From Ditylenchus dipsaci (Eukaryota; Nematoda; Chromadorea; Rhabditida; Anguinidae): DNA of 64,000 nucleotides. Below, piece after piece: positions 1 to 64,000 of the stretch. Each line of letters opens with the position of its first letter. Position 1 is the stretch's first letter. The notes beneath the pieces are model-generated. The model saw only the letters and a program-made list of their open reading frames with translations, was not told where the DNA came from and did not search any database. The translations under genes were made by a program, and so were the position numbers. The stretch is from contig SADC01000305.1 in assembly GCA_004194705.1 (NCBI GenBank), forward strand, positions 53,223 through 117,222, given 5' to 3'.

Positions 1-389
1 ATGGACGTTTACTTGCAATGGATCGTGGAAGCGTGGGACTCTTTGCCAGCCGAAGCCATCGCCAAGTCGTTTAAAGGTTTGTTTTCTTGTCTTTATTCAT
101 ACAATGTAAGACTCTTTTTTCCAGACTGTGGAATCACAATCTGCCATGATGGAAGTGAGGATGATCATGTTCACTGCTTCAAGAAGCACGGACCGATTCC
201 GTCGGGAAAATTTGAGCTTTTGGTGGCCCGCAAATTGCGGGCCGCAATGCGCTTCGACAGGCAGGAGCTGTGGTTGAAGAAGCTGATGCACAGGAGGATG
301 AAGAAAATGGATATGTGAGTGACGAATCTCTAGAATTGGACTGGACCGATGAATTGAATGCACCGAACCCTGAGTTTCACGCCTTTTGA
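1..389 (+). pseudogene. pogo/Tigger-type DDE transposase, C-terminal fragment
   Basis: Residues WIVEAWDSLPAEAIAKSFK, then CGI and DGSEDD, match the C-terminal block of pogo/Tigger (CENP-B-like, DDE_1) transposases, just after the catalytic core. A short intron (about 77-123, GT...CCAG) splits the block; splicing gives SFK-DCGI in frame. The tail after about position 225 is disturbed: one frame stays open to 318, while the acidic tail typical of the family (E/D-rich, ending NPEFHAF) is in another frame and stops at 389, so at least one frameshift is present. The window starts inside the gene, so the catalytic domain cannot be judged. Family assignment is from motif memory and fairly secure; activity is unlikely. 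Confidence 0.7.
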
Positions 390-496
390 TGGTTTCCAAC
401 TTCTTTGATTTGATACTTCTTTTGTTGATACTGAAATAAATTTTGATGTAAGGCGTCTGAAGTATAATATGCCGATAGTCACGAATTAATGGTCAC

Positions 497-628
497 TACC
501 CTTGTATGAGGCATTCAAAATATAAAGCCACCCCTCCTATTAGAGCCACCCCCTCTATTAGAGCCACCCTTCAGAGGACATCCAAAAAATAAAGCCACAG
601 TGGCTCTATTAGAGGAAATACGGTAAGC
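497..628. repeat. MITE-like repeat with CTCTATTAGAGCC words
   Basis: Repeated CTATTAGAGCCACC words end in GGAAATACGG. The same end sequence occurs in the palindromic repeats near 12420-12660 and 20525-20785, which places this piece in that family. Boundaries are approximate. Confidence 0.45.
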
Positions 629-1163
629 CTTATTTTATAAAACAGAAATTTTTAGACAACAACCTAACTTTCGCTATTCCAAAGTTCCTTTGAGATTTTT
701 TATTACGGGTTTAGAAAGAACAACTTATTTTGCACAAGATAAACAAATGAAATTGAGAAAAAAGGTGGCAACAAAAACTTTTTTGTGAGGCGAAAAAGTG
801 TGCACACCGAACTTTTAGACAAAATAGTGCAAAGAAAGTCAGAAAGAAGAGTGGCAACAAAAACTTCTCTTTGAAACGAAAATATAAGTTTTCAATGATT
901 TGCTTGTGATCTTCCAATGTATGGGTTGGCCTAGAAGAGAAATAATTGTGTTGAATGCCCACATCGTGCAGAACTGATTCTTAGATGTGAGCACATCAAT
1001 GCATTATAAATAAATTAAAGTCGATAAAAATAATCGCTAAAGATTTAAGATAACAAGACACTCACTTCTTCAAAAATTATAAAAATCATTGAAAACTTGG
1101 CGCATTATATTTTCGTTTCAAAGAAAAGTTTTTGTTGCCACTGGGCTGGCCCGTGCAAATGTC
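629..1163. other. stretch without recognisable gene
   Basis: AT-rich sequence with two similar tracts, GTGGCAACAAAAACTT and its variant, at about 763 and 851. Nothing else supportable was seen. By comparison with the second locus at 14.5 kb, the missing upstream exons of the MATH-BTB copy should lie here, but they are not recognisable. Confidence 0.4.
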
Positions 1164-1328
1164 TGCCACCTAATCAAATCGTATCGCGAGATGGCTGTCG
1201 CAAATCTCCCACCCAAGATCTTTCTGGTTGAAAACGCCGAATATTACTTTCTTGGTGATGGTCAGAGAGTGATTCTGCTAGAGCCGTATATCGAACAAAT
1301 GGAGCCATCTAAGACCTTTTTTGTATGA
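1164..1328 (+). pseudogene. MATH-BTB gene copy 1, last exon only
   Basis: The encoded segment (SYREMAVANLPPKIFLVEN, then EYYFLGDGQ and VILLEPYIEQM) matches the last exon of the MATH-BTB gene at 15637-15770 residue for residue over most of its length. The stop is displaced by a few codons. The 3'UTR is also similar in the two loci up to the polyadenylation signal. No earlier MATH or BTB exons are visible upstream, so this is an orphan 3' exon of a duplicated gene. In the intact copy this exon lies beyond the BTB fold and has no named domain. Neighbour: the F-box-like gene copy 1 starts about 1 kb downstream, as in the second locus. Confidence 0.6.
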
Positions 1329-1392
1329 CTATGTTGTATCCCAACTGTTCGCTTTGTTTGGCTTGTCCAAAGACTGGCTTTGGACTTCAATA

Positions 1393-2202
1393 CGGTCAAC
1401 TCCCTCTATAGTGCACACTAGTGATGGCCATTCGGGCTATTGCGGTTTGCGGGGCGGGTTTTGGGTGCTAAAATTTTGCGTGCGGGTTTGCGGGGCGGGT
1501 TTTAGAAATTTTTTAAGTGCGGGGCGCGGGGCGGGTTAAAAAATTTTTTCTTGCGGGTCCCGCGCGGGTCCCGCGTTTAATTGCGGGTAGAACGAAAGAA
1601 CACTTAAAAAAAGTTAATTATTCAATAGAACAAGTGAAATTTCTTTATACAACCATAACAACAAATGTGATTAATAACTGTAGTTAATCGACGGGAGAGC
1701 CTTGCAAGAATAATCAAAATCGATCCCTCCATCTTCTCAAAAAGAGCAAGCTTCCAAACGAGAGCAGACATTCTAAAAATAACAGAGACATAACGAGTAC
1801 ATACACGTATGTATATAAAATTTCTCTATTTCTCTGAATTTCTCTGACTCATGCTCGCAAACTTTAACAATTGGTTTTATCCAGTGTTTGCTGAAAAAAG
1901 TAGTGCGGGGCAACCCGCGCGGGTTCTACCCTCCGCGTGCGGGTTTGCGGGGCGGGTTCAAAAAATTTTCAACTGCGGGCGCGGGGCGGGTTTTCAAAAA
2001 TTGCCAAAATCGTGCGGGGCGGGGCGGGTTACCCGCGCGGGTCCCGCCCCGCGACCATCACTAGTGCACACCCCCGCCATATTGCACACCCGGTTACGAT
2101 GTGGTCGGCCACCATACAGTCAACTCCCTCTATAGTAACCTTCCGCCATAGTGCACACCTGGCGCTGGTCCCTTGGGTGTGCACTATGGAGGGAGTTAAC
2201 TG
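1393..2202. mobile_element. pogo-like MITE complex inserted in a 3'UTR, TA target site
   Basis: The left end reads CGGTCAACTCCCTC and the right end GAGGGAGTTAACTG, each flanked by TA. The second locus keeps the empty site: CTTCAATAAAG at 15860-15870 is here CTTCAA-TA-insert-TA-AAG. The insertion therefore split the AATAAA hexamer of the MATH-BTB copy. A second left-type terminus (CAGTCAACTCCC) near 2111 suggests two overlapping MITEs. The internal word is ATAGTGCACACC. Confidence 0.8.
1419..2063. mobile_element. hAT-type nonautonomous element, 8 bp TSD GTGCACAC
   Basis: The ends are TAGTGATGGCC and GACCATCACTA, flanked by GTGCACAC at 1411-1418 and 2064-2071. The TAGTG terminus and 8 bp duplication are hAT hallmarks. 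Both sub-ends are arrays of GCGGGTTTGCGGGGCGGG-like words, giving a GC-rich island in AT-rich DNA. It is nested in the pogo-like MITE. Confidence 0.8.
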
Positions 2203-2328
2203 TAAAGTTTCCTTATCATATGTCTTGTTTTTGATTTGTTTTGAAATAATAATTGTAGATAAAAAACGTCTTTCTGTTCAAATCGCTTGTTTAGTCGCGT
2301 TTGACAAAAATTATTTTACACAGTGATC

Positions 2329-4125
2329 ATGTCATCAATTAGTTTATTTCAAGGTAATTTGAACCTGGACATGCTTTGTGATGTATTTGCTTACTTTAAT
2401 CGCTCTCAATTAGATGTATACTCAATTAGCTCTAAGGTTTTGCGTCAACTAATCTCTAAATATTTCCCTATAGCCCCATTTGACTTTTTGTCTTTTTCTC
2501 TTTATTTTGAAGAAAGAGAGCGTCCACGCATGCGTATATATTCTGCAAGGACTGATATTTGGTATAATAAATGTGGTGCAACACGAGTATTTAGTGGATT
2601 AAACTGGAAGGAAATCCTTTTCAAATTTAAAGCTACAGAATCAGTTGTTAAAGAAGTTGTCTTTTATTTGGATAAATTTTCATATCATCAAGATTGGAAT
2701 CGATTTACTGAACAACTTAAGACTCTTAATTCGTTTTTTAAGAAAAGCCATCTGAGTGTGATCATACTATGCAAGCGTAATGGTGAGATCCCCTATTTAT
2801 TATAGAAGTGGTTTTTCTTTGACCCTTTCCCGTCATAGTGTCCACCTTTTTCGAGTGTCAATGAAATTTTATTTATACGCCACAAAGAGAAAACAGTGAC
2901 TCCCCTCGATAGTATTACTCAGTCTTTTCCGTGGCTCACTCCGAGTAAGAATTCTCGCTGAAAATCTCTCTCACTCACACTCACAGTCTGTGACGACAAA
3001 TCCCATTGTCACTCACTCACAGGTCCAAAAAGTGTCGGCCGGACTCCCTTATTCGGTGCCCTCCCAAAATCACCCACAAACATGTTATTTCGAAGTTTTA
3101 GCACTTTTAACTAGGGTGGTGCGGTTACGGTTAATTTGGCCCTACCCGGTTTTCGGTTAACCGGTTTTTGGGGTACCCGGTTTTCGGTTACGGTTTTTCA
3201 GTTTTTTTTCGGTCGGTTAACCGGCTTGTACCCGGTTTTCGGTTTATTTTTGTCGTAAATTAACCGAAATTTTGCTTTACCCGGTTTTCGGTTAACCGCG
3301 TTTTTTCGTACCCGGTTTTCGGTTCCGGTTAATTGGTCCAAAACCGGTCCGGTTCGGTTAACCGACCGGGTCGGTTAACCGACCGTGCACCACCCTACTT
3401 TTAACGCGTACAAAACATTTTTTTCAGGTCGCGGCCGACTATTTTTCGATTTTTTTTACTAAAAGTTGACTTTTTGCCTTGGGGGACCGAGGTAAAGGAT
3501 ACTGGAGGGTACCTGAATTGGATATTTTTTAAATTTATTCCTAGTTTTACTCACTAGAACTTGGCAAAAAAAGTTTCTGAATGCATTTTTGATCAAGAGT
3601 ACTTCTCGCAATTATGTCAAAGATAAGTGAGTGCGCGCATCTCTAACCCATCAAGCCCCCAGCGCCCCCTTCGGGGCACACTTTTTGTGTCACACTGTTG
3701 CATTTGAACGATTTTTGAGACATTTTAAAGAAAAAAATCGTGAAAATTCGCTGAAAACCGCCGTCTTTGAAATGATCGACGGCGCCTTATAAGCGCCGGC
3801 CAATAGCCGGCGCTTGGCCGGTATTACGCCAGGTAGCCAGCCATCCAAGCTGTAATATTAGAACAAAAACTACTTTTCATTGAATTTAGATGAAATACGC
3901 AAAGTTTTTATTTCTCGCTCATATCATATTCTTTACCAATGCGATGTGCTAGAGCTCAAAGAATCAGATAATATAGAAGTTACTGATCTGGCTGATTATT
4001 TGCACAATATCCCAATAGAACGTCAAGGTAGCCATGCTCTTTGGTTGACGTTTAGAAACAAAAAATGGAAGATGGCTGAGCAATTTGTGGAATTATTGCA
4101 AAAGGTTTGTCTCTTCGCAGGGTAG
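2329..4125 (+). CDS. F-box-like nematode protein, copy 1 (two exons, 229 aa)
   Basis: Exon 1 is 2329-2782 and exon 2 is 3890-4125. The donor is GTGAG after an AATG and the acceptor is TTTAG; the split GAT codon joins CKRN to DEIRKV. The total of 690 nt is exactly 230 codons including stop. Near the N-terminus, LDMLCDVFAYF followed by LDVYSISSKVLRQLI has the hydrophobic spacing of an F-box, which in F-box proteins binds Skp1 in SCF ubiquitin ligases. The remainder is an uncharacterised substrate-recognition-like region. The paralogue at 15989-17549 has identical exon lengths and phases and a nearly identical exon 2. Intron 1 (1107 nt) has taken up a hAT MITE. An upstream in-frame ATG at about 2323 is less likely because the paralogue shares only the MSSIS start. 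F-box identity is inferred from the pattern; the gene structure is well supported. Confidence 0.72.
2810..3103. other. intronic sequence, no element recognised
   Basis: First part of intron 1 of the F-box-like copy 1. It contains CTCACTC-rich simple tracts around 2930-3020, and nothing else recognisable. Confidence 0.4.
3112..3397. mobile_element. hAT-type MITE with CGGTTTTCGGTTAACCGG words, TSD CTTTTAAC
   Basis: The termini TAGGGTGGTGC and GCACCACCCTA are flanked by CTTTTAAC at 3104-3111 and 3398-3405. The interior is an array of ACCCGGTTTTCGGTTAACC-like words on both sides. The YARNG terminus plus 8 bp TSD indicates hAT. It lies in intron 1 of the F-box-like gene. Confidence 0.85.
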
Positions 4126-4289
4126 GTAGGGAGAAAAACGTTGACCACTCTAGAAATGTGCTTAAATTGTTTTTCATTACTTATAATCCGAGAGTAGTAA
4201 ACAAAAATAATTTCAAAATAATTCTTTTTAAATTCACCTGGTACGCGCCTTTCGCAATATTCCCATCAGCGACGAGCATGCCCCTTTAA

Positions 4290-4521
4290 AGAGCCATTGC
4301 TGTCTCCGACAACGGTTGTCCCCGCTAATTCAAAAAAGTTTCCCAATCATTGAACTTCTGCACGGCTTTTTCAGCTTGGGTTCTATCATAACTATACCTA
4401 AAATAAAATTCTAGGCCTTGTTTTATTAGAAACCAAGTTGAAAAATGCGTACAGACGTTCAATGATCAGGAAAAAAAATTGAATTGGCGGGGGACAATTC
4501 AAAACAGGTGGCAATGGCCTT
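4290..4521. mobile_element. palindromic MITE, probable TTAA target site
   Basis: The ends AGAGCCATTGC and GCAATGGCCTT are each bordered by TTAA (4286-4289, 4522-4525). The arms pair over most of the element (CAACGGTTGTCCCCGC, then AATTCAAA...). A second, left-truncated copy ends at 6252, also next to TTAA. TTAA targets suggest a piggyBac-like mobiliser, by inference only. Confidence 0.6.
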
Positions 4522-4598
4522 TTAAGGAAAGAGAATATTTTCCCGTGAGATAGAAATTAGTTATCTCAACATTACAGCTATGACTGTAATATGTTAAT

Positions 4599-5041
4599 GG
4601 CTCGTTCAGAAACCCGGAGTTGGTGTTGCCGTTGGAGTCATAGTTGGAGTATTCGGCATCGTGAACACACTTTACTCCAACTCCAACGTGTTCACGAAGT
4701 CGGAGTTGGATTAAAGTGATTTCACGATGCCAAATACTCCAACATCGACTCCAACGCCAACTCCGACTCCAACTCTGGGTTTAACGAAGTCGGAGTTGGA
4801 GTATCTCTGATTAGTGAAGACCTTTTATGCCGGAAATCGGTACATTTTGCCCGTCTATGAGCTATTAGTGGCGGCAGCCTTGCAACTATGAGTCTGAACA
4901 ATCAAGAAACTTGAAAAAAGTTTCGGCGAAAATGAGCTCACCATTCTGAGATACTCCAATTCCGACTTCGACAACACGTTGGAGTCGGAGTATTTTGCAT
5001 TGTGAACGCCCTTACTCCAACTCTGGGTTTCTGAACGAGCC
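4599..5041. mobile_element. palindromic MITE made of GGAGTTGGAGT words (uninterrupted copy)
   Basis: The termini GGCTCGTTCAGAAACCC and GGGTTTCTGAACGAGCC are inverted. The body alternates ACTCCAACTCC and GGAGTTGGAGT words. No clean TSD was found. At 4688-4695 it contains GTGTTCAC, the exact pre-insertion site of the hAT element found in the second copy at 8.1-11.1 kb. Confidence 0.75.
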
Positions 5042-5379
5042 ATAAGACAAGGCAGAGAGGCGCCTTACAAGGGCCTATTATAACTTTTTTCATGTGCCCC
5101 TGATTTGAGTGACAGATACCACTGGTATTGTCCAGCCATGTTTGATACCATTTGATGCATTTTCCCACACAAACTCCAGTCTTCAACTTCACAAGGCAAA
5201 AACTCTTATTTTTCAGAGCAAACTCCAAATATAAATGTTTTTTTCAACTGCTTTGGTCCCCATGTGGTTTATAGTTATTTTTCGACTTGGTCATCTCTGT
5301 TGAACCTAAAAAGATAGAATTTGAACTCAGTTTTGTTAAACTCCGGATGCATGCTTTTTTAACACATTCAGAGTCACTT
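5042..5379. other. stretch without recognisable gene
   Basis: No exon, repeat array or terminal inverted repeat was recognised between the palindromic MITE and the composite repeat. Confidence 0.3.
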
Positions 5380-6035
5380 TCGAGTGATATGTGTCTAAGT
5401 ATGTGGGTGTGCGCATCTCAACCTCAAGCAACGAAGCTGTTCCCCGGGATGTCAGCTTTCGTTTAAAAAAAGACGGCTAAAAAGTGAATTATAATTGGGA
5501 ATATGGTTGCAGTTCAGAATCCCCTTCGGGGCGCAGGGGGCTTGAGAGGGGGCTTGCGCAGGGGGCTTGCGCAGGGGGCTTGAGGACACAAATCACTCGA
5601 AAGTGACTCTGGATGCATGAAAAAACATGCATACCAGAGTTTATTTATGCGGTAGGCCCAGTATTCAAAACTATGTTCAACATCTTCTTGTTAGTGGGCC
5701 CTGTGTGATCAGTGGCCCCTTTTATTCCTTCCCCTCCCAATACAGCCCTTATTCCCTTTTAAATTCAAAAGGCGCCAATTTAAATTTTTCAAATTTTGAC
5801 TAAAAAACCATGATACCCCCCCTGTGGTTCGAAAAATTTTTTTTTGTCAGAACCAAAAAAAACAGCCGGCTTTCTCATGAAATCGGGGTCGAGAAACACG
5901 AATATGAAGTTATCTTCTCCACCTGATCAGTCCCGTGGGGGGGGGGGATTCTGAACTCAAGCCGGGAATATACCCACTTTTATAAATTATCGCTGGATGT
6001 GGCGGGCACTTGGCCTTTTACGGGGGGATTTTGCG
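5380..6035. repeat. composite dispersed repeat, copy at 5.4 kb
   Basis: It starts with CAGAGTCACTTTCGAGTG and its inverse at about 5600, then ATGCATACCAGAGTTTATTT, AACTATGTTCAACATC, and a G/C-homopolymer segment near GATCAGTCCCGTGGG. The same order occurs at 12.7-13.25, 18.2-18.9, 20.2-20.5 and, more weakly, 23.85 and 35.5-36.0 kb. It is a high-copy family of unknown type. Confidence 0.65.
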
Positions 6036-6252
6036 CGCAGCGGTCGTCCCCGCGCAATTCAAATTTTTTCTGAATCATTGGACTTCTGTACGGACTTTTC
6101 AACTTGGTTTCTAACAAAACAAGGCCTAGAATTTAATTTTAGGTAAAGTTTTGTTGGAAACCGAGTTGAAAAATCCGTACAGATGTTCAAGGATTAGGAA
6201 AAAAATTTTGAATTGGTGAGGGGTAACCGTTGTCGAAGACGGCAATGGCCCT
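6036..6252. mobile_element. TTAA-type palindromic MITE, left-truncated copy
   Basis: Homologous to 4290-4521: the words GGTCGTCCCCGC and AACAAGGCCTAGAAT occur in both. The right end AACGGCAATGGCCCT-like block is followed by TTAA at 6253-6256. The left terminus is missing, replaced by composite-repeat sequence. Confidence 0.55.
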
Positions 6253-6290
6253 TTAAGAACTTTTGAATTTAAATTTAGAGGTTTTTCTAT

Positions 6291-6528
6291 ATGTCCAAGA
6301 CTGCATGTTGCTTTAGTGTGCGCTTCCGTTATTGGATTACAAATTTTGAGCTAGGCCTTTTTTCCATTACCAATTTCATGACCAAAGAGCGAATGAAATT
6401 AGTGAATAGTGCTTGCAACCAAGAGGAACTAGATAACTTTTTTACTGTTCGCACTCTTCGACGCTTCCCAATCAGTTCAGCCAAGGAGAGTCAGTATAAG
6501 TGCTGGAAAGTCCTAGTCATTACAATTT
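6291..6528 (+). pseudogene. orphan terminal exon, MSKTACC family (copy 1 of 3)
   Basis: Reading from MSKTACCFSVRFRYW, through MKLVNSACNQEELDNF, to FPISSAKESQYKC. The other copies end PSHYNLKH and stop, but here one base is missing after the CW codon, so the tail differs. A splice-acceptor-like AAATTTAG precedes it and an AATAAA signal follows near 6602, as for a last coding exon with its 3'UTR. Nearly identical copies lie at 11569-11817 (minus) and 21387-21629 (plus). The protein family is not recognised. The exon travels with the dispersed repeat rather than with identifiable upstream exons. Confidence 0.5.
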
Positions 6529-6879
6529 GAAACATTAGAGGTTTATCTAGTGATTCAACCACTTAATTTTTTACTACTTGGTCGTAGAAATATGGATTGT
6601 TAATAAAATATATTTGTACTAGTTACAAAATGTGATCAGTTTATTGAAATTACATGTTGAATACGATTTGTCTGGTTTCCGTCTTTTCCATCCAGACATG
6701 GCTGAGCCGGGTTTTTTGACTGTGAAAAAAAGTAAGGATATATTAAAAATTCTTTAGATTACTGTAAGATGCGGTGTGCTGAGAGTTGGCCAAACGTTTT
6801 TTTGGCCAAACTTCTCTACGGGACACATTTAGTTTTGACAAATCGTCCTTTCAACCAGTCTTGGCGTTCCGCCATTTGA

Positions 6880-7110
6880 GCTTTGGCCTATTTAACATTT
6901 CAGCCAATCGGACTTTGACCAATACTATATCTCAGCCAATTTGACTTTGGGCAATCTTTTATGTCAGCCAATCGGGCTTTGGCCAATCGGACTTTGGCCA
7001 ATATAATACCTAAGCCAGTCGAGCTTTGGCCAATTTCATACTTGAGCCAGTCGTGTTTTCGCTAGTATAATAGTTAAGCCAGTAGAGTTTCGGCCAGTAT
7101 AATACTTGAG
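6880..7110. repeat. degenerate minisatellite, GCCAATCGGACTTTGGCCAA units
   Basis: Roughly seven degenerate units of about 30-35 bp built on AGCCAATCGRRCTTTGGCCAAT, following GGCCAAACGTT/GGCCAAACTTC copies at 6785-6825. It is not enclosed by clear inverted ends. It may be the sub-terminal array of a decayed element, since CAGTCGAGC-like words recur. Confidence 0.6.
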
Positions 7111-7437
7111 CCAAAAAGGACGAAAAAAATACCTGTATCATCTTGTTTCTCGAAAAAACCCATCTATCTTCTCGTCCCAACTTTTCGGCCTATGAGACCG
7201 ACATATCAACAGATTTGATTTGCAGTCGCATACTGGCTGTCCAATGAGACCGAACTCTAATTTGCGAGCAAAAAAAAAGTTCGAGAGGTTTCCTTGTTAG
7301 TGCAAGAACTGCGGAAATGCTCATTCTTATCAAAGCCAACCTAAACAGGCTCAAGCTTGAGCCGTCCACACAGCAAGATAGGGAGAAAATTAAAGAAGGA
7401 GCGAAAGAAAATGAAGAATTCGACGTTGAATGATATA

Positions 7438-7635
7438 CAGTCAAAACTCGATTCAACGAAACTCTATTTCACGAAAAACTCGATTTAACGAAACTCAAGT
7501 ATCGATTTGGTTGGATTTCACTGAATTAGAGTAAAATAAAACTTGATGCAACGAAACTCGATTTAACGAAAGGTTTTGGCGTTACCTACTGGGAAAGTCG
7601 ACACTCGATTTAGCGAAAATCCACAAAATCGTCTA
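7438..7635. mobile_element. pogo-like element end, ACTCGATTTAACGAAACTC words
   Basis: It begins CAGTCAAAACTCGATTC directly after TA, the layout of a pogo/Tigger terminus, followed by repeats of CTCGATTTAACGAAA. The matching right end was not found, so it is a solo or interrupted end. Confidence 0.5.
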
Positions 7636-7742
7636 AAAATTCATGACCGAAACTGAAAAATGCCGTCTTTTTCTTGAAAATGACGTTTTGTTTCCAAAAT
7701 CTGCAGTCCTTTTTCAAATTTCGAAATCGCGATATTACGTTA

Positions 7743-7945
7743 CAGTCGAACCTCTTTATAGTGACACCCCTGGGGACCAACCCCTAGGTGTCACTATATC
7801 CAGGTGTCACTATATCTGGGTGTCACTATATCTGGGTGTCACTATATCCTATATCACTATATGTCGGCCAACCAAATCGGGCCCGGGGTGTCACTATATC
7901 AAGGGTGTCACTATATCGGGGTGTCACTATAAAAAGGTTCGACTG
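7743..7945. mobile_element. pogo-like MITE with GGTGTCACTATATC words
   Basis: The ends CAGTCGAACCTC and GGTTCGACTG are flanked by TA (7741-7742, 7946-7947). The inside contains about eight copies of GGTGTCACTATATC-like words. It shares the core word TGTCACTATA with the smaller MITE at 27261-27346. Confidence 0.8.
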
Positions 7946-8124
7946 TATGCCGTTTCAAGCAAGACTGAAATATTTAGGATTCCAACGAACCTCAAATTGA
8001 AAGAAGGGTGCAGCGATTCATAAGATCGCTAAGCATGAGTTGGATCTTTGCCCGAGCCACCTTATTTACCCGCTGACGCAAACACTGACTGCTATTTGAA
8101 TTTGCAGCAAATTTTTCATAAAAT

Positions 8125-8170
8125 GACTCGGCATCGTGAACACACTTTACTCCAACTCCAACGTGTTCAC
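8125..8170. mobile_element. left part of second GGAGTTGG MITE copy, split by hAT
   Basis: CGGCATCGTGAACACAC, then ACTCCAACTCCAACGTGTTCAC, equals 4657-4695 of the intact copy. It is then cut by the hAT element. It resumes at 10831, after duplication of GTGTTCAC. Confidence 0.8.
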
Positions 8171-9360
8171 CAGTCCTGTTCATTTGATTCAGTGAATCGA
8201 TTCGCCAGAAAATTTGAATCGAAATTGCGCGAATCGATCGATTCGCACAATTTTCGCGAATCGATTTTCCGCGAATCGATTAAATCGATTCGTGAGACAA
8301 AAAAAGACGCGCGAATCGAATCAATTGATTCGCAAGCTATCGATTCGCCAAATTTCGCGAATCAATCGATTCGCGAATCGATTCAAACAATTCAATTGAT
8401 TCGCGAATCGATTGATTCGCGAGTTATCAATTCGCTATGTTTCGCGAATCAATCGATCCGCGATTTTTCGACTCATTAGCTCTTGCGAATCGATTCTCTT
8501 TCAAATTATATGTTTTATTTTTCTTGTTATCTTCCTTTCGGCGGCGTTAATCTTTCACCCTCAATCGAGTCATCCACAGTGTGCCCGGTCTGTTGCTGCC
8601 AAATGTCTATGCGATATATCACATTACGATAGCGCACTTAACGTAATTTTTTTTAGAAATTTGATGCCAATCAGCCAGGAAAGAATAGTTGGCTCAGCTA
8701 CGAATTCTCCGGTCGTTGTTAGGAATAACCGCGGAAAGCGTTAATGTAAGTTGTTGTCATGTATAAAAATTACTTATAATAGTATCGTTCAGCATCTGTT
8801 TACTCATCCTATTTCACAAATGGAAAATGTAATGAGTGCGATTTCGTGTCCCAAGGAGCACTACCGTCATGCAACGCAAAGCGCCATCTGCTTTCGCATC
8901 ATCCGGAGCTCCCTATATTTCGTAATTCGCCTCGTCAATTGTTGGCTTGGTACGCTTCAACACATCAATGCCCGTTTCTCATGTCGAGAATAAATACCTA
9001 AAAGTAGATTATATTGTATTCTTTGTAGTTCGATCTATTCTTCAAAGCGCTTTTAGTCACTTCTGTCTCTCGTGCCTGGTTTCATTCCTCCTACACGTCG
9101 AGCTTTATCGAATGATATTTCAAAGGAGTTCTCTACATTGATGGCCAAGGTTTACAAACTATCTGTGACTCACCTGCAAGCGTCTCTATTTCGGCTGATA
9201 TTGCTACTACTAGGGGTATGAAACATTGTTTCTTAGGTAACGTTAGGCTTGTTATTGTGCTTTTCATCCTTTTTTTATTCTGTATGTTCAGGCATTGCTG
9301 CCCACTTTTGGAATCCGGCGTCAAAACCTTTGAAACTGTGGCCCTAGATTTGGTCTTAAT

Positions 9361-10626
9361 CAGTGATGTAAAAGCACCGGTGCGGGCACCGGTGCCGGTG
9401 CCAAGTTTTTGCTGGCACCGGTGCTGGTGCCGGTGCCAAATTTTAACGAAAAAGCACCGGCACCGGTGCCGCACCGGTGCCGGTGCCGATTTTTTCGCTG
9501 GCACCGCTGCCTATTTTTACCTAAAATTCGAATATTTTTTCTATTTTCAGCAAAACTTGAAGCTTAGATGCCACTTTTTGTTCGAGTAAAGGGGGGGGAA
9601 CTTCATTTATGCATTACCCTAGGTCACAGGTTCGACTACCACTGGCTGCAGACCCTATTTTTATCTCCTTTTATTTACAAATTTAGTTTCAAAATGTAGC
9701 CAAGGTTCTGGGCTTTCATTTGAGCTATCATACAGATGAAAAATTAGTATAAAGTATTAGCTAAAATTCAAAAAAATTGAACCATGTCCAATAATTGGAC
9801 TCTGATTCGATGAAATATATATACTCAGTAGGAATATCCCTATGTATATAAGCCCAGTAAAACCACATATTCATTTTTACAACAAATCGAAGAAACGATT
9901 GAAGCGAAAGAGTATTGAGCCAGAATTGGATGCTTTGTTAAGGAATGGTATAGTTCGATGTAATAATTGATCATAAATCAATTTTTATCATATAAATACT
10001 ATATTAATGGTGCCACGGATTTGTTTTCTTTTGCTTTTTCGAATTTGAAAAATCTCAGGCTGAGAAACACGTTTCAGACCCATTGAATGAAGAAATGAAA
10101 CAATACATTGAAACAGTTTAGAAAGGGTCAATTAAAAGCAATGCTTTTGACTACGGAAAGCAACTAAGGAAGTGAGCTGATTTAACAAACAACTGAAAAT
10201 ATAAATTGATTTAGTTGTTCCCGAAGCTATCACAAATCTCACTCGTGACCTTGCCAACTCTTGCCACGTCAGCTAGCGATGAAAGACTCTTCTCAGGGGT
10301 CACAATAAATACAATAAGGCATAAAGGCCGTTCTGGACAACTGCTCGTAAAGCGTCGTGGGGTGCTCAATTTCAATAAATTCATATTTCTGTATAAGCCA
10401 GACTTTTTTGAAACAACATAACTCATTCCCGTTAAAAAATGAACTTTTTTCCTCAAAAAATGTACTGAATGTGATAGGCACCGGTGCCGGTGCAAATGTT
10501 CAGCCAGGTGCCGGCACCGGTGCCGGTGTCGCATTTGAGGCCCGGTGCGGCACCGGTGCCGGTGCCGACAACAATCACCGGTGCCGGTGCGGTGCTGGTG
10601 CCAAAATTTACATTTTCACAACACTG
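9361..10626 (+). mobile_element. hAT element B, 8 bp TSD GTCTTAAT, GCACCGGTGCCG arrays
   Basis: The ends CAGTGATGTAAAAGC and ATTTTCACAACACTG are inverted; the TSD GTCTTAAT is at 9353-9360 and 10627-10634, inside the transposase of element A. Both sub-ends are arrays of the self-complementary word CACCGGTGCCGGTGC (9375-9505 and 10478-10605). Removing B plus one TSD rejoins the host coding segment ALDLVLI-EDRHTG in frame. Confidence 0.92.
10213..10345 (+). pseudogene. hAT transposase C-terminal dimerisation fragment (element B)
   Basis: LPTLATSASDERLFSGVTIN matches the hATC dimerisation signature (usually ATSAxSERxFSxxG). It lies in element B just inside the right array. The rest of the transposase is missing or unrecognisable between 9540 and 10200, so B is an internally deleted, nonautonomous derivative. 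Confidence 0.75.
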
Positions 10627-10830
10627 GTCTTAATAGAGGATCGGCATACAGGTTGAAACGGTGAAAATAACTGAATTAAATTAACTATGTCTAATGAAGG
10701 ACCGAATATCGCTCGCCTTATACAAAAGTCCTTAGATGAAGCAAATGTCAAAAAGTTCCTCTTAGATTTGTTACTGATGGGGCGTCTAACATGAAGATTC
10801 GCGAATCGATGAATCAAATGAACAGGACTG

Positions 10831-11110
10831 GTGTTCACGAAGTCGGAGTTGGATTAAAGTGATTTCACGATGCCAAATACTTCAACTTTGACTCCAACGC
10901 CAACTCCGACTCCAACTCTGGGTTTAACGAAGTCGGAGTTGGAGTATCTCTGATTAGTGAAGACCTTTTATGCCGGAAATCGGTACATTTTGCCTGTCTA
11001 TGAGCTATTAGTGGCAACTATGAGTCTGAACAATCAAAAAAAAGTTTCGGCGAAAAATGAGCTCACCATTCAGAGAGACTCCAATTCCGACTTCGACAAC
11101 ACGTTGGAGT
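10831..11110. mobile_element. right part of second GGAGTTGG MITE copy
   Basis: It continues the MITE after the GTGTTCAC duplication and parallels 4688-4990 (ACGAAGTCGGAGTTGGATT, then ATGCCAAATACTTCAAC). The right terminus GGGTTTCTGAACGAGCC is missing; the copy stops near 11110 at GAGTGGAGTCAGACC. Confidence 0.75.
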
Positions 11111-11568
11111 GGAGTCAGACCCTTTTTCGGTCAACTATGAATATTGCTTAAACGTCTTCTACGTAATTTTTATACGCTGAAACCGATCAATAAGTAGTTT
11201 TCGAACAATTTTCGCTCTAAAAAGAAGGTTTTCAAAAAAATTTTGACGCTACTGGCTTAGGTTACCTTAGCTTACCAAAATGAAGATTTTGTTCGGAAAT
11301 GTGTTTCTGTTTTAATTTTTTTGAAAAACGTACACAACAATGAAAAGTTTTCGAACATTGACAAAAAGAAAAATTGTGTTGCAGGATAAATAAAATTAAC
11401 AGATTTTTTACGATTATGTTATAGTGAGAGTCGATTTGTGAGCTGGAACCGGCCAAAAATTATGTTATATCGAGATTTATGTTAATTTATGTATGTAGAG
11501 TTTATTAACAATCCATATTTCTACGACCAAGTAGTAAAAATTAAGTGGTTGAATCACTAGATAAACCT

Positions 11569-11817
11569 CTAATGTTTCAAATTGTAATGACTAGGACTTT
11601 CCCAGCACTTATACTGACTCTCCTTGGCTGAACTGATTGGGAAGCGTCGAAGAGTGCGAACAGTAAAAAAGTTATCTAGTTCCTCTTGGTTGCAAGCACT
11701 ATTCACTAATTTCATTCGCTCTTTGGTCATGAAATTGGTAATGGAAAAAAGGCCTAGCTCAAAATTTGTAATCCAATAACGAAAGCGCACACTAAAGCAA
11801 CACGCAGTCTTGGACAT
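11569..11817 (-). pseudogene. orphan terminal exon, MSKTACC family (copy 2 of 3)
   Basis: Same reading as at 6291 and 21387: MSKTACC start, MKLVNSACNQEELDNF, PISSAKESQYKCWE, ending PSHYNLKH and stop. It is followed on the minus strand by an AATAAA-containing 3' region ending near 11500. Function unknown. It sits in the left inverted-repeat arm, mirrored at 21387-21629. Internal stops and upstream exons were not found, so it may be a fragment carried by the repeat. Confidence 0.5.
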
Positions 11818-12424
11818 ATAGAAAAACCTCTAAATTTGAGTTCAAGTGAGCGCAGTGGCATTTACAGGCTACAAAACACAGTGGAAATTACAAAATTTGA
11901 ACTGACATGTGACAATAATCTATCGTCTAAAAAACTGAACTATTTTGTGTAATTTCAAAATATTTGACCGACTCAAAATTAAAATGATATTTTCATGTGA
12001 CAATTCAAATTTTTAAAATGCCACCGCTCATGAATATATTAGACTTTTTAGAACAGTTTTGGAGCACCCACCTAGTCACTCAGCTAACACCCACTTAGTG
12101 AATTTCGGAACACCCACTCCAGAAATTCGCTTTGGTCCCCAAGCTAATTTTTTTTGCAAGAAAAATTCTCTGGTTTTACTGCTTTTTGAAGATTTGTGAA
12201 ATTTAAAAAAAGATGCAGAAGAAATTCAAGAAAAAAGCAAAATAGAAATCTTTGCAAAAAAATTGGACTTTGACTTGACGCGTCGAAAATTACGACTTTA
12301 TATAGCAAGGTCGAGATGGCCAAAAATGATTTTTGTTCAAGGTCACGCAATTTTCAATGCAAAATAGGGTTGGCTGATGGTATAAATACTGGTATTAATA
12401 CCGGTACTTTATTAATAAAAGACT

Positions 12425-12660
12425 GGATATGCCGTAATTCCTCTAATAGAGCCCCCTCAAACTTCAAGTGGTCTGAAACTTCTGTTTTAATTTACTGTTG
12501 AGCTGTGTAAAAAGTGCCGAGAGGGATTTTAAAAATCTAACAGGCACTTTTTACACAGCTCAAACAGTAAATGAAACAGAAGTTTCAGACCACTTGAAGT
12601 TTTAAAAAAATGCATGCTTCTAATAGAGCCCCGAGGGCTCTATTAGAGGAAATACGGTGG
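12425..12660. mobile_element. palindromic MITE, CCTCTAATAGAGCC ends
   Basis: The ends CCGTAATTCCTCTAATAG and CTATTAGAGGAAATACGG are inverted. The body pairs CAAGTGGTCTGAAACTTC with its complement around a centre at about 12535. It is mirrored in the right arm at 20525-20785. Confidence 0.7.
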
Positions 12661-13255
12661 ATAGTTCGTATTTTAAACTTGGTTAGGTTGCGGTGATGAA
12701 TCCACCCCCCTTCCACGGGGACTGATCAGGTGGAGAAGATAACTTCATATTCGTGTTTCTCGACCCCGATTCCATGAGAAAGCCGCGCGTTTTTTGATTG
12801 TGAGAAAAAAAAAATTCGAACCACAGGGGGTACCATGGTTTTTTAGTCAAAATTTGAAAAATTTGAATTGGCGCCTTTTGAATTTTAAAGGGATTGAGGG
12901 CTGTATAGGGAGAGGAACGAAATAAAAGGGGACACTTTTATGGTAGAACGTTAAAAATTCAAAGTGCTTGTATTCTTCGCCTGCCTCACCATGTTTTTCA
13001 ACTGGGCCGTGGCAAAAATAGACTCTATATGCATTTTTTGATCAAGAGTACTCTCGGAATCATGTCTAAGGTATGTGGGTGTGCGTCCCCTTCGGGGCGC
13101 AGGGAGCTTGGGGCTTGGAGTTGAGATGCGCACACCCACATACCTTAGACACAAATCACTCGAAAGCGACTCTGGATGCATGAAAAACATGCATACCAGA
13201 GTTATTTATGCGGTAGGCCCAGTATTCAAAACTATGTTCAACATCTTTGATTTTG

Positions 13256-13585
13256 CGACCGAAAAGGGTTTACTCCCTCATCAGGCCTGGGGCTACGAGC
13301 CAGAGGCTCAGCCGTCCAAAATTTACACGACAACCATCGGGATCCACCCGGCTGATCGGTCGATCATTTCGAGTCCTTATACTTTTACGTGCACCACAAG
13401 TGGCTGGGTTTGAAAGTGACTTCAACGCTTAGAGAATTAATACTCTTTGGTACTTATAGGCACTATAGAAGTGGCCCCTGTTTTGTCCCTTCCCCTCCCA
13501 ATACAGCCCTTGAACCCTATTTTAATTGCTTTTCTGGACCTTTTATGGCGAAATTATTGCTTAAAAATATGTTTTGACCACTCCC
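13256..13585. other. stretch without convincing gene
   Basis: Open frames of about 60-110 codons overlap on both strands, but with no splice context, motif or repeat copy to support them. Composite-repeat words (CCCTTCCCCTCCCAATACAG) recur at 13490. Confidence 0.35.
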
Positions 13586-13589
13586 AAAA

Positions 13590-13690
13590 TCTTGATTTTT
13601 GGGGGGGGGGTATAAGCCAGTAGGTCCGAGGATTGGGGGGGGGGTATAAGAAAGTAGCTGTTTTTGGGGGGGGGGTATAAGCCAGTAGCG
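13590..13690 (+). repeat. three G-tract units ending GTATAAGCCAGTAG
   Basis: Three successive units each carry a run of nine or more G followed by GTATAAG and (in two) CCAGTAG. The spacing of the long G runs could allow quadruplex formation on the plus strand. It occurs once in this form in the window. Confidence 0.6.
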
Positions 13691-14055
13691 CCAAATTTTT
13701 TTACCATAAGTTGACCGATTGCCTTGGTCCTTCAAGCTAAAATATCGGGTATTAAGGTATCCTACCGCGTTTTGGTCCCCGGAGCTAGTCAAAAGGTCTC
13801 TATATGTATTTTCGATCATGAGTCTTGCTTGGAATTACGTCTATTTGAATTTGCAGCAAATTTTTCATAAAATGACTTGGATTGCTCAGAGTCATTTATT
13901 AAATTTGGTTCAAATGTTTGTTGTCTCGAGTGGAATTTGAAACTTAGCGATGAGTTTCACAAGAAAGTTTTACATTAAAAAATTTTTTCTTGAGTTGTTA
14001 GGTTGATCATTTTATATTTATTTATATAAAAGCCGTCGCTAGACAAATCACTGTA

Positions 14056-14214
14056 CAGTCATGTCTCGATGTTACATGCAACCGATTGCATTTTACCCTT
14101 TAAAAATTTCCATTTGGTTTTGGATTTAAATAAAATCAATGAATATAAACTCGATACAGCTTACACCTTGCTTTTACATACAGTTTAGGTCGGTGAGACA
14201 TCGAGATTCGACTG
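14056..14214. mobile_element. pogo-like MITE, CAGTC...GACTG ends
   Basis: The ends CAGTCATGTCTCGATG and CATCGAGATTCGACTG are flanked by TA (14054-14055, 14215-14216). It is 159 bp long with no coding content. Confidence 0.75.
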
Positions 14215-14495
14215 TATTTTACCGGGCTATAAAACCGCCGTCAGGCGCTGATGCCAGGATCTTTAAAATCAAGAAGCCAAAAAAATGATGACAATGAGAG
14301 ATGGTTGTGGAAAAAGCGTTTTCACTACTAACAAATACTCCAGCTCCGAGTTAGAGTATTTTTCATGGTGAACACTTTTCACTCCGATTTGGACACCAAC
14401 AATGAATTCAGCTCTTACTCCAGCTTCTTGAATGAGGGATATAGGGCTGACTTTATCGAAATTTATCTATTTTCTGATTTGTTTTTTCAGAAAGA

Positions 14496-15770
14496 ATGGC
14501 TTCGTTGCTTCATCCTACAGGCATTTCGCAAGAGTTCGCATTTTGTTACAAAGAGCTGTTCCTAAGCACGATGTTGATCTCAAACGTTTTTCCATACAAT
14601 GGAGCAGACTGGTTGGTTATTTTTTAAAGTGATTGTTTTTTATTATTTTAATTTTACCTTGTCTGCAGGTTTCTTAGCGTTTCGAAGCAAAACCATTCCT
14701 TGGCAGTCTATCTCATTTGTTGCTCACGTCTTCCAAGCACCAAGTTCAAGACACGGTATTCGGTGGAAATGATCCCGCCCGAATGGCTCCATTGTTTTTC
14801 TTGCAAGTGAGTCACTTATTTTGGTCGAAAATTTCAACTCACTTCAAGATCATATTAGAATAAAGAAGTCTTCGGTTCCGTAGGACTAGTTGATGGTCGA
14901 GGATGGTCGTCACCTCTATCGTTGGTCAATTTGCAACAATATCTACACAGCGATGGAAGCTTCCGCATTCTCTTCACAATGGATGCACAAAGGATGGGCG
15001 AAGTGTATGTTTACAACAGCTTTTAGACTGACCTTTGATGTATCTCTCAGTTGCAGGGATGCTGTAAAATTGAACGCATATTCTCCGATTATGATTTCTG
15101 GGTCCGATGTCGTGTTGCGAGCTGAAGATTCTGAGCTTGTGGTTTCTCGAGAGGTCGATTTTGTCTGAAATGATGTGAAAATTTTCTAATTCGCCGCCTT
15201 TAGGTCCTGTTAAGCAGCGGATCAAACTATTTTGTCACAATGCTGAGTAACCGTGGATTCATCGAGCATGAGCAGGGTGTCATCACTTTGAACGGATTTT
15301 ATGCCGACGAACTTCTGTTGTTGATGGATTTCATACACTCTGTTGACAGACCATCGTTCCTAACAAGTAAATCTACGATGGCATAGCTTTGTTTTCAAGT
15401 TTAACTCAATTCTTTTAGAGGATAACGTTAAATGCCTGTTGTTTCTGGGTTCTTATTGCCAATTTGATTCCCTTATTCATCTCTGTGAAGGTTTCTTGGA
15501 AAATTGCGAAACGATGGACATCGTCAAAAAGTTGGTCATGTGTCGGAACAACAACTTGAGTGAGTTGGAAGTAAGTTCGACTTTTCAAAAGCACTGTAAA
15601 AGGCGGAGGAATTTCGGTTTGATAATTTGTTTCAGCACCGCCTACTTAAATCGTTTCGCGAGAGGGCAGATCTCCCATCCAAGATTTTCCTGGTTGGAAA
15701 CGTCGAATATTGCTTGCTAGGTGATCGTCAAAAAGTTGTCCTTCTAGAGAAATACCTTCAGCAAATGTAG
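14496..15770 (+). CDS. MATH-BTB protein, copy 2 (multi-exon)
   Basis: The start ATG at 14496 follows an acceptor-like TTTTTTCAG. Exon 1 (14496-14611) joins exon 2 (14669-14806) through a split TGG codon, giving W-FLSVSKQNHSLAVYLIC, a MATH/TRAF-like beta segment. A third segment from about 14890 continues the MATH region (DGRHLYRWSICNNIYTAMEA). The BTB fold follows: DVVLRAEDSELVVSREV, then LLSSGSNYFVTMLSN, GVITLNGFYADELLLLMDFI and FLGSYCQFDSLIHLCEGFL. The last exon (15637-15770) ends EKYLQQM. The polyadenylation signal AATAAA is at 15864. MATH-BTB proteins bridge substrates to Cullin-3 ubiquitin ligase. The join between 14806 and 14890 does not splice cleanly by eye, so the model may miss a small exon or carry a lesion. 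The next gene, F-box-like, starts 218 nt downstream. Confidence 0.72.
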
Positions 15771-15863
15771 TCGTCTGAGACCGAACTTCTAAGTATCATA
15801 TAGATATATTTGTGTCACCACTGTTGCTTTGTTTGGATTGTCTTAAGACTCGCTTTGGACTTC

Positions 15864-15869
15864 AATAAA
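15864..15869 (+). promoter_or_regulatory. polyadenylation signal AATAAA of MATH-BTB copy 2
   Basis: AATAAA lies about 95 nt after the stop codon. The homologous hexamer in copy 1 (1389-1392) is split by the MITE at 1393-2202. Confidence 0.6.
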
Positions 15870-15988
15870 GTTTTTGTATCATATGTCTTGTTTTTGATTG
15901 GTTTCAAAGTAATAAGTGCAGATAAGATAAATTCGTGTTTTTGGCAAATCTCTTATTCATTTTTCATTCGTCGTTCAACAGACTAAGC

Positions 15989-17549
15989 ATGTCATCAATT
16001 AGTTTATTTCAAGGTAATTTGAACCTGGACATGCTTTGTGATGTATTTGCTTACTTCAAGCGTCCTCAATTGGATGTCTACTCAATTAGCTCCAAGGTTT
16101 TGCGTGAAATAATCTCTAAATATTTCCCTACAGCTCCACTTAACTATTTTACTATTTTGCTGGACTTTGAAGAAGGACGCCGTCAAAATAATAGAATATT
16201 CTCCATATTTACTAAAGTTTGGTATAATCAATGTGGTTCATTAGTGAGATGTAGTGGAAAGGACTGTAAGACAGTTCTTCGGAACGCAAACACTACAAAA
16301 GTGGCAGTTAATGAAGTTGTTTTCTATTTGGAACAGTTTTCATTTGTCCAACATTGGAATCAATTTACTGAACAACTTAAGACCATCAATTGTTTACGTG
16401 CAAAGAGCCATCTGAGCGTAATCGTCCTATGCAAGCGTTATGGTAAGAACTTTTTTTTTTTAATCATAAAAGTGTTGTGGAAGCCACTTTTTTTACAGTG
16501 TGCAGTGAAGTTTATTTTGTTTGGTTCGCCACGAACAGAAAAAGGATCACTTGAGATTGACCCGAAAAATCACATTATGGTATTTTCAACGCAATGAATA
16601 CCCTGTACTTTTTTCTAGTATCAAAGTGGTCCAAAACATTGTTTTGTGCTTCGTTGCTGCAAATTCAAAATTTGAAAAGAAACGTTTAAGGCTCGTTCAC
16701 CTAGCAGGGACAGAAATAATAGTTAGTGAAAACCTCTAAGAAGAGTGAACTTTCAGTCATTTCGAAGATCGTTCCAGTAATTTATGGTTTTGGCTTTAAA
16801 GCAGGCAACGTAACTGTACTATTTAAAAAGATTTGTACTTTTTCGGGACTTTTTATTTTCGAAGTTTTTAGTCAAAATCTTTTTTTTTGTGCTCAAATCT
16901 TGATAAGCACTGGATAAAATGGCACTTTTTGACGGAATTGTACTTTTTTGGCCAAGTGTAATTTTTCCAAAAATTTTGAGCTACGTACGCTGCTTTAAGC
17001 TGAATAGATGAATGGAACACCAAAGTAGAAGTATGCGGTGGTATGCCCCAGCTTTTTCAGACAATTTCTTAAGTTTTAATTACCTGTTATTTTAATATTA
17101 CAATTTCGTTTGAAAATGGTTTAAACTTGAAAAAAAGTCAAAAAAGAATGCTTAGATCTAAACAATTTCGGCACCGACTTCTGAAATTTCGGCTGCAGGC
17201 ACCGACTTTCAAAATCACGGCACCAGGCACCTCACCGGGCACCAGTGCCGTTAAAGCACTGGTCTCCGGGATGGCTTTGATGGAGAGAGTCTACTTTTTG
17301 TCATTGAATTTAGATGAAATACGCAAAGTTTTTATTTCTCGCTCATATCATATTCTTTACCAATGCGATGTGCTAGAGCTCAAAGAATCAGATAATATAG
17401 AAGTTACTGATCTGGCTGATTATTTGCACAATATCCCAATAGAACGTCAAGGTAGCCATGCTCTTTGGTTGACGTTTAGAAACAAAAAATGGAAGATGGC
17501 TGAGCAATTTGTGGAATTATTGCAAAAGGTTGGTCTCTTCGCAGGGTAG
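15989..17549 (+). CDS. F-box-like nematode protein, copy 2 (two exons, 229 aa)
   Basis: Exon 1 is 15989-16442 and exon 2 is 17314-17549; the donor is GTAAG, the acceptor TTTAG, and the split GAT codon joins CKRY to DEIRKV. Exon sizes (454 and 236 nt) and phases equal those of copy 1. The F-box-like N-terminus reads LDMLCDVFAYFKRPQLD with ISSKVLREIISKYF. Residues 60-150 differ clearly from copy 1, while exon 2 is almost unchanged, so the two halves evolve at different rates. The likely role is an SCF adaptor, by family analogy. An in-frame upstream ATG at 15935 exists but is not shared with copy 1. Intron 1 (871 nt) contains a hAT-like remnant near its 3' end. Confidence 0.75.
17150..17261. 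mobile_element. hAT end remnant with GGCACC words
   Basis: The right end TTAAAGCACTG, preceded by GGCACC/CCGGGCACC words, resembles inverted hAT element B (CAGTGATGTAAAAGCACC). The left end was not found. It lies in intron 1 of F-box-like copy 2. Confidence 0.5.
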
Positions 17550-17629
17550 GTAGGGAGAAAAACGTTGACCACTCTGGAAAATGTGCGTTCACGTTTTTTT
17601 AAATTGTGCTGGTTTTTTGCCGGTCTCAA

Positions 17630-18200
17630 TTGTGCTATTTCTAGGCTTTATTTTTACAATGGTGCCTTTTAGGGTGCTACAATGGAAGGATAATTTTTTT
17701 TCAGTTTGCACTAGGGTTGGGCAAATACGGTATTTTGTTTTCCCGGTAATAATATCGGTAACCCTTATTTTTCGGTAGTTTATTACCAAGTGGTTAAAAG
17801 GCTGACCAAGGCAAAAAAGTGAAAATAGTCAAAATTTTTAATTTTTTCGTACCATACACTATTCGCGTATATATTCGCATACTATCATATGCTATTCGTG
17901 TATACGCAAACATATGGCACGAAAAACTTAAATTTTTTGATTTTTTTACTTTTTCGACTTGCCCCCCCTTTTAACAAACATTATGGGTAAATCTGAAAAG
18001 TGCTACCTTTTGTTGAACTAAGTCACTTTTTGTATGGAAAGTGAACTTTTTGTTGAAATGTGTCACTTTCTCCGTTGTACAAAGTTTCTCAAGATATTCG
18101 GTGGTTTTGAAATGGCCATAACCTTTTTTATAGTCACCAACAAAAATGTGGCACTTTGCAACCAAAAAGTGGAACATTTGATCTTCGTCCAAACATTATT
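17630..18200. other. stretch without recognisable gene
   Basis: AT-rich. CATACTATCATATGCTATTCG words occur as an imperfect repeat at 17850-17910. No supportable coding content. Confidence 0.35.
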
Positions 18201-18204
18201 TTAC

Positions 18205-18435
18205 AAACATTAACAAGGGCTTGAGTTCAGAATCCCCCCCCCCCCCCCACGGGGACTGATCAGGTGAAGGAGATAACGTCATATTCGTGTTTCTCGACCC
18301 CGATTTCATGAGAAAGCCGCGCGTTTTTTTGGTTCTGAGAAAAAAAATTTCGAACCACAGGGGGGGGGGGTATGATGGTTTTTTGGTCAAAATTTGAAAA
18401 ATTTTAATTGGCGCTTTTTGAATTTTAAAGGGATT
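18205..18435. repeat. composite dispersed repeat segment (right arm)
   Basis: Inverse copy of the GATCAGTCCCGTGG and GGTTCGAAAAATT region of the 5.4 kb repeat, with a long C run at 18230-18250. Confidence 0.6.
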
Positions 18436-18438
18436 AAG

Positions 18439-18760
18439 GGGCAGCGACGATTGCGCCATTTCAAATTGCGCCAACTCAGATTGCGCCACATTCAAATTGC
18501 GCCAATGCAGATTGCGCCACTGCAAATTGCGCCATTACAACCCTGCCAATTTCTGGTCATTTCAGTGAAATTGATCATTGAAGGACATGAAAACAGTCAG
18601 CCCTAATAGTAGAAGGGAACAAATCCGTTGAGATCAGATTAAAAAAAGCATTTGCCTGACTTTGATTAGAGTATATAGTGGCGCGATTTGATTTTGGCGC
18701 AATTTGCAGTGGCGCAATCTGCATTGGCGCTATTTGAAATAGCGCAATCGTCGGCTGCCC
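18439..18760. mobile_element. MITE with ATTGCGCCA words, 8 bp TSD GGATTAAG
   Basis: The ends GGGCAGCGACGATTGCGCC and GGCGC...CGTCGGCTGCCC are inverted; the TSD GGATTAAG is at 18431-18438 and 18761-18768. The left side has seven ATTGCGCCA/ATTGCGCCAAC words, the right side their complements. The pre-insertion site matches GGGATTAAGGG of the repeat family. Confidence 0.88.
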
Positions 18761-19249
18761 GGATTAAGGGATGTATAGGGAGGGGAAGGGAATAAAAGAA
18801 AGCCACTAATGACTCAGGGCCCACTAACAAGAAGATGTTGAACATAGTTTTTAATACTAGGGCCAACTGCATAAATAAACTCTGGTATGCATGCTTTTTC
18901 ATGCATCCAGAGTCACTTTCGAGAATTTGCGTCTAAGGTATGTGGGTGTGCGCATCTCAACTCCAAGCCCCCAAGCTCCCTGCGCCCCGAAGGGGGACGC
19001 ACACCCACATACCTTAGACATGATTCCGAGAGTACTCTTGATCAAAAAATGCATATAGAGTCTATTTTTGCGGGTACAGTCCGTTTGACCGTCACCATTT
19101 TGACCGTCACCATTTTGACCGTCAACATAATTTGACCGTCACCATTTTGACCGTCACCAATTTGACCGTCAGGAATTTTGACCGTCGTTTAAATTTGACC
19201 GTCACCATTTTGACCGTCAGCATAATTTGACCGTCACCATTTTGACCTG

Positions 19250-19515
19250 TTTTCTGGACTAATTCGGACATGCTGAAGATGGTTTGATAGTGGTAAAATG
19301 CCGTTTTGTAGGATATTTTTTAGTTTTGGGCAGTAATTAATTTCGGTAAAATCAATTATTGCCTGAAACTCAAAAAATACTCGAGAAAAGGCTTTTTACC
19401 TCTATCAAACCATCTTCAGCGTGCCCGAATCAGTTCAGAAAACAGGTTTTGGGACTCGAAAAGGAAAAAAAATTTTGGTCCAAGTGGTCGACCACCTGGT
19501 TTACGACCAGTTGGT
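19250..19515. mobile_element. CCAAGTGG palindromic MITE, copy in foldback element
   Basis: The arms read TGCTGAAGATGGTTTGATAG and its complement CTATCAAACCATCTTCAGC, with centre TAATTAATTTCGG. Related copies are at 56765-57080, 57963-58272 and 58432-58745. Confidence 0.65.
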
Positions 19516-19599
19516 CTAAATTGGGGAGGGGTTGCTGTTTTGATTGAATAAAGGATGTTTTTGAGTGTGCGTCAGCGTTATTTTCCAGTTTTTCGGAAA

Positions 19600-19745
19600 G
19601 TGAAAAATTTACCACTTTCCATGGAAAATTGGAAAGTGGAAAGTGGAAAATTTCTTAGTGACACAGAAAAGTGGAAATTTTTCAGTTTCCATTTTCCACA
19701 GAAAAGTGGAAATTTTCACTTTCCATTTCCATTTTCCAAGGGTTA
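19600..19745. repeat. GAAAGTGGAAA / TTTCCACTTTCC array
   Basis: Alternating GGAAAGTGGAAA and its complement (about ten words), able to fold on itself. It lies within the foldback element at 19072-20050. Confidence 0.6.
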
Positions 19746-20050
19746 AGAGATGTGACGGGACGGACGAATATTGCTCCAAGTTAATCGGTGGTCGGATGTC
19801 GATGCAAACAGACTCAGTAAGAAAGAATGGTGTCAGGGAGTTGTGTTGGCATTGAAAGATGTTTGAAATGTTGTTAACGGTTCAATAAAGTTACGGTGTT
19901 AGTCAAGGTTTTATCGTCTTATTTAGTAATTGTTAGCCTGCGTTGCAAAAATTGCATCAAGATGTGTGATTCACTCGTTATCTGTTCAAAATTCCTGACG
20001 GTCAAATTATGCTGACGGTCAAAATGGTGACGGTCAAACGGACTGTACCC

Positions 20051-20153
20051 TATTTTCCCAGGAAAATTGAAAGCCAAGAAAATTGAAAGCTCTCAAATCG
20101 AAATCAATTTTAATCAAAATTAAACAATCAACATCAAAATCATCTCTATATGG
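20051..20153. repeat. 103 bp dispersed repeat, TATTTTCCCAGGAAAATTG
   Basis: Shared almost exactly with 42871-42972, from TATTTTCCCAGG to CATCATCTCTATAT-like end. Type unknown. Confidence 0.65.
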
Positions 20154-20524
20154 GAGTACTCTTGATCAAAAAATGCATATAGAGTCTATTTTTGCCACGG
20201 CCCAGTTGAAAAACATGGTGAGGCAGGCGAAGAATACAAGCACTTTGAATTTTTAACGTTCTACCGTAAAAGTGTCCCCCTTTTATTTCCTTCCTCTCCC
20301 TATACAGCCCTCAATCCCTTTAAAATTCAAAAGGCGCCAATTCAAATTTTGACTAAAAACCATGATACCCCCCCCCCCTGTGGTTCGAAATTTTTTTTTC
20401 TCACAATCAAAAAAAACGCGCGGCTTTCTCATGGAATCGGGGTCGAGAAACACGAATATGAAGTTATCTTCTCCACCTGATCAGTCCCGTGGAAGGGGGT
20501 GGATTCATCACCGCAACCTAACCA

Positions 20525-20785
20525 AGTTAAAATACGAACTATCCACCGTATTTCCTCTAATAGAGCCCTCGGGGGCTCTATTAGAAGCATGCATTTTTTT
20601 AAAACTTCAAGTGGTCTGAAACTTCTGTTTCATTTACTGTTTGAGCTGTGTAAAAGGTGCCTGTTAGATTTTTAAAATCCCTCTCGGGCACTTTTTACAC
20701 AGCTCAAACAGTAAATTAAAACAGAAGTTTCAGACCACTTGAAGTTTGAGGGGTCTCTATTAGAGGAATTACGGCATATCCAGTC
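20525..20785. mobile_element. palindromic MITE, CCTCTAATAGAGCC ends (mirror copy)
   Basis: Inverse copy of 12425-12660 in the right arm, with the same CCGTATTTCCTCTAATAG end and the CAAGTGGTCTGAAACTTC pairing. Confidence 0.65.
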
Positions 20786-21386
20786 TTTTATTAATAAAGT
20801 ACGGTATTAATACCAGTATTTATACCATCAGCCAACCCTATTTTGCATTGAAAATTGCGTGACCTTGAACAAAAATCATTTTTGGCCATCTCGACCTTGC
20901 TATATAAAGTCGTAATTTTCGACGCGTCAAGTCAAAGTCCAATTTTTTTGCAAAGATTTCTATTTTGCTTTTTTCTTGAATTTCTTCTGCATCTTTTTTT
21001 AAATTTCACAAATCTTCAAAAAGCAGTAAAACCAGAGAATTTTTCTTGCAAAAAAATTAGCTTGGGGACCAAAGCGAATTTCTGGAGTGGGTGTTCCGAA
21101 ATTCACTAAGTGGGTGTTAGCTGAGTGACTAGGTGGGTGCTCCAAAACTGTTCTAAAAAGTCTAATATATTCATGAGCGGTGGCATTTTAAAAATTTGAA
21201 TTGTCACATGAAAATATCATTTTAATTTTGAGTCGGTCAAATATTTTGAAATTACACAAAATAGTCCAGTTTTTTAGACGATAGATTATTGTCACATGTC
21301 AGTTCAAATTTTGTAAATTCCACTGTGTTTTGTAGCCTGTAAATGCCACTGCGCTCACTTGAACTCAAATTTAGAGGTTTTTCTAT

Positions 21387-21629
21387 ATGTCCAAGACTGC
21401 ATGTTGCTTTAGTGTGCGCTTCCGTTATTGGAATACTGAGCTAGGCCTTTTTTCCATTACCAATTTCATGACCAAAGAGCGAATGAAATTAGTGGATAGT
21501 GCTTGCAACCAAGAGGAACTAGATAACTTTTTTACTGTTCGCACTCTTCGACGCTTCCCAATCAGTTCAGCCAAGGAGAGTCAGTATAAGTGCTGGGAAA
21601 GTCCTAGTCATTACAATTTGAAACATTAG
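21387..21629 (+). pseudogene. orphan terminal exon, MSKTACC family (copy 3 of 3)
   Basis: Same reading as copies 1 and 2, with a 6 bp deletion (YWNTELG instead of YWITNFELG) and one N-to-D change. The 3' region with TTAATAAA follows at about 21690. It is mirrored with 11569-11817 in the inverted repeat. The deletion keeps frame, as selection would, but may be chance. No function is assigned. Confidence 0.5.
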
Positions 21630-21929
21630 AGGTTTATCTAGTGATTCAACCACTTAATTTTTACTACTTGGTCGTAGAAATATGGATTGTTAATAAACTC
21701 TACATACATAAATTAACATAAATCTCGATATAACATAATTTTTGGCCGGTTCCAGCTCACAAATCGACTCTCACTATAACATAATCGTAAAAAATCTGTT
21801 AATTTTATTTATCCTGCAACACAATTTTTCTTTTGTCAATGTTCGAAAACTTGTCATTGTTGTGTACGTTTTTCAAAAAAAAATTAAAACAGAAACACAT
21901 TTCCGAACAAAATCTTCATTTTGGTAGAA

Positions 21930-22555
21930 ATTATAGGATTTATTTTGAAGAAGCTCGATATAACATAATTTTTTGGCGTATCCTGAATTAATTTTGCATC
22001 GAGCGTGCACGTAATAGTATTTGGCAGGAATCTTAAAGCGCATAGTTTACGAGCTAACTATTCAAATTCGATATTTTGACTTTTGAGGCGGGTAACTCAG
22101 TTTTTGAGGAGGAACTTGGTATTGATCTATTAAGAAGGTTAAATATACAAACTCTCGGCTGTCTAACGAGCATGAATTTGTCTGAAAAAAATTACAAAAA
22201 AATGACTGTATGCCGCGAACAAGAATTGTTGTCAGAAAATTTGATCAACTATACTTTCCATTTTACGACTTCGAGAGCCTTAGCTTAGATTTTGATGCTA
22301 AATTCAATGTAGATGTATTGAGAAGGTTTAATCCCCAGAAAATTACTTTTTCAAACCTTTTTTTGTGGATCTCTATTTAAACCTATATAAAACCTCTATT
22401 TCGATTCTTACTGATCGTTACTGTGCTTAAAAAACGGAGTCCTTTTCTAATTTAACTGACACTGTCTAGTTGTTCCTGCGTGGTCCTCTAAAAATTCAAA
22501 TTTTTATTTGTTTTTGCTGGCTCGACGACTACTCACATCAAGCATTGCATTATAA
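21930..22555. other. stretch without recognisable gene
   Basis: Contains one 70-codon open frame at about 22076-22288 with no splice or family support. Nothing else seen. Confidence 0.3.
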
Positions 22556-22574
22556 AAATAACCCTAGAAAAGTC

Positions 22575-22665
22575 AACGGGGACACGGGGATCGGACACGG
22601 GACACGGGGATTTAACACGGGGATCCCCGACTGTTACAACGGTTGACACGGCGTTTTAAGACCTG
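22575..22665. repeat. GGACACGGGGAT word array
   Basis: Five to six GGACACGGGGAT-like words, with a single inverse ATCCCCG at the centre. It looks like one surviving end of a word-array element; a partner end was not found. Confidence 0.5.
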
Positions 22666-23000
22666 CTAAGCATGATTAAGTCAAAATTTGACCTGCTCGC
22701 TAGAGTACAATGCCCTGAATCATCCCGATTCTCACAGCGACTCTTTGAAAACGGATAGTTTTTTTCTTCAGGCTGGTGAGCAGTGCATCTATTGAATACA
22801 GCATATTATTTTATGCTCATAAGAAATCCCTTTGTCTGGTCTTTCATAATGGTATTTCATGATGCTTGGTCAATACTTGTAGAGCAATTCAAGAGCTACA
22901 AGATAGACGATTAATCAGCACATAAATTGAAAAAAAATCTTTCCAAAATTAAAGGAGAAAGGTAGAACCAGCTGTTTTCCTGGTGTCGAAATCTGAAGGG
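22666..23000. other. stretch without recognisable gene
   Basis: No coding, repeat or terminal signal recognised. Confidence 0.3.
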
Positions 23001-23007
23001 TTCCTGG

Positions 23008-23437
23008 GGCCGTATGCATTGGCAGCTAGGATTGAGGATAGGATTAATCCTATCCTCAATCCGTGTTCCAATGCATACGGATCGGATTGAGATAGGATTA
23101 ATCCTATCCTTAATCCTATCCGTCCTAATGCATACGGATCGGCTTGGATTCTAGATCGGATAATTTCTAATGTCGAGAGCTCTACTCCGGCAGCTGACAG
23201 CGACTTTTTAAAAGGTCAAATAAAGTTGTCGTTTTAGCGGCATTTACCTTATTAGAGAATTTACGGTATGCTAATTACATGCGTAGACTTCATTTAAGCT
23301 TTATATCTCGAAATTTCACGTTTCTGAAAATGCACTGAAATTATCCGATCTAGAATCCAATCCGTCCTAATGCATACGGATAGGCGTGAGGATAGGATTA
23401 ATCCTATCCTCAATCCTAGCTGCCAATGCATGCGGCC
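23008..23437. mobile_element. palindromic MITE with AGGATAGGATTAATCCTATCC words
   Basis: The ends GGCCGTATGCATTGGCAGC and GCTGCCAATGCATGCGGCC are inverted. GGATAGGATTAATCC palindromes and TAATGCATACGGATCGG words lie inside each arm. Flanking CCTGG at 23003-23007 and 23438-23442 is a candidate 5 bp TSD, short enough to be chance. Confidence 0.75.
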
Positions 23438-23439
23438 CC

Positions 23440-24240
23440 TGGTTTGGCTTATTTATGGCCGACTTTCTTCAATTTTTTCGGTTTCCAATACACCAGAATG
23501 ATCAGCAGGAAAAATGCAACACGAATTATGAAAAGACTTACAAGACAACAAACAAATGTAACAATATTCAAGCCAAAACAATTTGGCCTCAAACCATACT
23601 AAACCATACCAGAGGTTTTTGGACGACAAATGCAGGTGGTTATGGCTTGATTTCGTAGTTTGCTTAAAATTTTGCACGAAATTTCAGAAAATAGAAAAGT
23701 CGCGTGATATAAAATGAAAAACCGCATCCGATACAATGGTTAGATCACAATTGAAGCTTTGTTTTTCCTCTTTTGGGAGGATTGAACAAGTGTAGTGGCA
23801 GCCTGACCACGGATGGACATTTCTGGTTTTATATTACTGGTTGGAAATCAATGAAAAAGCATGCATACCAGAGTTTATTTATCAGGTGGGTCCCAGTATT
23901 TAAAACTATGGTCAATATCTCCCTTTTTGGAGAAAATTGCCCCTTTTAGTCTCTTCCACCCGAATGAAGCCCTAAATCCCTTAAAAAGGGTGAAAAAGGG
24001 TACTTTGGGTGGTCTTAAAATTCAGTTTTTTACTGACCAGAACTTAAAAATAATACCTTTTGTGAGCTTGTGAGGCGATTTTAAGTCGATATAGGGTGTA
24101 TTGAGCATTTTAAAAAGTTGATTTGAGGAGGGAGGGTATATGCAAGTGGCGCCTTTGTTTTAAATTTGAAACACATAAAAATAAAAATATTTATTCAAAA
24201 TTCAGCATTACATGATTGAAAAATCTATTTAAACAATGAT
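23440..24240. other. stretch without convincing gene
   Basis: Composite-repeat words (GCATACCAGAGTTTATTTAT) recur at 23860-23920. Open frames here lack motif support. Confidence 0.3.
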
Positions 24241-24243
24241 ATA

Positions 24244-27199
24244 TTAACAAAATGTCTTTCTGTTTTTTTCAATAGTATGGCTTAGTATAGACATTGCCTC
24301 TAAATTACATTTATCAACATTTTGTTTGGGTTTTATACGAAAAAAGAACCTTGGGTTAGCCTCCAAAATTTTCTTGCGTTCTTCAATTTTTTCGTTAAGC
24401 AGTGCATCCACCTTGTCCTGATCTACAGGGCCACCATCTACAAACTTATATGTTGCTAGAACTTATAAAGTGATTTTTCGTAAAAGATTTTTATGTTGTT
24501 AGATATGTTAAATATCTATGTTGTTAGAAAAAGAAACTTATTTTTGATGCCGAAAACTTAAATTTTTTAAATTACAGCCACAAATCAACATCAAATTTTT
24601 TTTAATTTTTATAGAAACCAATGGCCATCGACAGATTGAGACAATTCAAATTGAGACAATGACGATTGAGACAAATTGGGTCTTATTCGGCAAATATTTA
24701 CCGAAAAAGACCGACGATTTTGTCTCAATCTGTCGCTGGCCAAACCAATGCAGAAAAACAGATGTTCTTATCACAAAAACTTATCAAGTCTCCATTTCGA
24801 GCCTCTAAAACGATACGACCTATTGAGATAGTGTCTGATTGAAGTGAGACTCATTGAAATTGGGTCCTAGAAAAATTCTTGCAAAGCTTTCTTTTCAGAA
24901 AGTGCATCGGCTGCAAATTTTTTCTGGCTGTTACTTTACAACTCATGTTTTTTTTTCATGTTAGCAACTTACGGCTGTTTTCTTCTTCGACATCAACCAG
25001 GTATCCACGCAAGAATTCGATCTCGTCTGCATTGAATGGGCGGCGCGATGTCTCTATCTCCGCCAATATAGATCTTGAGATTTGGGCTAGGCGGTTCTCG
25101 ATTTCTTCGTCTGTTCCAATGACTCTGCAAACGAATGAAAATTTAATTTTGTTTACGCGAAGAAATGACGACATTGGAAAGAGGTGATCGTAAAACCTCT
25201 CTACCTACCTGATTTAAAATCCTGTTTCTGGTATTGGGTTTTGACCCGTTTGTAGTCACTTTCTCAGGCAAATCACTAAATATTTTGTAGCTCATCTCAT
25301 TAGCTTCAAATTGAAGGGTTACTTGACTAAATGCACTTTTCAAAAATAGGTCAAAAACACAATGCCAAGAACACGATTTGGAATTAGGTTTCACAGATGA
25401 AAAAACGGAAAATCAGGATTTTGAACAAAAAAAATCTCTAAAAATCAGGGTGTTGAACAAAAAAATCAGGAAATTTCTGATAAATCAGGACATCTGCGAA
25501 CCCCGTTTGGAATCAAGGGGATAACGCGTACGGTTTATTCAAAACAAAACAGAAATTATTTATTTGAATGACTACACTTGTTTTTGGTAAATTCATGCGT
25601 GCGCGGGACACTTTTTCTATCACAAAAATACTTTTTGAAATATCCATTGTTTGAATATCATAATGAAAAACAACAATTCATAAAAGTGGTCTAGATAGCT
25701 TAGTGGTATAGCAGCGTAATGCTGTCACTATTGGTTTCAGGTTCTATTCCCGTGTTTGCTCTCTTACTTTTGATAATTTATAATTAATGCATTATATTAA
25801 TGCATTATAAATGGCTGTAGGAACTTTCGTAACAAGACAATTTCGTAAGAATTTTTTTTCGTAAGAGCGAATTTTCGTAAGAAACTTTTTCGTAACAGCG
25901 AATTTTCGTAACAAGTTTTTTCGTAACGCGGTTTTCAGTAACATTAGTGATATGTTAAGTTGCTTTTTTTGCTTTTTGATCCTCCTTTGATGTTTCTTAT
26001 AGCTTCTGTGATGTTTTGACCAAAAATAGTCAAGAAAAAAATGAAACAGTCAGAGGGTGGAATCGAACCACTGGTGAAAAAAATTCATTCCATCAACTTA
26101 CCTACTGCAACATACATGCCACCAATAGGTGATAGCTATGTGTAGTATATAATATATGAATTCTAGTTCGGAGTTTTTCACCATGCTTTTGGGTATTTCT
26201 GCTGGTCTCCTAATGGATGAAAAATTCGGGGATCAGCTAATTATCAAAATTTTCAGTCATATGACCTATGCTTAGCAACTTTTGTGCTCATACAGTTAAT
26301 AGTCATATAATTAACTGTTCGAAGTGTCAAACAGTGACAGAAAGGCCAAAACAAATGAATCAGATGAAATCCTGAATTAGAAAAATTGATTAAAAGTGAA
26401 AAAAATTTCGATTATTTCCTCTTACGAAAGAAATTCGTTACGAAAATTCGCTGTTACGAAAAAGTTTCTTACGAAAATTCGCTGTTACGAAAATGTTTCT
26501 TACGAATTTTCGCTGTTACGAAAAAGTTTCTTACGAAAATTCGCTGTTACGAAAATGTTTCTTACGAATTTTCGCTGTTACGAAAATGTTTCTTACGAAA
26601 GTTCGCTCTTACGAAAGTTCGCTCTTACGAAATTGTCTTGTTACGAAAGTTTTTACAGCCTTATAAATGACTAAAAAAATTTTCTGAAAAAAGTGTCGAC
26701 AGCAGCCCAAGTGCCCGTCCCCTCCAAAGAGTATTTTTCTCTAAGCTAACTTTTTCGTTTTCACCTATTTCACAGCTTTCGCGCTGACAATACCAAGGGT
26801 AATCTCTCAGCACACTCCACACTGCAATGGATTGGGGTGAAAAATATCAAGGAAACCGAAGATGGTAGGCTTAGAGAAAAATACTCTTTGGAGGGGGGCG
26901 GCACTTGGGATTTTACGAAAAGCGTTCCGCGCGCATTTGAACTTTTGAAATACTATTGTCATCAACAACTATGGTCATTTAAGTTTTTTTGGCAACACTG
27001 ACCTGATAATTCTTCCACCATCATTTGTGCCTACTTTTTGAGCGTCAACCATCAGAGCTCCCTCGCCATTTGCATCATTCATGATGTCAACACTTCTTAT
27101 GTATGGTTGGGGCAACTCTACCTCCACAAAATCAGGCCCTTCGCCAACATACCATAGGTGTTTTGGCATTGAAGCTTGAGAAAATTTAGCGGAACTCAT
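24244..27199 (-). CDS. unknown conserved-looking protein, three exons, 186 aa
   Basis: Exons on the minus strand are 27199-27003, 25124-24973 and 24455-24244. Donors are GTCAG and GTAAG; acceptors are TTTGCAG and TTCTAG. Splitting of AGA and CCA codons gives one frame of 561 nt ending in TAA with no internal stop. The N-terminal third is rich in E, P and V (WYVGEGPDFVEVELPQPYIR); the middle is charged and probably helical (DEEIENRLAQISRSILAEIE; FNADEIEFLRGYLVDVEEE); the C-terminal third is basic-acidic helical (KVDALLNEKIEERKKILEAN). No signal peptide or membrane segment. I do not recognise the family. Introns hold the MITEs at 25813-26660, 26705-26915 and 24623-24741 without harming the exons. 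A possible alternative start is 15 nt upstream (MCSRR). It is the cleanest gene model in the window. Confidence 0.7.
24623..24741. mobile_element. MITE, 119 bp, TTGAGACAA words, 8 bp TSD AAACCAAT
   Basis: The ends GGCCATCGACAGATTGAGAC and GTCTCAATCTGTCGCTGGCC are inverted; the TSD AAACCAAT is at 24615-24622 and 24742-24749. It lies in intron 2 of the unknown gene. Confidence 0.88.
25813..26660. mobile_element. MITE, 848 bp, TTTCGTAACAGCGAA words, 8 bp TSD TTATAAAT
   Basis: The ends GGCTGTAGGAACTTTCG and CGAAAGTTTTTACAGCC are inverted; the TSD TTATAAAT is at 25805-25812 and 26661-26668. The left array covers 25826-25940 and the right array 26425-26645, with CTTACGAAAATTCGCTGTTA words about 30 bp apart. 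Long open frames in the right array are an effect of the repeat and are not genes. It lies in intron 1 of the unknown gene. Confidence 0.92.
26705..26915. mobile_element. palindromic MITE, CCTCCAAAGAGTATTTTTC arms
   Basis: The arms CCCAAGTGCCCGTCCCCTCC and GGAGGGGGGCGGCACTTGGG pair, together with AAAGAGTATTTTTCTCTAAGC. No TSD seen. A diverged relative lies inside 30247-30949. Confidence 0.65.
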
Positions 27200-27260
27200 T
27201 CTCCTAGAACACAAAATTTACATTTGCTAAAATAATAATAAGACCTTATATTTTGAACTA

Positions 27261-27346
27261 CAGTCAACCCCGCTATAGTGACACCCTCGCTATAGTGACA
27301 CCTTAAGGCCGGTCCCGAGGGGTGTCACTATAGCGGGGGTTGACTG
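27261..27346. mobile_element. pogo-like MITE, 86 bp, TA target
   Basis: The ends CAGTCAACCCCGCTATAG and CTATAGCGGGGGTTGACTG are flanked by TA at 27259-27260 and 27347-27348. The word CTATAGTGACACC occurs twice on the left and once inverted on the right. Confidence 0.85.
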
Positions 27347-27478
27347 TATGAAGTAAAGTAATACAAAATGTAAAGTATAACAAAAAATGATTTCATGTGA
27401 CTATTTTTTATCAATATTTATTGTTTGCAGTTTAAGAAGTCCAGTTTTGGGTCAAAACTAAAATATAAAATAAGTTAG

Positions 27479-29810
27479 TCAAATTTTCTGTAAAGAATAT
27501 CGCTTGACAATATATGTTGTGATATTTTCCTGTTGATGTGTAGGCTTTTCGCTAATCCATACTCGAACACGTTCTTGAGTGAACGGATTATCCACAACTT
27601 CTTGCAAAAGTCCCTCATCATGTGGCTTCACTATTTTACAACACAGAGAAAAATTGAAAGGCAAAATAGATTTGGCAAAGTCCTAAATATAAAGCATGAT
27701 TTCTTATAAGTTTGTGTGAAAAAAGAATTACAAAAAGGGTAAGAAGGGGCACTTTTTCACAAAATGGGGTCACTTTTTTTGCTTTTTTGACTGAAACGAC
27801 AAAAGGGGCACTTTTTCGCCAAAAAGGGGCATTTTTTCGTTTTGTCCAAATAACCACTGTGCGTATTGCAAGGCTTGCCGAATTTTAAAAAAGGCGCAGT
27901 TGTAAAGATTGGCTGAAAGGACAACTATAGATCACCGCCCTCAGTATTTTTTTTTACAAAATCGTCAATTTTGAATGCCATAGTTTTCGGAAAGTCTCCC
28001 TGATACCGAAATTTCGTCTTGAATCAGATAGAAATTTTCGGCGCTAGTAGCGAATACCCCCCCCCCCCCCCCCTCCCCCCCAAGCATCCGATCTTTAAAA
28101 TTGCTGTAACTACCCTTGCAAAGAACAAGTTTAGGCTTAGCCCTTAGGCTTGGGGTAGGCCAGCGTAAGGAAGTTGTGACTAATGAAGAGTTTGCGCACA
28201 TTTTTCGGGGTCTGTGACAAAAATTTGGGTACTTTTTACTTAAGTAAAAAGGTGAAAATCGTTTGGGGAGGGCATTCGCTACTAGGGTCAAATTTTCTAT
28301 ATTGATCTTGCATAATTTGCCGCAATTTTATAATAAAGTTTCGCTGTAAGGGCACAGGCTCCGGCGCCGATATTTTTGTTTGTAAATTGAGTTTTTATAG
28401 TGAAAAAATGTATTTTTCATCTTAATATCACTCAATTGAGGAGTAAATTCAAGAAAATTTTAAGAAAATTTTGAAAAAACAGCGCCAGCTGTAAAAAAAG
28501 CGCTGCTACAAGTTTTGTGATGAAGTCGGCGACTTTTCAAAAATCGCGGCGCCGGCGCCAGCTGTAAAAAACTCAAGGGTGCCAGGCTATTAAAAAATTG
28601 GCGCCGGTGCCGACCTTGGGCGCACGTGCAAGTATGCCTGTATCACGTGAGAACGTTGTGAGAACATAGTGGGGCACCCGTCCGACACTGTCCGAAATTA
28701 AAAATTTCGCCCTTTCAAATTTCGTCTATTTTTTCATCGATTCTTTCAGAATTTGCTGTCATTAGAAAACTAAGAATTTAAACTTTCAGAAAAGGTCAAC
28801 CATCCACTTTCCAATTAAAAAGCCTCCACATTTTCACCATTTATGTCAGACGGCCGATTTGCATTTTTGGATTTGAGGCACTTTCTGTTCATTGAAAACA
28901 TATATATTAAACATTTTAAAGTCATTAACCTTTTGAAATCTATCAATAAATGCTTTAAAATAACCAAAAGCATTATATCCATTAAAAACAAGTGTGACAC
29001 ATATAGAATGGTCTAAGGTCTTCTTTGTACTCAAATATTGTATTATTTGATCCAAACCGTCAGACCATGTTAACCCCATAAAATTAAGTTGACGGCCTTG
29101 GAGCAGAAGTGGGTAAGAATGTAAAGGACTGCCATTTTGCCTAAGTGCATGTCAATATACAAAATTGGACTACTCATGATGATGGTGGATCGAAGTATTT
29201 GGTCTAGAAGACGTTCATATTTTTCTTTGTTAGCTGCACCATAATCATCATAATGTTTTTTCAGCAAGGTAACAACTAAAACTGACTTTTGCCAATAACC
29301 AGTCAGGCAAATGAGCTGTTTGAAAAATAGGGTGTGATCTCCATTAAAACCAGGTGTCAGTACTATGTTGACAATGCCAAAAAGAACACTTTTGTAATTC
29401 TTCAAAAATTCAAAGGCCACTTCCTGCTCGTCAATGTCGTTAAAGTTTTGAAAAGCCAGTTGAGTACCAGAAGAATTGGCTACAATATTCAGTCGGTCAT
29501 ATCTTCTATAGGGTGCAGTGCCAAAATGTCGTTGCAGGAAATAGACCAGCTGGCGATTGCCCACGACCAGTGGTATATGCTCTAAATGTGGGCGAGGAAA
29601 ATAGTTGAACACCTGGAACAAGTTTTCTGTGCTCCACTCTGGTTCTTCAGCACACTTTGTTTCATTTTGGTGAAACGGTCTACAGAACGTCGAGTGATTA
29701 TTAAGCATTATAACAACAAAATGACGCAAAGCACAAAAATAGGTCAAAGACGATATAGAAGACCCAAAATTTGGAGCATGAATCAACATAGTTGATAAGA
29801 TTGCAAAAAA
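27479..29810 (-). CDS. F-box-like nematode protein, third type (multi-exon)
   Basis: The main exon (about 29810-29070) contains ENLFQVFNYFPRPHLEHIPL and RQLVYFLQRHFGTAP. These align by pattern with CDVFAYFNRSQLDVYSISS and KVLRQLISKYFPIAP of the F-box-like copies 1 and 2. A continuation in the next frame (about 29085-28846: MGLTWSDGLDQIIQYLSTK, then ICVTLVFNGYNAFGYFKAF) is out of frame by one, so there is a frameshift or a missed splice near 29080. A candidate last exon (27642-27479) reads FSLCCKIVKPHDEGLLQEVV and ends IVKRYSLQKI. Its presence at the matching position in two other segments supports a common gene. The likely role is ubiquitin-ligase substrate adaptor, by analogy. A degraded copy of most of this region is at 60.98-62.68 kb. 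Confidence 0.55.
28045..28085. repeat. poly-C tract in intron
   Basis: A run of about 15 C followed by CTCCCCCCC. The homologous position at 61735-61750 has a shorter run. Low complexity only. Confidence 0.6.
28340..28625. repeat. GGCGCCGGCGCC-word element in intron
   Basis: AGGGCACAGGCTCCGGCGCCG on the left, with CGGCGCCGGCGCCAGC and GGCGCCGGTGCCGACC on the right, suggest a small word-array element. Part of it is kept in the duplicate at about 61985-62100. No TSD resolved. Confidence 0.5.
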
Positions 29811-29851
29811 TAGCAAAATATTGGTTTTGACTAAAAATGATGGCTTGACCT

Positions 29852-30008
29852 TCTTGGGACGGGACAGAATTTAAATTAAAAAATTTCGGAACGGGAAGTC
29901 GGGACGGGACACATATAAATCTAGGATCGGGACGGGATTGCGGGAGGGGAAATTGCATGAATTTGTCCGGGCGGGTGGGAATTGTCCCGTCCTGTCCCGT
30001 CCTCATCT
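29852..30008. repeat. GGGACGGGA word array
   Basis: About seven CGGGACGGGA-like words with complements CCCGTCC at the right end (GTCCCGTCCTGTCCCGTCCTC). Probably a degraded word-array element; terminal repeats are incomplete. Confidence 0.5.
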
Positions 30009-30246
30009 CTTATTTTCACGGAAATTACATATATCTCCATATAGTATTTGGACTATTTCCGTCCGTCACACTTTGTGTTTAAGGACCCTACTATCGTTGA
30101 GGGTCCTCAAAAAATTTGCCTTGGACCCCCCTTTTTTTGTTTTTTATTAAATAAAAATCCGTATGAGCCAAGTAGAAAAAAAAAGAATTTTTTTAGCAAC
30201 AGTGGGGACCAAGGCAAAATTGCGGCAAAAAAACCACTTAGGGGTG

Positions 30247-30949
30247 GGGTGCACTTGGGGTTTTTTTCATATATTTTTTCAGTGTTTTTATGTTATTGTC
30301 TTAAAGGGAAAGTCATTATTTTGAACTTTTTCAACTGCCGAACCCACTTGGATAGCATCCAAACGTAAAAGCCCAACTCCAAAGAGGATTTTTCTCTGAG
30401 CCTACCTTTTTCGGTTCCCTTGATTTTTTTCACCCCAATTCATTGCAATGAGGAGTGTGTTGGTCTTTGGCCGCGAAGCGTCCAAATATCCTTGGTAATG
30501 TCGACGAGAAAGGTGTGAAAATAGGTGACGGTGAAAATAGTGACGGTGAAAATAGTTGACGGTGAAAATAGTGACGGTGAAAATAGGTAACGGTGAAAAT
30601 AGTGACGGTGAAACGTAGTGCACCCCTTGGTAATACCTACAGGGGTTCGGGGTACCATTTAGAGGGTTGGAGCAGTATCCAGGTGGTGTAGGTACCATGA
30701 GGTGGTTAGAGCCTGTCTGGATCATGTGAGCACTATTTAAATGATTTGGACACTATTCAGATGGTTTTGGTACTATCCAAGTGGTTTGGGTAGTATACAT
30801 GTGGAAGATACCCTAAACACAGTCATTTACCTTGATAACTAAAGGCAAAAATTCAAATTTTGGCGAAAACAGTAAAAAATGACTTTTTCTTCGAGACAAT
30901 AACATAAAAACACTAAAAAATATATATGAAAAAAAACCCCGAGTGCACC
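30247..30949. mobile_element. element with 70 bp inverted ends and GTGACGGTGAAAATA array
   Basis: The ends GGTGCACTTGGGGTTTTTT and AAAAAACCCCGAGTGCACC continue pairing through CAGTGTTTTTATGTTATTG for about 70 bp. The interior (30515-30615) has seven GTGACGGTGAAAATA words in one direction only. No TSD seen. Confidence 0.75.
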
Positions 30950-32289
30950 AGTGTATTTATTCTAATAAACAACAAACAAACAACGAACAAACAATAATAT
31001 AACAACTATGTTAGACCATTCCATAAACATAAGAGATGCCTTTTAGTTTTTCTAAGAGTGTCGACTGATCATAATTCTCTAATATTCTGACAAGTTTCCG
31101 GTCGGCCTGAACATACTTGTTACGTTTGTGGGAGGCTCCTCACCAGCGATTGAGTTGACATATTCTAAGTCTCGAGACCGTTGACACTTTTTGAGCCCGT
31201 CGATAAGTCGACACAGTGTTGGGTGATCAACCGCCAGTTCGGTTTGGAGACGGCGATGTGCAGCTTCAGCATGGTTGTTCGTTCTGGCTTCTCCATCGAG
31301 AGTTCTTTGGTAAACGGTCCACATAGAATTCTGGAATGGAGGCGTTCTTCGACCGTTTCTTGTAAGCTGCTCTGAAGAAACAGACTTGAAAGATATCGAT
31401 AACAGTAAGGTAAAAGTACGACTCGAGACAAATTCGATTCGAGACGGTCGATTCGAGATAGGTACGATTCGAGACGGTCGATTCGAGACAGGTACGATTC
31501 GAGACGGTCGATTCGAGATAGGTACGATTCGAGACGGTCGATTCGAGACAGTTTTTCAAAAAATTCAAATTGATAATAACAAGTCATGCGAACATAGCGG
31601 ATGTATATTTTCGTACCAAAAAAATATTTTTTACACATGGTTTCGGTTTTTTTGTGAATTCTAGATGATTTTCAGTAAGTAAATTTAGAAGATGGCGAGC
31701 CTAGAATTTATGCACTCAAAGCGAATCGGAAGCAAAAGAATGGCTTTAACTAACTGTCAAATGCTACACTTGGTCAAGTTACACAGGATCTCGGTCAATC
31801 AGAAAAGATGGAGTCAAGTTGTTTTATTATGTCTGCTCTGAGTGTCGCTCAATGAGAGAAAAGAGCTAGTATTGAAGTCACAAAAGCTTCCGACCTTGAA
31901 AGCAGACGAAGTCACAAGCAAGTGAATTGATAGTGTTCCAAACCATCCTCCTTTTAGGAAGGTCGAAAAGTCAGTGAGGTAATGATTAATTAATTGACAA
32001 GGTAATCACGTCTTCATTTTATGTCAAAGGTACATCCTTGAGAAGGAGCATGCAAGTAGAAATGGCAAGTGGATCTAACCAAACAGTTTCCTATGCTATT
32101 GTTTGAATTAAATCTAAGATTAAGATTAGCCTAGCTGATCAGTCTGTAGGTTTATTTTTAGTTTGGGGAATTCCAAATAATTCTGTCTTTTTTAAGAATA
32201 CCGTCAGGAGGTTCGTCAAGCAGCTTGTGCAAATCGCTATGCCATATCACAAGGACTCAAAAGGGCCAAATGAAAACGTTTTCCATTAT

Positions 32290-32573
32290 TGAATAGCTTT
32301 AATGATTTGGTCGAAGATAAAAATCGTCTGCTTACCTACACTCTCGAAGGATCTGTTCCAGGCGTCCACTCTTTTTTCTCCATGCCAGATAAGAATGTCG
32401 CGTCGATCAGAAGATATTGTATGCGACGGGAAATTCAAATACAAGCCTCTATGGTGGTCGCAGATTTATCGAATTTTCGGGTTTGCAAAGAAAATCTATT
32501 CAGTTCCATTAAATACAGTGTTATTGAAGAAATGAGATCAGAAATTGTACAGAAAAATGTGGAGAAAGAGTAA
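32290..32573 (+). pseudogene. MULE transposase fragment inside the foldback element
   Basis: Two overlapping frames together read like a MULE N-terminal/core junction: EGSVPGVHSFFSM in one frame and VCDGKFKYKPLWWSQIYRIF with GFAKKIYSVPL in the next. This corresponds to the DGTFxxxPxxxxQLYxIxGF motif with the first catalytic D. At least one frameshift. It differs from the host MULE gene, so the inserted element stems from another MULE lineage. Only about 90 codons remain. Confidence 0.6.
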
Positions 32574-32608
32574 TTTTTCAACTTCCAGAATTATAACCGC
32601 TATTTATA

Positions 32609-33054
32609 CAGGGTGTGTCAGAATTGCGCGCACTTTTTTGAAAAATTTGGCGAGGTAGCTCCTTACCGGTCGATTTCCGTTTTCGGGACCCTAACCCAAG
32701 GAAATCTCCAGAATTACGGGGCTTTTAATAATCATGACTTCCCATTCATCTTTATTCGTACAATAATAAACAATAAGAAACAACAAGAAAAAAGGATAAA
32801 TTGAGACAAAAATTGAAACCTTTAGGAATGCCCACTGTCGATTATTCGGAACATCTCTTCTAGACCAAGTTTGAACTGCTTCGCACAAAGTCGGTTTGAT
32901 TGCTCTTGATTCTTGATATTAGCCATGATCTAAACGTGAAAAGCATGAAAAGGAAGAGATATACCATGCAGACAGCATAAATCCAATTAAAATTGATAAC
33001 ATATAAAAAATTAAGACAGAAAGAGCAATGTGCGCGTAATTCTGACACACCCTG
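32609..33054. mobile_element. mariner-type MITE, CAGGGTGTGTCAGAATT ends
   Basis: The ends CAGGGTGTGTCAGAATTGCG and CGTAATTCTGACACACCCTG are flanked by TA (32607-32608, 33055-33056). It is 446 bp with no coding content, nested in the foldback element. Confidence 0.88.
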
Positions 33055-34929
33055 TATTTATCAACTTTTGTAGTTCACTGCGCTTTTGTTGCAGATGGTG
33101 AATATATATATGGAATATGCGCATTTCGATTGTAAACCAGCCGCTTATCAGCCTTCCAGCAAAAGTTTGACAAGCCAGAAGAAGAGTATCTAGAAGATCC
33201 AGCAAACATTGATATTTCTTGGTAATTTCCTCCTTGTTGTTCGTTGTAAATTGTTATTTGTCTGAATAAAAGATCACGAAAATTTGAGAATTTATCTTAC
33301 GTATTTTCATGTGAAAATAGGTGGCCAGAGCGCTATCTAAGTTCTGTGTTGCATGAACATGTACTTAGAAAGCTGGTCTAGATGTTTTGATAAAAATTCC
33401 AAATTTTTTGAAAAACTGTCTTGAATCGATCGTCTCGAATCGTACCTATCTCGAATCGACCGTCTCGAATCGTACCTGTCTCGAATCGACCGTCTCGAAT
33501 CGTACCTATCTCTAATCGACCGTCTCGAATCGTACCTGTCTCGAATCGGCCGTCTCGAATCAGATTTGTCTCGAATCGACCCTTGTCCTAACAGTAAAGA
33601 CTTACCAACGTAGTTGACTTCGAACCATTCCAAAATCGGTTCGAGAGGTGCCAAACATTCGGTTGCTTCAAAGTGATCGTCCAATTCAGTCAATGCTATT
33701 TCGATGTCATCAGGACGCAGGAAAGCCATCGCCACAATCATTCTTGTCCCTTCGCTAAACGATCCTCCTTCTCTGTATTTCTTGAGCAGATCTAGAAGAA
33801 AGCAATTTTAGCACCCTACAAATATTCGAAGTACTTACTGTTTGTCCCGAGATGTTTTTTCATACTTTTCACCAAATGAAAAAGACATCCACGAAGCTGC
33901 TTTCCAGGAAAAGCAGTCTTCAGAGAATTTATCAGTGCCACTTCGTAGTCTAGATTTGCAGTTGTCGGATTAAATTCAGGCCAAAGTGTTCGGATCATCT
34001 TCCACTTTTTCTTATATATGGCTTTTGACTTGGACGGTAGAAGGACGTATAGCAACGGCAGCACGAATCCCTGACGTTCTCCCATGATGAAAAAGACCTA
34101 CAACAAACAAATCATTGCTATAACCTGAAAATGATAACCTGGTAAAAGTATTGGGTGAAACGCTGAAGGTTCCATCAACAAAAATCTTTCGGACCAGTTT
34201 ATTCACCGAGGTTGCACTGCGTCCAAAGATCAAAATTCTGAAAGGAAACGATTGAGAAATTGAGAAAAAAGATATAAGAGAAAACAAACCGGTTCGGGTC
34301 CAGCTGTTGGCTTCCAGAGTCGGCTAACAAGAAAAGTTCCTCTACGTCCGACTCAGGCGAATAGTACTGGTATTGGCGAGGGATGACATATAGTTGACGA
34401 GAAGCTGGCATTGGCGGTGTTTGATCACAATTTCCAGCCTCGCTCTATTGATCTTTTTTTTTGCGCAAAAAGCATTCGGAATTTGTCCCTTCACGAAGTC
34501 CGGCTGGTTTCCCACTGCAGACGAAATGATTTGAGATGGCAGCTTGGAAGTTAACAAGGAGTTATGTCTGGAAGGAGGTTTATATAAGGAATAATCACTT
34601 CTTGCGTTTTTTTGGTCCTTTCACGTATTGTTTGATAACGTCGTGTACGGCTTTGCGCCCAGGATTTGTCTCATGATTGTGGTCAGACGTCTCGCCAGTG
34701 ATCTTGTTTCCGGAGTCGGTACGGAGACGCTTGGGCATCGATCGGATTTGTACTTGTCGCATTTCCACATCTTGCTCTTGTCCGCAGCGGGCTTCTGCAA
34801 CCAAAAGAGATGACCACCATAGCTCAGTTTCTGCTTCCCTTTTTCTGACATAGTTGTTTCCGGCGTCTTAAAATATAGGATTATCGTAAATCTAACAAAA
34901 AATCTAAAAAAAACCGATGGCACCAAATC

Positions 34930-35480
34930 TCCGAGATGCTGCTGAATTTCTTCGCCTTCGTCGCTTTCAACACTGGAGTAATACCCCCAAGCGCATCCAA
35001 AGCACTGCGAACTGGATTCATATCACTTGTTAGCTTGGCCTGAAAATAGAATTCAGCGTTGAAAGTAGAATTTGTGGGACACTATAAAACATAAAATTCA
35101 AAACAGGTGAAAAACATCAGCAGTTAACAAGATCTTGCGAATCTTTTTCAGAAAATATTTTCAATATTTTTAATTGAACGGGGATCAATCGGCCGGGGAT
35201 TAATCGGAGGAACTTATTGGGTTAGGGGGGGGGGGAATTTCACTTATTTAAAAATAGTGTTAAACGACTCCTAAGTAATTTTTATATGCTTGAAACGATA
35301 AAAAAGTTATTTCTAACATTTTTCCACACAAAAAATGGTATTTTTGAAAAAATTTTTTGACCTTTTGCCTTGGGGGACCAAGGCAAATTACCTTGTATTG
35401 AGGTATTCTACCCCGTTTTGGTCACTGAAGCTGGGCAAAAAGAGTCTCTAAATGCATTTTTGTTCAAGAGTCTTGCTCGA
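34930..35480. other. stretch without recognisable gene
   Basis: No gene seen. Segments from about 35230 (TTTATATGCTTGAAACGATA) pair inversely with 36100-36200, giving a loose inverted repeat around the composite repeat at 35.48-36.05 kb. Confidence 0.35.
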
Positions 35481-36060
35481 AATTATGTCTAAGGTAAGTG
35501 AGTGCGCGCATCTCTAACCAACCAAGACCCCTGCACCCCCGAAGGGGTTAGACACAAATTACTCGAAAGTGACTCTGGGTGCATAAAAAATGTATGCATA
35601 CCAGAGTTTATTTATGCGGTAAGCCCCAGCCAACAAAACTATGTTCAACATCTTCCTTTTTACACTAAATTGGTCTATTGTGGTCCATTTGCACGCCAAT
35701 ACAGCCTAATCCCTTCAAAATGGTCAAAATAGGTATTTTTGGGTGGTTCCAAAACTCAATTTTTTTATTGACCAGAACCATGGTTCGCAAAAACAGCAAA
35801 TTTGCTGAAATGTAGCAAAAATATTTGGCGTTTTGTGTTTTTTAAAACAGCGAAATTTCAGCAAAAATGCAGAGGGGCTTGGTTGCTTGGGTTGAGATGC
35901 GCAAACCCACATACCTTAGACACAAACCACTCGAAAGTGACTCAGATGCATGAAAATATATGCATACCAGAGTTTTTCATGCGGTAGCCCCAGTTAACTA
36001 AACTATGTTCAAATCCCATCTTTTTGTGGTATCCAGGTAGCCTTTCAGGTTGGATTGCCT
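35480..36060. repeat. composite dispersed repeat, two diverged units
   Basis: GTGACTCTGGGTGCAT with GCATACCAGAGTTTATTTATG occurs at 35565-35620, and again as GTGACTCAGATGCATG at 35935-35985. They belong to the family at 5.4 kb. The 35230-35400 and 36080-36210 flanks are inverted copies of each other. Confidence 0.6.
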
Positions 36061-36501
36061 TGGGGACAAGGCAAAAAGTCAAATTTTAGTCAAAAATTTT
36101 TTTTTCAAAAATACCATTTTTGTGTGGAAAAATATTAGAAAACAACTTTTTTATCGTTTTAAGCATATAAAAATCACTTAGGAGTCGCTTAAACACTATT
36201 TTTTAAATAAGTGAGAAACCAATCTAACTGACCATTCGAAAACTTTCGAACTCAAACTTCGAATCGAATGTTCATACATTTCGAATGTTTGACAGCCCTA
36301 TTTTTGAAATTAAGTAAGCTAAACACGAATCCGGTGTTAGAATTCTGTTTTTGCCTGCCAGGGAGGTCAAAATCAATTTTTCGCAGAGTTATCCGTTACA
36401 GAATTATAGAAGTTGCCTCCTGAGGCATTTGCTGGTTGGTCAACTACCGTGTAATGAATGGAAAATTGCTTGGTGTTGTGTCTCGATCCAGGTTTGAGGG
36501 T

Positions 36502-36625
36502 ACAGTCAAATTTCGATACAACGTACCTGCTGGGGCCAGGCAAAGGGGTACGTAATATCGAGGGCAGAAACCAAATAGATGACAGGTGTACGTTATATCA
36601 AGGTGTTGTAAAATATTCAGGTGAT
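36502..36625. mobile_element. pogo-like element end, TACGTTATATCAAGG words
   Basis: It starts after TA with CAGTCAAATTTCGATACAAC, then GGTACGTAATATCGAGG and TGTACGTTATATCAAGG. A right end of the same family is at 63780-63991. Confidence 0.6.
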
Positions 36626-36671
36626 GTCTCTTTGCTCTCTTACCGCCAGCATATTTGTCACCTGTAATCAA

Positions 36672-37042
36672 TACGATAGATGCCTTTCAGTTTTTCTAAG
36701 AGTGTCGACTGATCATAATTCTCTAATATTCTGACAAGTTTCCGGTCGGCCTGAACATACTTGTTACGTTTGTGGGGAGGCTCCTCACCAGCGATTGAGT
36801 TGACATATTCTAAGTCTCGAGACCGTTGACACTTTTGAGCCCGTCGATAAGTCGACACAGTGTTGGTGATCAACCGCCAGTTCGGTTTGGAGACGGCGAT
36901 GTGCAGCTTCAGCATGGTTGTTCGTTCTGGCTTCTCCATCGAGAGTTCTTTGGTAAACGGTCCACATAGAATTCTGGAATGGAGGCGTTCTTCGACCGTT
37001 TCTTGTAAGCTGCTCTGAAGAAACAGACTTGAAAGATATCGA
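36672..37042 (-). pseudogene. duplicated C-terminal part of MULE transposase
   Basis: Reads [20 protein letters not shown] then [13 protein letters not shown], then, after a one-base frame change, [20 protein letters not shown] and LVRILENYDQSTLLEKLKGI. The matching 31.0 kb copy has a compensating lesion elsewhere ([13 protein letters not shown] is intact there). The two pseudogenes have therefore decayed separately since the duplication. Confidence 0.75.
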
Positions 37043-37453
37043 TAACAGTAAGGTAAAAGTACGACTCGAGACAAATTCGATTCGAGACGGTCGATTCGAG
37101 ACAGGTACGATTCGAGACGGTCGATTCGAGATAGGTACGATTCGAGACGGTCGATTCGAGACAGTTTTTCAAAAAATTCAAATTGATAATAACAAGTCAT
37201 GCGAACATAGCAGATGTATATTTTCGTACCAAAAAAATTTTTTTTACACATGGTTTCGGTTTTTTTGGGAATTCTAGATGATTTTCAGTAAGTAAATTTA
37301 GAAGATGGCGAGCCTAGAATTTATGCACTCAAAGCGAATCGGAACCAAAAGAATGGCTTTAACTAACTGTCAAATGCTACACTTGGTCAAGTTACACAGG
37401 ATCTCGGTCAATCAGAAAAGATGGAGTCAAGTTGTTTTATTATGTCTGCTCTG
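36672..37453. repeat. segmental duplicate of 31031-31845 with the insertion junction
   Basis: Covers the MULE C-terminal exon, TAACAGTAA (37043-37051), the left end of the foldback element and about 250 bp of its interior, then breaks at TGTCTGCTCTGAG. The word array has fewer units here than in the source (about two fewer repeats). The copy arose after the foldback insertion. Confidence 0.9.
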
Positions 37454-37654
37454 AGGGCAATCAATATAAGGCAATCAATACGATATGCATTTTGCTGTAC
37501 CTAACTTTAACCTTAAAATTACGGCAAGGTCTTTTATATCGTAGCAAACTTTGTGTTTTTTTAAATAAACTGCAAAGGAATCACCGTTTATTATATTTAT
37601 CTTTATATATCAATTTTTCATGCTCTTTCTGTCTGCGTATTCAGATTTACCATG

Positions 37655-38065
37655 CCTGTTGGCTGGTGACTGGAGCCCTGGGACGGGTCCGGCGGGCTGA
37701 ACGCTTATAGCCTGCTGGATCTTGGTACCGGGTTCTGGTAACTGGCCTAGGTTCGCGACTTGGAGTCAGTAGTGGAGAGGGTAGGTAGTCCGGGGCTGAA
37801 TTCAGTTCAAGATTACTCCTCAACTTGATGTCCGGTATTCCGGGCTAGAAATAGTTCGAGATTACGGTCCAGTTGAAGGTGGGTATTCCGGGATTGGATT
37901 TAGTTCGAGACTACTCCTCCTAAGCTACTGGTCTGAGTTGCGGACCATGCCTGTTGGCTGGTGACCGGAGCCCTGGGACGGGTCCGGCGGACTGAACGCT
38001 CACAGGCCTGCTGGATCTTGGTACCGGGTTCTGGTAACCGGTCTAGGTTCGCAACTCTGGCTTGG
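37655..38065 (+). repeat. two direct repeats of about 115 bp, 288 bp apart
   Basis: TGCCTGTTGGCTGGTGACYGG, then GCCCTGGGACGGGTCCGGCG and GGATCTTGGTACCGGGTTC, occurs at 37655-37770 and again at 37947-38060. The segment between holds CGGGCTAGAAATAGTTCGAG and CGGGATTGGATTTAGTTCGAG, another degenerate tandem. GC-rich compared with its surroundings; origin unknown. Confidence 0.75.
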
Positions 38066-39080
38066 GACCTGCGGCCAAGCGGGGATTCCGCTAGCTGCGT
38101 TGCACCAAAAAGTAGATCGAGGGATTCCCCTGGGATTAAAACGGAGATATGTCAAGGACTACCGGAGACTCCTGGAGACTACCAGGGGATTTTGGAGGAC
38201 AATCTAAAATAACTTCTTTTACAGATTTTACAATCCGGTTCGTTGCTAATCAATATTTAAAAATTCGACTCGTCGTGTTTTCGGCAGCGAACTGTATACT
38301 TCATATTTTCTTAGATATATAATCCTATATCCTACATATTCCCAGGTAAACCCCACACTATTCATTTTCCTTTTCTATATCAAAGACATAAGCAAACTCT
38401 GGTAATCGAAAATCATGATTTGGTTTTAGGGGGAATGCGTATGGGACTCCTCATGGGAGTACAGGGGATCGCTCAGGGACATTCATATGCATAGTTCCAC
38501 TTCCCTTTGCTGTCCTCTGAGTTTTTCTCTAGAATACCGTCCCCGGAGACTGCGTATGGGACTACAGGGGATCCCTCAGGGCACATACATACTTCTATGA
38601 TGTTCCTTTGTTATTTGTGAAAACCTCAACAGCAGTCTTCTAAGACCGTTAGTAGCAATTTCAATGAGACAGATAGTCATGCAGACAGTCCAAGTGTTAC
38701 AGATACTGCGGGTAGTAATTAAAACCACCTAATCCTCACTATTACATACAATGGCTTCATTCGAGAATACATTGCTTTTGGATGAAAATGCACATCCAGA
38801 GCCATTTCCACTACAATGCTTCGAACCAATCTTGAAAAAGGAGCGCTCGGATCTGAAATTCTGCAATGTCCATGGAGTAGTCCCCCCAAAGGTCCCCCCC
38901 CCCCAAAGATCCCGGACGTCCCCTGACAGTCTCCTACACATCCCACGATGAGTTCATGGCTGACTGCCAAAACGTTTTATGTAAGTTAGAACTTTTTTTC
39001 GCAATTTGGCACTTGAAAACCGGTTCGTCGCTAAAACATGCCTAATATACACCAAAAAATATGGATTAGCAGCGAACCTA
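38065..39080. other. stretch with short GC-rich repeats, no gene recognised
   Basis: GCGTATGGGACT with CAGGGGATCSCTCAGGG occurs twice (38430-38480 and 38550-38585). An open frame at 38751-38951 (MASFENTLLLDENAHPEPF) has no supported continuation. Confidence 0.35.
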
Positions 39081-39089
39081 CCTTGTTTT

Positions 39090-40101
39090 GGGCAAAGCTT
39101 TTCCTTGCTGCTAAAAGACTTCTTTTTGCTCCCAAAGGACTTTTTTTTGCTGCTAATTTTGTCTGCTGCAAAAAGACTTTTTTTTGCTGCTAAAATACTT
39201 TTTTGCTGCTAAAATACTTTTTTTGCTGCAAATATTCTTTTGCTTTACATGCCTTCTTCGCAGCATTTTTCACTAGAAATATCAATTATTATACATATTT
39301 TGCGGTCAATTTGTCCACAAAACTTTTATTATTTCTTAGAACGAATAAACCATGCTATTCAACCCAAAAGCACTTTATATTGATTTGAGAAAAGTGTTTA
39401 AACATCTGCTAAGTAACTTTTTACGCTCAGAATGAGCGAAAGCTATTTTCTGACACCAATTTTTTGGAGAAAAATTCAACCAAAATTTAAGTTTTTATTT
39501 AATTTTTGCCCCTGAAATGCATAAATACCAGCTAGTCGACCTTAAAATTAAGGGAATCATTCAGACTGAGGATGTATATAATTATATCATGCCTAGAGCA
39601 GTGCCTTGAGTGATTTAGTGTGTATAAATTTAGTGTGTATGAAAAGTCGGTTTTTGCCGCGAAATTTTTAGGCGGTACTTAAGTTGTTCAGCCGGACCCC
39701 ACCTGGAGAATAAGGAAGTACCTAGGTTTCGAAAGTGTGATCAATTAATCTGTGGACGAATTGACGTGTGGACGAATTGGCGAATGCACGAATTGACTGT
39801 GGACGCATTGACTGTAAACGAATTGACCGCAAAGTATGTATAATAATTGATATTTCTAGTGAAAAATGCTGCGAAGAAGACATGTGAAGCAAAGAATATT
39901 TGCAGCAAAAAAAGTATTTAGCAGCAAAAAAAAGTCTTTTTGCAGCAAAAAAAAGTCTTCTTGGAGCAAAAAAAAGTCTTTTTGCAGCAAAAAAAGTCTT
40001 TTGGCGCAAAAAAAGTATTTTTGCAGCAAAAAAGATTAGCAGCAAAAAAAGTCTTTTGGGAGCAAAAAGAAGTCTTTTAGCAGCAAGGAAAAGCTTTGCT
40101 C
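39090..40101. mobile_element. foldback element, 1,012 bp, 9 bp TSD CCTTGTTTT
   Basis: The ends GGGCAAAGCTTTTCCTTGC and GCAAGGAAAAGCTTTGCTC are inverted; the TSD CCTTGTTTT is at 39081-39089 and 40102-40110. The arms are arrays of TTTTTTGCTGCTAAAAGACT words and then TTTCACTAGAAATATCAATT, pairing for about 270 bp. The interior right side carries GTGGACGAATTGAC words. Open frames here are array artefacts. Confidence 0.9.
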
Positions 40102-40673
40102 CCTTGTTTTACATAGATGCAAACTTTTGTGAAATTGTCCCCCACGTAGTCCCCCAAAGGGTACTTGTGTACCTGAATCTGAATCTGTGTACCTGAATCT
40201 CGACCCCACAACACTGCATGTAAGGTGTGATGCGCCATCGCGCAGCGACGCCTTTCAGTTATACTCACTAAATGTCTGGGATTCTCGGAAGTGAAACCAA
40301 AATTTAGACAAATCCCAAAACTTTTTATAAGTATCCCAGACGGGATTGCTGCCTTACAGGCGCCAATCAGATACAAAAAAGAGAGCTACACTGTATCGAG
40401 AAATGACTGTATTGAAAAAATTCAGTACTAACAGATCCGCCACAGTCTCTTATTTCAAATACAAAAAAAGATGTAGAAAAAAACTTTGCTTTTTTTGTAT
40501 GTCTCGTCTTTTTTTAAAAGTTTTTTCTTTTTTTCATAGGCTCATGCCTTTTTTGAAATCAGGAATGGAAGCCCTGGATGTACCGAAAGCCAGTACCAAA
40601 ATATTGAGCACCACAATAGAGCAGGGGCTACGTCCAGCACAGAGTATTTCTCCAATCATGAAGCTTGACAAAG

Positions 40674-41251
40674 CGTTACCACGCATTTGGCACACCGCAT
40701 TTGGGCACCCGCATTTGGGCACCCGCATTTGGGCACACCGCATTTGGCCCCCGATTTTAAAATTCTATATTTTTAAATTATAAATTGAAATTTGTCAATT
40801 TTTCGGGCCACGGACGTTTGACCTTAAGCCGCTTCGTTGACACGCATTTGGGCCGCATCCCATACCATGTACCCCAAAGGGTCAGCCCTTATCCCGTACC
40901 ATGTACCCCCAAAGGGTCAGCCTTTATCCCGGACCATGTACCCCAAAGGGCTTCCTATTGAATTAGGTTGCCTGCCGAAGCAGGCAGGTAAAAATCTAGA
41001 AAAGTCAAAATTTTGATGGAAAGTATTCGGACCTGAAATGAATACAAATTTTATTATAAAACAGTAACATATTGATACATTTCAATTTATAATTTCAAAT
41101 ATGGAACTTTAAAATCGGGGCCCAAATGCGGTGCCCAAATGCGGGGCCCAAATGCGGGTGCCCAAATGCGGTGTGCCCAAATGCGGTGTGCCCAAATGCG
41201 ATGTGCCCAAATGCGGGTGCCAAATGCGATGTGCCCAAATGCGTAGTAACC
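40674..41251. mobile_element. MITE with CGCATTTGGGCAC words, 8 bp TSD TGACAAAG
   Basis: The ends CGTTACCACGCATTTGG and CCAAATGCGTAGTAACC are inverted; the TSD TGACAAAG is at 40666-40673 and 41252-41259. The left array has five words, the right about eight. A different array, GTACCCCAAAGGGTCAGCC, is inside (40865-40950). Confidence 0.88.
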
Positions 41252-41605
41252 TGACAAAGAAGGACGAAAAAGTGAAGTGACGCTACGAAAGCCTAGTTAC
41301 CCAAATCAAGAAACCACAGACTACTATCTCAAAACTGTTTATTGAACTATACAGTAATAGGGTCACAAAAACGGAGAGTCAAATATATAATTTTTGAAAT
41401 GAGAAAGTGAAATTCAAGATAAGGTCTGACTTGATTTTAGCCGCAAACTACTCCATCTTGAACGGCTCACAAATATCTAAAATTAGCAATTTTAAAAACT
41501 GAATGTGATTAAAAAGGCTTAAATGACCATGGGCTTCAAGCGCGGACAATAGCGCGGAAAACCAACCATGCAATAGAAGTCTTTTCCGACTTCCTTGTAT
41601 AATCT
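41252..41605. other. stretch without recognisable gene
   Basis: Probably the 3' flank of the minus-strand gene that ends at 41609. No other signal. Confidence 0.3.
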
Positions 41606-41608
41606 TTT

Positions 41609-42660
41609 CTAAGTGGAGCGCTTGAAGGAGAAATTTGCTTCTTCATTGGCTGAGATCCAACGCCTGATTTGAAAGCCGCACAGAGACTGGTGTCGGAGCA
41701 GATGACAGATTAGAAGCAAGGCCAGAAGAAGCATGATCACAAGTAGCAAAGGAGAGAGAGATAACTTGGCAGCCACAGCATCGCTAGTTGAAGAAGAAGC
41801 TCTCTGACTGTCCATTGGCTGAGCATTGACTGATGACTGCGAAGGCTGCGGAGGAACTGAAGGCTGCGGAGGAACTGAAGGCTGAGCAAGACTGGCAAGA
41901 GGATGGGCATTAGAAGGTTCAGACAAAGACGGAAAAGCAGTTGTGTCATGCAGAGGCGGCGGAGAGGGAGTCTGAAGCACATCACGAGCGTCTGAAAAAC
42001 AAAACAGCTAAGCTTATTTGACTATATGCAAGATCCAAACCTACCCTTTTGCGGCTATCCAATAGAGCATTGCAGAACGTCTTCAGCTGAAAAAGAATGA
42101 TGCGAATGTCGTTCTCGGCGTCGAAGCTGCTTGATAGATATCATGAGCTCTGAGCTGACCAGTCATGAGACCCAAAACCTGCAATTGCTCAAGAAAAGAC
42201 GAATTTTTGTCCCACTTGATAGCTGGCAGCTGGATGTTTCTGGCTAAATAAGCATGGATAAAAAAGCAGATCACAAAAAAACCCAACTTCTCTCCACAAA
42301 TCGCAACCACCAGTTAGCCAATTCAATCGTATCGATGAAGCGTCCTCTCAACTTGCTCATCACCAGGTTGTGATCCTCATAAAGTCTCCGTGCGTAGATT
42401 CTGCTGAGCAGCTGCTGCAAATCTTGAAGTTCTTGCTGACCAGACATCTGAATAACTTTAATAATTCGACTTTCATAATCTAGCATCTCTATCTTGTGTA
42501 AAAATTAAGATTTTTCAACCTCGATCAGAAAAGAAGACAGCTGAATTCTAATACGACGATCAAAAATACTCTGCATCTTCGCAGACGTGCAAATTAGATT
42601 AATGCTACTGCTCAGACCAATAAATGGGACAATATCCCAATAAACTTCAGTAGGTAGCAT
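41609..42660 (-). CDS. F-box-like protein with proline-rich linker and C-terminal membrane segment
   Basis: Minus strand. Exon 1 from ATG 42660 (MLPTEVYWDIVPFIGLSSSI, then NLICTSAKMQSIFDRRIRIQ) resembles an F-box (LPxEV...I). Exon 2 (about 42492-42288) is helical (MSGQQELQDLQQLLSRIYAR). Exon 3 (about 42243-42048) begins NIQLPAIKWDKNSSFLEQL after a 44 nt intron. Exon 4 (about 41993-41609) holds a proline-rich repeat (QPSVPPQPSVPPQPS), a serine-rich stretch and a hydrophobic helix (LLLVIMLLLALLLICHLL) about 35 residues from the stop. Intron 1 would be only 27 nt, and exon 3 changes frame, so errors or decay are possible. A tail-anchored F-box-like adaptor at a membrane would be the reading, by inference. 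It lies between MITEs and has no visible partner gene. Confidence 0.5.
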
Positions 42661-43680
42661 GACGAAAAAATGTGAAAGTACTGCTGCTTTCTGAACAAAT
42701 AGAACGAATATTTTGCGACCAACTTTGCTAAGCACCAATAATATTCTGTAAAAGAGCTTTTAAAGTTAAGAATTATTTAGAAGAGGAGGATGCCGCTTTT
42801 TCTAAAAACAATTTTTTCTGCCAATTTAAAAGTTGATTTTTCTTTTTGATTGACAAAAGTAGGGTTGGTATTTTCCCAGGAAAATTGAAAGCCAAGAAAA
42901 TTGAAAGCTCTCAAATCGAAATCAATTTTAATCAAAATTAAACAAATCAACATCAAAATCATCTCTATATAGTATTTGGGTCGGCTGTGTGGGTCGCCTT
43001 TTTGTCTTTAAGCCAAATTTTCAGTCATTTTTCTAACCCATCTTCGATATCTCACCGGAACACTCAAGTACAACATGTTAGCTTTCTTTTAAGCACAAAC
43101 ACGTATAATAGAACTTGCTTCGGGTTTTTTTTTCTTGCCCTTCAAAACGGAGCTGGTGGATTTTAGCCTGAACTTAGGGTGGATTTTTGTGTTCAAGCCC
43201 AACTTTCTGGTATGTTTTGCAAACTCATGTCCGATATCTCACTTGAACACTAAATAACAACAAATTAGGTTTCTTAAACCCAAACACGTGTTATTGAAGT
43301 CGTTTTAAAAAAAGTTTCTTTGCCCTCCAAATTGGTGGTGGTGGAGTTTAGCCTGGATTTTGTGTGGATTTTTTTGTGACTGTAACTGGAATTACTCACT
43401 TTTTCTCACAATTTTTGAATTTCGACACTTAATTAATAAATTTCTGCACTAAATTCAAATTTCCTTCAAAACACTGAATTTCAACACTAAATTTCTGAAT
43501 TTTCACACTGAATTCAAATTTCCCCACTAAATTTATACAAAAGCAAATTCTGAAGGAAAATAGGACATGCGCTGGACAGATCTTGATTTTTGTTAATGGT
43601 TGTTATGCTGTACAGTGTTGTTAAAAAATAAAAGAGAAGTTTTGTTGAAAATCAGAAATTTAGTGTTGAAATTCATGGCT
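42661..43680. other. stretch with two diverged 160 bp repeats
   Basis: 42985-43180 and 43180-43360 are diverged direct repeats (AGCCAAATTTTCAGTCATTTT vs AGCCCAACTTTCTGGTATGTT; AAGCACAAACACGTATAATAG vs AACCCAAACACGTGTTATTG). The 103 bp dispersed repeat is at 42871-42972. No gene recognised. Confidence 0.45.
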
Positions 43681-43689
43681 TCTTCATGA

Positions 43690-43800
43690 CGTAAGTGTAA
43701 ATGTAAATGTAAGTGTAAATGTTAGTGTAAGTGTTAATGTAAGAGGCCTTCACGATGCCAAAAACATTTACACTTACATTTACACTTAAGTACGTTCACA
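43690..43800. repeat. GTAAATGTAAGT word array, inverted pair
   Basis: AAGTGTAAATGTAAATG on the left and CATTTACACTTACATTTACAC on the right surround CACGATGCCAAA, which also occurs in the GGAGTTGG MITE. Likely a small foldback element. Confidence 0.6.
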
Positions 43801-43856
43801 ACTAGTGCGGGACTGAGTGTGATCACATCTCACGTGAGATTTTGGGTGTTTTTTAC

Positions 43857-44224
43857 GGCTAGGATACATTTGGCAAAAACGAAACTTGGCAAACGTGGGT
43901 TTTGTCAAAACGAATCTTGGCAAAACGAGACTTGTCAAAATGAAACTTGGCAAAACGAAATTTGGCAAAACGAAACTTAGCAAAACGAAAGTTGGCTAAA
44001 AATTGTCTTTTGCGTTTTGAGAGAAGAGAAAAAATTTCGATTTTTAGACATTTTCGGACAACAGGGGGACCAAGGCAATTTTTGCCAACTTTCGTTTTGC
44101 CAAGTTCCGTTTTGCCAAATTTCGTTTTGCAAGTTTCGTTTCGCCAAGTTTCGTTTTTGCCAAGTTTCGTTTTGCCGACTTTCGTTTTTGCCAAGTTTCG
44201 TTTTTTGCCAAATGTATCCTAGCC
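43857..44224. mobile_element. MITE with TTGGCAAAACGAAAC words, 8 bp TSD TTTTTTAC
   Basis: The ends GGCTAGGATACATTTGGC and GCCAAATGTATCCTAGCC are inverted; the TSD TTTTTTAC is at 43849-43856 and 44225-44232. About eight words lie in each arm. Open frames (for example 43947-44222) are produced by the word period. Confidence 0.92.
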
Positions 44225-44232
44225 TTTTTTAC

Positions 44233-45055
44233 TCGGAAGAGCTGTAATTTTTTTCTTCGTTTATCACCAGCCATTGTGTGCGAAGCCTTTTACACTCAAT
44301 AGTCCTTCACATTTTTAGATAAAAGCATTTTTGGATTTAGAAATTTTGGGAATCCGAATTTGAAGTCAAGTTTGGGCTATCAGGCATCTACAGGACTAAC
44401 CAGAACTTTCAGCGTGAAATTTTAAGATGCCGGATAACCGAGGGTGTTACATAAATGGAGTGCCAGATAACCGCGGTTTAACTGTACTACCTTTCAGACA
44501 ATATTTCTACGAAAATTCGGTTTGATTTTTTTCGTATCGAGGTGTATTTGAAAGTCAGAAAATGTTTGCTAAAACAAGAGCTTTGTTGAAAAATTAGTTG
44601 TTCGGCTTTTTTCGCATCAGCTTTTTTCAAATACTTTTTTTTATTCCTTTGGGACAAATGTTGAGAAATTTTCTGTGTTAAAGTTTTTTGAAAAGCGCAG
44701 TTTGATGCAGCTTTCCTGCTTTGTCGAATTATAATGTTTGTTTTGCGTTTTTTGTGCATCTAGAGCAAGTTCGATGGCTTTTTGTGAAAATGTCAATTTT
44801 TATAATGTCTGGTTAGTCAACATTTTGGTCTTTTTAAAAGTCGTTTTCAGCACAGGTATTGGGTTGAATAAAATAATCTGTTTTGCTTTTGGAAGTAATT
44901 CAAATTTTTTGAACGAAGTATCATTTTAAATTAACGCAGCATAGCGTTATCCTCACTATAAAGGTACCTATTACTGTTTCAACGAAGAGTTACAACTTTT
45001 ATTTTTTTGGCAAGAATGTTGTGTGTCTTTTTCAATACGCTCTGATTTTATGTCA
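44233..45055. other. stretch without recognisable gene
   Basis: AT-rich. No element ends, arrays or gene motifs recognised. Confidence 0.3.
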
Positions 45056-45061
45056 CAAAAA

Positions 45062-45580
45062 CTATTGTAGAGTATATCGCTTGACAATATATAATGTCAT
45101 ATTTTCCTGTTGAAGTGTAGGCTTTTTGCTGACCCATTCTCGAACACGTTCTCGAGTGAATAGATTATCCACAACCTCTTGCAGAGGTGCCTCATCATGT
45201 GGCTTCACTATTTTACAACACAGAGAAAAATTGAAAGGCAAATAGATTTGGCAAAGTCCTAAATATAAAGCATGATTTCTTATAAGTTTGTGTGAAAAAG
45301 AATTACAAAAAGGTAAGAAGGGGCACTTTTTAACTTTTTTGACTGAAACGACAAAGGGGGCACTTTTTTGCCAAAACCGGAATTTTTCTGTTTTGTCCAA
45401 ATAACAACTGTGTGTATTGCAAGGCTTGCCGTATTTTAATAAAGCGCAGTTGTAAAGATTGTCTAAAAGACCGATTATAGATCACCGACCCTCAGTATTT
45501 TTTTTCTAATTTTTAATAATATTTAACAAAAATTATCAATATTTTAAATGCCATAGTCTCATTAATACCGAATACCAGGG
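45062..45580 (-). pseudogene. copy of the last F-box-like exon and its upstream intron
   Basis: Minus-strand reading FSLCCKIVKPHDEAPLQEVV, with ENMTLYIVKRYTLQ at the end, matches 27479-27642. The upstream intron words (AAGGGGCACTTTTT, TGACTGAAACGACAAAGG) also match. Three copies now exist in the window (27.5, 45.1, 61.1 kb). No earlier exons are present here. Confidence 0.6.
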
Positions 45581-45589
45581 AACTGCAAA

Positions 45590-45855
45590 AGTCCTAAATA
45601 GGACTATTTTGGGACTATGTGGTCCTAAAATAGTCCTAAAATAGGACTATTTTAAAAAGGTCCTAAAATAGGACTATTTCAAAATAGCCCTAAAATAGGG
45701 CTCTAGGTCAATTGGTCCACGGTCAATTGGTCCACGGTCAATTGATCCACGGTCAATGGTTATGGGTAAAAATCCCCCCGCAAAAATCCCCCCAGCAAAA
45801 ATCCCCCAACAAAAATCCCCCAGCAAAAATCCCCCCAGCACAAATCCCCCAGAAT
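45590..45855. repeat. left end of a mosaic word-array element
   Basis: Three arrays in order: TCCTAAAATAGGACTATTT words (45590-45700), GGTCAATTGGTCCAC words (45709-45760) and AAAAATCCCCCCAGC words (45770-45850). The same three arrays occur inverted at 52020-52520, on the other side of the 5,453 bp palindrome. The arms are parts of one element split by it. Confidence 0.75.
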
Positions 45856-46463
45856 AGAAATTGAAATTAAATGGACATTTATTCACGGACTCGGACTTAA
45901 AATAAGCAAATTATTGTCAATATTATCAATGTGTTAATCAAAATTGGGACCTAAACACGGTTTTATAATACCAAAATATCGGTTTTGCTATTCGGAATCC
46001 CCGCATCGAGCTAGAAAAATACCTTAACTACCTGAGGGTACCTGAGGCTACCATGTAAGCATCTTAACCGATGCTGGCAGCAAACACCAATTTTTCTAAC
46101 CAAACAGCTTCAAAATTCCTATTTCGGTTACTTTAGCATAGCAACAACCTATAATTCAACTTCCCAAGAATTGGTAGTAGGGCAAGAAGAGTAGTACCCC
46201 CTAAAAGTGGAGACTTCGTCCCACGTGGAAAACTTTTTTATTGCGGTATTTTAAAACCAAGATTCCCACTTGGGACGAAGTCCCCACTTTTTAGACTAAA
46301 AATTATACTAAAATTCTGCACTACACTATTAGCCAAAAATATTGAAATAAAGTCAAAGTATAAAAGCAAATAACTTTTATATTATTTATCGGTTCTGAAA
46401 ATTTAATTCAATTTTTTATTAAAAACACACAATACAAAAAACATCTTACAACAAAAACAAACT

Positions 46464-47048
46464 TCAGGGCCGAGTTTCTTCGCGTCTAATACGACGAGCC
46501 AGGTTCATGTCTTTTGGCATAATATGAAATAAAAAAATTAAATTTAAATAAAAAATATAAGTAAAAAAGATGGTGAAACTTACGGTTACACGCTTAGCGT
46601 GTATAGCGCACAAGTTAGAATCTTCGAATAATCCTACCAAGTAGGCTTCACTGGCCTCCTGCAGTGCAAGCATAGTGGAGCCTCTAAAAATTTAACTATT
46701 GATTTGAAAAAAATTTTTTTTTACTGAAATCGCAAGTCTTGCTTGTAGTCTTGTGCTATTTCTCGCACTAAACGTTGGAAAGGCAGTTTGCGAATAAGCA
46801 AATCGTTCGATTTTTGATATCGTCTTATGTCTCGAAGCGCCACCGTTCCTGCAAAAAAAAATAAAATAAATATTTTTGAAAAAATTTGATTTACCGGGAC
46901 GGTAACGATGCCTAAAAATAAAAATTTAACAACATATGAAATAATTTTCCTCCATACGGTTTTTTAATGCCTGTATTTCCAGGAAGTTGCCTTGGGGGCT
47001 TTTGGGAAACATCAGTTTTTGCCGAAGGTTTTTTTTACTACGGGCCAT
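46464..47048 (-). pseudogene. histone H3-like gene in left terminal repeat
   Basis: Minus strand, mirror of the copy at 50703-51284. The conserved core is [47 protein letters not shown] and [11 protein letters not shown], then [20 protein letters not shown]3 forms the nucleosome core with H4. The tail exon starts MARSKKNLRQK but does not reach the TGIKKPHRYRPGT segment in frame (92 nt before His39, one short of a multiple of three). The last intron is read through in frame in this copy and ends CAT instead of CAG. Both points suggest a damaged or unusually expressed gene. Confidence 0.75.
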
Positions 47049-47384
47049 CTGAAGTAAAAGTATCAAATGGAATGATTCGAAAAATTAAATTAAATCACAG
47101 AAGCTAAATTTTTTTGTATTTCAGTGCAAGGTATGCAATAATCAAGAAAAATTAAAAAATGAAGCTGAAAAGTTTGTGTGTTTCAAGGAAATTTGAAAAG
47201 TGTCGGAATGCCAACTCAATCTTTTTACAGTTTTTAAACTTTATTTTTATAATAGTGAAAATTAGCGTGATATCTGTTATTTTTAACGTTTAACTTGATT
47301 CAACTTTCTGATTTTGTTGAAATTTTCAATAATGTTGTTTATTAACGTATTTTTCGCAATAATTTGTATTTTTTTCCAGGAATA

Positions 47385-47478
47385 ATGAGCAAGACAGCCG
47401 TGCAAGAAACCGCCAGCAAGAAGCAAATGCAGACCTCATTCGAACCACTCAACAATCAAGCCGGAAACGCATATAAGG
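47385..47478 (+). pseudogene. mirror copy of the central gene's first exon
   Basis: Reads MSKTAVQETASKKQMQTSFE then PLNNQAGNAYK before a GTGGGT donor. The functional counterpart is on the minus strand at 50279-50372. Here the exon points into the left tandem repeat and has no continuation on this strand in the centre, so it is a by-product of the palindrome. Confidence 0.6.
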
Positions 47479-47479
47479 T

Positions 47480-48209
47480 GGGTTTACATATTTTTTAATA
47501 ATATTCCCAACGACATTAACCAAAACCCACCCCCCCCCCCCCCATTTGTCCCAAAGTCACTTAAAACCAACAAAACCGCATAAATCACTTGAAATGACCA
47601 AGACCACCCCAAAATCACCGAAAACATGCAAAAATATCCAACATCACCGAAACCATCCAAAACCACCAAAATTACCGAAACCAGCCAAAACCACCCGAAA
47701 TTACCCAGAACCACCCAAAAAGCACCCAAACCCCCCCCCATACCATCCGAACCAATTTAAAGTCACCGAAAACCAGCGAAACCACATAAATCACTTAAAA
47801 TCCACTAAGGCCTCCCAATATTACCGAAACTGCTCAAAACTAACAAAAATTACCGAAACCAGCCAGAATCACCCGAAATCACCCGACAACACCCAAAGCA
47901 GCTAAAGCCTACCTAAAATCACCGAAACCAGCCAAAAACACCCAAAATTACCGGAATCATCCAAAACTACCTGAAATCACCGAAACCAACCAAAACCATC
48001 CAAACCAATAAAAAGTTACCTAAAACCAACGAAACCGCATAAATCACTCGAAATGGACCAAGACCACCCAAAATCGCTGAAAACATTTAAAAACACCCAA
48101 TATCACCAAAACCACCCAAAACTAGCAAAAATTACCGAAATCAGCCAAAACCACCGGAAATCACCCGACACCACCCAAAAGCAGCTAAAACTCACCAAAA
48201 CCGTCCAAA
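47480..48209 (+). repeat. degenerate ACCACCCAAAATCACCGAA tandem, left arm
   Basis: About 35 imperfect units of roughly 20 bp (ACCACCCAAAA, TYACCGAAACCAGCC). Poor in G on this strand. The inverse occurs at 49200-50270. Confidence 0.85.
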
Positions 48210-48399
48210 GTTCAAGACGCTTGCCACGACCAGACGGGACACAAAAGAGACGTAGAAATGCCTATACCATGGCATACATTTTTTTAACGACACCTGAGTT
48301 TGCTTCTAATCAAAAAAGCAAAAATAAAAAAGCGCAAAACGCAATAATCAGAGTTTTAACAGGCGCACCACTGCCACAAAGCGCTTAAATTACCTAACT

Positions 48400-50372
48400 T
48401 TATATTTTAAAGTAAAAAACCAACTTTAGTTCACGTCGTTTTTTTGCATGTGCTGCATTTTTGGACCGTTGTCTTTCACTTCTATTTCTGTGCTTCTTCT
48501 TGCCTGGCTGCACAGTCTGTGTATCAGAGACGGCAGCACCACTGGACGTGATTGTGGTGATATTGGCTGCTGTAATCTTGTCACCGACCCTTCTGCTATC
48601 TCACAAGAAGTGGGGTCACTGGAATTGTGCTGAAATCAAAACTTTATTAGAGAAGTGACTGATGTGCACTACCTCTTCCAAAAGATCCATGTGTTTCTTT
48701 GAAGGTGAAGACTCTGGCGTAAAGACCCATCGAGAGCTCTTCTGAAAATTTGAAAAATCATATAAGAACACTATTTGTAAACAAACCAATTGGGCGGCGT
48801 AGTGGCAGAAGATCGATCAAAGCATTAACATCCTCATCCAAATTGTAGGCATCATTCTGCTCTTGAATTGAGTCGTCATCTGAAGACTCTTCGCCGTCCG
48901 TGCTACGATCTGCACTTGATAGATCTTCTCCATCAGCTATGGCGGCTTCCTCTCTACAATCGATGACGTGGCCTGAGAATGGATCTCCTAAGTTCTCCTC
49001 CTCTTCTTCTTCATCCACATCTCTCCTGAGGTTGACATAAAACTTCTTCAGAATTCCTGGCTCGCAAGGCAGCTTCCGTTCACGCAATTCTTTAAGTTTC
49101 AGAATGCGCTGCCTCTCTCTGTCTTGGATGCGCCGGATTACTAATCCTCTCTCTCTAAAATAATGGTTTACAAGGCCTTATAGGGTTTATCTTGTTTGTT
49201 TTTGGCTGTTTATGATGGTTTCGATGATTTTTGTGGTCTTGGACGATTTCGACTGCTATTTGTGATTTCGTTGGTTTTATAGTTTTTATAGGTTTAAATG
49301 TTTGGTGGGTTTTCGGGTTTTTTTCGGACTTGTTTTGGGTGATTTCAGGTGGTTTGGCTGGTTTCGGTGATTTTAGGTAGTTTTGGGGTGATACGATGAT
49401 TTTGGGTGTATTTGGATGGTTTTAGTGAATTTTTGCTAGTTTTGGGTGGTTTCGGTGATATTGGGTGTCTTTAAATGTTTTCGGTGATTTTGAGCGGTCT
49501 TGATCGAGTTCGAGTGATTTATGCAGTTTCGTTGGTTTCAAGTGACTTTTTATTGTTTTTGGACGGTTTTGGTGAGTTTTAGCTGCTTTTGGTGGTGTCG
49601 GGTGATTTCCGGTGGTTTTGGCTGATTTCGGTAATTTTGCTAGTTTTGGGTGGTTTTGGTGATATTGGGTGTTTTTAAATGTTTTCAGCGATTTTGGGTG
49701 GTCTTGGTCCATTTCGAGTGATTTATGCGGTTTCGTTGGTTTTAGGTAACTTTTTATTGGTTTGGATGGTTTTGGTTGGTTTCGGTGATTTCAGGTAGTT
49801 TTGGATGATTCCGGTAATTTTGGGTGTTTTTGGCTGGTTTCGGTGATTTTAGGTAGGCTTTAGCTGCTTTTGGGTGTTGTCGGGTGATTTCGGGTGATTC
49901 TGGCTGGTTTCGGTAATTTTGTTAGTTTTGAGCAGTTTCAATAATATTGGGAGCCTTAGTGGATTTTAAGTGATTTATGTGGTTTCGCTGGTTTTCGGTG
50001 ACTTTAAATTGGTTCGGATGGTATGGGGGGGGGGTTTGGGTGCTTTTGGGTGGTTCTGGGTAATTTCGGGTGGTTTGGCTGGTTTCGGTAATTTGGTGGT
50101 TTTGGATGGTTTCGGTGATGTTGGATATTTTTGCATGTTTTCGGTGATTTTGGGTGTCTTGGTCATTTCAAGTGATTTATGCGTTTTGTTGGTTTTAAGT
50201 GACTTTGGGACAAATGGGGGGGGGGGTGGGTTTTTGGTTAATGTCGTGGGAATATTATATAAAAATATGTAAACCCACCCTTATATGCGTTTCCGGCTTG
50301 ATTGTTGAGTGGTTCGAATGAGGTCTGCATTTGCTTCTTGCTGGCGGTTTCTTGCACGGCTGTCTTGCTCAT
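48400..50372 (-). CDS. central gene of the palindromic element: acidic region and basic tail
   Basis: Minus strand. Exon 1 (50372-50279, in the right terminal repeat) reads MSKTAVQETASKKQMQTSFE. A 1.1 kb intron of GGTTTTGGGTGG repeats follows. Exon 2 (about 49152-48787) starts ERGLVIRRIQDRERQRILKL after an AG repeat offering several acceptors, and contains the acidic run DVDEEEEEENLGDPF plus SSDDDSIQEQNDAYNLDEDV. A short exon (about 48741-48673; SSRWVFTPESSPSKKHMDLL) and a basic tail (KKKHRNRSERQRSKNAAHAK, 48500-48440) follow. Exact joins of the last two exons are unsure. Not recognised as any transposase. A basic helix, acidic tract and lysine/arginine-rich tail fit a nuclear, perhaps histone-binding protein, by inference only. 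Confidence 0.5.
49200..50270 (-). repeat. degenerate ACCACCCAAAATCACCGAA tandem, right arm
   Basis: Complement of 47480-48209 plus about 350 bp of extra units (49200-49557). It forms the first intron of the central gene. Confidence 0.85.
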
Positions 50373-50702
50373 TATTCCTGGAAAAAATACAAATTATTGC
50401 GAAAAATACGTTAATAAACAACATTATTGAAAATCAACAAAATCAGAAAGTTGAATCAAGTTAAACGTTAAAAATAACAGATATCACGCTAATTTTCAAC
50501 TATTATAAAAATAAAGTTTAAAAACTGTAAAAAGATTGAGTTGGCATTCCGACACTTTTCAAATTTCCTTGAAACACACAAACTTTTCAGCTTCATTTTT
50601 TTTTTCTTGATTATTGCATACCTTGCACTGAAATACAAAAAATTTAGCTTCTGTGATTTAATTTAATTTTTCGAATCATTCCATTTGATACTTTTACTTC
50701 AG
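50373..50702. promoter_or_regulatory. divergent intergenic region between H3 and the central gene
   Basis: 330 bp separates the two start codons, which point away from each other; the mirror region is 47049-47384. It is AT-rich with no clear TATA arrangement. A 3' splice-like TACTTCAG directly before the H3 ATG suggests a spliced leader site or an untranslated first exon. Confidence 0.45.
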
Positions 50703-51284
50703 ATGGCCCGTAGTAAAAAAAACCTTCGGCAAAAACTGATGTTCCCAAAAGCCCCCAAGGCAACTTCCTGGAAATACAGGCATTAAAAAACCGTATGGAG
50801 GAAAATTATTTCATATGTTGTTAAATTTTTATTTTTAGGCATCGTTACCGTCCCGGTAAATCAAATTTTTTCAAAAATATTTATTTTATTTTTTTTGCAG
50901 GAACGGTGGCGCTTCGAGAGATAAGACGATATCAAAAATCGAACGATTTGCTTATTCGCAAACTGCCTTTCCAACGTTTAGTGCGAGAAATAGCACAAGA
51001 CTACAAGCAAGACTTGCGATTTCAGTAAAAAAAATTTTTTTTCAAATCAATAGTTAAATTTTAGAGGCTTCACTATGCTTGCACTGCAGGAGGCCAGTGA
51101 AGCCTACTTGGTAGGATTATTCGAAGATTCTAACTTGTGCGCTATACACGCTAAGCGTGTAACCGTAAGTTCACCATCTTTTTTACTTATATTTTTTATT
51201 TAAATTTAATTTTTTAAATTTCATATTATGCCAAAAGACATGAACCTGGCTCGTCGTATTAGACGCGAAGAAACTCGGCCCTGA
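50703..51284 (+). pseudogene. histone H3-like gene in right terminal repeat
   Basis: Exon 1 (50703-50792) starts MARSKKNLRQK and ends, in another frame, TGIKKP. A GTATGG...TTTTAG intron and the micro-exon HRYRPG (about 50841-50857) follow. A second intron leads to [40 protein letters not shown], then a third intron, and [18 protein letters not shown] with [11 protein letters not shown]. After GTAAGT the last block [19 protein letters not shown] follows a CAT, not CAG. Loop 1 has normal H3 length, so it is not a typical CenH3. Introns and a shortened, frame-shifted tail set it apart from replication-dependent H3. The tail frameshift (91 nt to His39) argues against a normal product from this copy. 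Confidence 0.78.
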
Positions 51285-51639
51285 AGTTTTGTTTTTGTTG
51301 TAAGATGTTTTTTTTGTATTGTGTGTTTTTCAATAAAAAATTGAATTAAATTTTCAGAACCGATAAATAATATAAAGTTATTTAATATTAATAATATAAA
51401 ATATTATTAATAATAAAATAATATTTAAGTTATTAATAATATAAAGTTATTTGCTTTTATTACTTTGACTTTATTTCAATATTTTTGGCTAATAGTGTAG
51501 TGCAGAATTTTTAGTATAATTTTTAGTCTAAAAAGTGGGGACTTCGTCCCAAGTGGGAATCTTGGTTTTAAAATACCGCAATAAAAAAGTTTTCCACTTG
51601 GGACGAAGTCTCCACTTTTAGGGGGTACTACTCTTCTAG

Positions 51640-52015
51640 GGCATCTTAATAGTTGTACTGAAATGGTAGAACCTAGGTGGTGGAACTTGGGTAGTACTAC
51701 CTCGGCAGTGATACTCACCTAGTAATATCCAGTTATCAGGTATCCAGGTGGCTTTACCTAGTTGGTTAGGATATCCACATAGGAGTTAAGGTCCTTTAGG
51801 CATTGCGAGTTAACTTTATTCTTAAAGTATTGTGAGTAAAACCAATGACTATACTACACCCTCCAGGCAATAAAGTCATTACCTCGTTTCATGCTTCGGT
51901 ACTCCGGTTTACATCGGCACTGGGACGTCTTTAACTATAAAATAGTGTTCATGACATGATTTTAGTTAGAATACCGTGGTTTTGAAATACATTTGCTTAG
52001 ATACATTTGCCACAT
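51640..52015. other. right flank of the palindrome, no gene recognised
   Basis: Interior of the interrupted mosaic element. TACCTAGTTGGTTAGGATATC-type words only. Confidence 0.3.
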
Positions 52016-52019
52016 TTCA

Positions 52020-52525
52020 ATTTTTATTCTGGGGGAATTTTTATGGGGGGATTTTTGCTGGGGGATTTTTACTGGGGGGATTTTGTTGGGGGGATTTTTG
52101 CTGGGGGATTTTTACCCATAACCATGACTACTTGTTTGGGTTGGTGCGTGGATTAACCAGTAGGGTTAAGGCTGAATTATCGAAAAACTGTTTAAATGAC
52201 AGAAGTTCTTCACAAGACATAAAAGATTAATTTGAAAATAATTTTGTGGAGCAATTGACCTGTGGACCAATTGACCTGTGGACCAATTGACCTGTGGACC
52301 AATTGACCTGTGGACCAATTGACCTGTGGACCAATTGATCTGTGGACCAATTGACCTGTGGACCAATTGATCTGTGGACCAATTGACCTGTGAACCAATT
52401 GACCTGTGGACCAATTGACCTGTGACCAATTGACCTGTGGAGCACTTGACCTGTGGACCAATTGACCGCACGCCCTAAAATAGGGCTATTTGAAAATAGT
52501 CCTACTTAAGAACTATTTTTTCTGA
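52020..52525. repeat. right end of the mosaic word-array element
   Basis: GGGGGATTTTTGCTG words (52025-52120), a shared block GATTAACCAGTAGGGTTAAG (also at 57935 and 58750), about thirteen 16 bp GTGGACCAATTGACCT units (52247-52465), then CCCTAAAATAGGGCTATTT. Inverse order of 45590-45855. Confidence 0.8.
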
Positions 52526-52629
52526 GACGAATTCTAATTTGCATTTGAAATTTGGATTTTTATTGTATCTTTTATTAATTTTTGTATATTTTTCACACTT
52601 TTTGAAAAAAGTGTGAAAAATGTTTTTGT

Positions 52630-54520
52630 TTGTTATTTGTCTTTTAGGTGAATTGTCTTCATTGGATCGAAAGGTGATGCATTTCATTGCTTGTACAAAT
52701 CAGCCATTGTCCGTTCTGGAAGAGCCTACTTTCAAAGCGTTGCTATCAATTGGTGATCGAGATGCATTGCAAGGTCTCTTGAAATAAGGTTAATTCTACA
52801 TGTAACTCATGTTTGTTTATTTTTACAGGCCGAAAACATTTCACAAACTTCGTTTTGCCGCGTGTTTACGATCGCGTAAAGATCAAAATCCAAAAAGAGC
52901 TTTCCAAGTGTTGTGCTCTTTCGTTTACCTGCGATATTTGGTCCGGCTCAACAGCAAGCTTTATCAGGTAAATCAATGCCATTCATGGTGTTCCAGGAGA
53001 AGTCTACGGTTGTTGTTTTAGCCTAACTGCTCATGGAATCGAAGCATCTTGGACAAGACAGAAGTACACTCTTTGTGTTCGGCACTTTCCTGGTGGGCAC
53101 AACTTCCTTACTATTGGGGCGATTGTACAAGAAATGTTAGTGGAATGGAAGATCGAAGAATCAAAGTGGCATGTTTTCGTTCGGGATGGGGCCGGAAATA
53201 TGTGCAAAGTAAGAGTATCTATTCTTTACAACCTGGTTTTAAAAATTGTTTCAGGCTTTTGAAGAAGGAGGATTTCTACATGCCGATTGTGGGGCTCACA
53301 AAATCAACTTAATCGTGCGAAATTCCGTCTTTGCAGCGCTGGATGTGAAATCAATGTCGGAGCGTGCGCGCAAATTGGTCGGTCATTTCAACCACTCAAA
53401 CTTGGCATACGAGAAGCTGGAGGTTGAACAAGAAAAGGAAGGTCTGCCAAAGCATCGTTTGATCCAGGTATTTTGCAAAGTGCTTTTTTATGGTGAACCT
53501 AACTTTTTTATAGGATGAACCTACACGGTGGAATTCTACTCTCTACATGTGTCAAAGACTTTCGGAGCAGAAGTCAGCTCTTCGGCTGTATTGCACGCGC
53601 CAGGGAAACGAGTAGATGACTTGAACGAAGATGAATGGATGCTGATGAACGAATTGGTAAAGCTGCTCGAACCGTTTGAAGGTGCCTCAAATCAGATGTG
53701 TGAAGATGCCTCGTCTCTCTCTATTCAACTCCTATTGCCAAGATGCTAGCTCGTGGTTTGGATCAAATGATTGGGGGACAATTGCAGCCGATTGTGGAGA
53801 AGATGTGGATTCTGTTACGCGAGAAATTCTTCAATCTGGACGAAACAAGTTAATTTTATTTCAGTAATGTATTTATTGTCTAACGAACTTTCAGGATTCA
53901 TGGCCTCGCCATCTTTCTCGATGTTCGATTCAAAGATCGTGTTGCGGACGACAAAGCCTACTTTTTGAGACAAGTGACTTATTGGATCTGCTTGGAGAAC
54001 CTCAACACCGATTTGTGGGCGGATACATTAGAAGCTGGTAGATATTTTACTTTTTATGGATGAATAAAATGCTTTGGTTTTTAGAAGTGAGTTCGCCACC
54101 AGCAAAGCGTCGAACGTCTTCCTCTTTCTTTGGCTCAAACTCCCAATTCTTTACTGACACAACTGAAGCAATTGCGAGTTCCGATGAAGCGAGCGTCATT
54201 GCAGAGATTACAGCCTACACGAAACTGAAGAATCTTGAGCTTGATGAGAATCCTTTGGACTTCTGGAAGGTTTGTTTCAAAATATATTTTGTTATGTTAG
54301 TTGTTATGCATAACCTATTTAGCTAAACGAAAGTCATTTCCAATTTGGCGAAGCTAGCGCAGCGTTATCTCTCTTCACCGGCAAGCAGCGTAGCAAGTGA
54401 GCAGCTCTTCTCAGTGGCTCGCGAGTCAAGTCTTAGTCGGGCAACGCAGAGAAGCTCATATTCTTGAACAAATGTCTTCATCATTGAACTGTTGTTATTG
54501 AAGTTGTGTGTGTTGAGTTG
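52630..54520 (+). pseudogene. hAT transposase (ZBED-like), nearly complete, 5' truncated
   Basis: Plus strand with introns. Segments in order: LSSLDRKVMHFIACTNQPLS and LEEPTFKALLSIGDRDALQ (52655-52787); after an intron, FVLPRVYDRVKIKIQKELSK, then SFTCDIWSGSTASF with the first catalytic D (52840-52968); LTAHGI and the HNFLTIGAIVQEML and VRDGAGNMCK block (53020-53215); GFLHADCGAHKINLIVRN (53268-53321); the DEPTRWNSTLYMCQRLSEQK region (53515-53575); and LSSPASSVASEQLFSVARES, the hATC dimerisation motif (54370-54430). The BED finger is missing upstream, and several frame changes occur, so it is inactive. The fold and motifs make the assignment firm. Confidence 0.85.
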
Positions 54521-54544
54521 TCGGATAAATAAAGATGTTGCTTC

Positions 54545-54713
54545 TAAAAAAAATGATGGGATATTGTCTCGAATTACTTACTGCGTCTCGAAAATTTTTC
54601 GAGATCTCGAAAATCTCGCTCGAAAATTTCAAAAGTCTCGATCTTGGTCTCGAAATTGTTTTTGCTTAAAATCTCGTCTCGAAAACTCGCTCGAAGACTA
54701 GGGCACAGCACTA
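54545..54713. mobile_element. right end of the hAT element, TCTCGAAAA words
   Basis: About nine TCTCGAAAA/CGCTCGAAAA words lead to the terminus CTAGGGCACAGCACTA, whose inverse TAGTGCTGTGCCCTAG is a hAT-like YARNG end. The left end is not found, so no TSD can be read. Confidence 0.7.
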
Positions 54714-54719
54714 CTTTTT

Positions 54720-54840
54720 TCTGGGCTAACCTTTTTTTCTGCAGCTAAATAACGTTTTTTTTGCAGCTGATTCACATATTTTCGTAGCTGTATAACGTTT
54801 TTTGCATCTGATTAACGTTTTGCAGCTTATTTGGTTATAC
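54720..54840. repeat. AACGTTTTTTGCAGCTGATT array
   Basis: Five imperfect 20-25 bp units (TTTTGCAGCTGATTMAC). Resembles the sub-terminal arrays of other elements; partner end not seen. Confidence 0.55.
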
Positions 54841-55820
54841 ATTACTGATAACCTATTTTCTTGTTTTTCGCGTAAATATCACGACTCAATTGAGAATTTT
54901 GATAGGCTTATTTTTTTGGCTGAGTCTTTGTCCTTTAACTATTAGACAGTCTTTAGTATCTTCTATTTGTGATTTTGGGTTCGATGGTCAAATAAATTTT
55001 TAATTTTGACACAACTCGCATGTAAACTTCATACGGCTTGACAAAGTCGTCAATGCACTTAACATCGACTCCGAAATTTTGTCTTTGGGTCACTATGGAA
55101 TTTGTCAGGCTGTATGTGTTCAAAGGGTCACTCTATGTGCCTTCGTGATTCGGCACCAGTATGGCTAGGCCTATGTAACGTAACTGTCGGAGCACGTCAA
55201 CTTCAAGAGGCAGCCTAGCGAAAGTTATTTAATCTGATTCCAAATCACTCATCTTCAGGCTTTTCGAGATTCAAATCTCCAGATGCTGTGAAACCCAATG
55301 CTGATGATTTGTTGGATATAATTGGATATAATACCGAATTAATGAAAAAATAGATGAAAAATAAGGTGTGCTGCCATAGTAGTCGAACCTGTGACTTAGG
55401 GCGATGCATATATGAAAGTCCCCCTTAACTTTACTAAGCTGTTTGAGTTTTCCGGCTTTCTTCCACTCATAACCACTTAGAATAGCTCAAAACCCACTGA
55501 AAACCACCCAAAATATTTCCAAACATATAAAAAACATCCTAAACTTAGCGGGTGGTCACCATAAAAGACATTTACATCGTATAATGACCTCTTTCCGAAC
55601 GCTATTTGCTTGCTCACGCCGAGTATGTTCCAGGTTCGATGACAACAACACAATAATAATTGGTAAAAAAGCTAGTCGATAACTTGTTTATTTCAAAAAA
55701 ACTCGAGAACAGTGAAGACACAAAGACAAAAGCCGAATATTAATTATCTCAACGCCAACATGTCTAACATATTAACTAATCAAATCAAGAATGCTTGCCG
55801 AAGTACTTCTGGCTGTCTTT
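54841..55820. other. stretch without recognisable gene
   Basis: No exon with family support; one piece (55380-55410, GGTTCGACTAC) looks like an isolated element remnant (similar to 9625-9640). Confidence 0.3.
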
Positions 55821-55827
55821 CAGTTTA

Positions 55828-56505
55828 ATCGTGTTCCTGCTCGCATCTTATTGACTGGACAGACTTCTTCATGCTCCTCGGCGCTTTTGAAATCCTAGAC
55901 AAAGAAGGAATATTCAGGTATCATCAATAGTGCAAACTACCTGAATCAGACGAAGCTCTTCCTGCACTGAAAATTGATAAATCTGGCGCACGATTTCCTC
56001 AGGGTCGACAATGAAGAGGCACAGAAGATAGAGCATGAAATAGAGCACTGGTTATTAGGAGAAACTAAAAAACCTAACCGATAGCGACTTCCTCGTCTTC
56101 CTTTAGCACTCCATAATATGTGCACAGCTTGGGGTTCGTATCAGCGATAGGGGGATCTTCATTTCACCGAGTGCATAATTCTTACGAAACTTGTTGCTTC
56201 ACTCCAGATGGCAGAACTTCGAATAAGTCGAAGCAGCGAGAACCACAGCGTTGGCGGCGACGAAATCATCGTAATCAACTGAAAAGCTAACAATCTCCGT
56301 AGGCCAGACAAAAGTGCTACAATTTGAAAACAGAAACAAGGTATGAAATAGTAATGAAAAGACTTACAATTCAAGCAAGCTAGAACAGAGCACGACATAC
56401 TTACCGGAATCAACCAACGATAGACGCTTAAAGTCTTTTCAACCACAGCATCCACAGACGCGGGCTTGCAACAAAAGCTTTTGACATTTTGAGAGCTGAA
56501 AAGAT
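55828..56505 (-). CDS. unknown multi-exon gene, minus strand
   Basis: Exon-like blocks from 5' to 3': SQNVKSFCCKPASVDAVVEK then TLSVYRWLIP before GTAAGT (about 56502-56405); TFVWPTEIVSFSVDYDDFVA and ANAVVLAASTYSKFCHL before GTGAAG (about 56315-56205); PKLCTYYGVLKEDEEVAIG (about 56135-56082); VLYFMLYLLCLFIVDPEEIV and IYQFSVQEELRLIQ before GTAGTT (about 56050-55942); and DFKSAEEHEEVCPVNKMRAG with TRLN and stop at 55828. The hydrophobic VLYFMLYLLCLFIV may be a membrane segment. Phases between blocks one and two do not match by eye. Family not recognised. Reading quality of the blocks suggests a true host or element gene. Confidence 0.45.
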
Positions 56506-56764
56506 TATACAGGATGAAAATTGAGAAATAAAATTTTCATCTCAATTTTCATTTTTCACATACAATTTGCAACAATTTTGAATTTTCTAATCTCAATTGG
56601 ACCAATTTGAATTACATGTTGTACCCAGGTAGTCATACCCAGATTGGGGAACTCAGGTAGCAAGGCCACTTGGTGTCATCCGATCACCCTGAGTGGTCCA
56701 TATCCCTATTTTTTTTCTATTAACTATCTCGATTCTCATAAAATAATCCTGTACCAACATAGCC

Positions 56765-57085
56765 AAGTGGTCGTCGACTTGGATCAAGATTTTTTTTAGG
56801 TTTTTCATCTTCTAAAACTTGTTTACTGGACTGTCTCGGACATTCTGAAGATGGTTTGATAATAGTAAAATGCCGTTTTTTCAGGTATTATTTGAGTATT
56901 GGGCAATAATTGATTTTGGTGAAATCAATTATTGCACAAAACTCAAAAAATACTCGAGAAACGGCGTTTCACCACTATCAAACCATCTTCAGCACGCCTG
57001 AATCAGTCCAGAAAAAAGGTTTTGGACCAAAAACGTAAAAAAAAAATTTTCGATCCAAGTGGACGACCACTTGGTTTAGTTGGTG
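56765..57085. mobile_element. CCAAGTGG palindromic MITE, copy 1
   Basis: The ends CCAAGTGGTCGTCGACTTGG and CCAAGTGGACGACCACTTGG. The arms pair through GAAGATGGTTTGATA and ATTTTGAGTA words around centre TGATTTTGGTGAAATC. No TSD resolved. Confidence 0.7.
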
Positions 57086-57962
57086 CATGGGAGATCCGCT
57101 GTTCCACAGAAAAATGTTTGAATTAACGAGTAAACTCTTCAAGACAAAGATTTAAAAGCATTTGGTGTCAGGACCCATACAAATATAAAAATTAGTCACT
57201 AAATATTTAGTGACTATAAAAGTGGCCTTTTGGTACTAAATATAGAATTAGTCGACTAATATTTAGCCGACTAATTATTTAGTCAGCTAATTATTAGACT
57301 TTAGTCAGCTAAAGTCTAATTATTTAGTCATACTAAATATAAAATTAGTGACGAAATATTTAACATAAACAATTAGCGGCTAAATATTAGTCGCTATTTA
57401 TTTAGCCCGCACTAAATATGATGACCAAGGCCAAATAACAAACGGACAAAGCTTTTTTTGCTGCAAAAAAGCTTTTTTTGCTGCAAAAAGACTTTTTTTG
57501 CTGCAAAATTAGTTGATGCAAAAAGACTTTTTTTTGCTGCAAAAAACTTTTTTTGCTGCAAAAGTTTTTTTTCGCTGCAAAAAGACTTTTTTTTGCTGCA
57601 AATATTTTGCTGCAAAAAGACTTTTTTTTGCTGCAAAAAACTTTTTTTTGCTGCAAAAATTCTTTTTTTCGCTGCAAAAAGACTTTTTTTTGCTGCAAAT
57701 CGGCTTTTTTTGCTGCAAATCGGCTTTTTCTGGTCCAAACTATTTTAGCTGTAATTTGGCGTGCGGTCGATTGGTCCACGGTCAATTGCTCCACGGTCAA
57801 TTGATCCACGGTCAATTGGTCCACAGGTCAATTGGTCCACAGGTCAATTGGTCCACAAATTATTTTCAAATTAATCTTTTTTGTCTTGTGAAGAACTTCT
57901 ATTATTTTAACAGTTTTTCGATAATTCAGCCTTAACCCTACTGGTTAATCCACGCACCAACC

Positions 57963-58272
57963 AAACCAGGTGGTCGTCCACCTGGAGCAAATTTTTTTTT
58001 CACGTTTTTCATGTTCCAAACCCGTTCCCTGGACTGATCCGGATATGCTGAAGATGGTTTGATAGTGGTAAAATGCCATTTTCTCGAGTATTTTTTGAGT
58101 TTTGGTGAAATAGAGTTTTGGTAAAATCATTATTCCCCAATACTCAAAAAATATTCCAGAAACACCCATATTCACTATTATCAAACCATTTTCAGCTTGC
58201 CCGTATTAGTCCAGAAAAAACAATTTTGCAACATAAAACGTGAAAAAATCGATCCAAGTGGACGACCACTTG
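57963..58272. mobile_element. CCAAGTGG palindromic MITE, copy 2 (left arm)
   Basis: The ends CCAGGTGGTCGTCCACCTGG and CCAAGTGGACGACCACTTGG. The asymmetric pair AGG/AAG is mirrored in copy 3, showing that the whole arm, MITE included, was inverted and duplicated. Confidence 0.7.
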
Positions 58273-58431
58273 GTTTTGTTGTGCCCAGGTGGTCGTACCC
58301 AGGTTGGAAAACTCAGGCAGTGTACTGGTACCGCGGTAGTAATATTGTCGACTGGTAAAGAAATTTCAAAGTTTACAATGTTTTTCTATGATCCAACCTC
58401 AGTTTTCATGGATAATCTATGCACCGACTAA

Positions 58432-58745
58432 ACCAAGTGGTCGTCCACTTGGATCGATTTTTCACTTTTATGTTGCAAAATTGTTTTTTCTGGACTAATA
58501 CGGGCAAGCTGAAAATGGTTTGATAATAGTGAAATATGGGTTTCTGGAATATTTTTTGAGTATTGGGGATAATTGATTTTACCAAACTCTATTTCACCAA
58601 AACTCAAAAAATACTCGAGAAAATGGCATTTTACCACTATCAAACCATCTCAGCATATCCGGATCAGTCCAGGGAACGGGTTTTTGGAACATGAAAAACG
58701 TGAAAAAAAATTTGCTCCAGGTGACGACCACCTGGTTTGGTTGGT
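58432..58745. mobile_element. CCAAGTGG palindromic MITE, copy 3 (right arm)
   Basis: Mirror image of copy 2 with a few indels (CCAGGTGACGACCACCTGG at the right end lacks one G). Confidence 0.7.
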
Positions 58746-59484
58746 GCGTGGATTAACCAGTAGGGTTAAGGCTGAATTATCGAAAACTGTTAAATAATAG
58801 AAGTTCTTCAACAAGACAAAAAAGATTAATTTGAAAATAATTTGTGGACCAATTGACCTGTGGACCAATTGACCTGTGGACCAATTGACCGTGGATCAAT
58901 TGACCGTGGAGCAATTGACCGTGACCAATCGACCGCACGCCAAAATTACAGCTAAATAGTTTGGACCAGAAAAAGCCGATTTGCAGCAAAAAAAAGCCGA
59001 TTTGCAGCAAAAAAAGTCTTTTTGGCAGCGAAAAAAGAATTTTTGCAGCAAAAAAAAGTTTTTTTGCAGCAAAAAAAAGTCTTTTTGCAGCAAAAATATT
59101 TGCAGCAAAAAAAGTCTTTTTGCAGCGAAAAAAGACTTTTGCAGCAAAAAAAAGTTTTTTTGCAGCAAAAAAAAGTCTTTTTGCAGCAAAAATATTTGCA
59201 GCAAAAAAAAGTCTTTTTGCAGCGAAAAAAGACTTTTTGCAGCAAAAAAAAGTTTTTTTGCAGCAAAAAAGTCTTTTTGCATCAACTAATTTTTGCAGCA
59301 AAAAAAGTCTTTTTGCAGCAAAAAAAAAGTCTTTTTGCAGCAAAAAAAGCTTTGTCCATAACAAACATATATATCCGACACTAGCTTTAATGGAATCAAC
59401 ACCTATATTTATCTCAAAACAAGCAAACACAACCAAAAATTCCAATCAAGCAAATATTCTCTCACAAATCTGTTTCTCTCATGA

Positions 59485-60460
59485 ATCCCAGTCATTTGAC
59501 GGCCTTGTTAGAGCTCTTCCTCTGGTTGCTCATCTTCGATTCCTCTTCATCCTCTTCATCCTTCTCCGTCTGAATGTTAAACAAGTAAATGATCAGAAAG
59601 AATTAAGACTAGTGAAAACCAACCTGCACGCACAACGAACATATCCATTGGCCCACTTATAACTTTCTTCGCTCCTCGACTACAAACTCCCCATTGCCCA
59701 AGAAGTAGTTTGCTCCGGCTTGGAAAAAGAGGATGCCTGGCTGAGCACGGACTGGAATTGTCAGCATTGTGACTTTGTTTCAGGAGGACCTGCTTCTGTA
59801 GCTTGAACAGTTCCTCACCATCCGTCTTGATGCGCTTTGAAGGAGTGGGTGTGTCCAACATTGAGAATTTGCGCTTCGAACTCTTTTCTCCTCAGCCACC
59901 ACATCTGGCTATAAACAACAAGAAATGAAGACCATTAAATTAGTGAACAGCTGGTACATAAAACCCTACCTTTGTCGTTGTTTCTTTTCCACCAGGAATC
60001 CCAGAGAACGCAGGCAAATTATCGTACAACTCAATCACATCCTTGAGCTTGTCTTCCGGCAACGGTTTCCCTTCCCCAGTTGTAGCAGCATGTCTAAATA
60101 AACACTGTTCAATTAATCCATATAGCCAATTTAAAGATTGCTACTTCTTCTTGTTTGCATTCACCTCTTTCGCTTTTCCTTGAGATACTTCCAGTGTTTT
60201 TCGACTTGGTCCGAGCTGAAGTTGTTCCCTGGTCGACGAACGCAGTGTTGAGTTTCTTGGTCACATTATCCCATGCTTGTTCGACTTGGACTGAGCTTCG
60301 GCTGTACGAGAAGACGGAAAGAGTGCAGAGAATGAGTCGGTGACGAGCACTGATAACTTGGCAGAGATATTGGCATTGAATCGGCTTTCTCCATCGTTGA
60401 ACTTCTAGATCTAAACGATTGTAAGTTAAGCATGAAGGAAAGCTATACGGTGCCATATAG
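59485..60460 (-). pseudogene. Myb/SANT-like DNA-binding gene of the composite element
   Basis: Minus strand. The N-terminal domain is spread over three frames: DGESRFNANISAKLSVLVTD (about 60400), VEQAWDNVTKKLN (about 60265), and FSSDQVEKHWKYLKEKRKR directly before a GTGAAT donor (about 60225-60167). This is the helix pattern of Myb/SANT-like domains often encoded beside transposases. The next exon reads KPLPEDKLKDVIELYDNLPA then FSGIPGGKETTTK (60070-59975). A later exon has TPSKRIKTDGEELFKLQKQV with LLKQSHNADNSSPCS (59855-59735), a helical tail. Two or more frameshifts make it non-functional as read. No partner transposase was recognised within the element. Confidence 0.6.
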
Positions 60461-60974
60461 TGTCAAAAAGTGATACAACAGTATGTTTTGAAACGTCCAG
60501 TTTCTCGACATTTTTCAAGCAAAATTAAAAAACGACAATGACAGATAGAAAGAGCCATAAAGTTGGTATAGAAACGTCAAGATCAGAAAATAGACCGACT
60601 CTGATAAAGTATGATAAAAACGGGCTGGAAGTAAAGACTAAATAAATTTAGCCTGCCATAGGGCAGTCCACTTTTTTAGGGGAAAAATTAGTCACTAAAC
60701 TGAATATTAACTTTAGCCTCAAAATTAGCCCGTATATTTAGTACGAAAATTAGTCACTAATAAAGAGTGCCGACTAAAATTTTGGACTAAACATATTTGG
60801 TACCAAAAAGTCTAAATATTTAGTTACTATTAAAAAGTGGACTTTAGCCTCTTATATTTGGTACGACTAATTTTTCGATGATTAGACTTTTAGACTTTAG
60901 CCTAGAAGTCTAAATATTTAGTTGACTAATTTTATATTTGGACAGGTCCAGGAAATTTTTGTGAGGCAATTCGC

Positions 60975-62680
60975 TTAACGCCAGTAATACAAAAATGTAA
61001 AGTATAACAAAAAATGATTCATGTACTATTTTTTAATCAATATTTTATTGTTTGCAGTTTAGAAGTCCAGTTTTGGGTCAAAACTAAAATATAAAATAAG
61101 TTAGTCAAATTTCTGTAAAGAATATCGCTTGACAATATATGTTTGATATTTTCTGTTGATGTGTGAGCTTTTTCGCTAATCCATACTCGAACACGTTCTT
61201 GAGTGAACGATTATCCACAACTTCTTGCAAAAGTCCTCATCATGTGCTTCACTATTTTACAACACAGAGAAAAAATTGAAAGGCAAAGTAGATTTGGCAA
61301 ATCCTAATATAAGCATGAATTTCTTATAAGTTTGGTGTGAAAAAAGAATCACAAAAAAGGGTAAAAGGGGCACTTTTTAACTTTTTTGACTGAAACGACA
61401 AAGGGGGCACTTTTTTGACTGAACCGCAAAGGAGTGACCTTTTTCGCCAAAACGAGGAATTTTTCTGTTTTGTCCAAATAACGACTGTGTGTATTGCAAG
61501 GCTTTGCCAAAAGCGCAGTTTGTAAAGATTGGCTGAAAGACCGACTATAGATCACCGATTATCAGTATTTTTTTTTCTAATTTTTAATAATTTTTAACAA
61601 AAATGTCAATTTTAAATGCCATAGTCTCATTGATACCGAATACCCTTACCGTATTTTCTGTAGTAAGTCCCCCGGGGAGTTATTTTCAATCAGATCGAAT
61701 CAGATAGAAATTTTCGGCGCTAGTAGCAAATATCACTCCCCCCCCCAAATCCGACCTTTTAAAATGCTGTAAACTCCCTTGCAAACAACAAGTTTAGGCT
61801 TAGCCCTTAGGCTGGGGGTAAGTCAGCGTAGGAAGTTGTGACTAATGAAGAGTTTGCGCACATTTTTCGGGTCTATGACATAAATTGGGTACTTTTACTA
61901 AAGTAAAAAAGTATTTTTCATCTTAATATCACTCAATGAGAAGTAAATTCAAGAAAATTTTAAGAAAATTTTGAAAAAACAGCGCTGCTACAAGTTAGTG
62001 ATGAACTCGGCGACTTTTCAAAAATCTCGGCGCCGGCGTCACCTGTAAAAAACTCGAGGTGCCAGGCTATTAAAAAATTGGCGCCGGTGCCGACCTGGGC
62101 GCACGTGCAAGTATGCCTGTATCACGTGAGAACGTTGTGAAACATAGTGGCACCCGTCCGACACTGTCCGAAATTAAAAAAATTTCGCCTTTCAATTTCG
62201 TCTATTTTTCATCGATTCTTTCAGAATTTGCTGTCATTAGAAAACTAAGAATTTAAACTTTCAGAAAGGTCAACCGTCCACTTCCATTAAAAAAGCCTCC
62301 ACATTTTCACCGTTTATGTCAGACGGCGATTTGCATTTTTGGATTTTGAGCACTTTCACTTTCTGTTCATTGAAAACATATATATTAAAATTTTAAAGTC
62401 ACTAACCTTTTGATATCTATCAATAAATGCTTTAAAATACCAAAAGCATTATATCCTCAAAAACAAGTGTGACAATATAAAATGGTCTAGGTCTTCTTTG
62501 TACTCAAATATGTATTATTGATTCAAACCGTCAGACCATGTTACCCATAAAATTAAGTTGACGGCCTTGGAGCAGAAGGGGTAAGAATGTAAAGGACTGC
62601 CCATTTGCCTGAGTGCATGTCAGTATACAAATTGACTACTCATGATGAGGTGGATCGAAGTATTTGGTCTAGAGTTAGTA
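60975..62680. repeat. degraded duplicate of 27356-29235
   Basis: Same orientation and order: AGTCCAGTTTTGGGTCAAAAC, the F-box-like last exon (61110-61260, with many one-base deletions), GAAACGACAAAGG, the poly-C site, AAGTTTAGGCTTAGCCCTTAGG, TATGCCTGTATCACGTGAG and CAAACCGTCAGACCATGTTA. Single-base deletions are very frequent, so all reading frames are lost. Confidence 0.85.
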
Positions 62681-62869
62681 CCAATTTTTTCATGCTCTTT
62701 CTGTCCCTGTGTATTCAGATTTTTATTTTTTACGCAAAAGTGGATGCTTTAAGGCATTTGAAAATAGGTTCAAAAACTGTGTTGTTTAAGCAAGGCCAAT
62801 TCTGGCTGTTGGCGAGGGCAAACCTCGATACTTTTATTAAGGAGGAGTAGCAAAAGATAGGATGATATA

Positions 62870-63657
62870 TTAGGTTGTAGCATAAGTTCTGTCGGTTTTT
62901 GTTCATGAGATTTTGTTTCAATGTAGAATATTTCTACCGTACTGTTATATGTCTTTTGTAGAAAAAATCTCTTATTTCAATCGCCTATTTCAGATTTCAC
63001 GATTTCACAAAAAATGTTGATTTTTAAGCCTTCAAGAAATGAGCTTTCAAGTTAAAAAAATAATTTTCTCCGACATCTTTAGAGTCTAGTCAAAAGTTCA
63101 GTCAATTGTCAGGCGCTGCAGCAAACAACTCAGCTTTTAATTGTAGCGCGATCAAAGAGCTTCAAAATCCATTTTACAGAATGGTTTTTTGAAAATCTAA
63201 GTATTGAGAATATGACTGTTTAAAAAGCAAATTCTTCAAAAAATGACTGAAATTCAGTTTTCAATAATTTTTTCCCCGGATTCAGTCATTTTTTGAAGAA
63301 TTTGCTTTTTTAAAACAGTCATATCTCAATACTTAGTTTTCAAAACCATTCTGTAAAATGTATTTTGAAGCTCTTGATCTGCGCTACAATTAAAAGCTGA
63401 GTTGTTGCTGCGCGCCTAAACATTGACTGAACTTTCGGACTAGAATCTAAAGATGTCGGAGATAATTATTTTTTTAACTTGAAGCTCATTTCTTGAAGGC
63501 TAAAAATCACATTTTGTTATGAAATCGTGAAATCTGAAATAGGCGATGAAATAAGAGATTCTTTTCTACAAATGACATATAACAGTATGGTAGAAATATT
63601 TTACTTGAAACAAAATATTCATGAACAAAAACCGACAGAACTTATGCTACAACCTAA
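62870..63657. mobile_element. mariner-like near-perfect palindrome, 788 bp
   Basis: The ends TTAGGTTGTAGCATAAGTTC and GAACTTATGCTACAACCTAA are inverted, each followed by TA outside (62868-62869, 63658-63659). The arms pair over nearly their entire length around a centre near 63263. The TTAGGTTG...AAGTTC terminus is mariner-like. No intact transposase is present. Confidence 0.82.
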
Positions 63658-63779
63658 TATTTCATCAACAGTTTTGATTATATTCGCTTCGGTTTGGAGT
63701 ACTCATCAAAACTATAAGGGAAACATTTATGACTACAGAAAATATTGCAGAAGCAGAGAAAAAGCAAAAACTGTATGAA

Positions 63780-63991
63780 TTGGTAAAGTATAACACACTA
63801 TTTTCAAGGGTATGTTTATAGCGAGGGTAACAAGTAGGTCAGTGTTATCTGCAAGGGGTACGTTATATCAAGGGTACGTTATTTCAAGGGTACGTTATAG
63901 CGGGGTAAACTTATTGTAATTTAAAGTAATCCAACCAAATGGTTTCAAGAGATACGTTATATCGATGGTACGTTATATCGAGGTTTGACTG
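63780..63991. mobile_element. pogo-like right end, GGTACGTTATATCAAGG words
   Basis: Six GGGTACGTTATA(T/G)C words end GAGGTTTGACTG before TA (63992-63993). It matches the family of the left end at 36502. Confidence 0.7.
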
Positions 63992-64000
63992 TACAAACTT

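Follow-up and report, generated by a model that had tools for sequence, protein, structure and literature searches.

A palindromic mobile element with a histone H3 gene in each arm is probably a reduced relative of a Maverick in Ditylenchus dipsaci

Mavericks are integrating virus-like elements, and a meeting report has them moving genes between nematode species (PMC10680173). The cargo genes named in the portion available, wosp and krma, are host-type genes, as H3 is here, and they stand for proteases and kinases, not histones. Descriptions of vertebrate Mavericks give them AG-rich ends and a duplication of 6 bp (PMC8097293, in part). H3 in a transposon and coding sequence in terminal repeats are each already known. 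In Dothideomycete fungi, hAT transposons carry captured histone H3 (PMC6710886), and with this publication the view of a preliminary description of the present locus, that a transposon-borne core histone was undescribed, has to be given up. Like the copies treated here, the fungal ones are mobile, amplified and inactivated; unlike them, they sit in elements of ~9.5 kb with a hAT transposase and an 8-bp duplication, and in the available part of the paper the H3 is drawn as separate boxes and is not described within the 20-bp terminal repeats. As a second example, coding sequence within terminal repeats has been published for Turmoil-1, a Harbinger element of C. elegans (PMC2572040, in part). 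It is likened to our element by description only: both are nematode DNA transposons of ~5 kb with captured coding sequence in both long repeats and a decayed splice site (one in Turmoil-1), whereas Turmoil-1 has a Harbinger transposase, usually a 3-bp duplication, and fragments of RRM and cpg-3 instead of H3. Core histone genes in a virus-type genome are known from giant viruses such as Melbournevirus and medusavirus; in the sources as far as available these are doublets or a full set, while the nematode elements have a single intron-bearing H3. In the open-licence literature, surveyed mostly at listing level, no description of H3 cargo in a Maverick was found.

The locus lies in a window of 64,000 nucleotides from the plant-parasitic nematode Ditylenchus dipsaci (contig SADC01000305.1). 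The mobile palindrome with histone H3 occupies positions 46185-51637 (5,453 bp, assigned to neither strand), its termini are the inverted sequences AGAAGAGTAG...CTACTCTTCT, and the element end reads AGAAGAGTAGTACCCC. It is flanked by AGGGCA at 46179..46184 and again at 51638..51643 (both + strand), so that the inverted ends, matching flanks and 5.45 kb size of the preliminary description hold. When the two flanks are joined with a single AGGGCA, at least 40 places in the genome align through the junction with 95-99% identity (40 of the 41 matches listed cross it; 40 of 154 candidates were scored), which is far beyond chance. These places are paralogous empty sites of a high-copy host repeat. 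The motif is single in all three empty sites that were read and double in the window, and the element is shown to have inserted precisely into a host repeat, duplicating 6 bp. AGAAGAGTAG alone is useless as a mark of the family, with 361 forward and 338 reverse places against 365 and 338 for the reversed control; one pair of such sites ~160 bp apart turned out, when read, to be an unrelated hairpin repeat. The element end pattern occurs at 5 places, compared with 0 for its reversed control.

The left palindrome arm, a long terminal inverted repeat, covers 46185..48209 (+) and the right arm 49558..51637 (-), as delimited by blastn of one half against the other. In their outer part the arms differ by 4 substitutions in ~1,290 aligned bases, which gives no clear support to the old age first proposed for them. 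Over the first 2,000 bases, MAFFT gives 18 substitutions, 13 of them inward of 47384, on the side of the minisatellite; blastn pieces covering nearly the same stretch give 9, with more numerous gaps. Of the remaining differences, most are single-base runs of unequal length, possibly through errors of assembly; in addition there is one AT-rich expansion of ~68 bp in the right arm. Arm identity was rejected for dating the element because the arms may be homogenised.

Just inside the left end there is a subterminal hairpin (46198..46296, +, fold z -7.8); its mirror copy at 51526..51624 (-) was placed by ungapped arm match, with a fold inferred from the left copy. Further inward, an exon beginning MSKTAVQE... 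is predicted at 47385..47477 (+), and the same exon is predicted at 50280..50372 (-), where it shares its strand with the central coding pieces. These pieces (48424..49154, -) would encode an acidic protein from exons 48787-49154, 48673-48741 and ~48424-48629, an exon model made by manual reading of the sequence. The predicted protein had no homologue at E <= 1 among 475 candidates, and at the DNA level the single other match reported lies in a decayed copy of the element on contig C809. The central gene that had been described with its first exon inside one arm is thus a prediction without a relative in that search, with the exon in both arms. Minisatellite stretches with AAAACCACCGAAACC-like units of ~10, 19 and 29 bp fill 47598..48202 (+), mirrored at 49334..50156 (-), in both cases with gaps between the arrays. 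Besides the H3 exons, the open reading frames of the element are repeat translations and the acidic protein. PolB, integrase and capsid-type genes of its own, which an autonomous Maverick has, are lacking: genome searches reported no such match on the window's contig, C304.

The left-arm H3 gene lies at 46464..47048 (-), with predicted exons 46958-47048, 46895-46911, 46725-46848, 46584-46683 and 46464-46523; the right-arm gene lies at 50703..51284 (+), with predicted exons 50703-50792, 50839-50855, 50901-51024, 51065-51164 and 51225-51284. A genome-wide search with the Pfam histone model (150 of 333 candidates scored, cut-off 26.4 bits) gave four exon matches on the two arms, at 44.7-48.4 bits (47.2 and 46.5 on the left, 48.4 and 44.7 on the right). 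The exons of each arm point outward. The 2-kb arms with outward H3 were therefore correctly recognised from the start, except that neither arm has a complete open H3 gene: both have a frameshift in the tail exon, a defect of three of the four known arms overall, and none of the four has an AG at the last splice acceptor. An early reading of the tail with a GC donor was abandoned. Each window arm shares 83 of 95 core residues with canonical host H3. To judge from their reading frames, the window copies look decayed, as passengers of the element, and an effect on chromatin is unlikely for them because the frames and the last splice site are damaged.

The same genome holds a Maverick-type element of 18.3 kb (C1278:23245-41571). 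Its 29-base end pattern was found, at <=3 mismatches, at two places only, 18,327 bp apart, and its terminal inverted repeats are 96 bp long and 90% identical. It has a PolB match (PF03175, DNA_pol_B_2, C1278:28155-28469, 28.5 bits, cut-off 25.8) interrupted by stops in six-frame reading, which points to introns or decay, and an integrase (PF00665, rve, C1278:35208-35426, 38 bits, cut-off 32.6) in an open frame of 228 aa. Another open reading frame encodes a probable capsid protein, a call based on a weak match of the double-jelly-roll (DJR) type (PF21738, 22.2 bits where the cut-off is 27, E 9.3e-5) and on nematode homologues: the protein has 43 homologues, those with a named organism are all nematodes, and its relatives occur in Meloidogyne, Heterodera and Aphelenchoides. 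None were found in viral contigs and phage records, and a comparison with PHROGs gave weak matches only, none with a named function. An adenovirus-type protease (PF00770) scored 17.8 bits, below its cut-off of 21.3. An H3-like gene lies ~200 bp in from the left end and faces outward like the H3 of the window arms. The ends of this element have no 6-bp target duplication (CTTCTA vs ATGAGT). Its capsid-type gene occurs on 7 contigs, with an H3 match nearby on one of the seven among the matches listed (150 of 333 scored). The points counted against Maverick kinship of the window element are the core genes missing from its contig, the duplication missing from C1278, the divergence of the H3 proteins, the short extent of the matches between the arms and two pieces of C1278, and this single contig in seven.

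The two elements resemble each other at their ends. Identity between the C1278 end and the two window ends is 79-80% over 74 bp (E 1.1e-6 and 4.7e-8); for the ends of two further copies of the arm, on C1184 and C809, it is 77%, over 94 bp (E 2.1e-9). Both kinds of end have a subterminal hairpin. When two pieces of C1278 were set against the window arms, the terminus and one H3 exon were all that matched. Like Mavericks, the window element has terminal inverted repeats, AG-rich ends and a 6-bp duplication (PMC8097293, in part), and it has its ends in common with a resident element carrying PolB, integrase and capsid-type genes; unlike them, it is 5.45 kb long with no core gene found, has 2-kb arms and carries H3 twice. 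The palindrome is probably a reduced, non-autonomous relative of a Maverick/Polinton virus-like transposon of Ditylenchus dipsaci, one that carries an H3-like gene too. Sequence comparison did not show kinship of the H3 proteins themselves: out of 84 core residues compared, C1278 H3 has 52 in common with one arm and 53 with the other, against 83 of 95 between each arm and a canonical host H3. With the proteins so far apart, there may have been two captures and not one.

That the palindrome is an inverted duplication of host DNA, or an error of the assembly, has next to no probability. One of the further copies (C1184:863-2166) is on a contig that starts inside the palindrome, which indicates that such sequence is hard to assemble. 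Against this stand the empty sites with one AGGGCA and the search of the assembly, which yielded the arm at two more loci, C1184 and C809:16652-17938 (centre decayed), with flanks different from those of the window; all three loci have the same sharp end. Host inversion and misassembly are rejected on these results, and the locus is a mobile element, as first proposed. Alternatively, the element could belong to some other superfamily of cut-and-paste DNA transposons, having captured H3 independently and come by Maverick-like ends through convergence. hAT capture of H3 is already known (PMC6710886, in part), a second mobile, transposon-like family with CACAGCCC ends and an H3-like gene has been amplified in the same genome, and the H3 protein of the window arms is not close to that of C1278. 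This account is unlikely all the same: the 6-bp duplication fits neither hAT (8 bp reported) nor Harbinger elements such as Turmoil-1 (usually 3 bp), in the sources as far as available, and convergence is hard to square with terminal matches of 74-94 bp (E 1.1e-6 to 2.1e-9) or with the hairpin at both kinds of end.

Another question is whether the H3 works for the element and has been retained to act on chromatin, for instance by packing the element's DNA or helping it to escape silencing. Arm and host H3 differ by saturated synonymous change (pS ~0.90) and few replacements (pN 0.09-0.10). In the genome search with the arm, the best DNA match to another H3 reached 82% over 92 bases; a resident parent gene close to the arm copy did not turn up. 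The single arm copy with an open tail exon has a shortened predicted tail without the ARKS motif. ARKS is counted among the usual silencing motifs of the H3 tail. Two host H3 genes compared with each other are equally saturated (pS 0.84, pN 0.055), so that the constraint on the arm H3 may predate capture. For this reason, and because path counting scores replacements even at identical residues and thus overcharges them, dN/dS was not accepted as proof of function. Between arms, replacements outnumber silent changes (2:0, 4:1 and 4:1), and together with the damaged tail exons and acceptors this makes a working gene quite improbable. A more specific version, in which a nematode Maverick lineage took up H3 and kept it as working cargo, a viral short-tailed variant without silencing motifs, is very doubtful. 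If it were true, the H3 could pack element DNA or hinder silencing of its chromatin, and the palindrome would be a defective, interfering-like genome multiplying the H3 end.

Returning to the Maverick relative with decaying H3, its origin may be pictured as follows. An ancestor of these elements would have taken up an H3 gene, introns included, next to one of its termini. As the element replicated by protein priming, the nascent strand may have switched template or folded back, and the H3-bearing end would have been copied onto the opposite end, leaving a short palindrome in which that end is present twice. Maverick integrase could then have acted in trans on the palindrome ends, and the H3 genes of the window would now be decaying passengers. 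Adenovirus panhandles are the background to this mechanism; a literature search for them as precedents yielded none among the sources available.

With its captured gene present in each arm, the palindrome is a natural case in which to ask how long terminal repeats arise, and it also bears on the origin of defective derivatives in elements that are thought to replicate by protein priming. The finding suggests that chromatin genes can travel as cargo of virus-like elements. A core histone as Maverick cargo would tie virus-like elements to animal chromatin, comparable to the giant-virus histones in protists.

The element at window positions 46185-51637 is an insertion. The preliminary description had proposed a palindromic mobile element of 5.45 kb, each arm of which holds a histone H3 gene facing outward, and the ends, the AGGGCA flanks and both arms (46185-48209 and 49558-51637) are indeed present. 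When the flanks were joined over a single AGGGCA and this 384-base query was used to search the genome (227 Mb, 1,359 contigs), 40 of the 41 matches listed crossed the junction at 95-99% identity, with 40 of 154 candidates scored. AGGGCA occurs once in each of three such sites checked for an empty copy (L072, L073 and L074, loci of the assembly) and twice around the window element, which shows that the element was inserted into a copy of a high-copy repeat. Its mobility is practically certain. The target repeat itself (46000-46184 and 51638-51820) occurs in at least 40 further copies that are 95-99% identical, and its ends may be marked by imperfect inverted repeats at 45756-45867 and 52014-52125.

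In the outer parts of the two arms, about 1,290 bases can be aligned and 4 of them are substituted; for the first 2,000 bases MAFFT gives 18 substitutions and the blastn pieces give 9. The lower blast identity between the arms, 93%, is due to differences in length, most of which fall in single-base runs, and to an AT-rich stretch expanded by about 68 bp in one place. The search for further copies found the arm at two more loci, C1184:863-2166 and C809:16652-17938 (C numbers denote contigs), with flanks differing from those in the window. Contig C1184 starts within the palindrome and the C809 copy has a single arm and a decayed centre; both are known from one end each. An extended end pattern occurs at five places at up to 3 mismatches (reversed control, none), the fifth being a single end on C196 with no H3 match in the surrounding 3 kb.

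Similar ends were also found on contig C1278, by a blast comparison of window 44001-54000 with ten loci. The 29-base C1278 end occurs just twice when up to 3 mismatches are allowed, in inverted orientation and 18,327 bp apart, delimiting an 18.3-kb element (23245-41571) on that contig. Its two ends share 90% identity across 96 bp. The C1278 end is 79-80% identical to either end of the window element over 74 bp, and 77% identical to the ends in C1184 and C809 over 94 bp. The window element has a subterminal hairpin on its left side (z -7.8), and the C1278 element has one on the right and one on the left (z -10.0 and -3.3). The interior of the C1278 element matches PolB, with stops within the frame, an integrase, and more weakly a capsid-type protein and an adenovirus-type protease, two of these four Pfam matches being under the curated cut-off; by such matches it holds most of the Maverick/Polinton gene set. 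The capsid-type protein has relatives in Meloidogyne, Heterodera and Aphelenchoides, and is found in UniRef under Ditylenchus dipsaci (100% over 100% of the query); together with the H3 of C1184, this places the sequence in that species or a very close one. No target duplication was found at the C1278 ends. An affiliation of the window element with Mavericks is quite probable. Mavericks described from vertebrates have AG-rich ends and duplicate 6 bp of the target (PMC8097293), and for plant-parasitic nematodes Maverick is named among the predominant DNA transposons (PMC11118728).

The C1278 element also contains an H3-like gene, about 200 bp inside its left end and pointing outward, as in the window arms. 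Of 84 compared residues it has 52 in common with the left arm, 53 with the right arm and 50 with C1184, and on this residue comparison has diverged further than the arm copies. Its C-terminus has the usual third-helix residues, and all three TAG codons in the six-frame match fall within a stretch reading as an intron; the gene model of its tail is provisional, so that the gene may or may not be whole.

In either window arm, H3 has five predicted exons. The core of each shares 83 of 95 residues with canonical host H3 (L026, L030), which scored best when 25 other H3 loci were compared, and the C1184 core shares 81. The intron between RPG and TV has the same position in the host gene of C1332. 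At the DNA level, in searches that may miss copies, the best match of the arm to any other H3 is 82% over 92 bases. Against L026 the arm gene gives a pS of 0.90, with synonymous sites saturated, and a pN of 0.09-0.10, but a control between two host H3 genes is similarly saturated (pS 0.84, pN 0.055), and constraint can therefore not be assigned to time spent inside the element. Recent replacement and silent changes among the arms stand at 2:0, 4:1 and 4:1. Among the four known arms, the exon for the H3 tail is open in C1184; the other three carry a frameshift there, and none of the four has AG at the last splice acceptor. In keeping with this, the UniRef model of the C1184 H3 (under Ditylenchus dipsaci, 99% over 86% of the query) stops early, ahead of the third helix. 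The family therefore spread when the gene was already damaged, or the damage was homogenised. It is unlikely that H3 works today as a gene of the element.

In the most likely mechanism, a Maverick integrase would recognise the window element ends in trans, giving the 6-bp staggered insertion. The long arms would have arisen when one end, together with H3 and the exon next to it, was copied on to the other during protein-primed replication, by a strand switch or fold-back, as happens in the defective genomes that linear viruses form. H3 itself would be cargo taken from an intron-bearing host gene, of this species or another.

The preliminary description knew of no transposon with H3, a claim that does not hold, as fungal hAT elements with H3 have been published (PMC6710886). 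In C. elegans, Turmoil-1 is described with a captured coding sequence within both terminal repeats (PMC2572040), and histones occur in giant viruses. Searches of an open-licence library turned up no description of a Maverick carrying H3, and passages on Polintons or Mavericks with histones, including those of a meeting report on nematode Maverick cargo (PMC10680173), mention no histone cargo. An H3-carrying transposon is thus already known; for a Maverick with H3, no published report was found in these sources.

Several other features were seen. The minus strand at window 33819-35022 carries remains of a MULE transposon, with its transposase domain and a FLYWCH zinc finger. Two related ORFs (MSSISLFQGNLNLDMLCDVFAYF...) were read at 2305-2802 and 15926-16594; they have no Pfam match and may represent a nematode-specific family. 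L006 and L007 (C8:178101-178268) hold a roughly 160-bp hairpin repeat with ends CTACTCTTCT...AGAAGAGTAG that is unrelated to the window element; other end-motif pairs at this spacing may belong to the same repeat. In L034, L048 and L050 (C975, C1295) there are variants of H3 whose tails are altered or lengthened (TKQTAHKTVGGKTPSKQTAHKTVAGKAPRK), several of them on C1295.

A histone search that scored 150 of 333 candidates gave 164 matches, part of which were listed. Among the matches listed, one of seven contigs with a capsid-type gene, C1278, has an H3 match nearby. C1262 is the only other contig listed with both, 229 kb apart. These matches thus give no indication that Mavericks of this genome generally carry H3. 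Matches to Maverick-type PolB, integrase or capsid also occur on C21, C882, C52, C89, C1073, C757 and C1262, with no H3 near them among the matches listed. A second mobile H3-like family is 1.6 kb long, with CACAGCCC inverted ends and internal stops in the H3-like gene. Both copies checked have 4-bp duplications, GTTT at L036:670-2255 (C148) and ATAC at L039, and L045 has its H3 part in common with this family. At least 12 full-length matches including the query, and two nearly full ones, were found with 40 of 1,083 candidates scored. Together, the window element and the CACAGCCC-ended family indicate that H3 became part of this nematode's mobile elements on at least two occasions.
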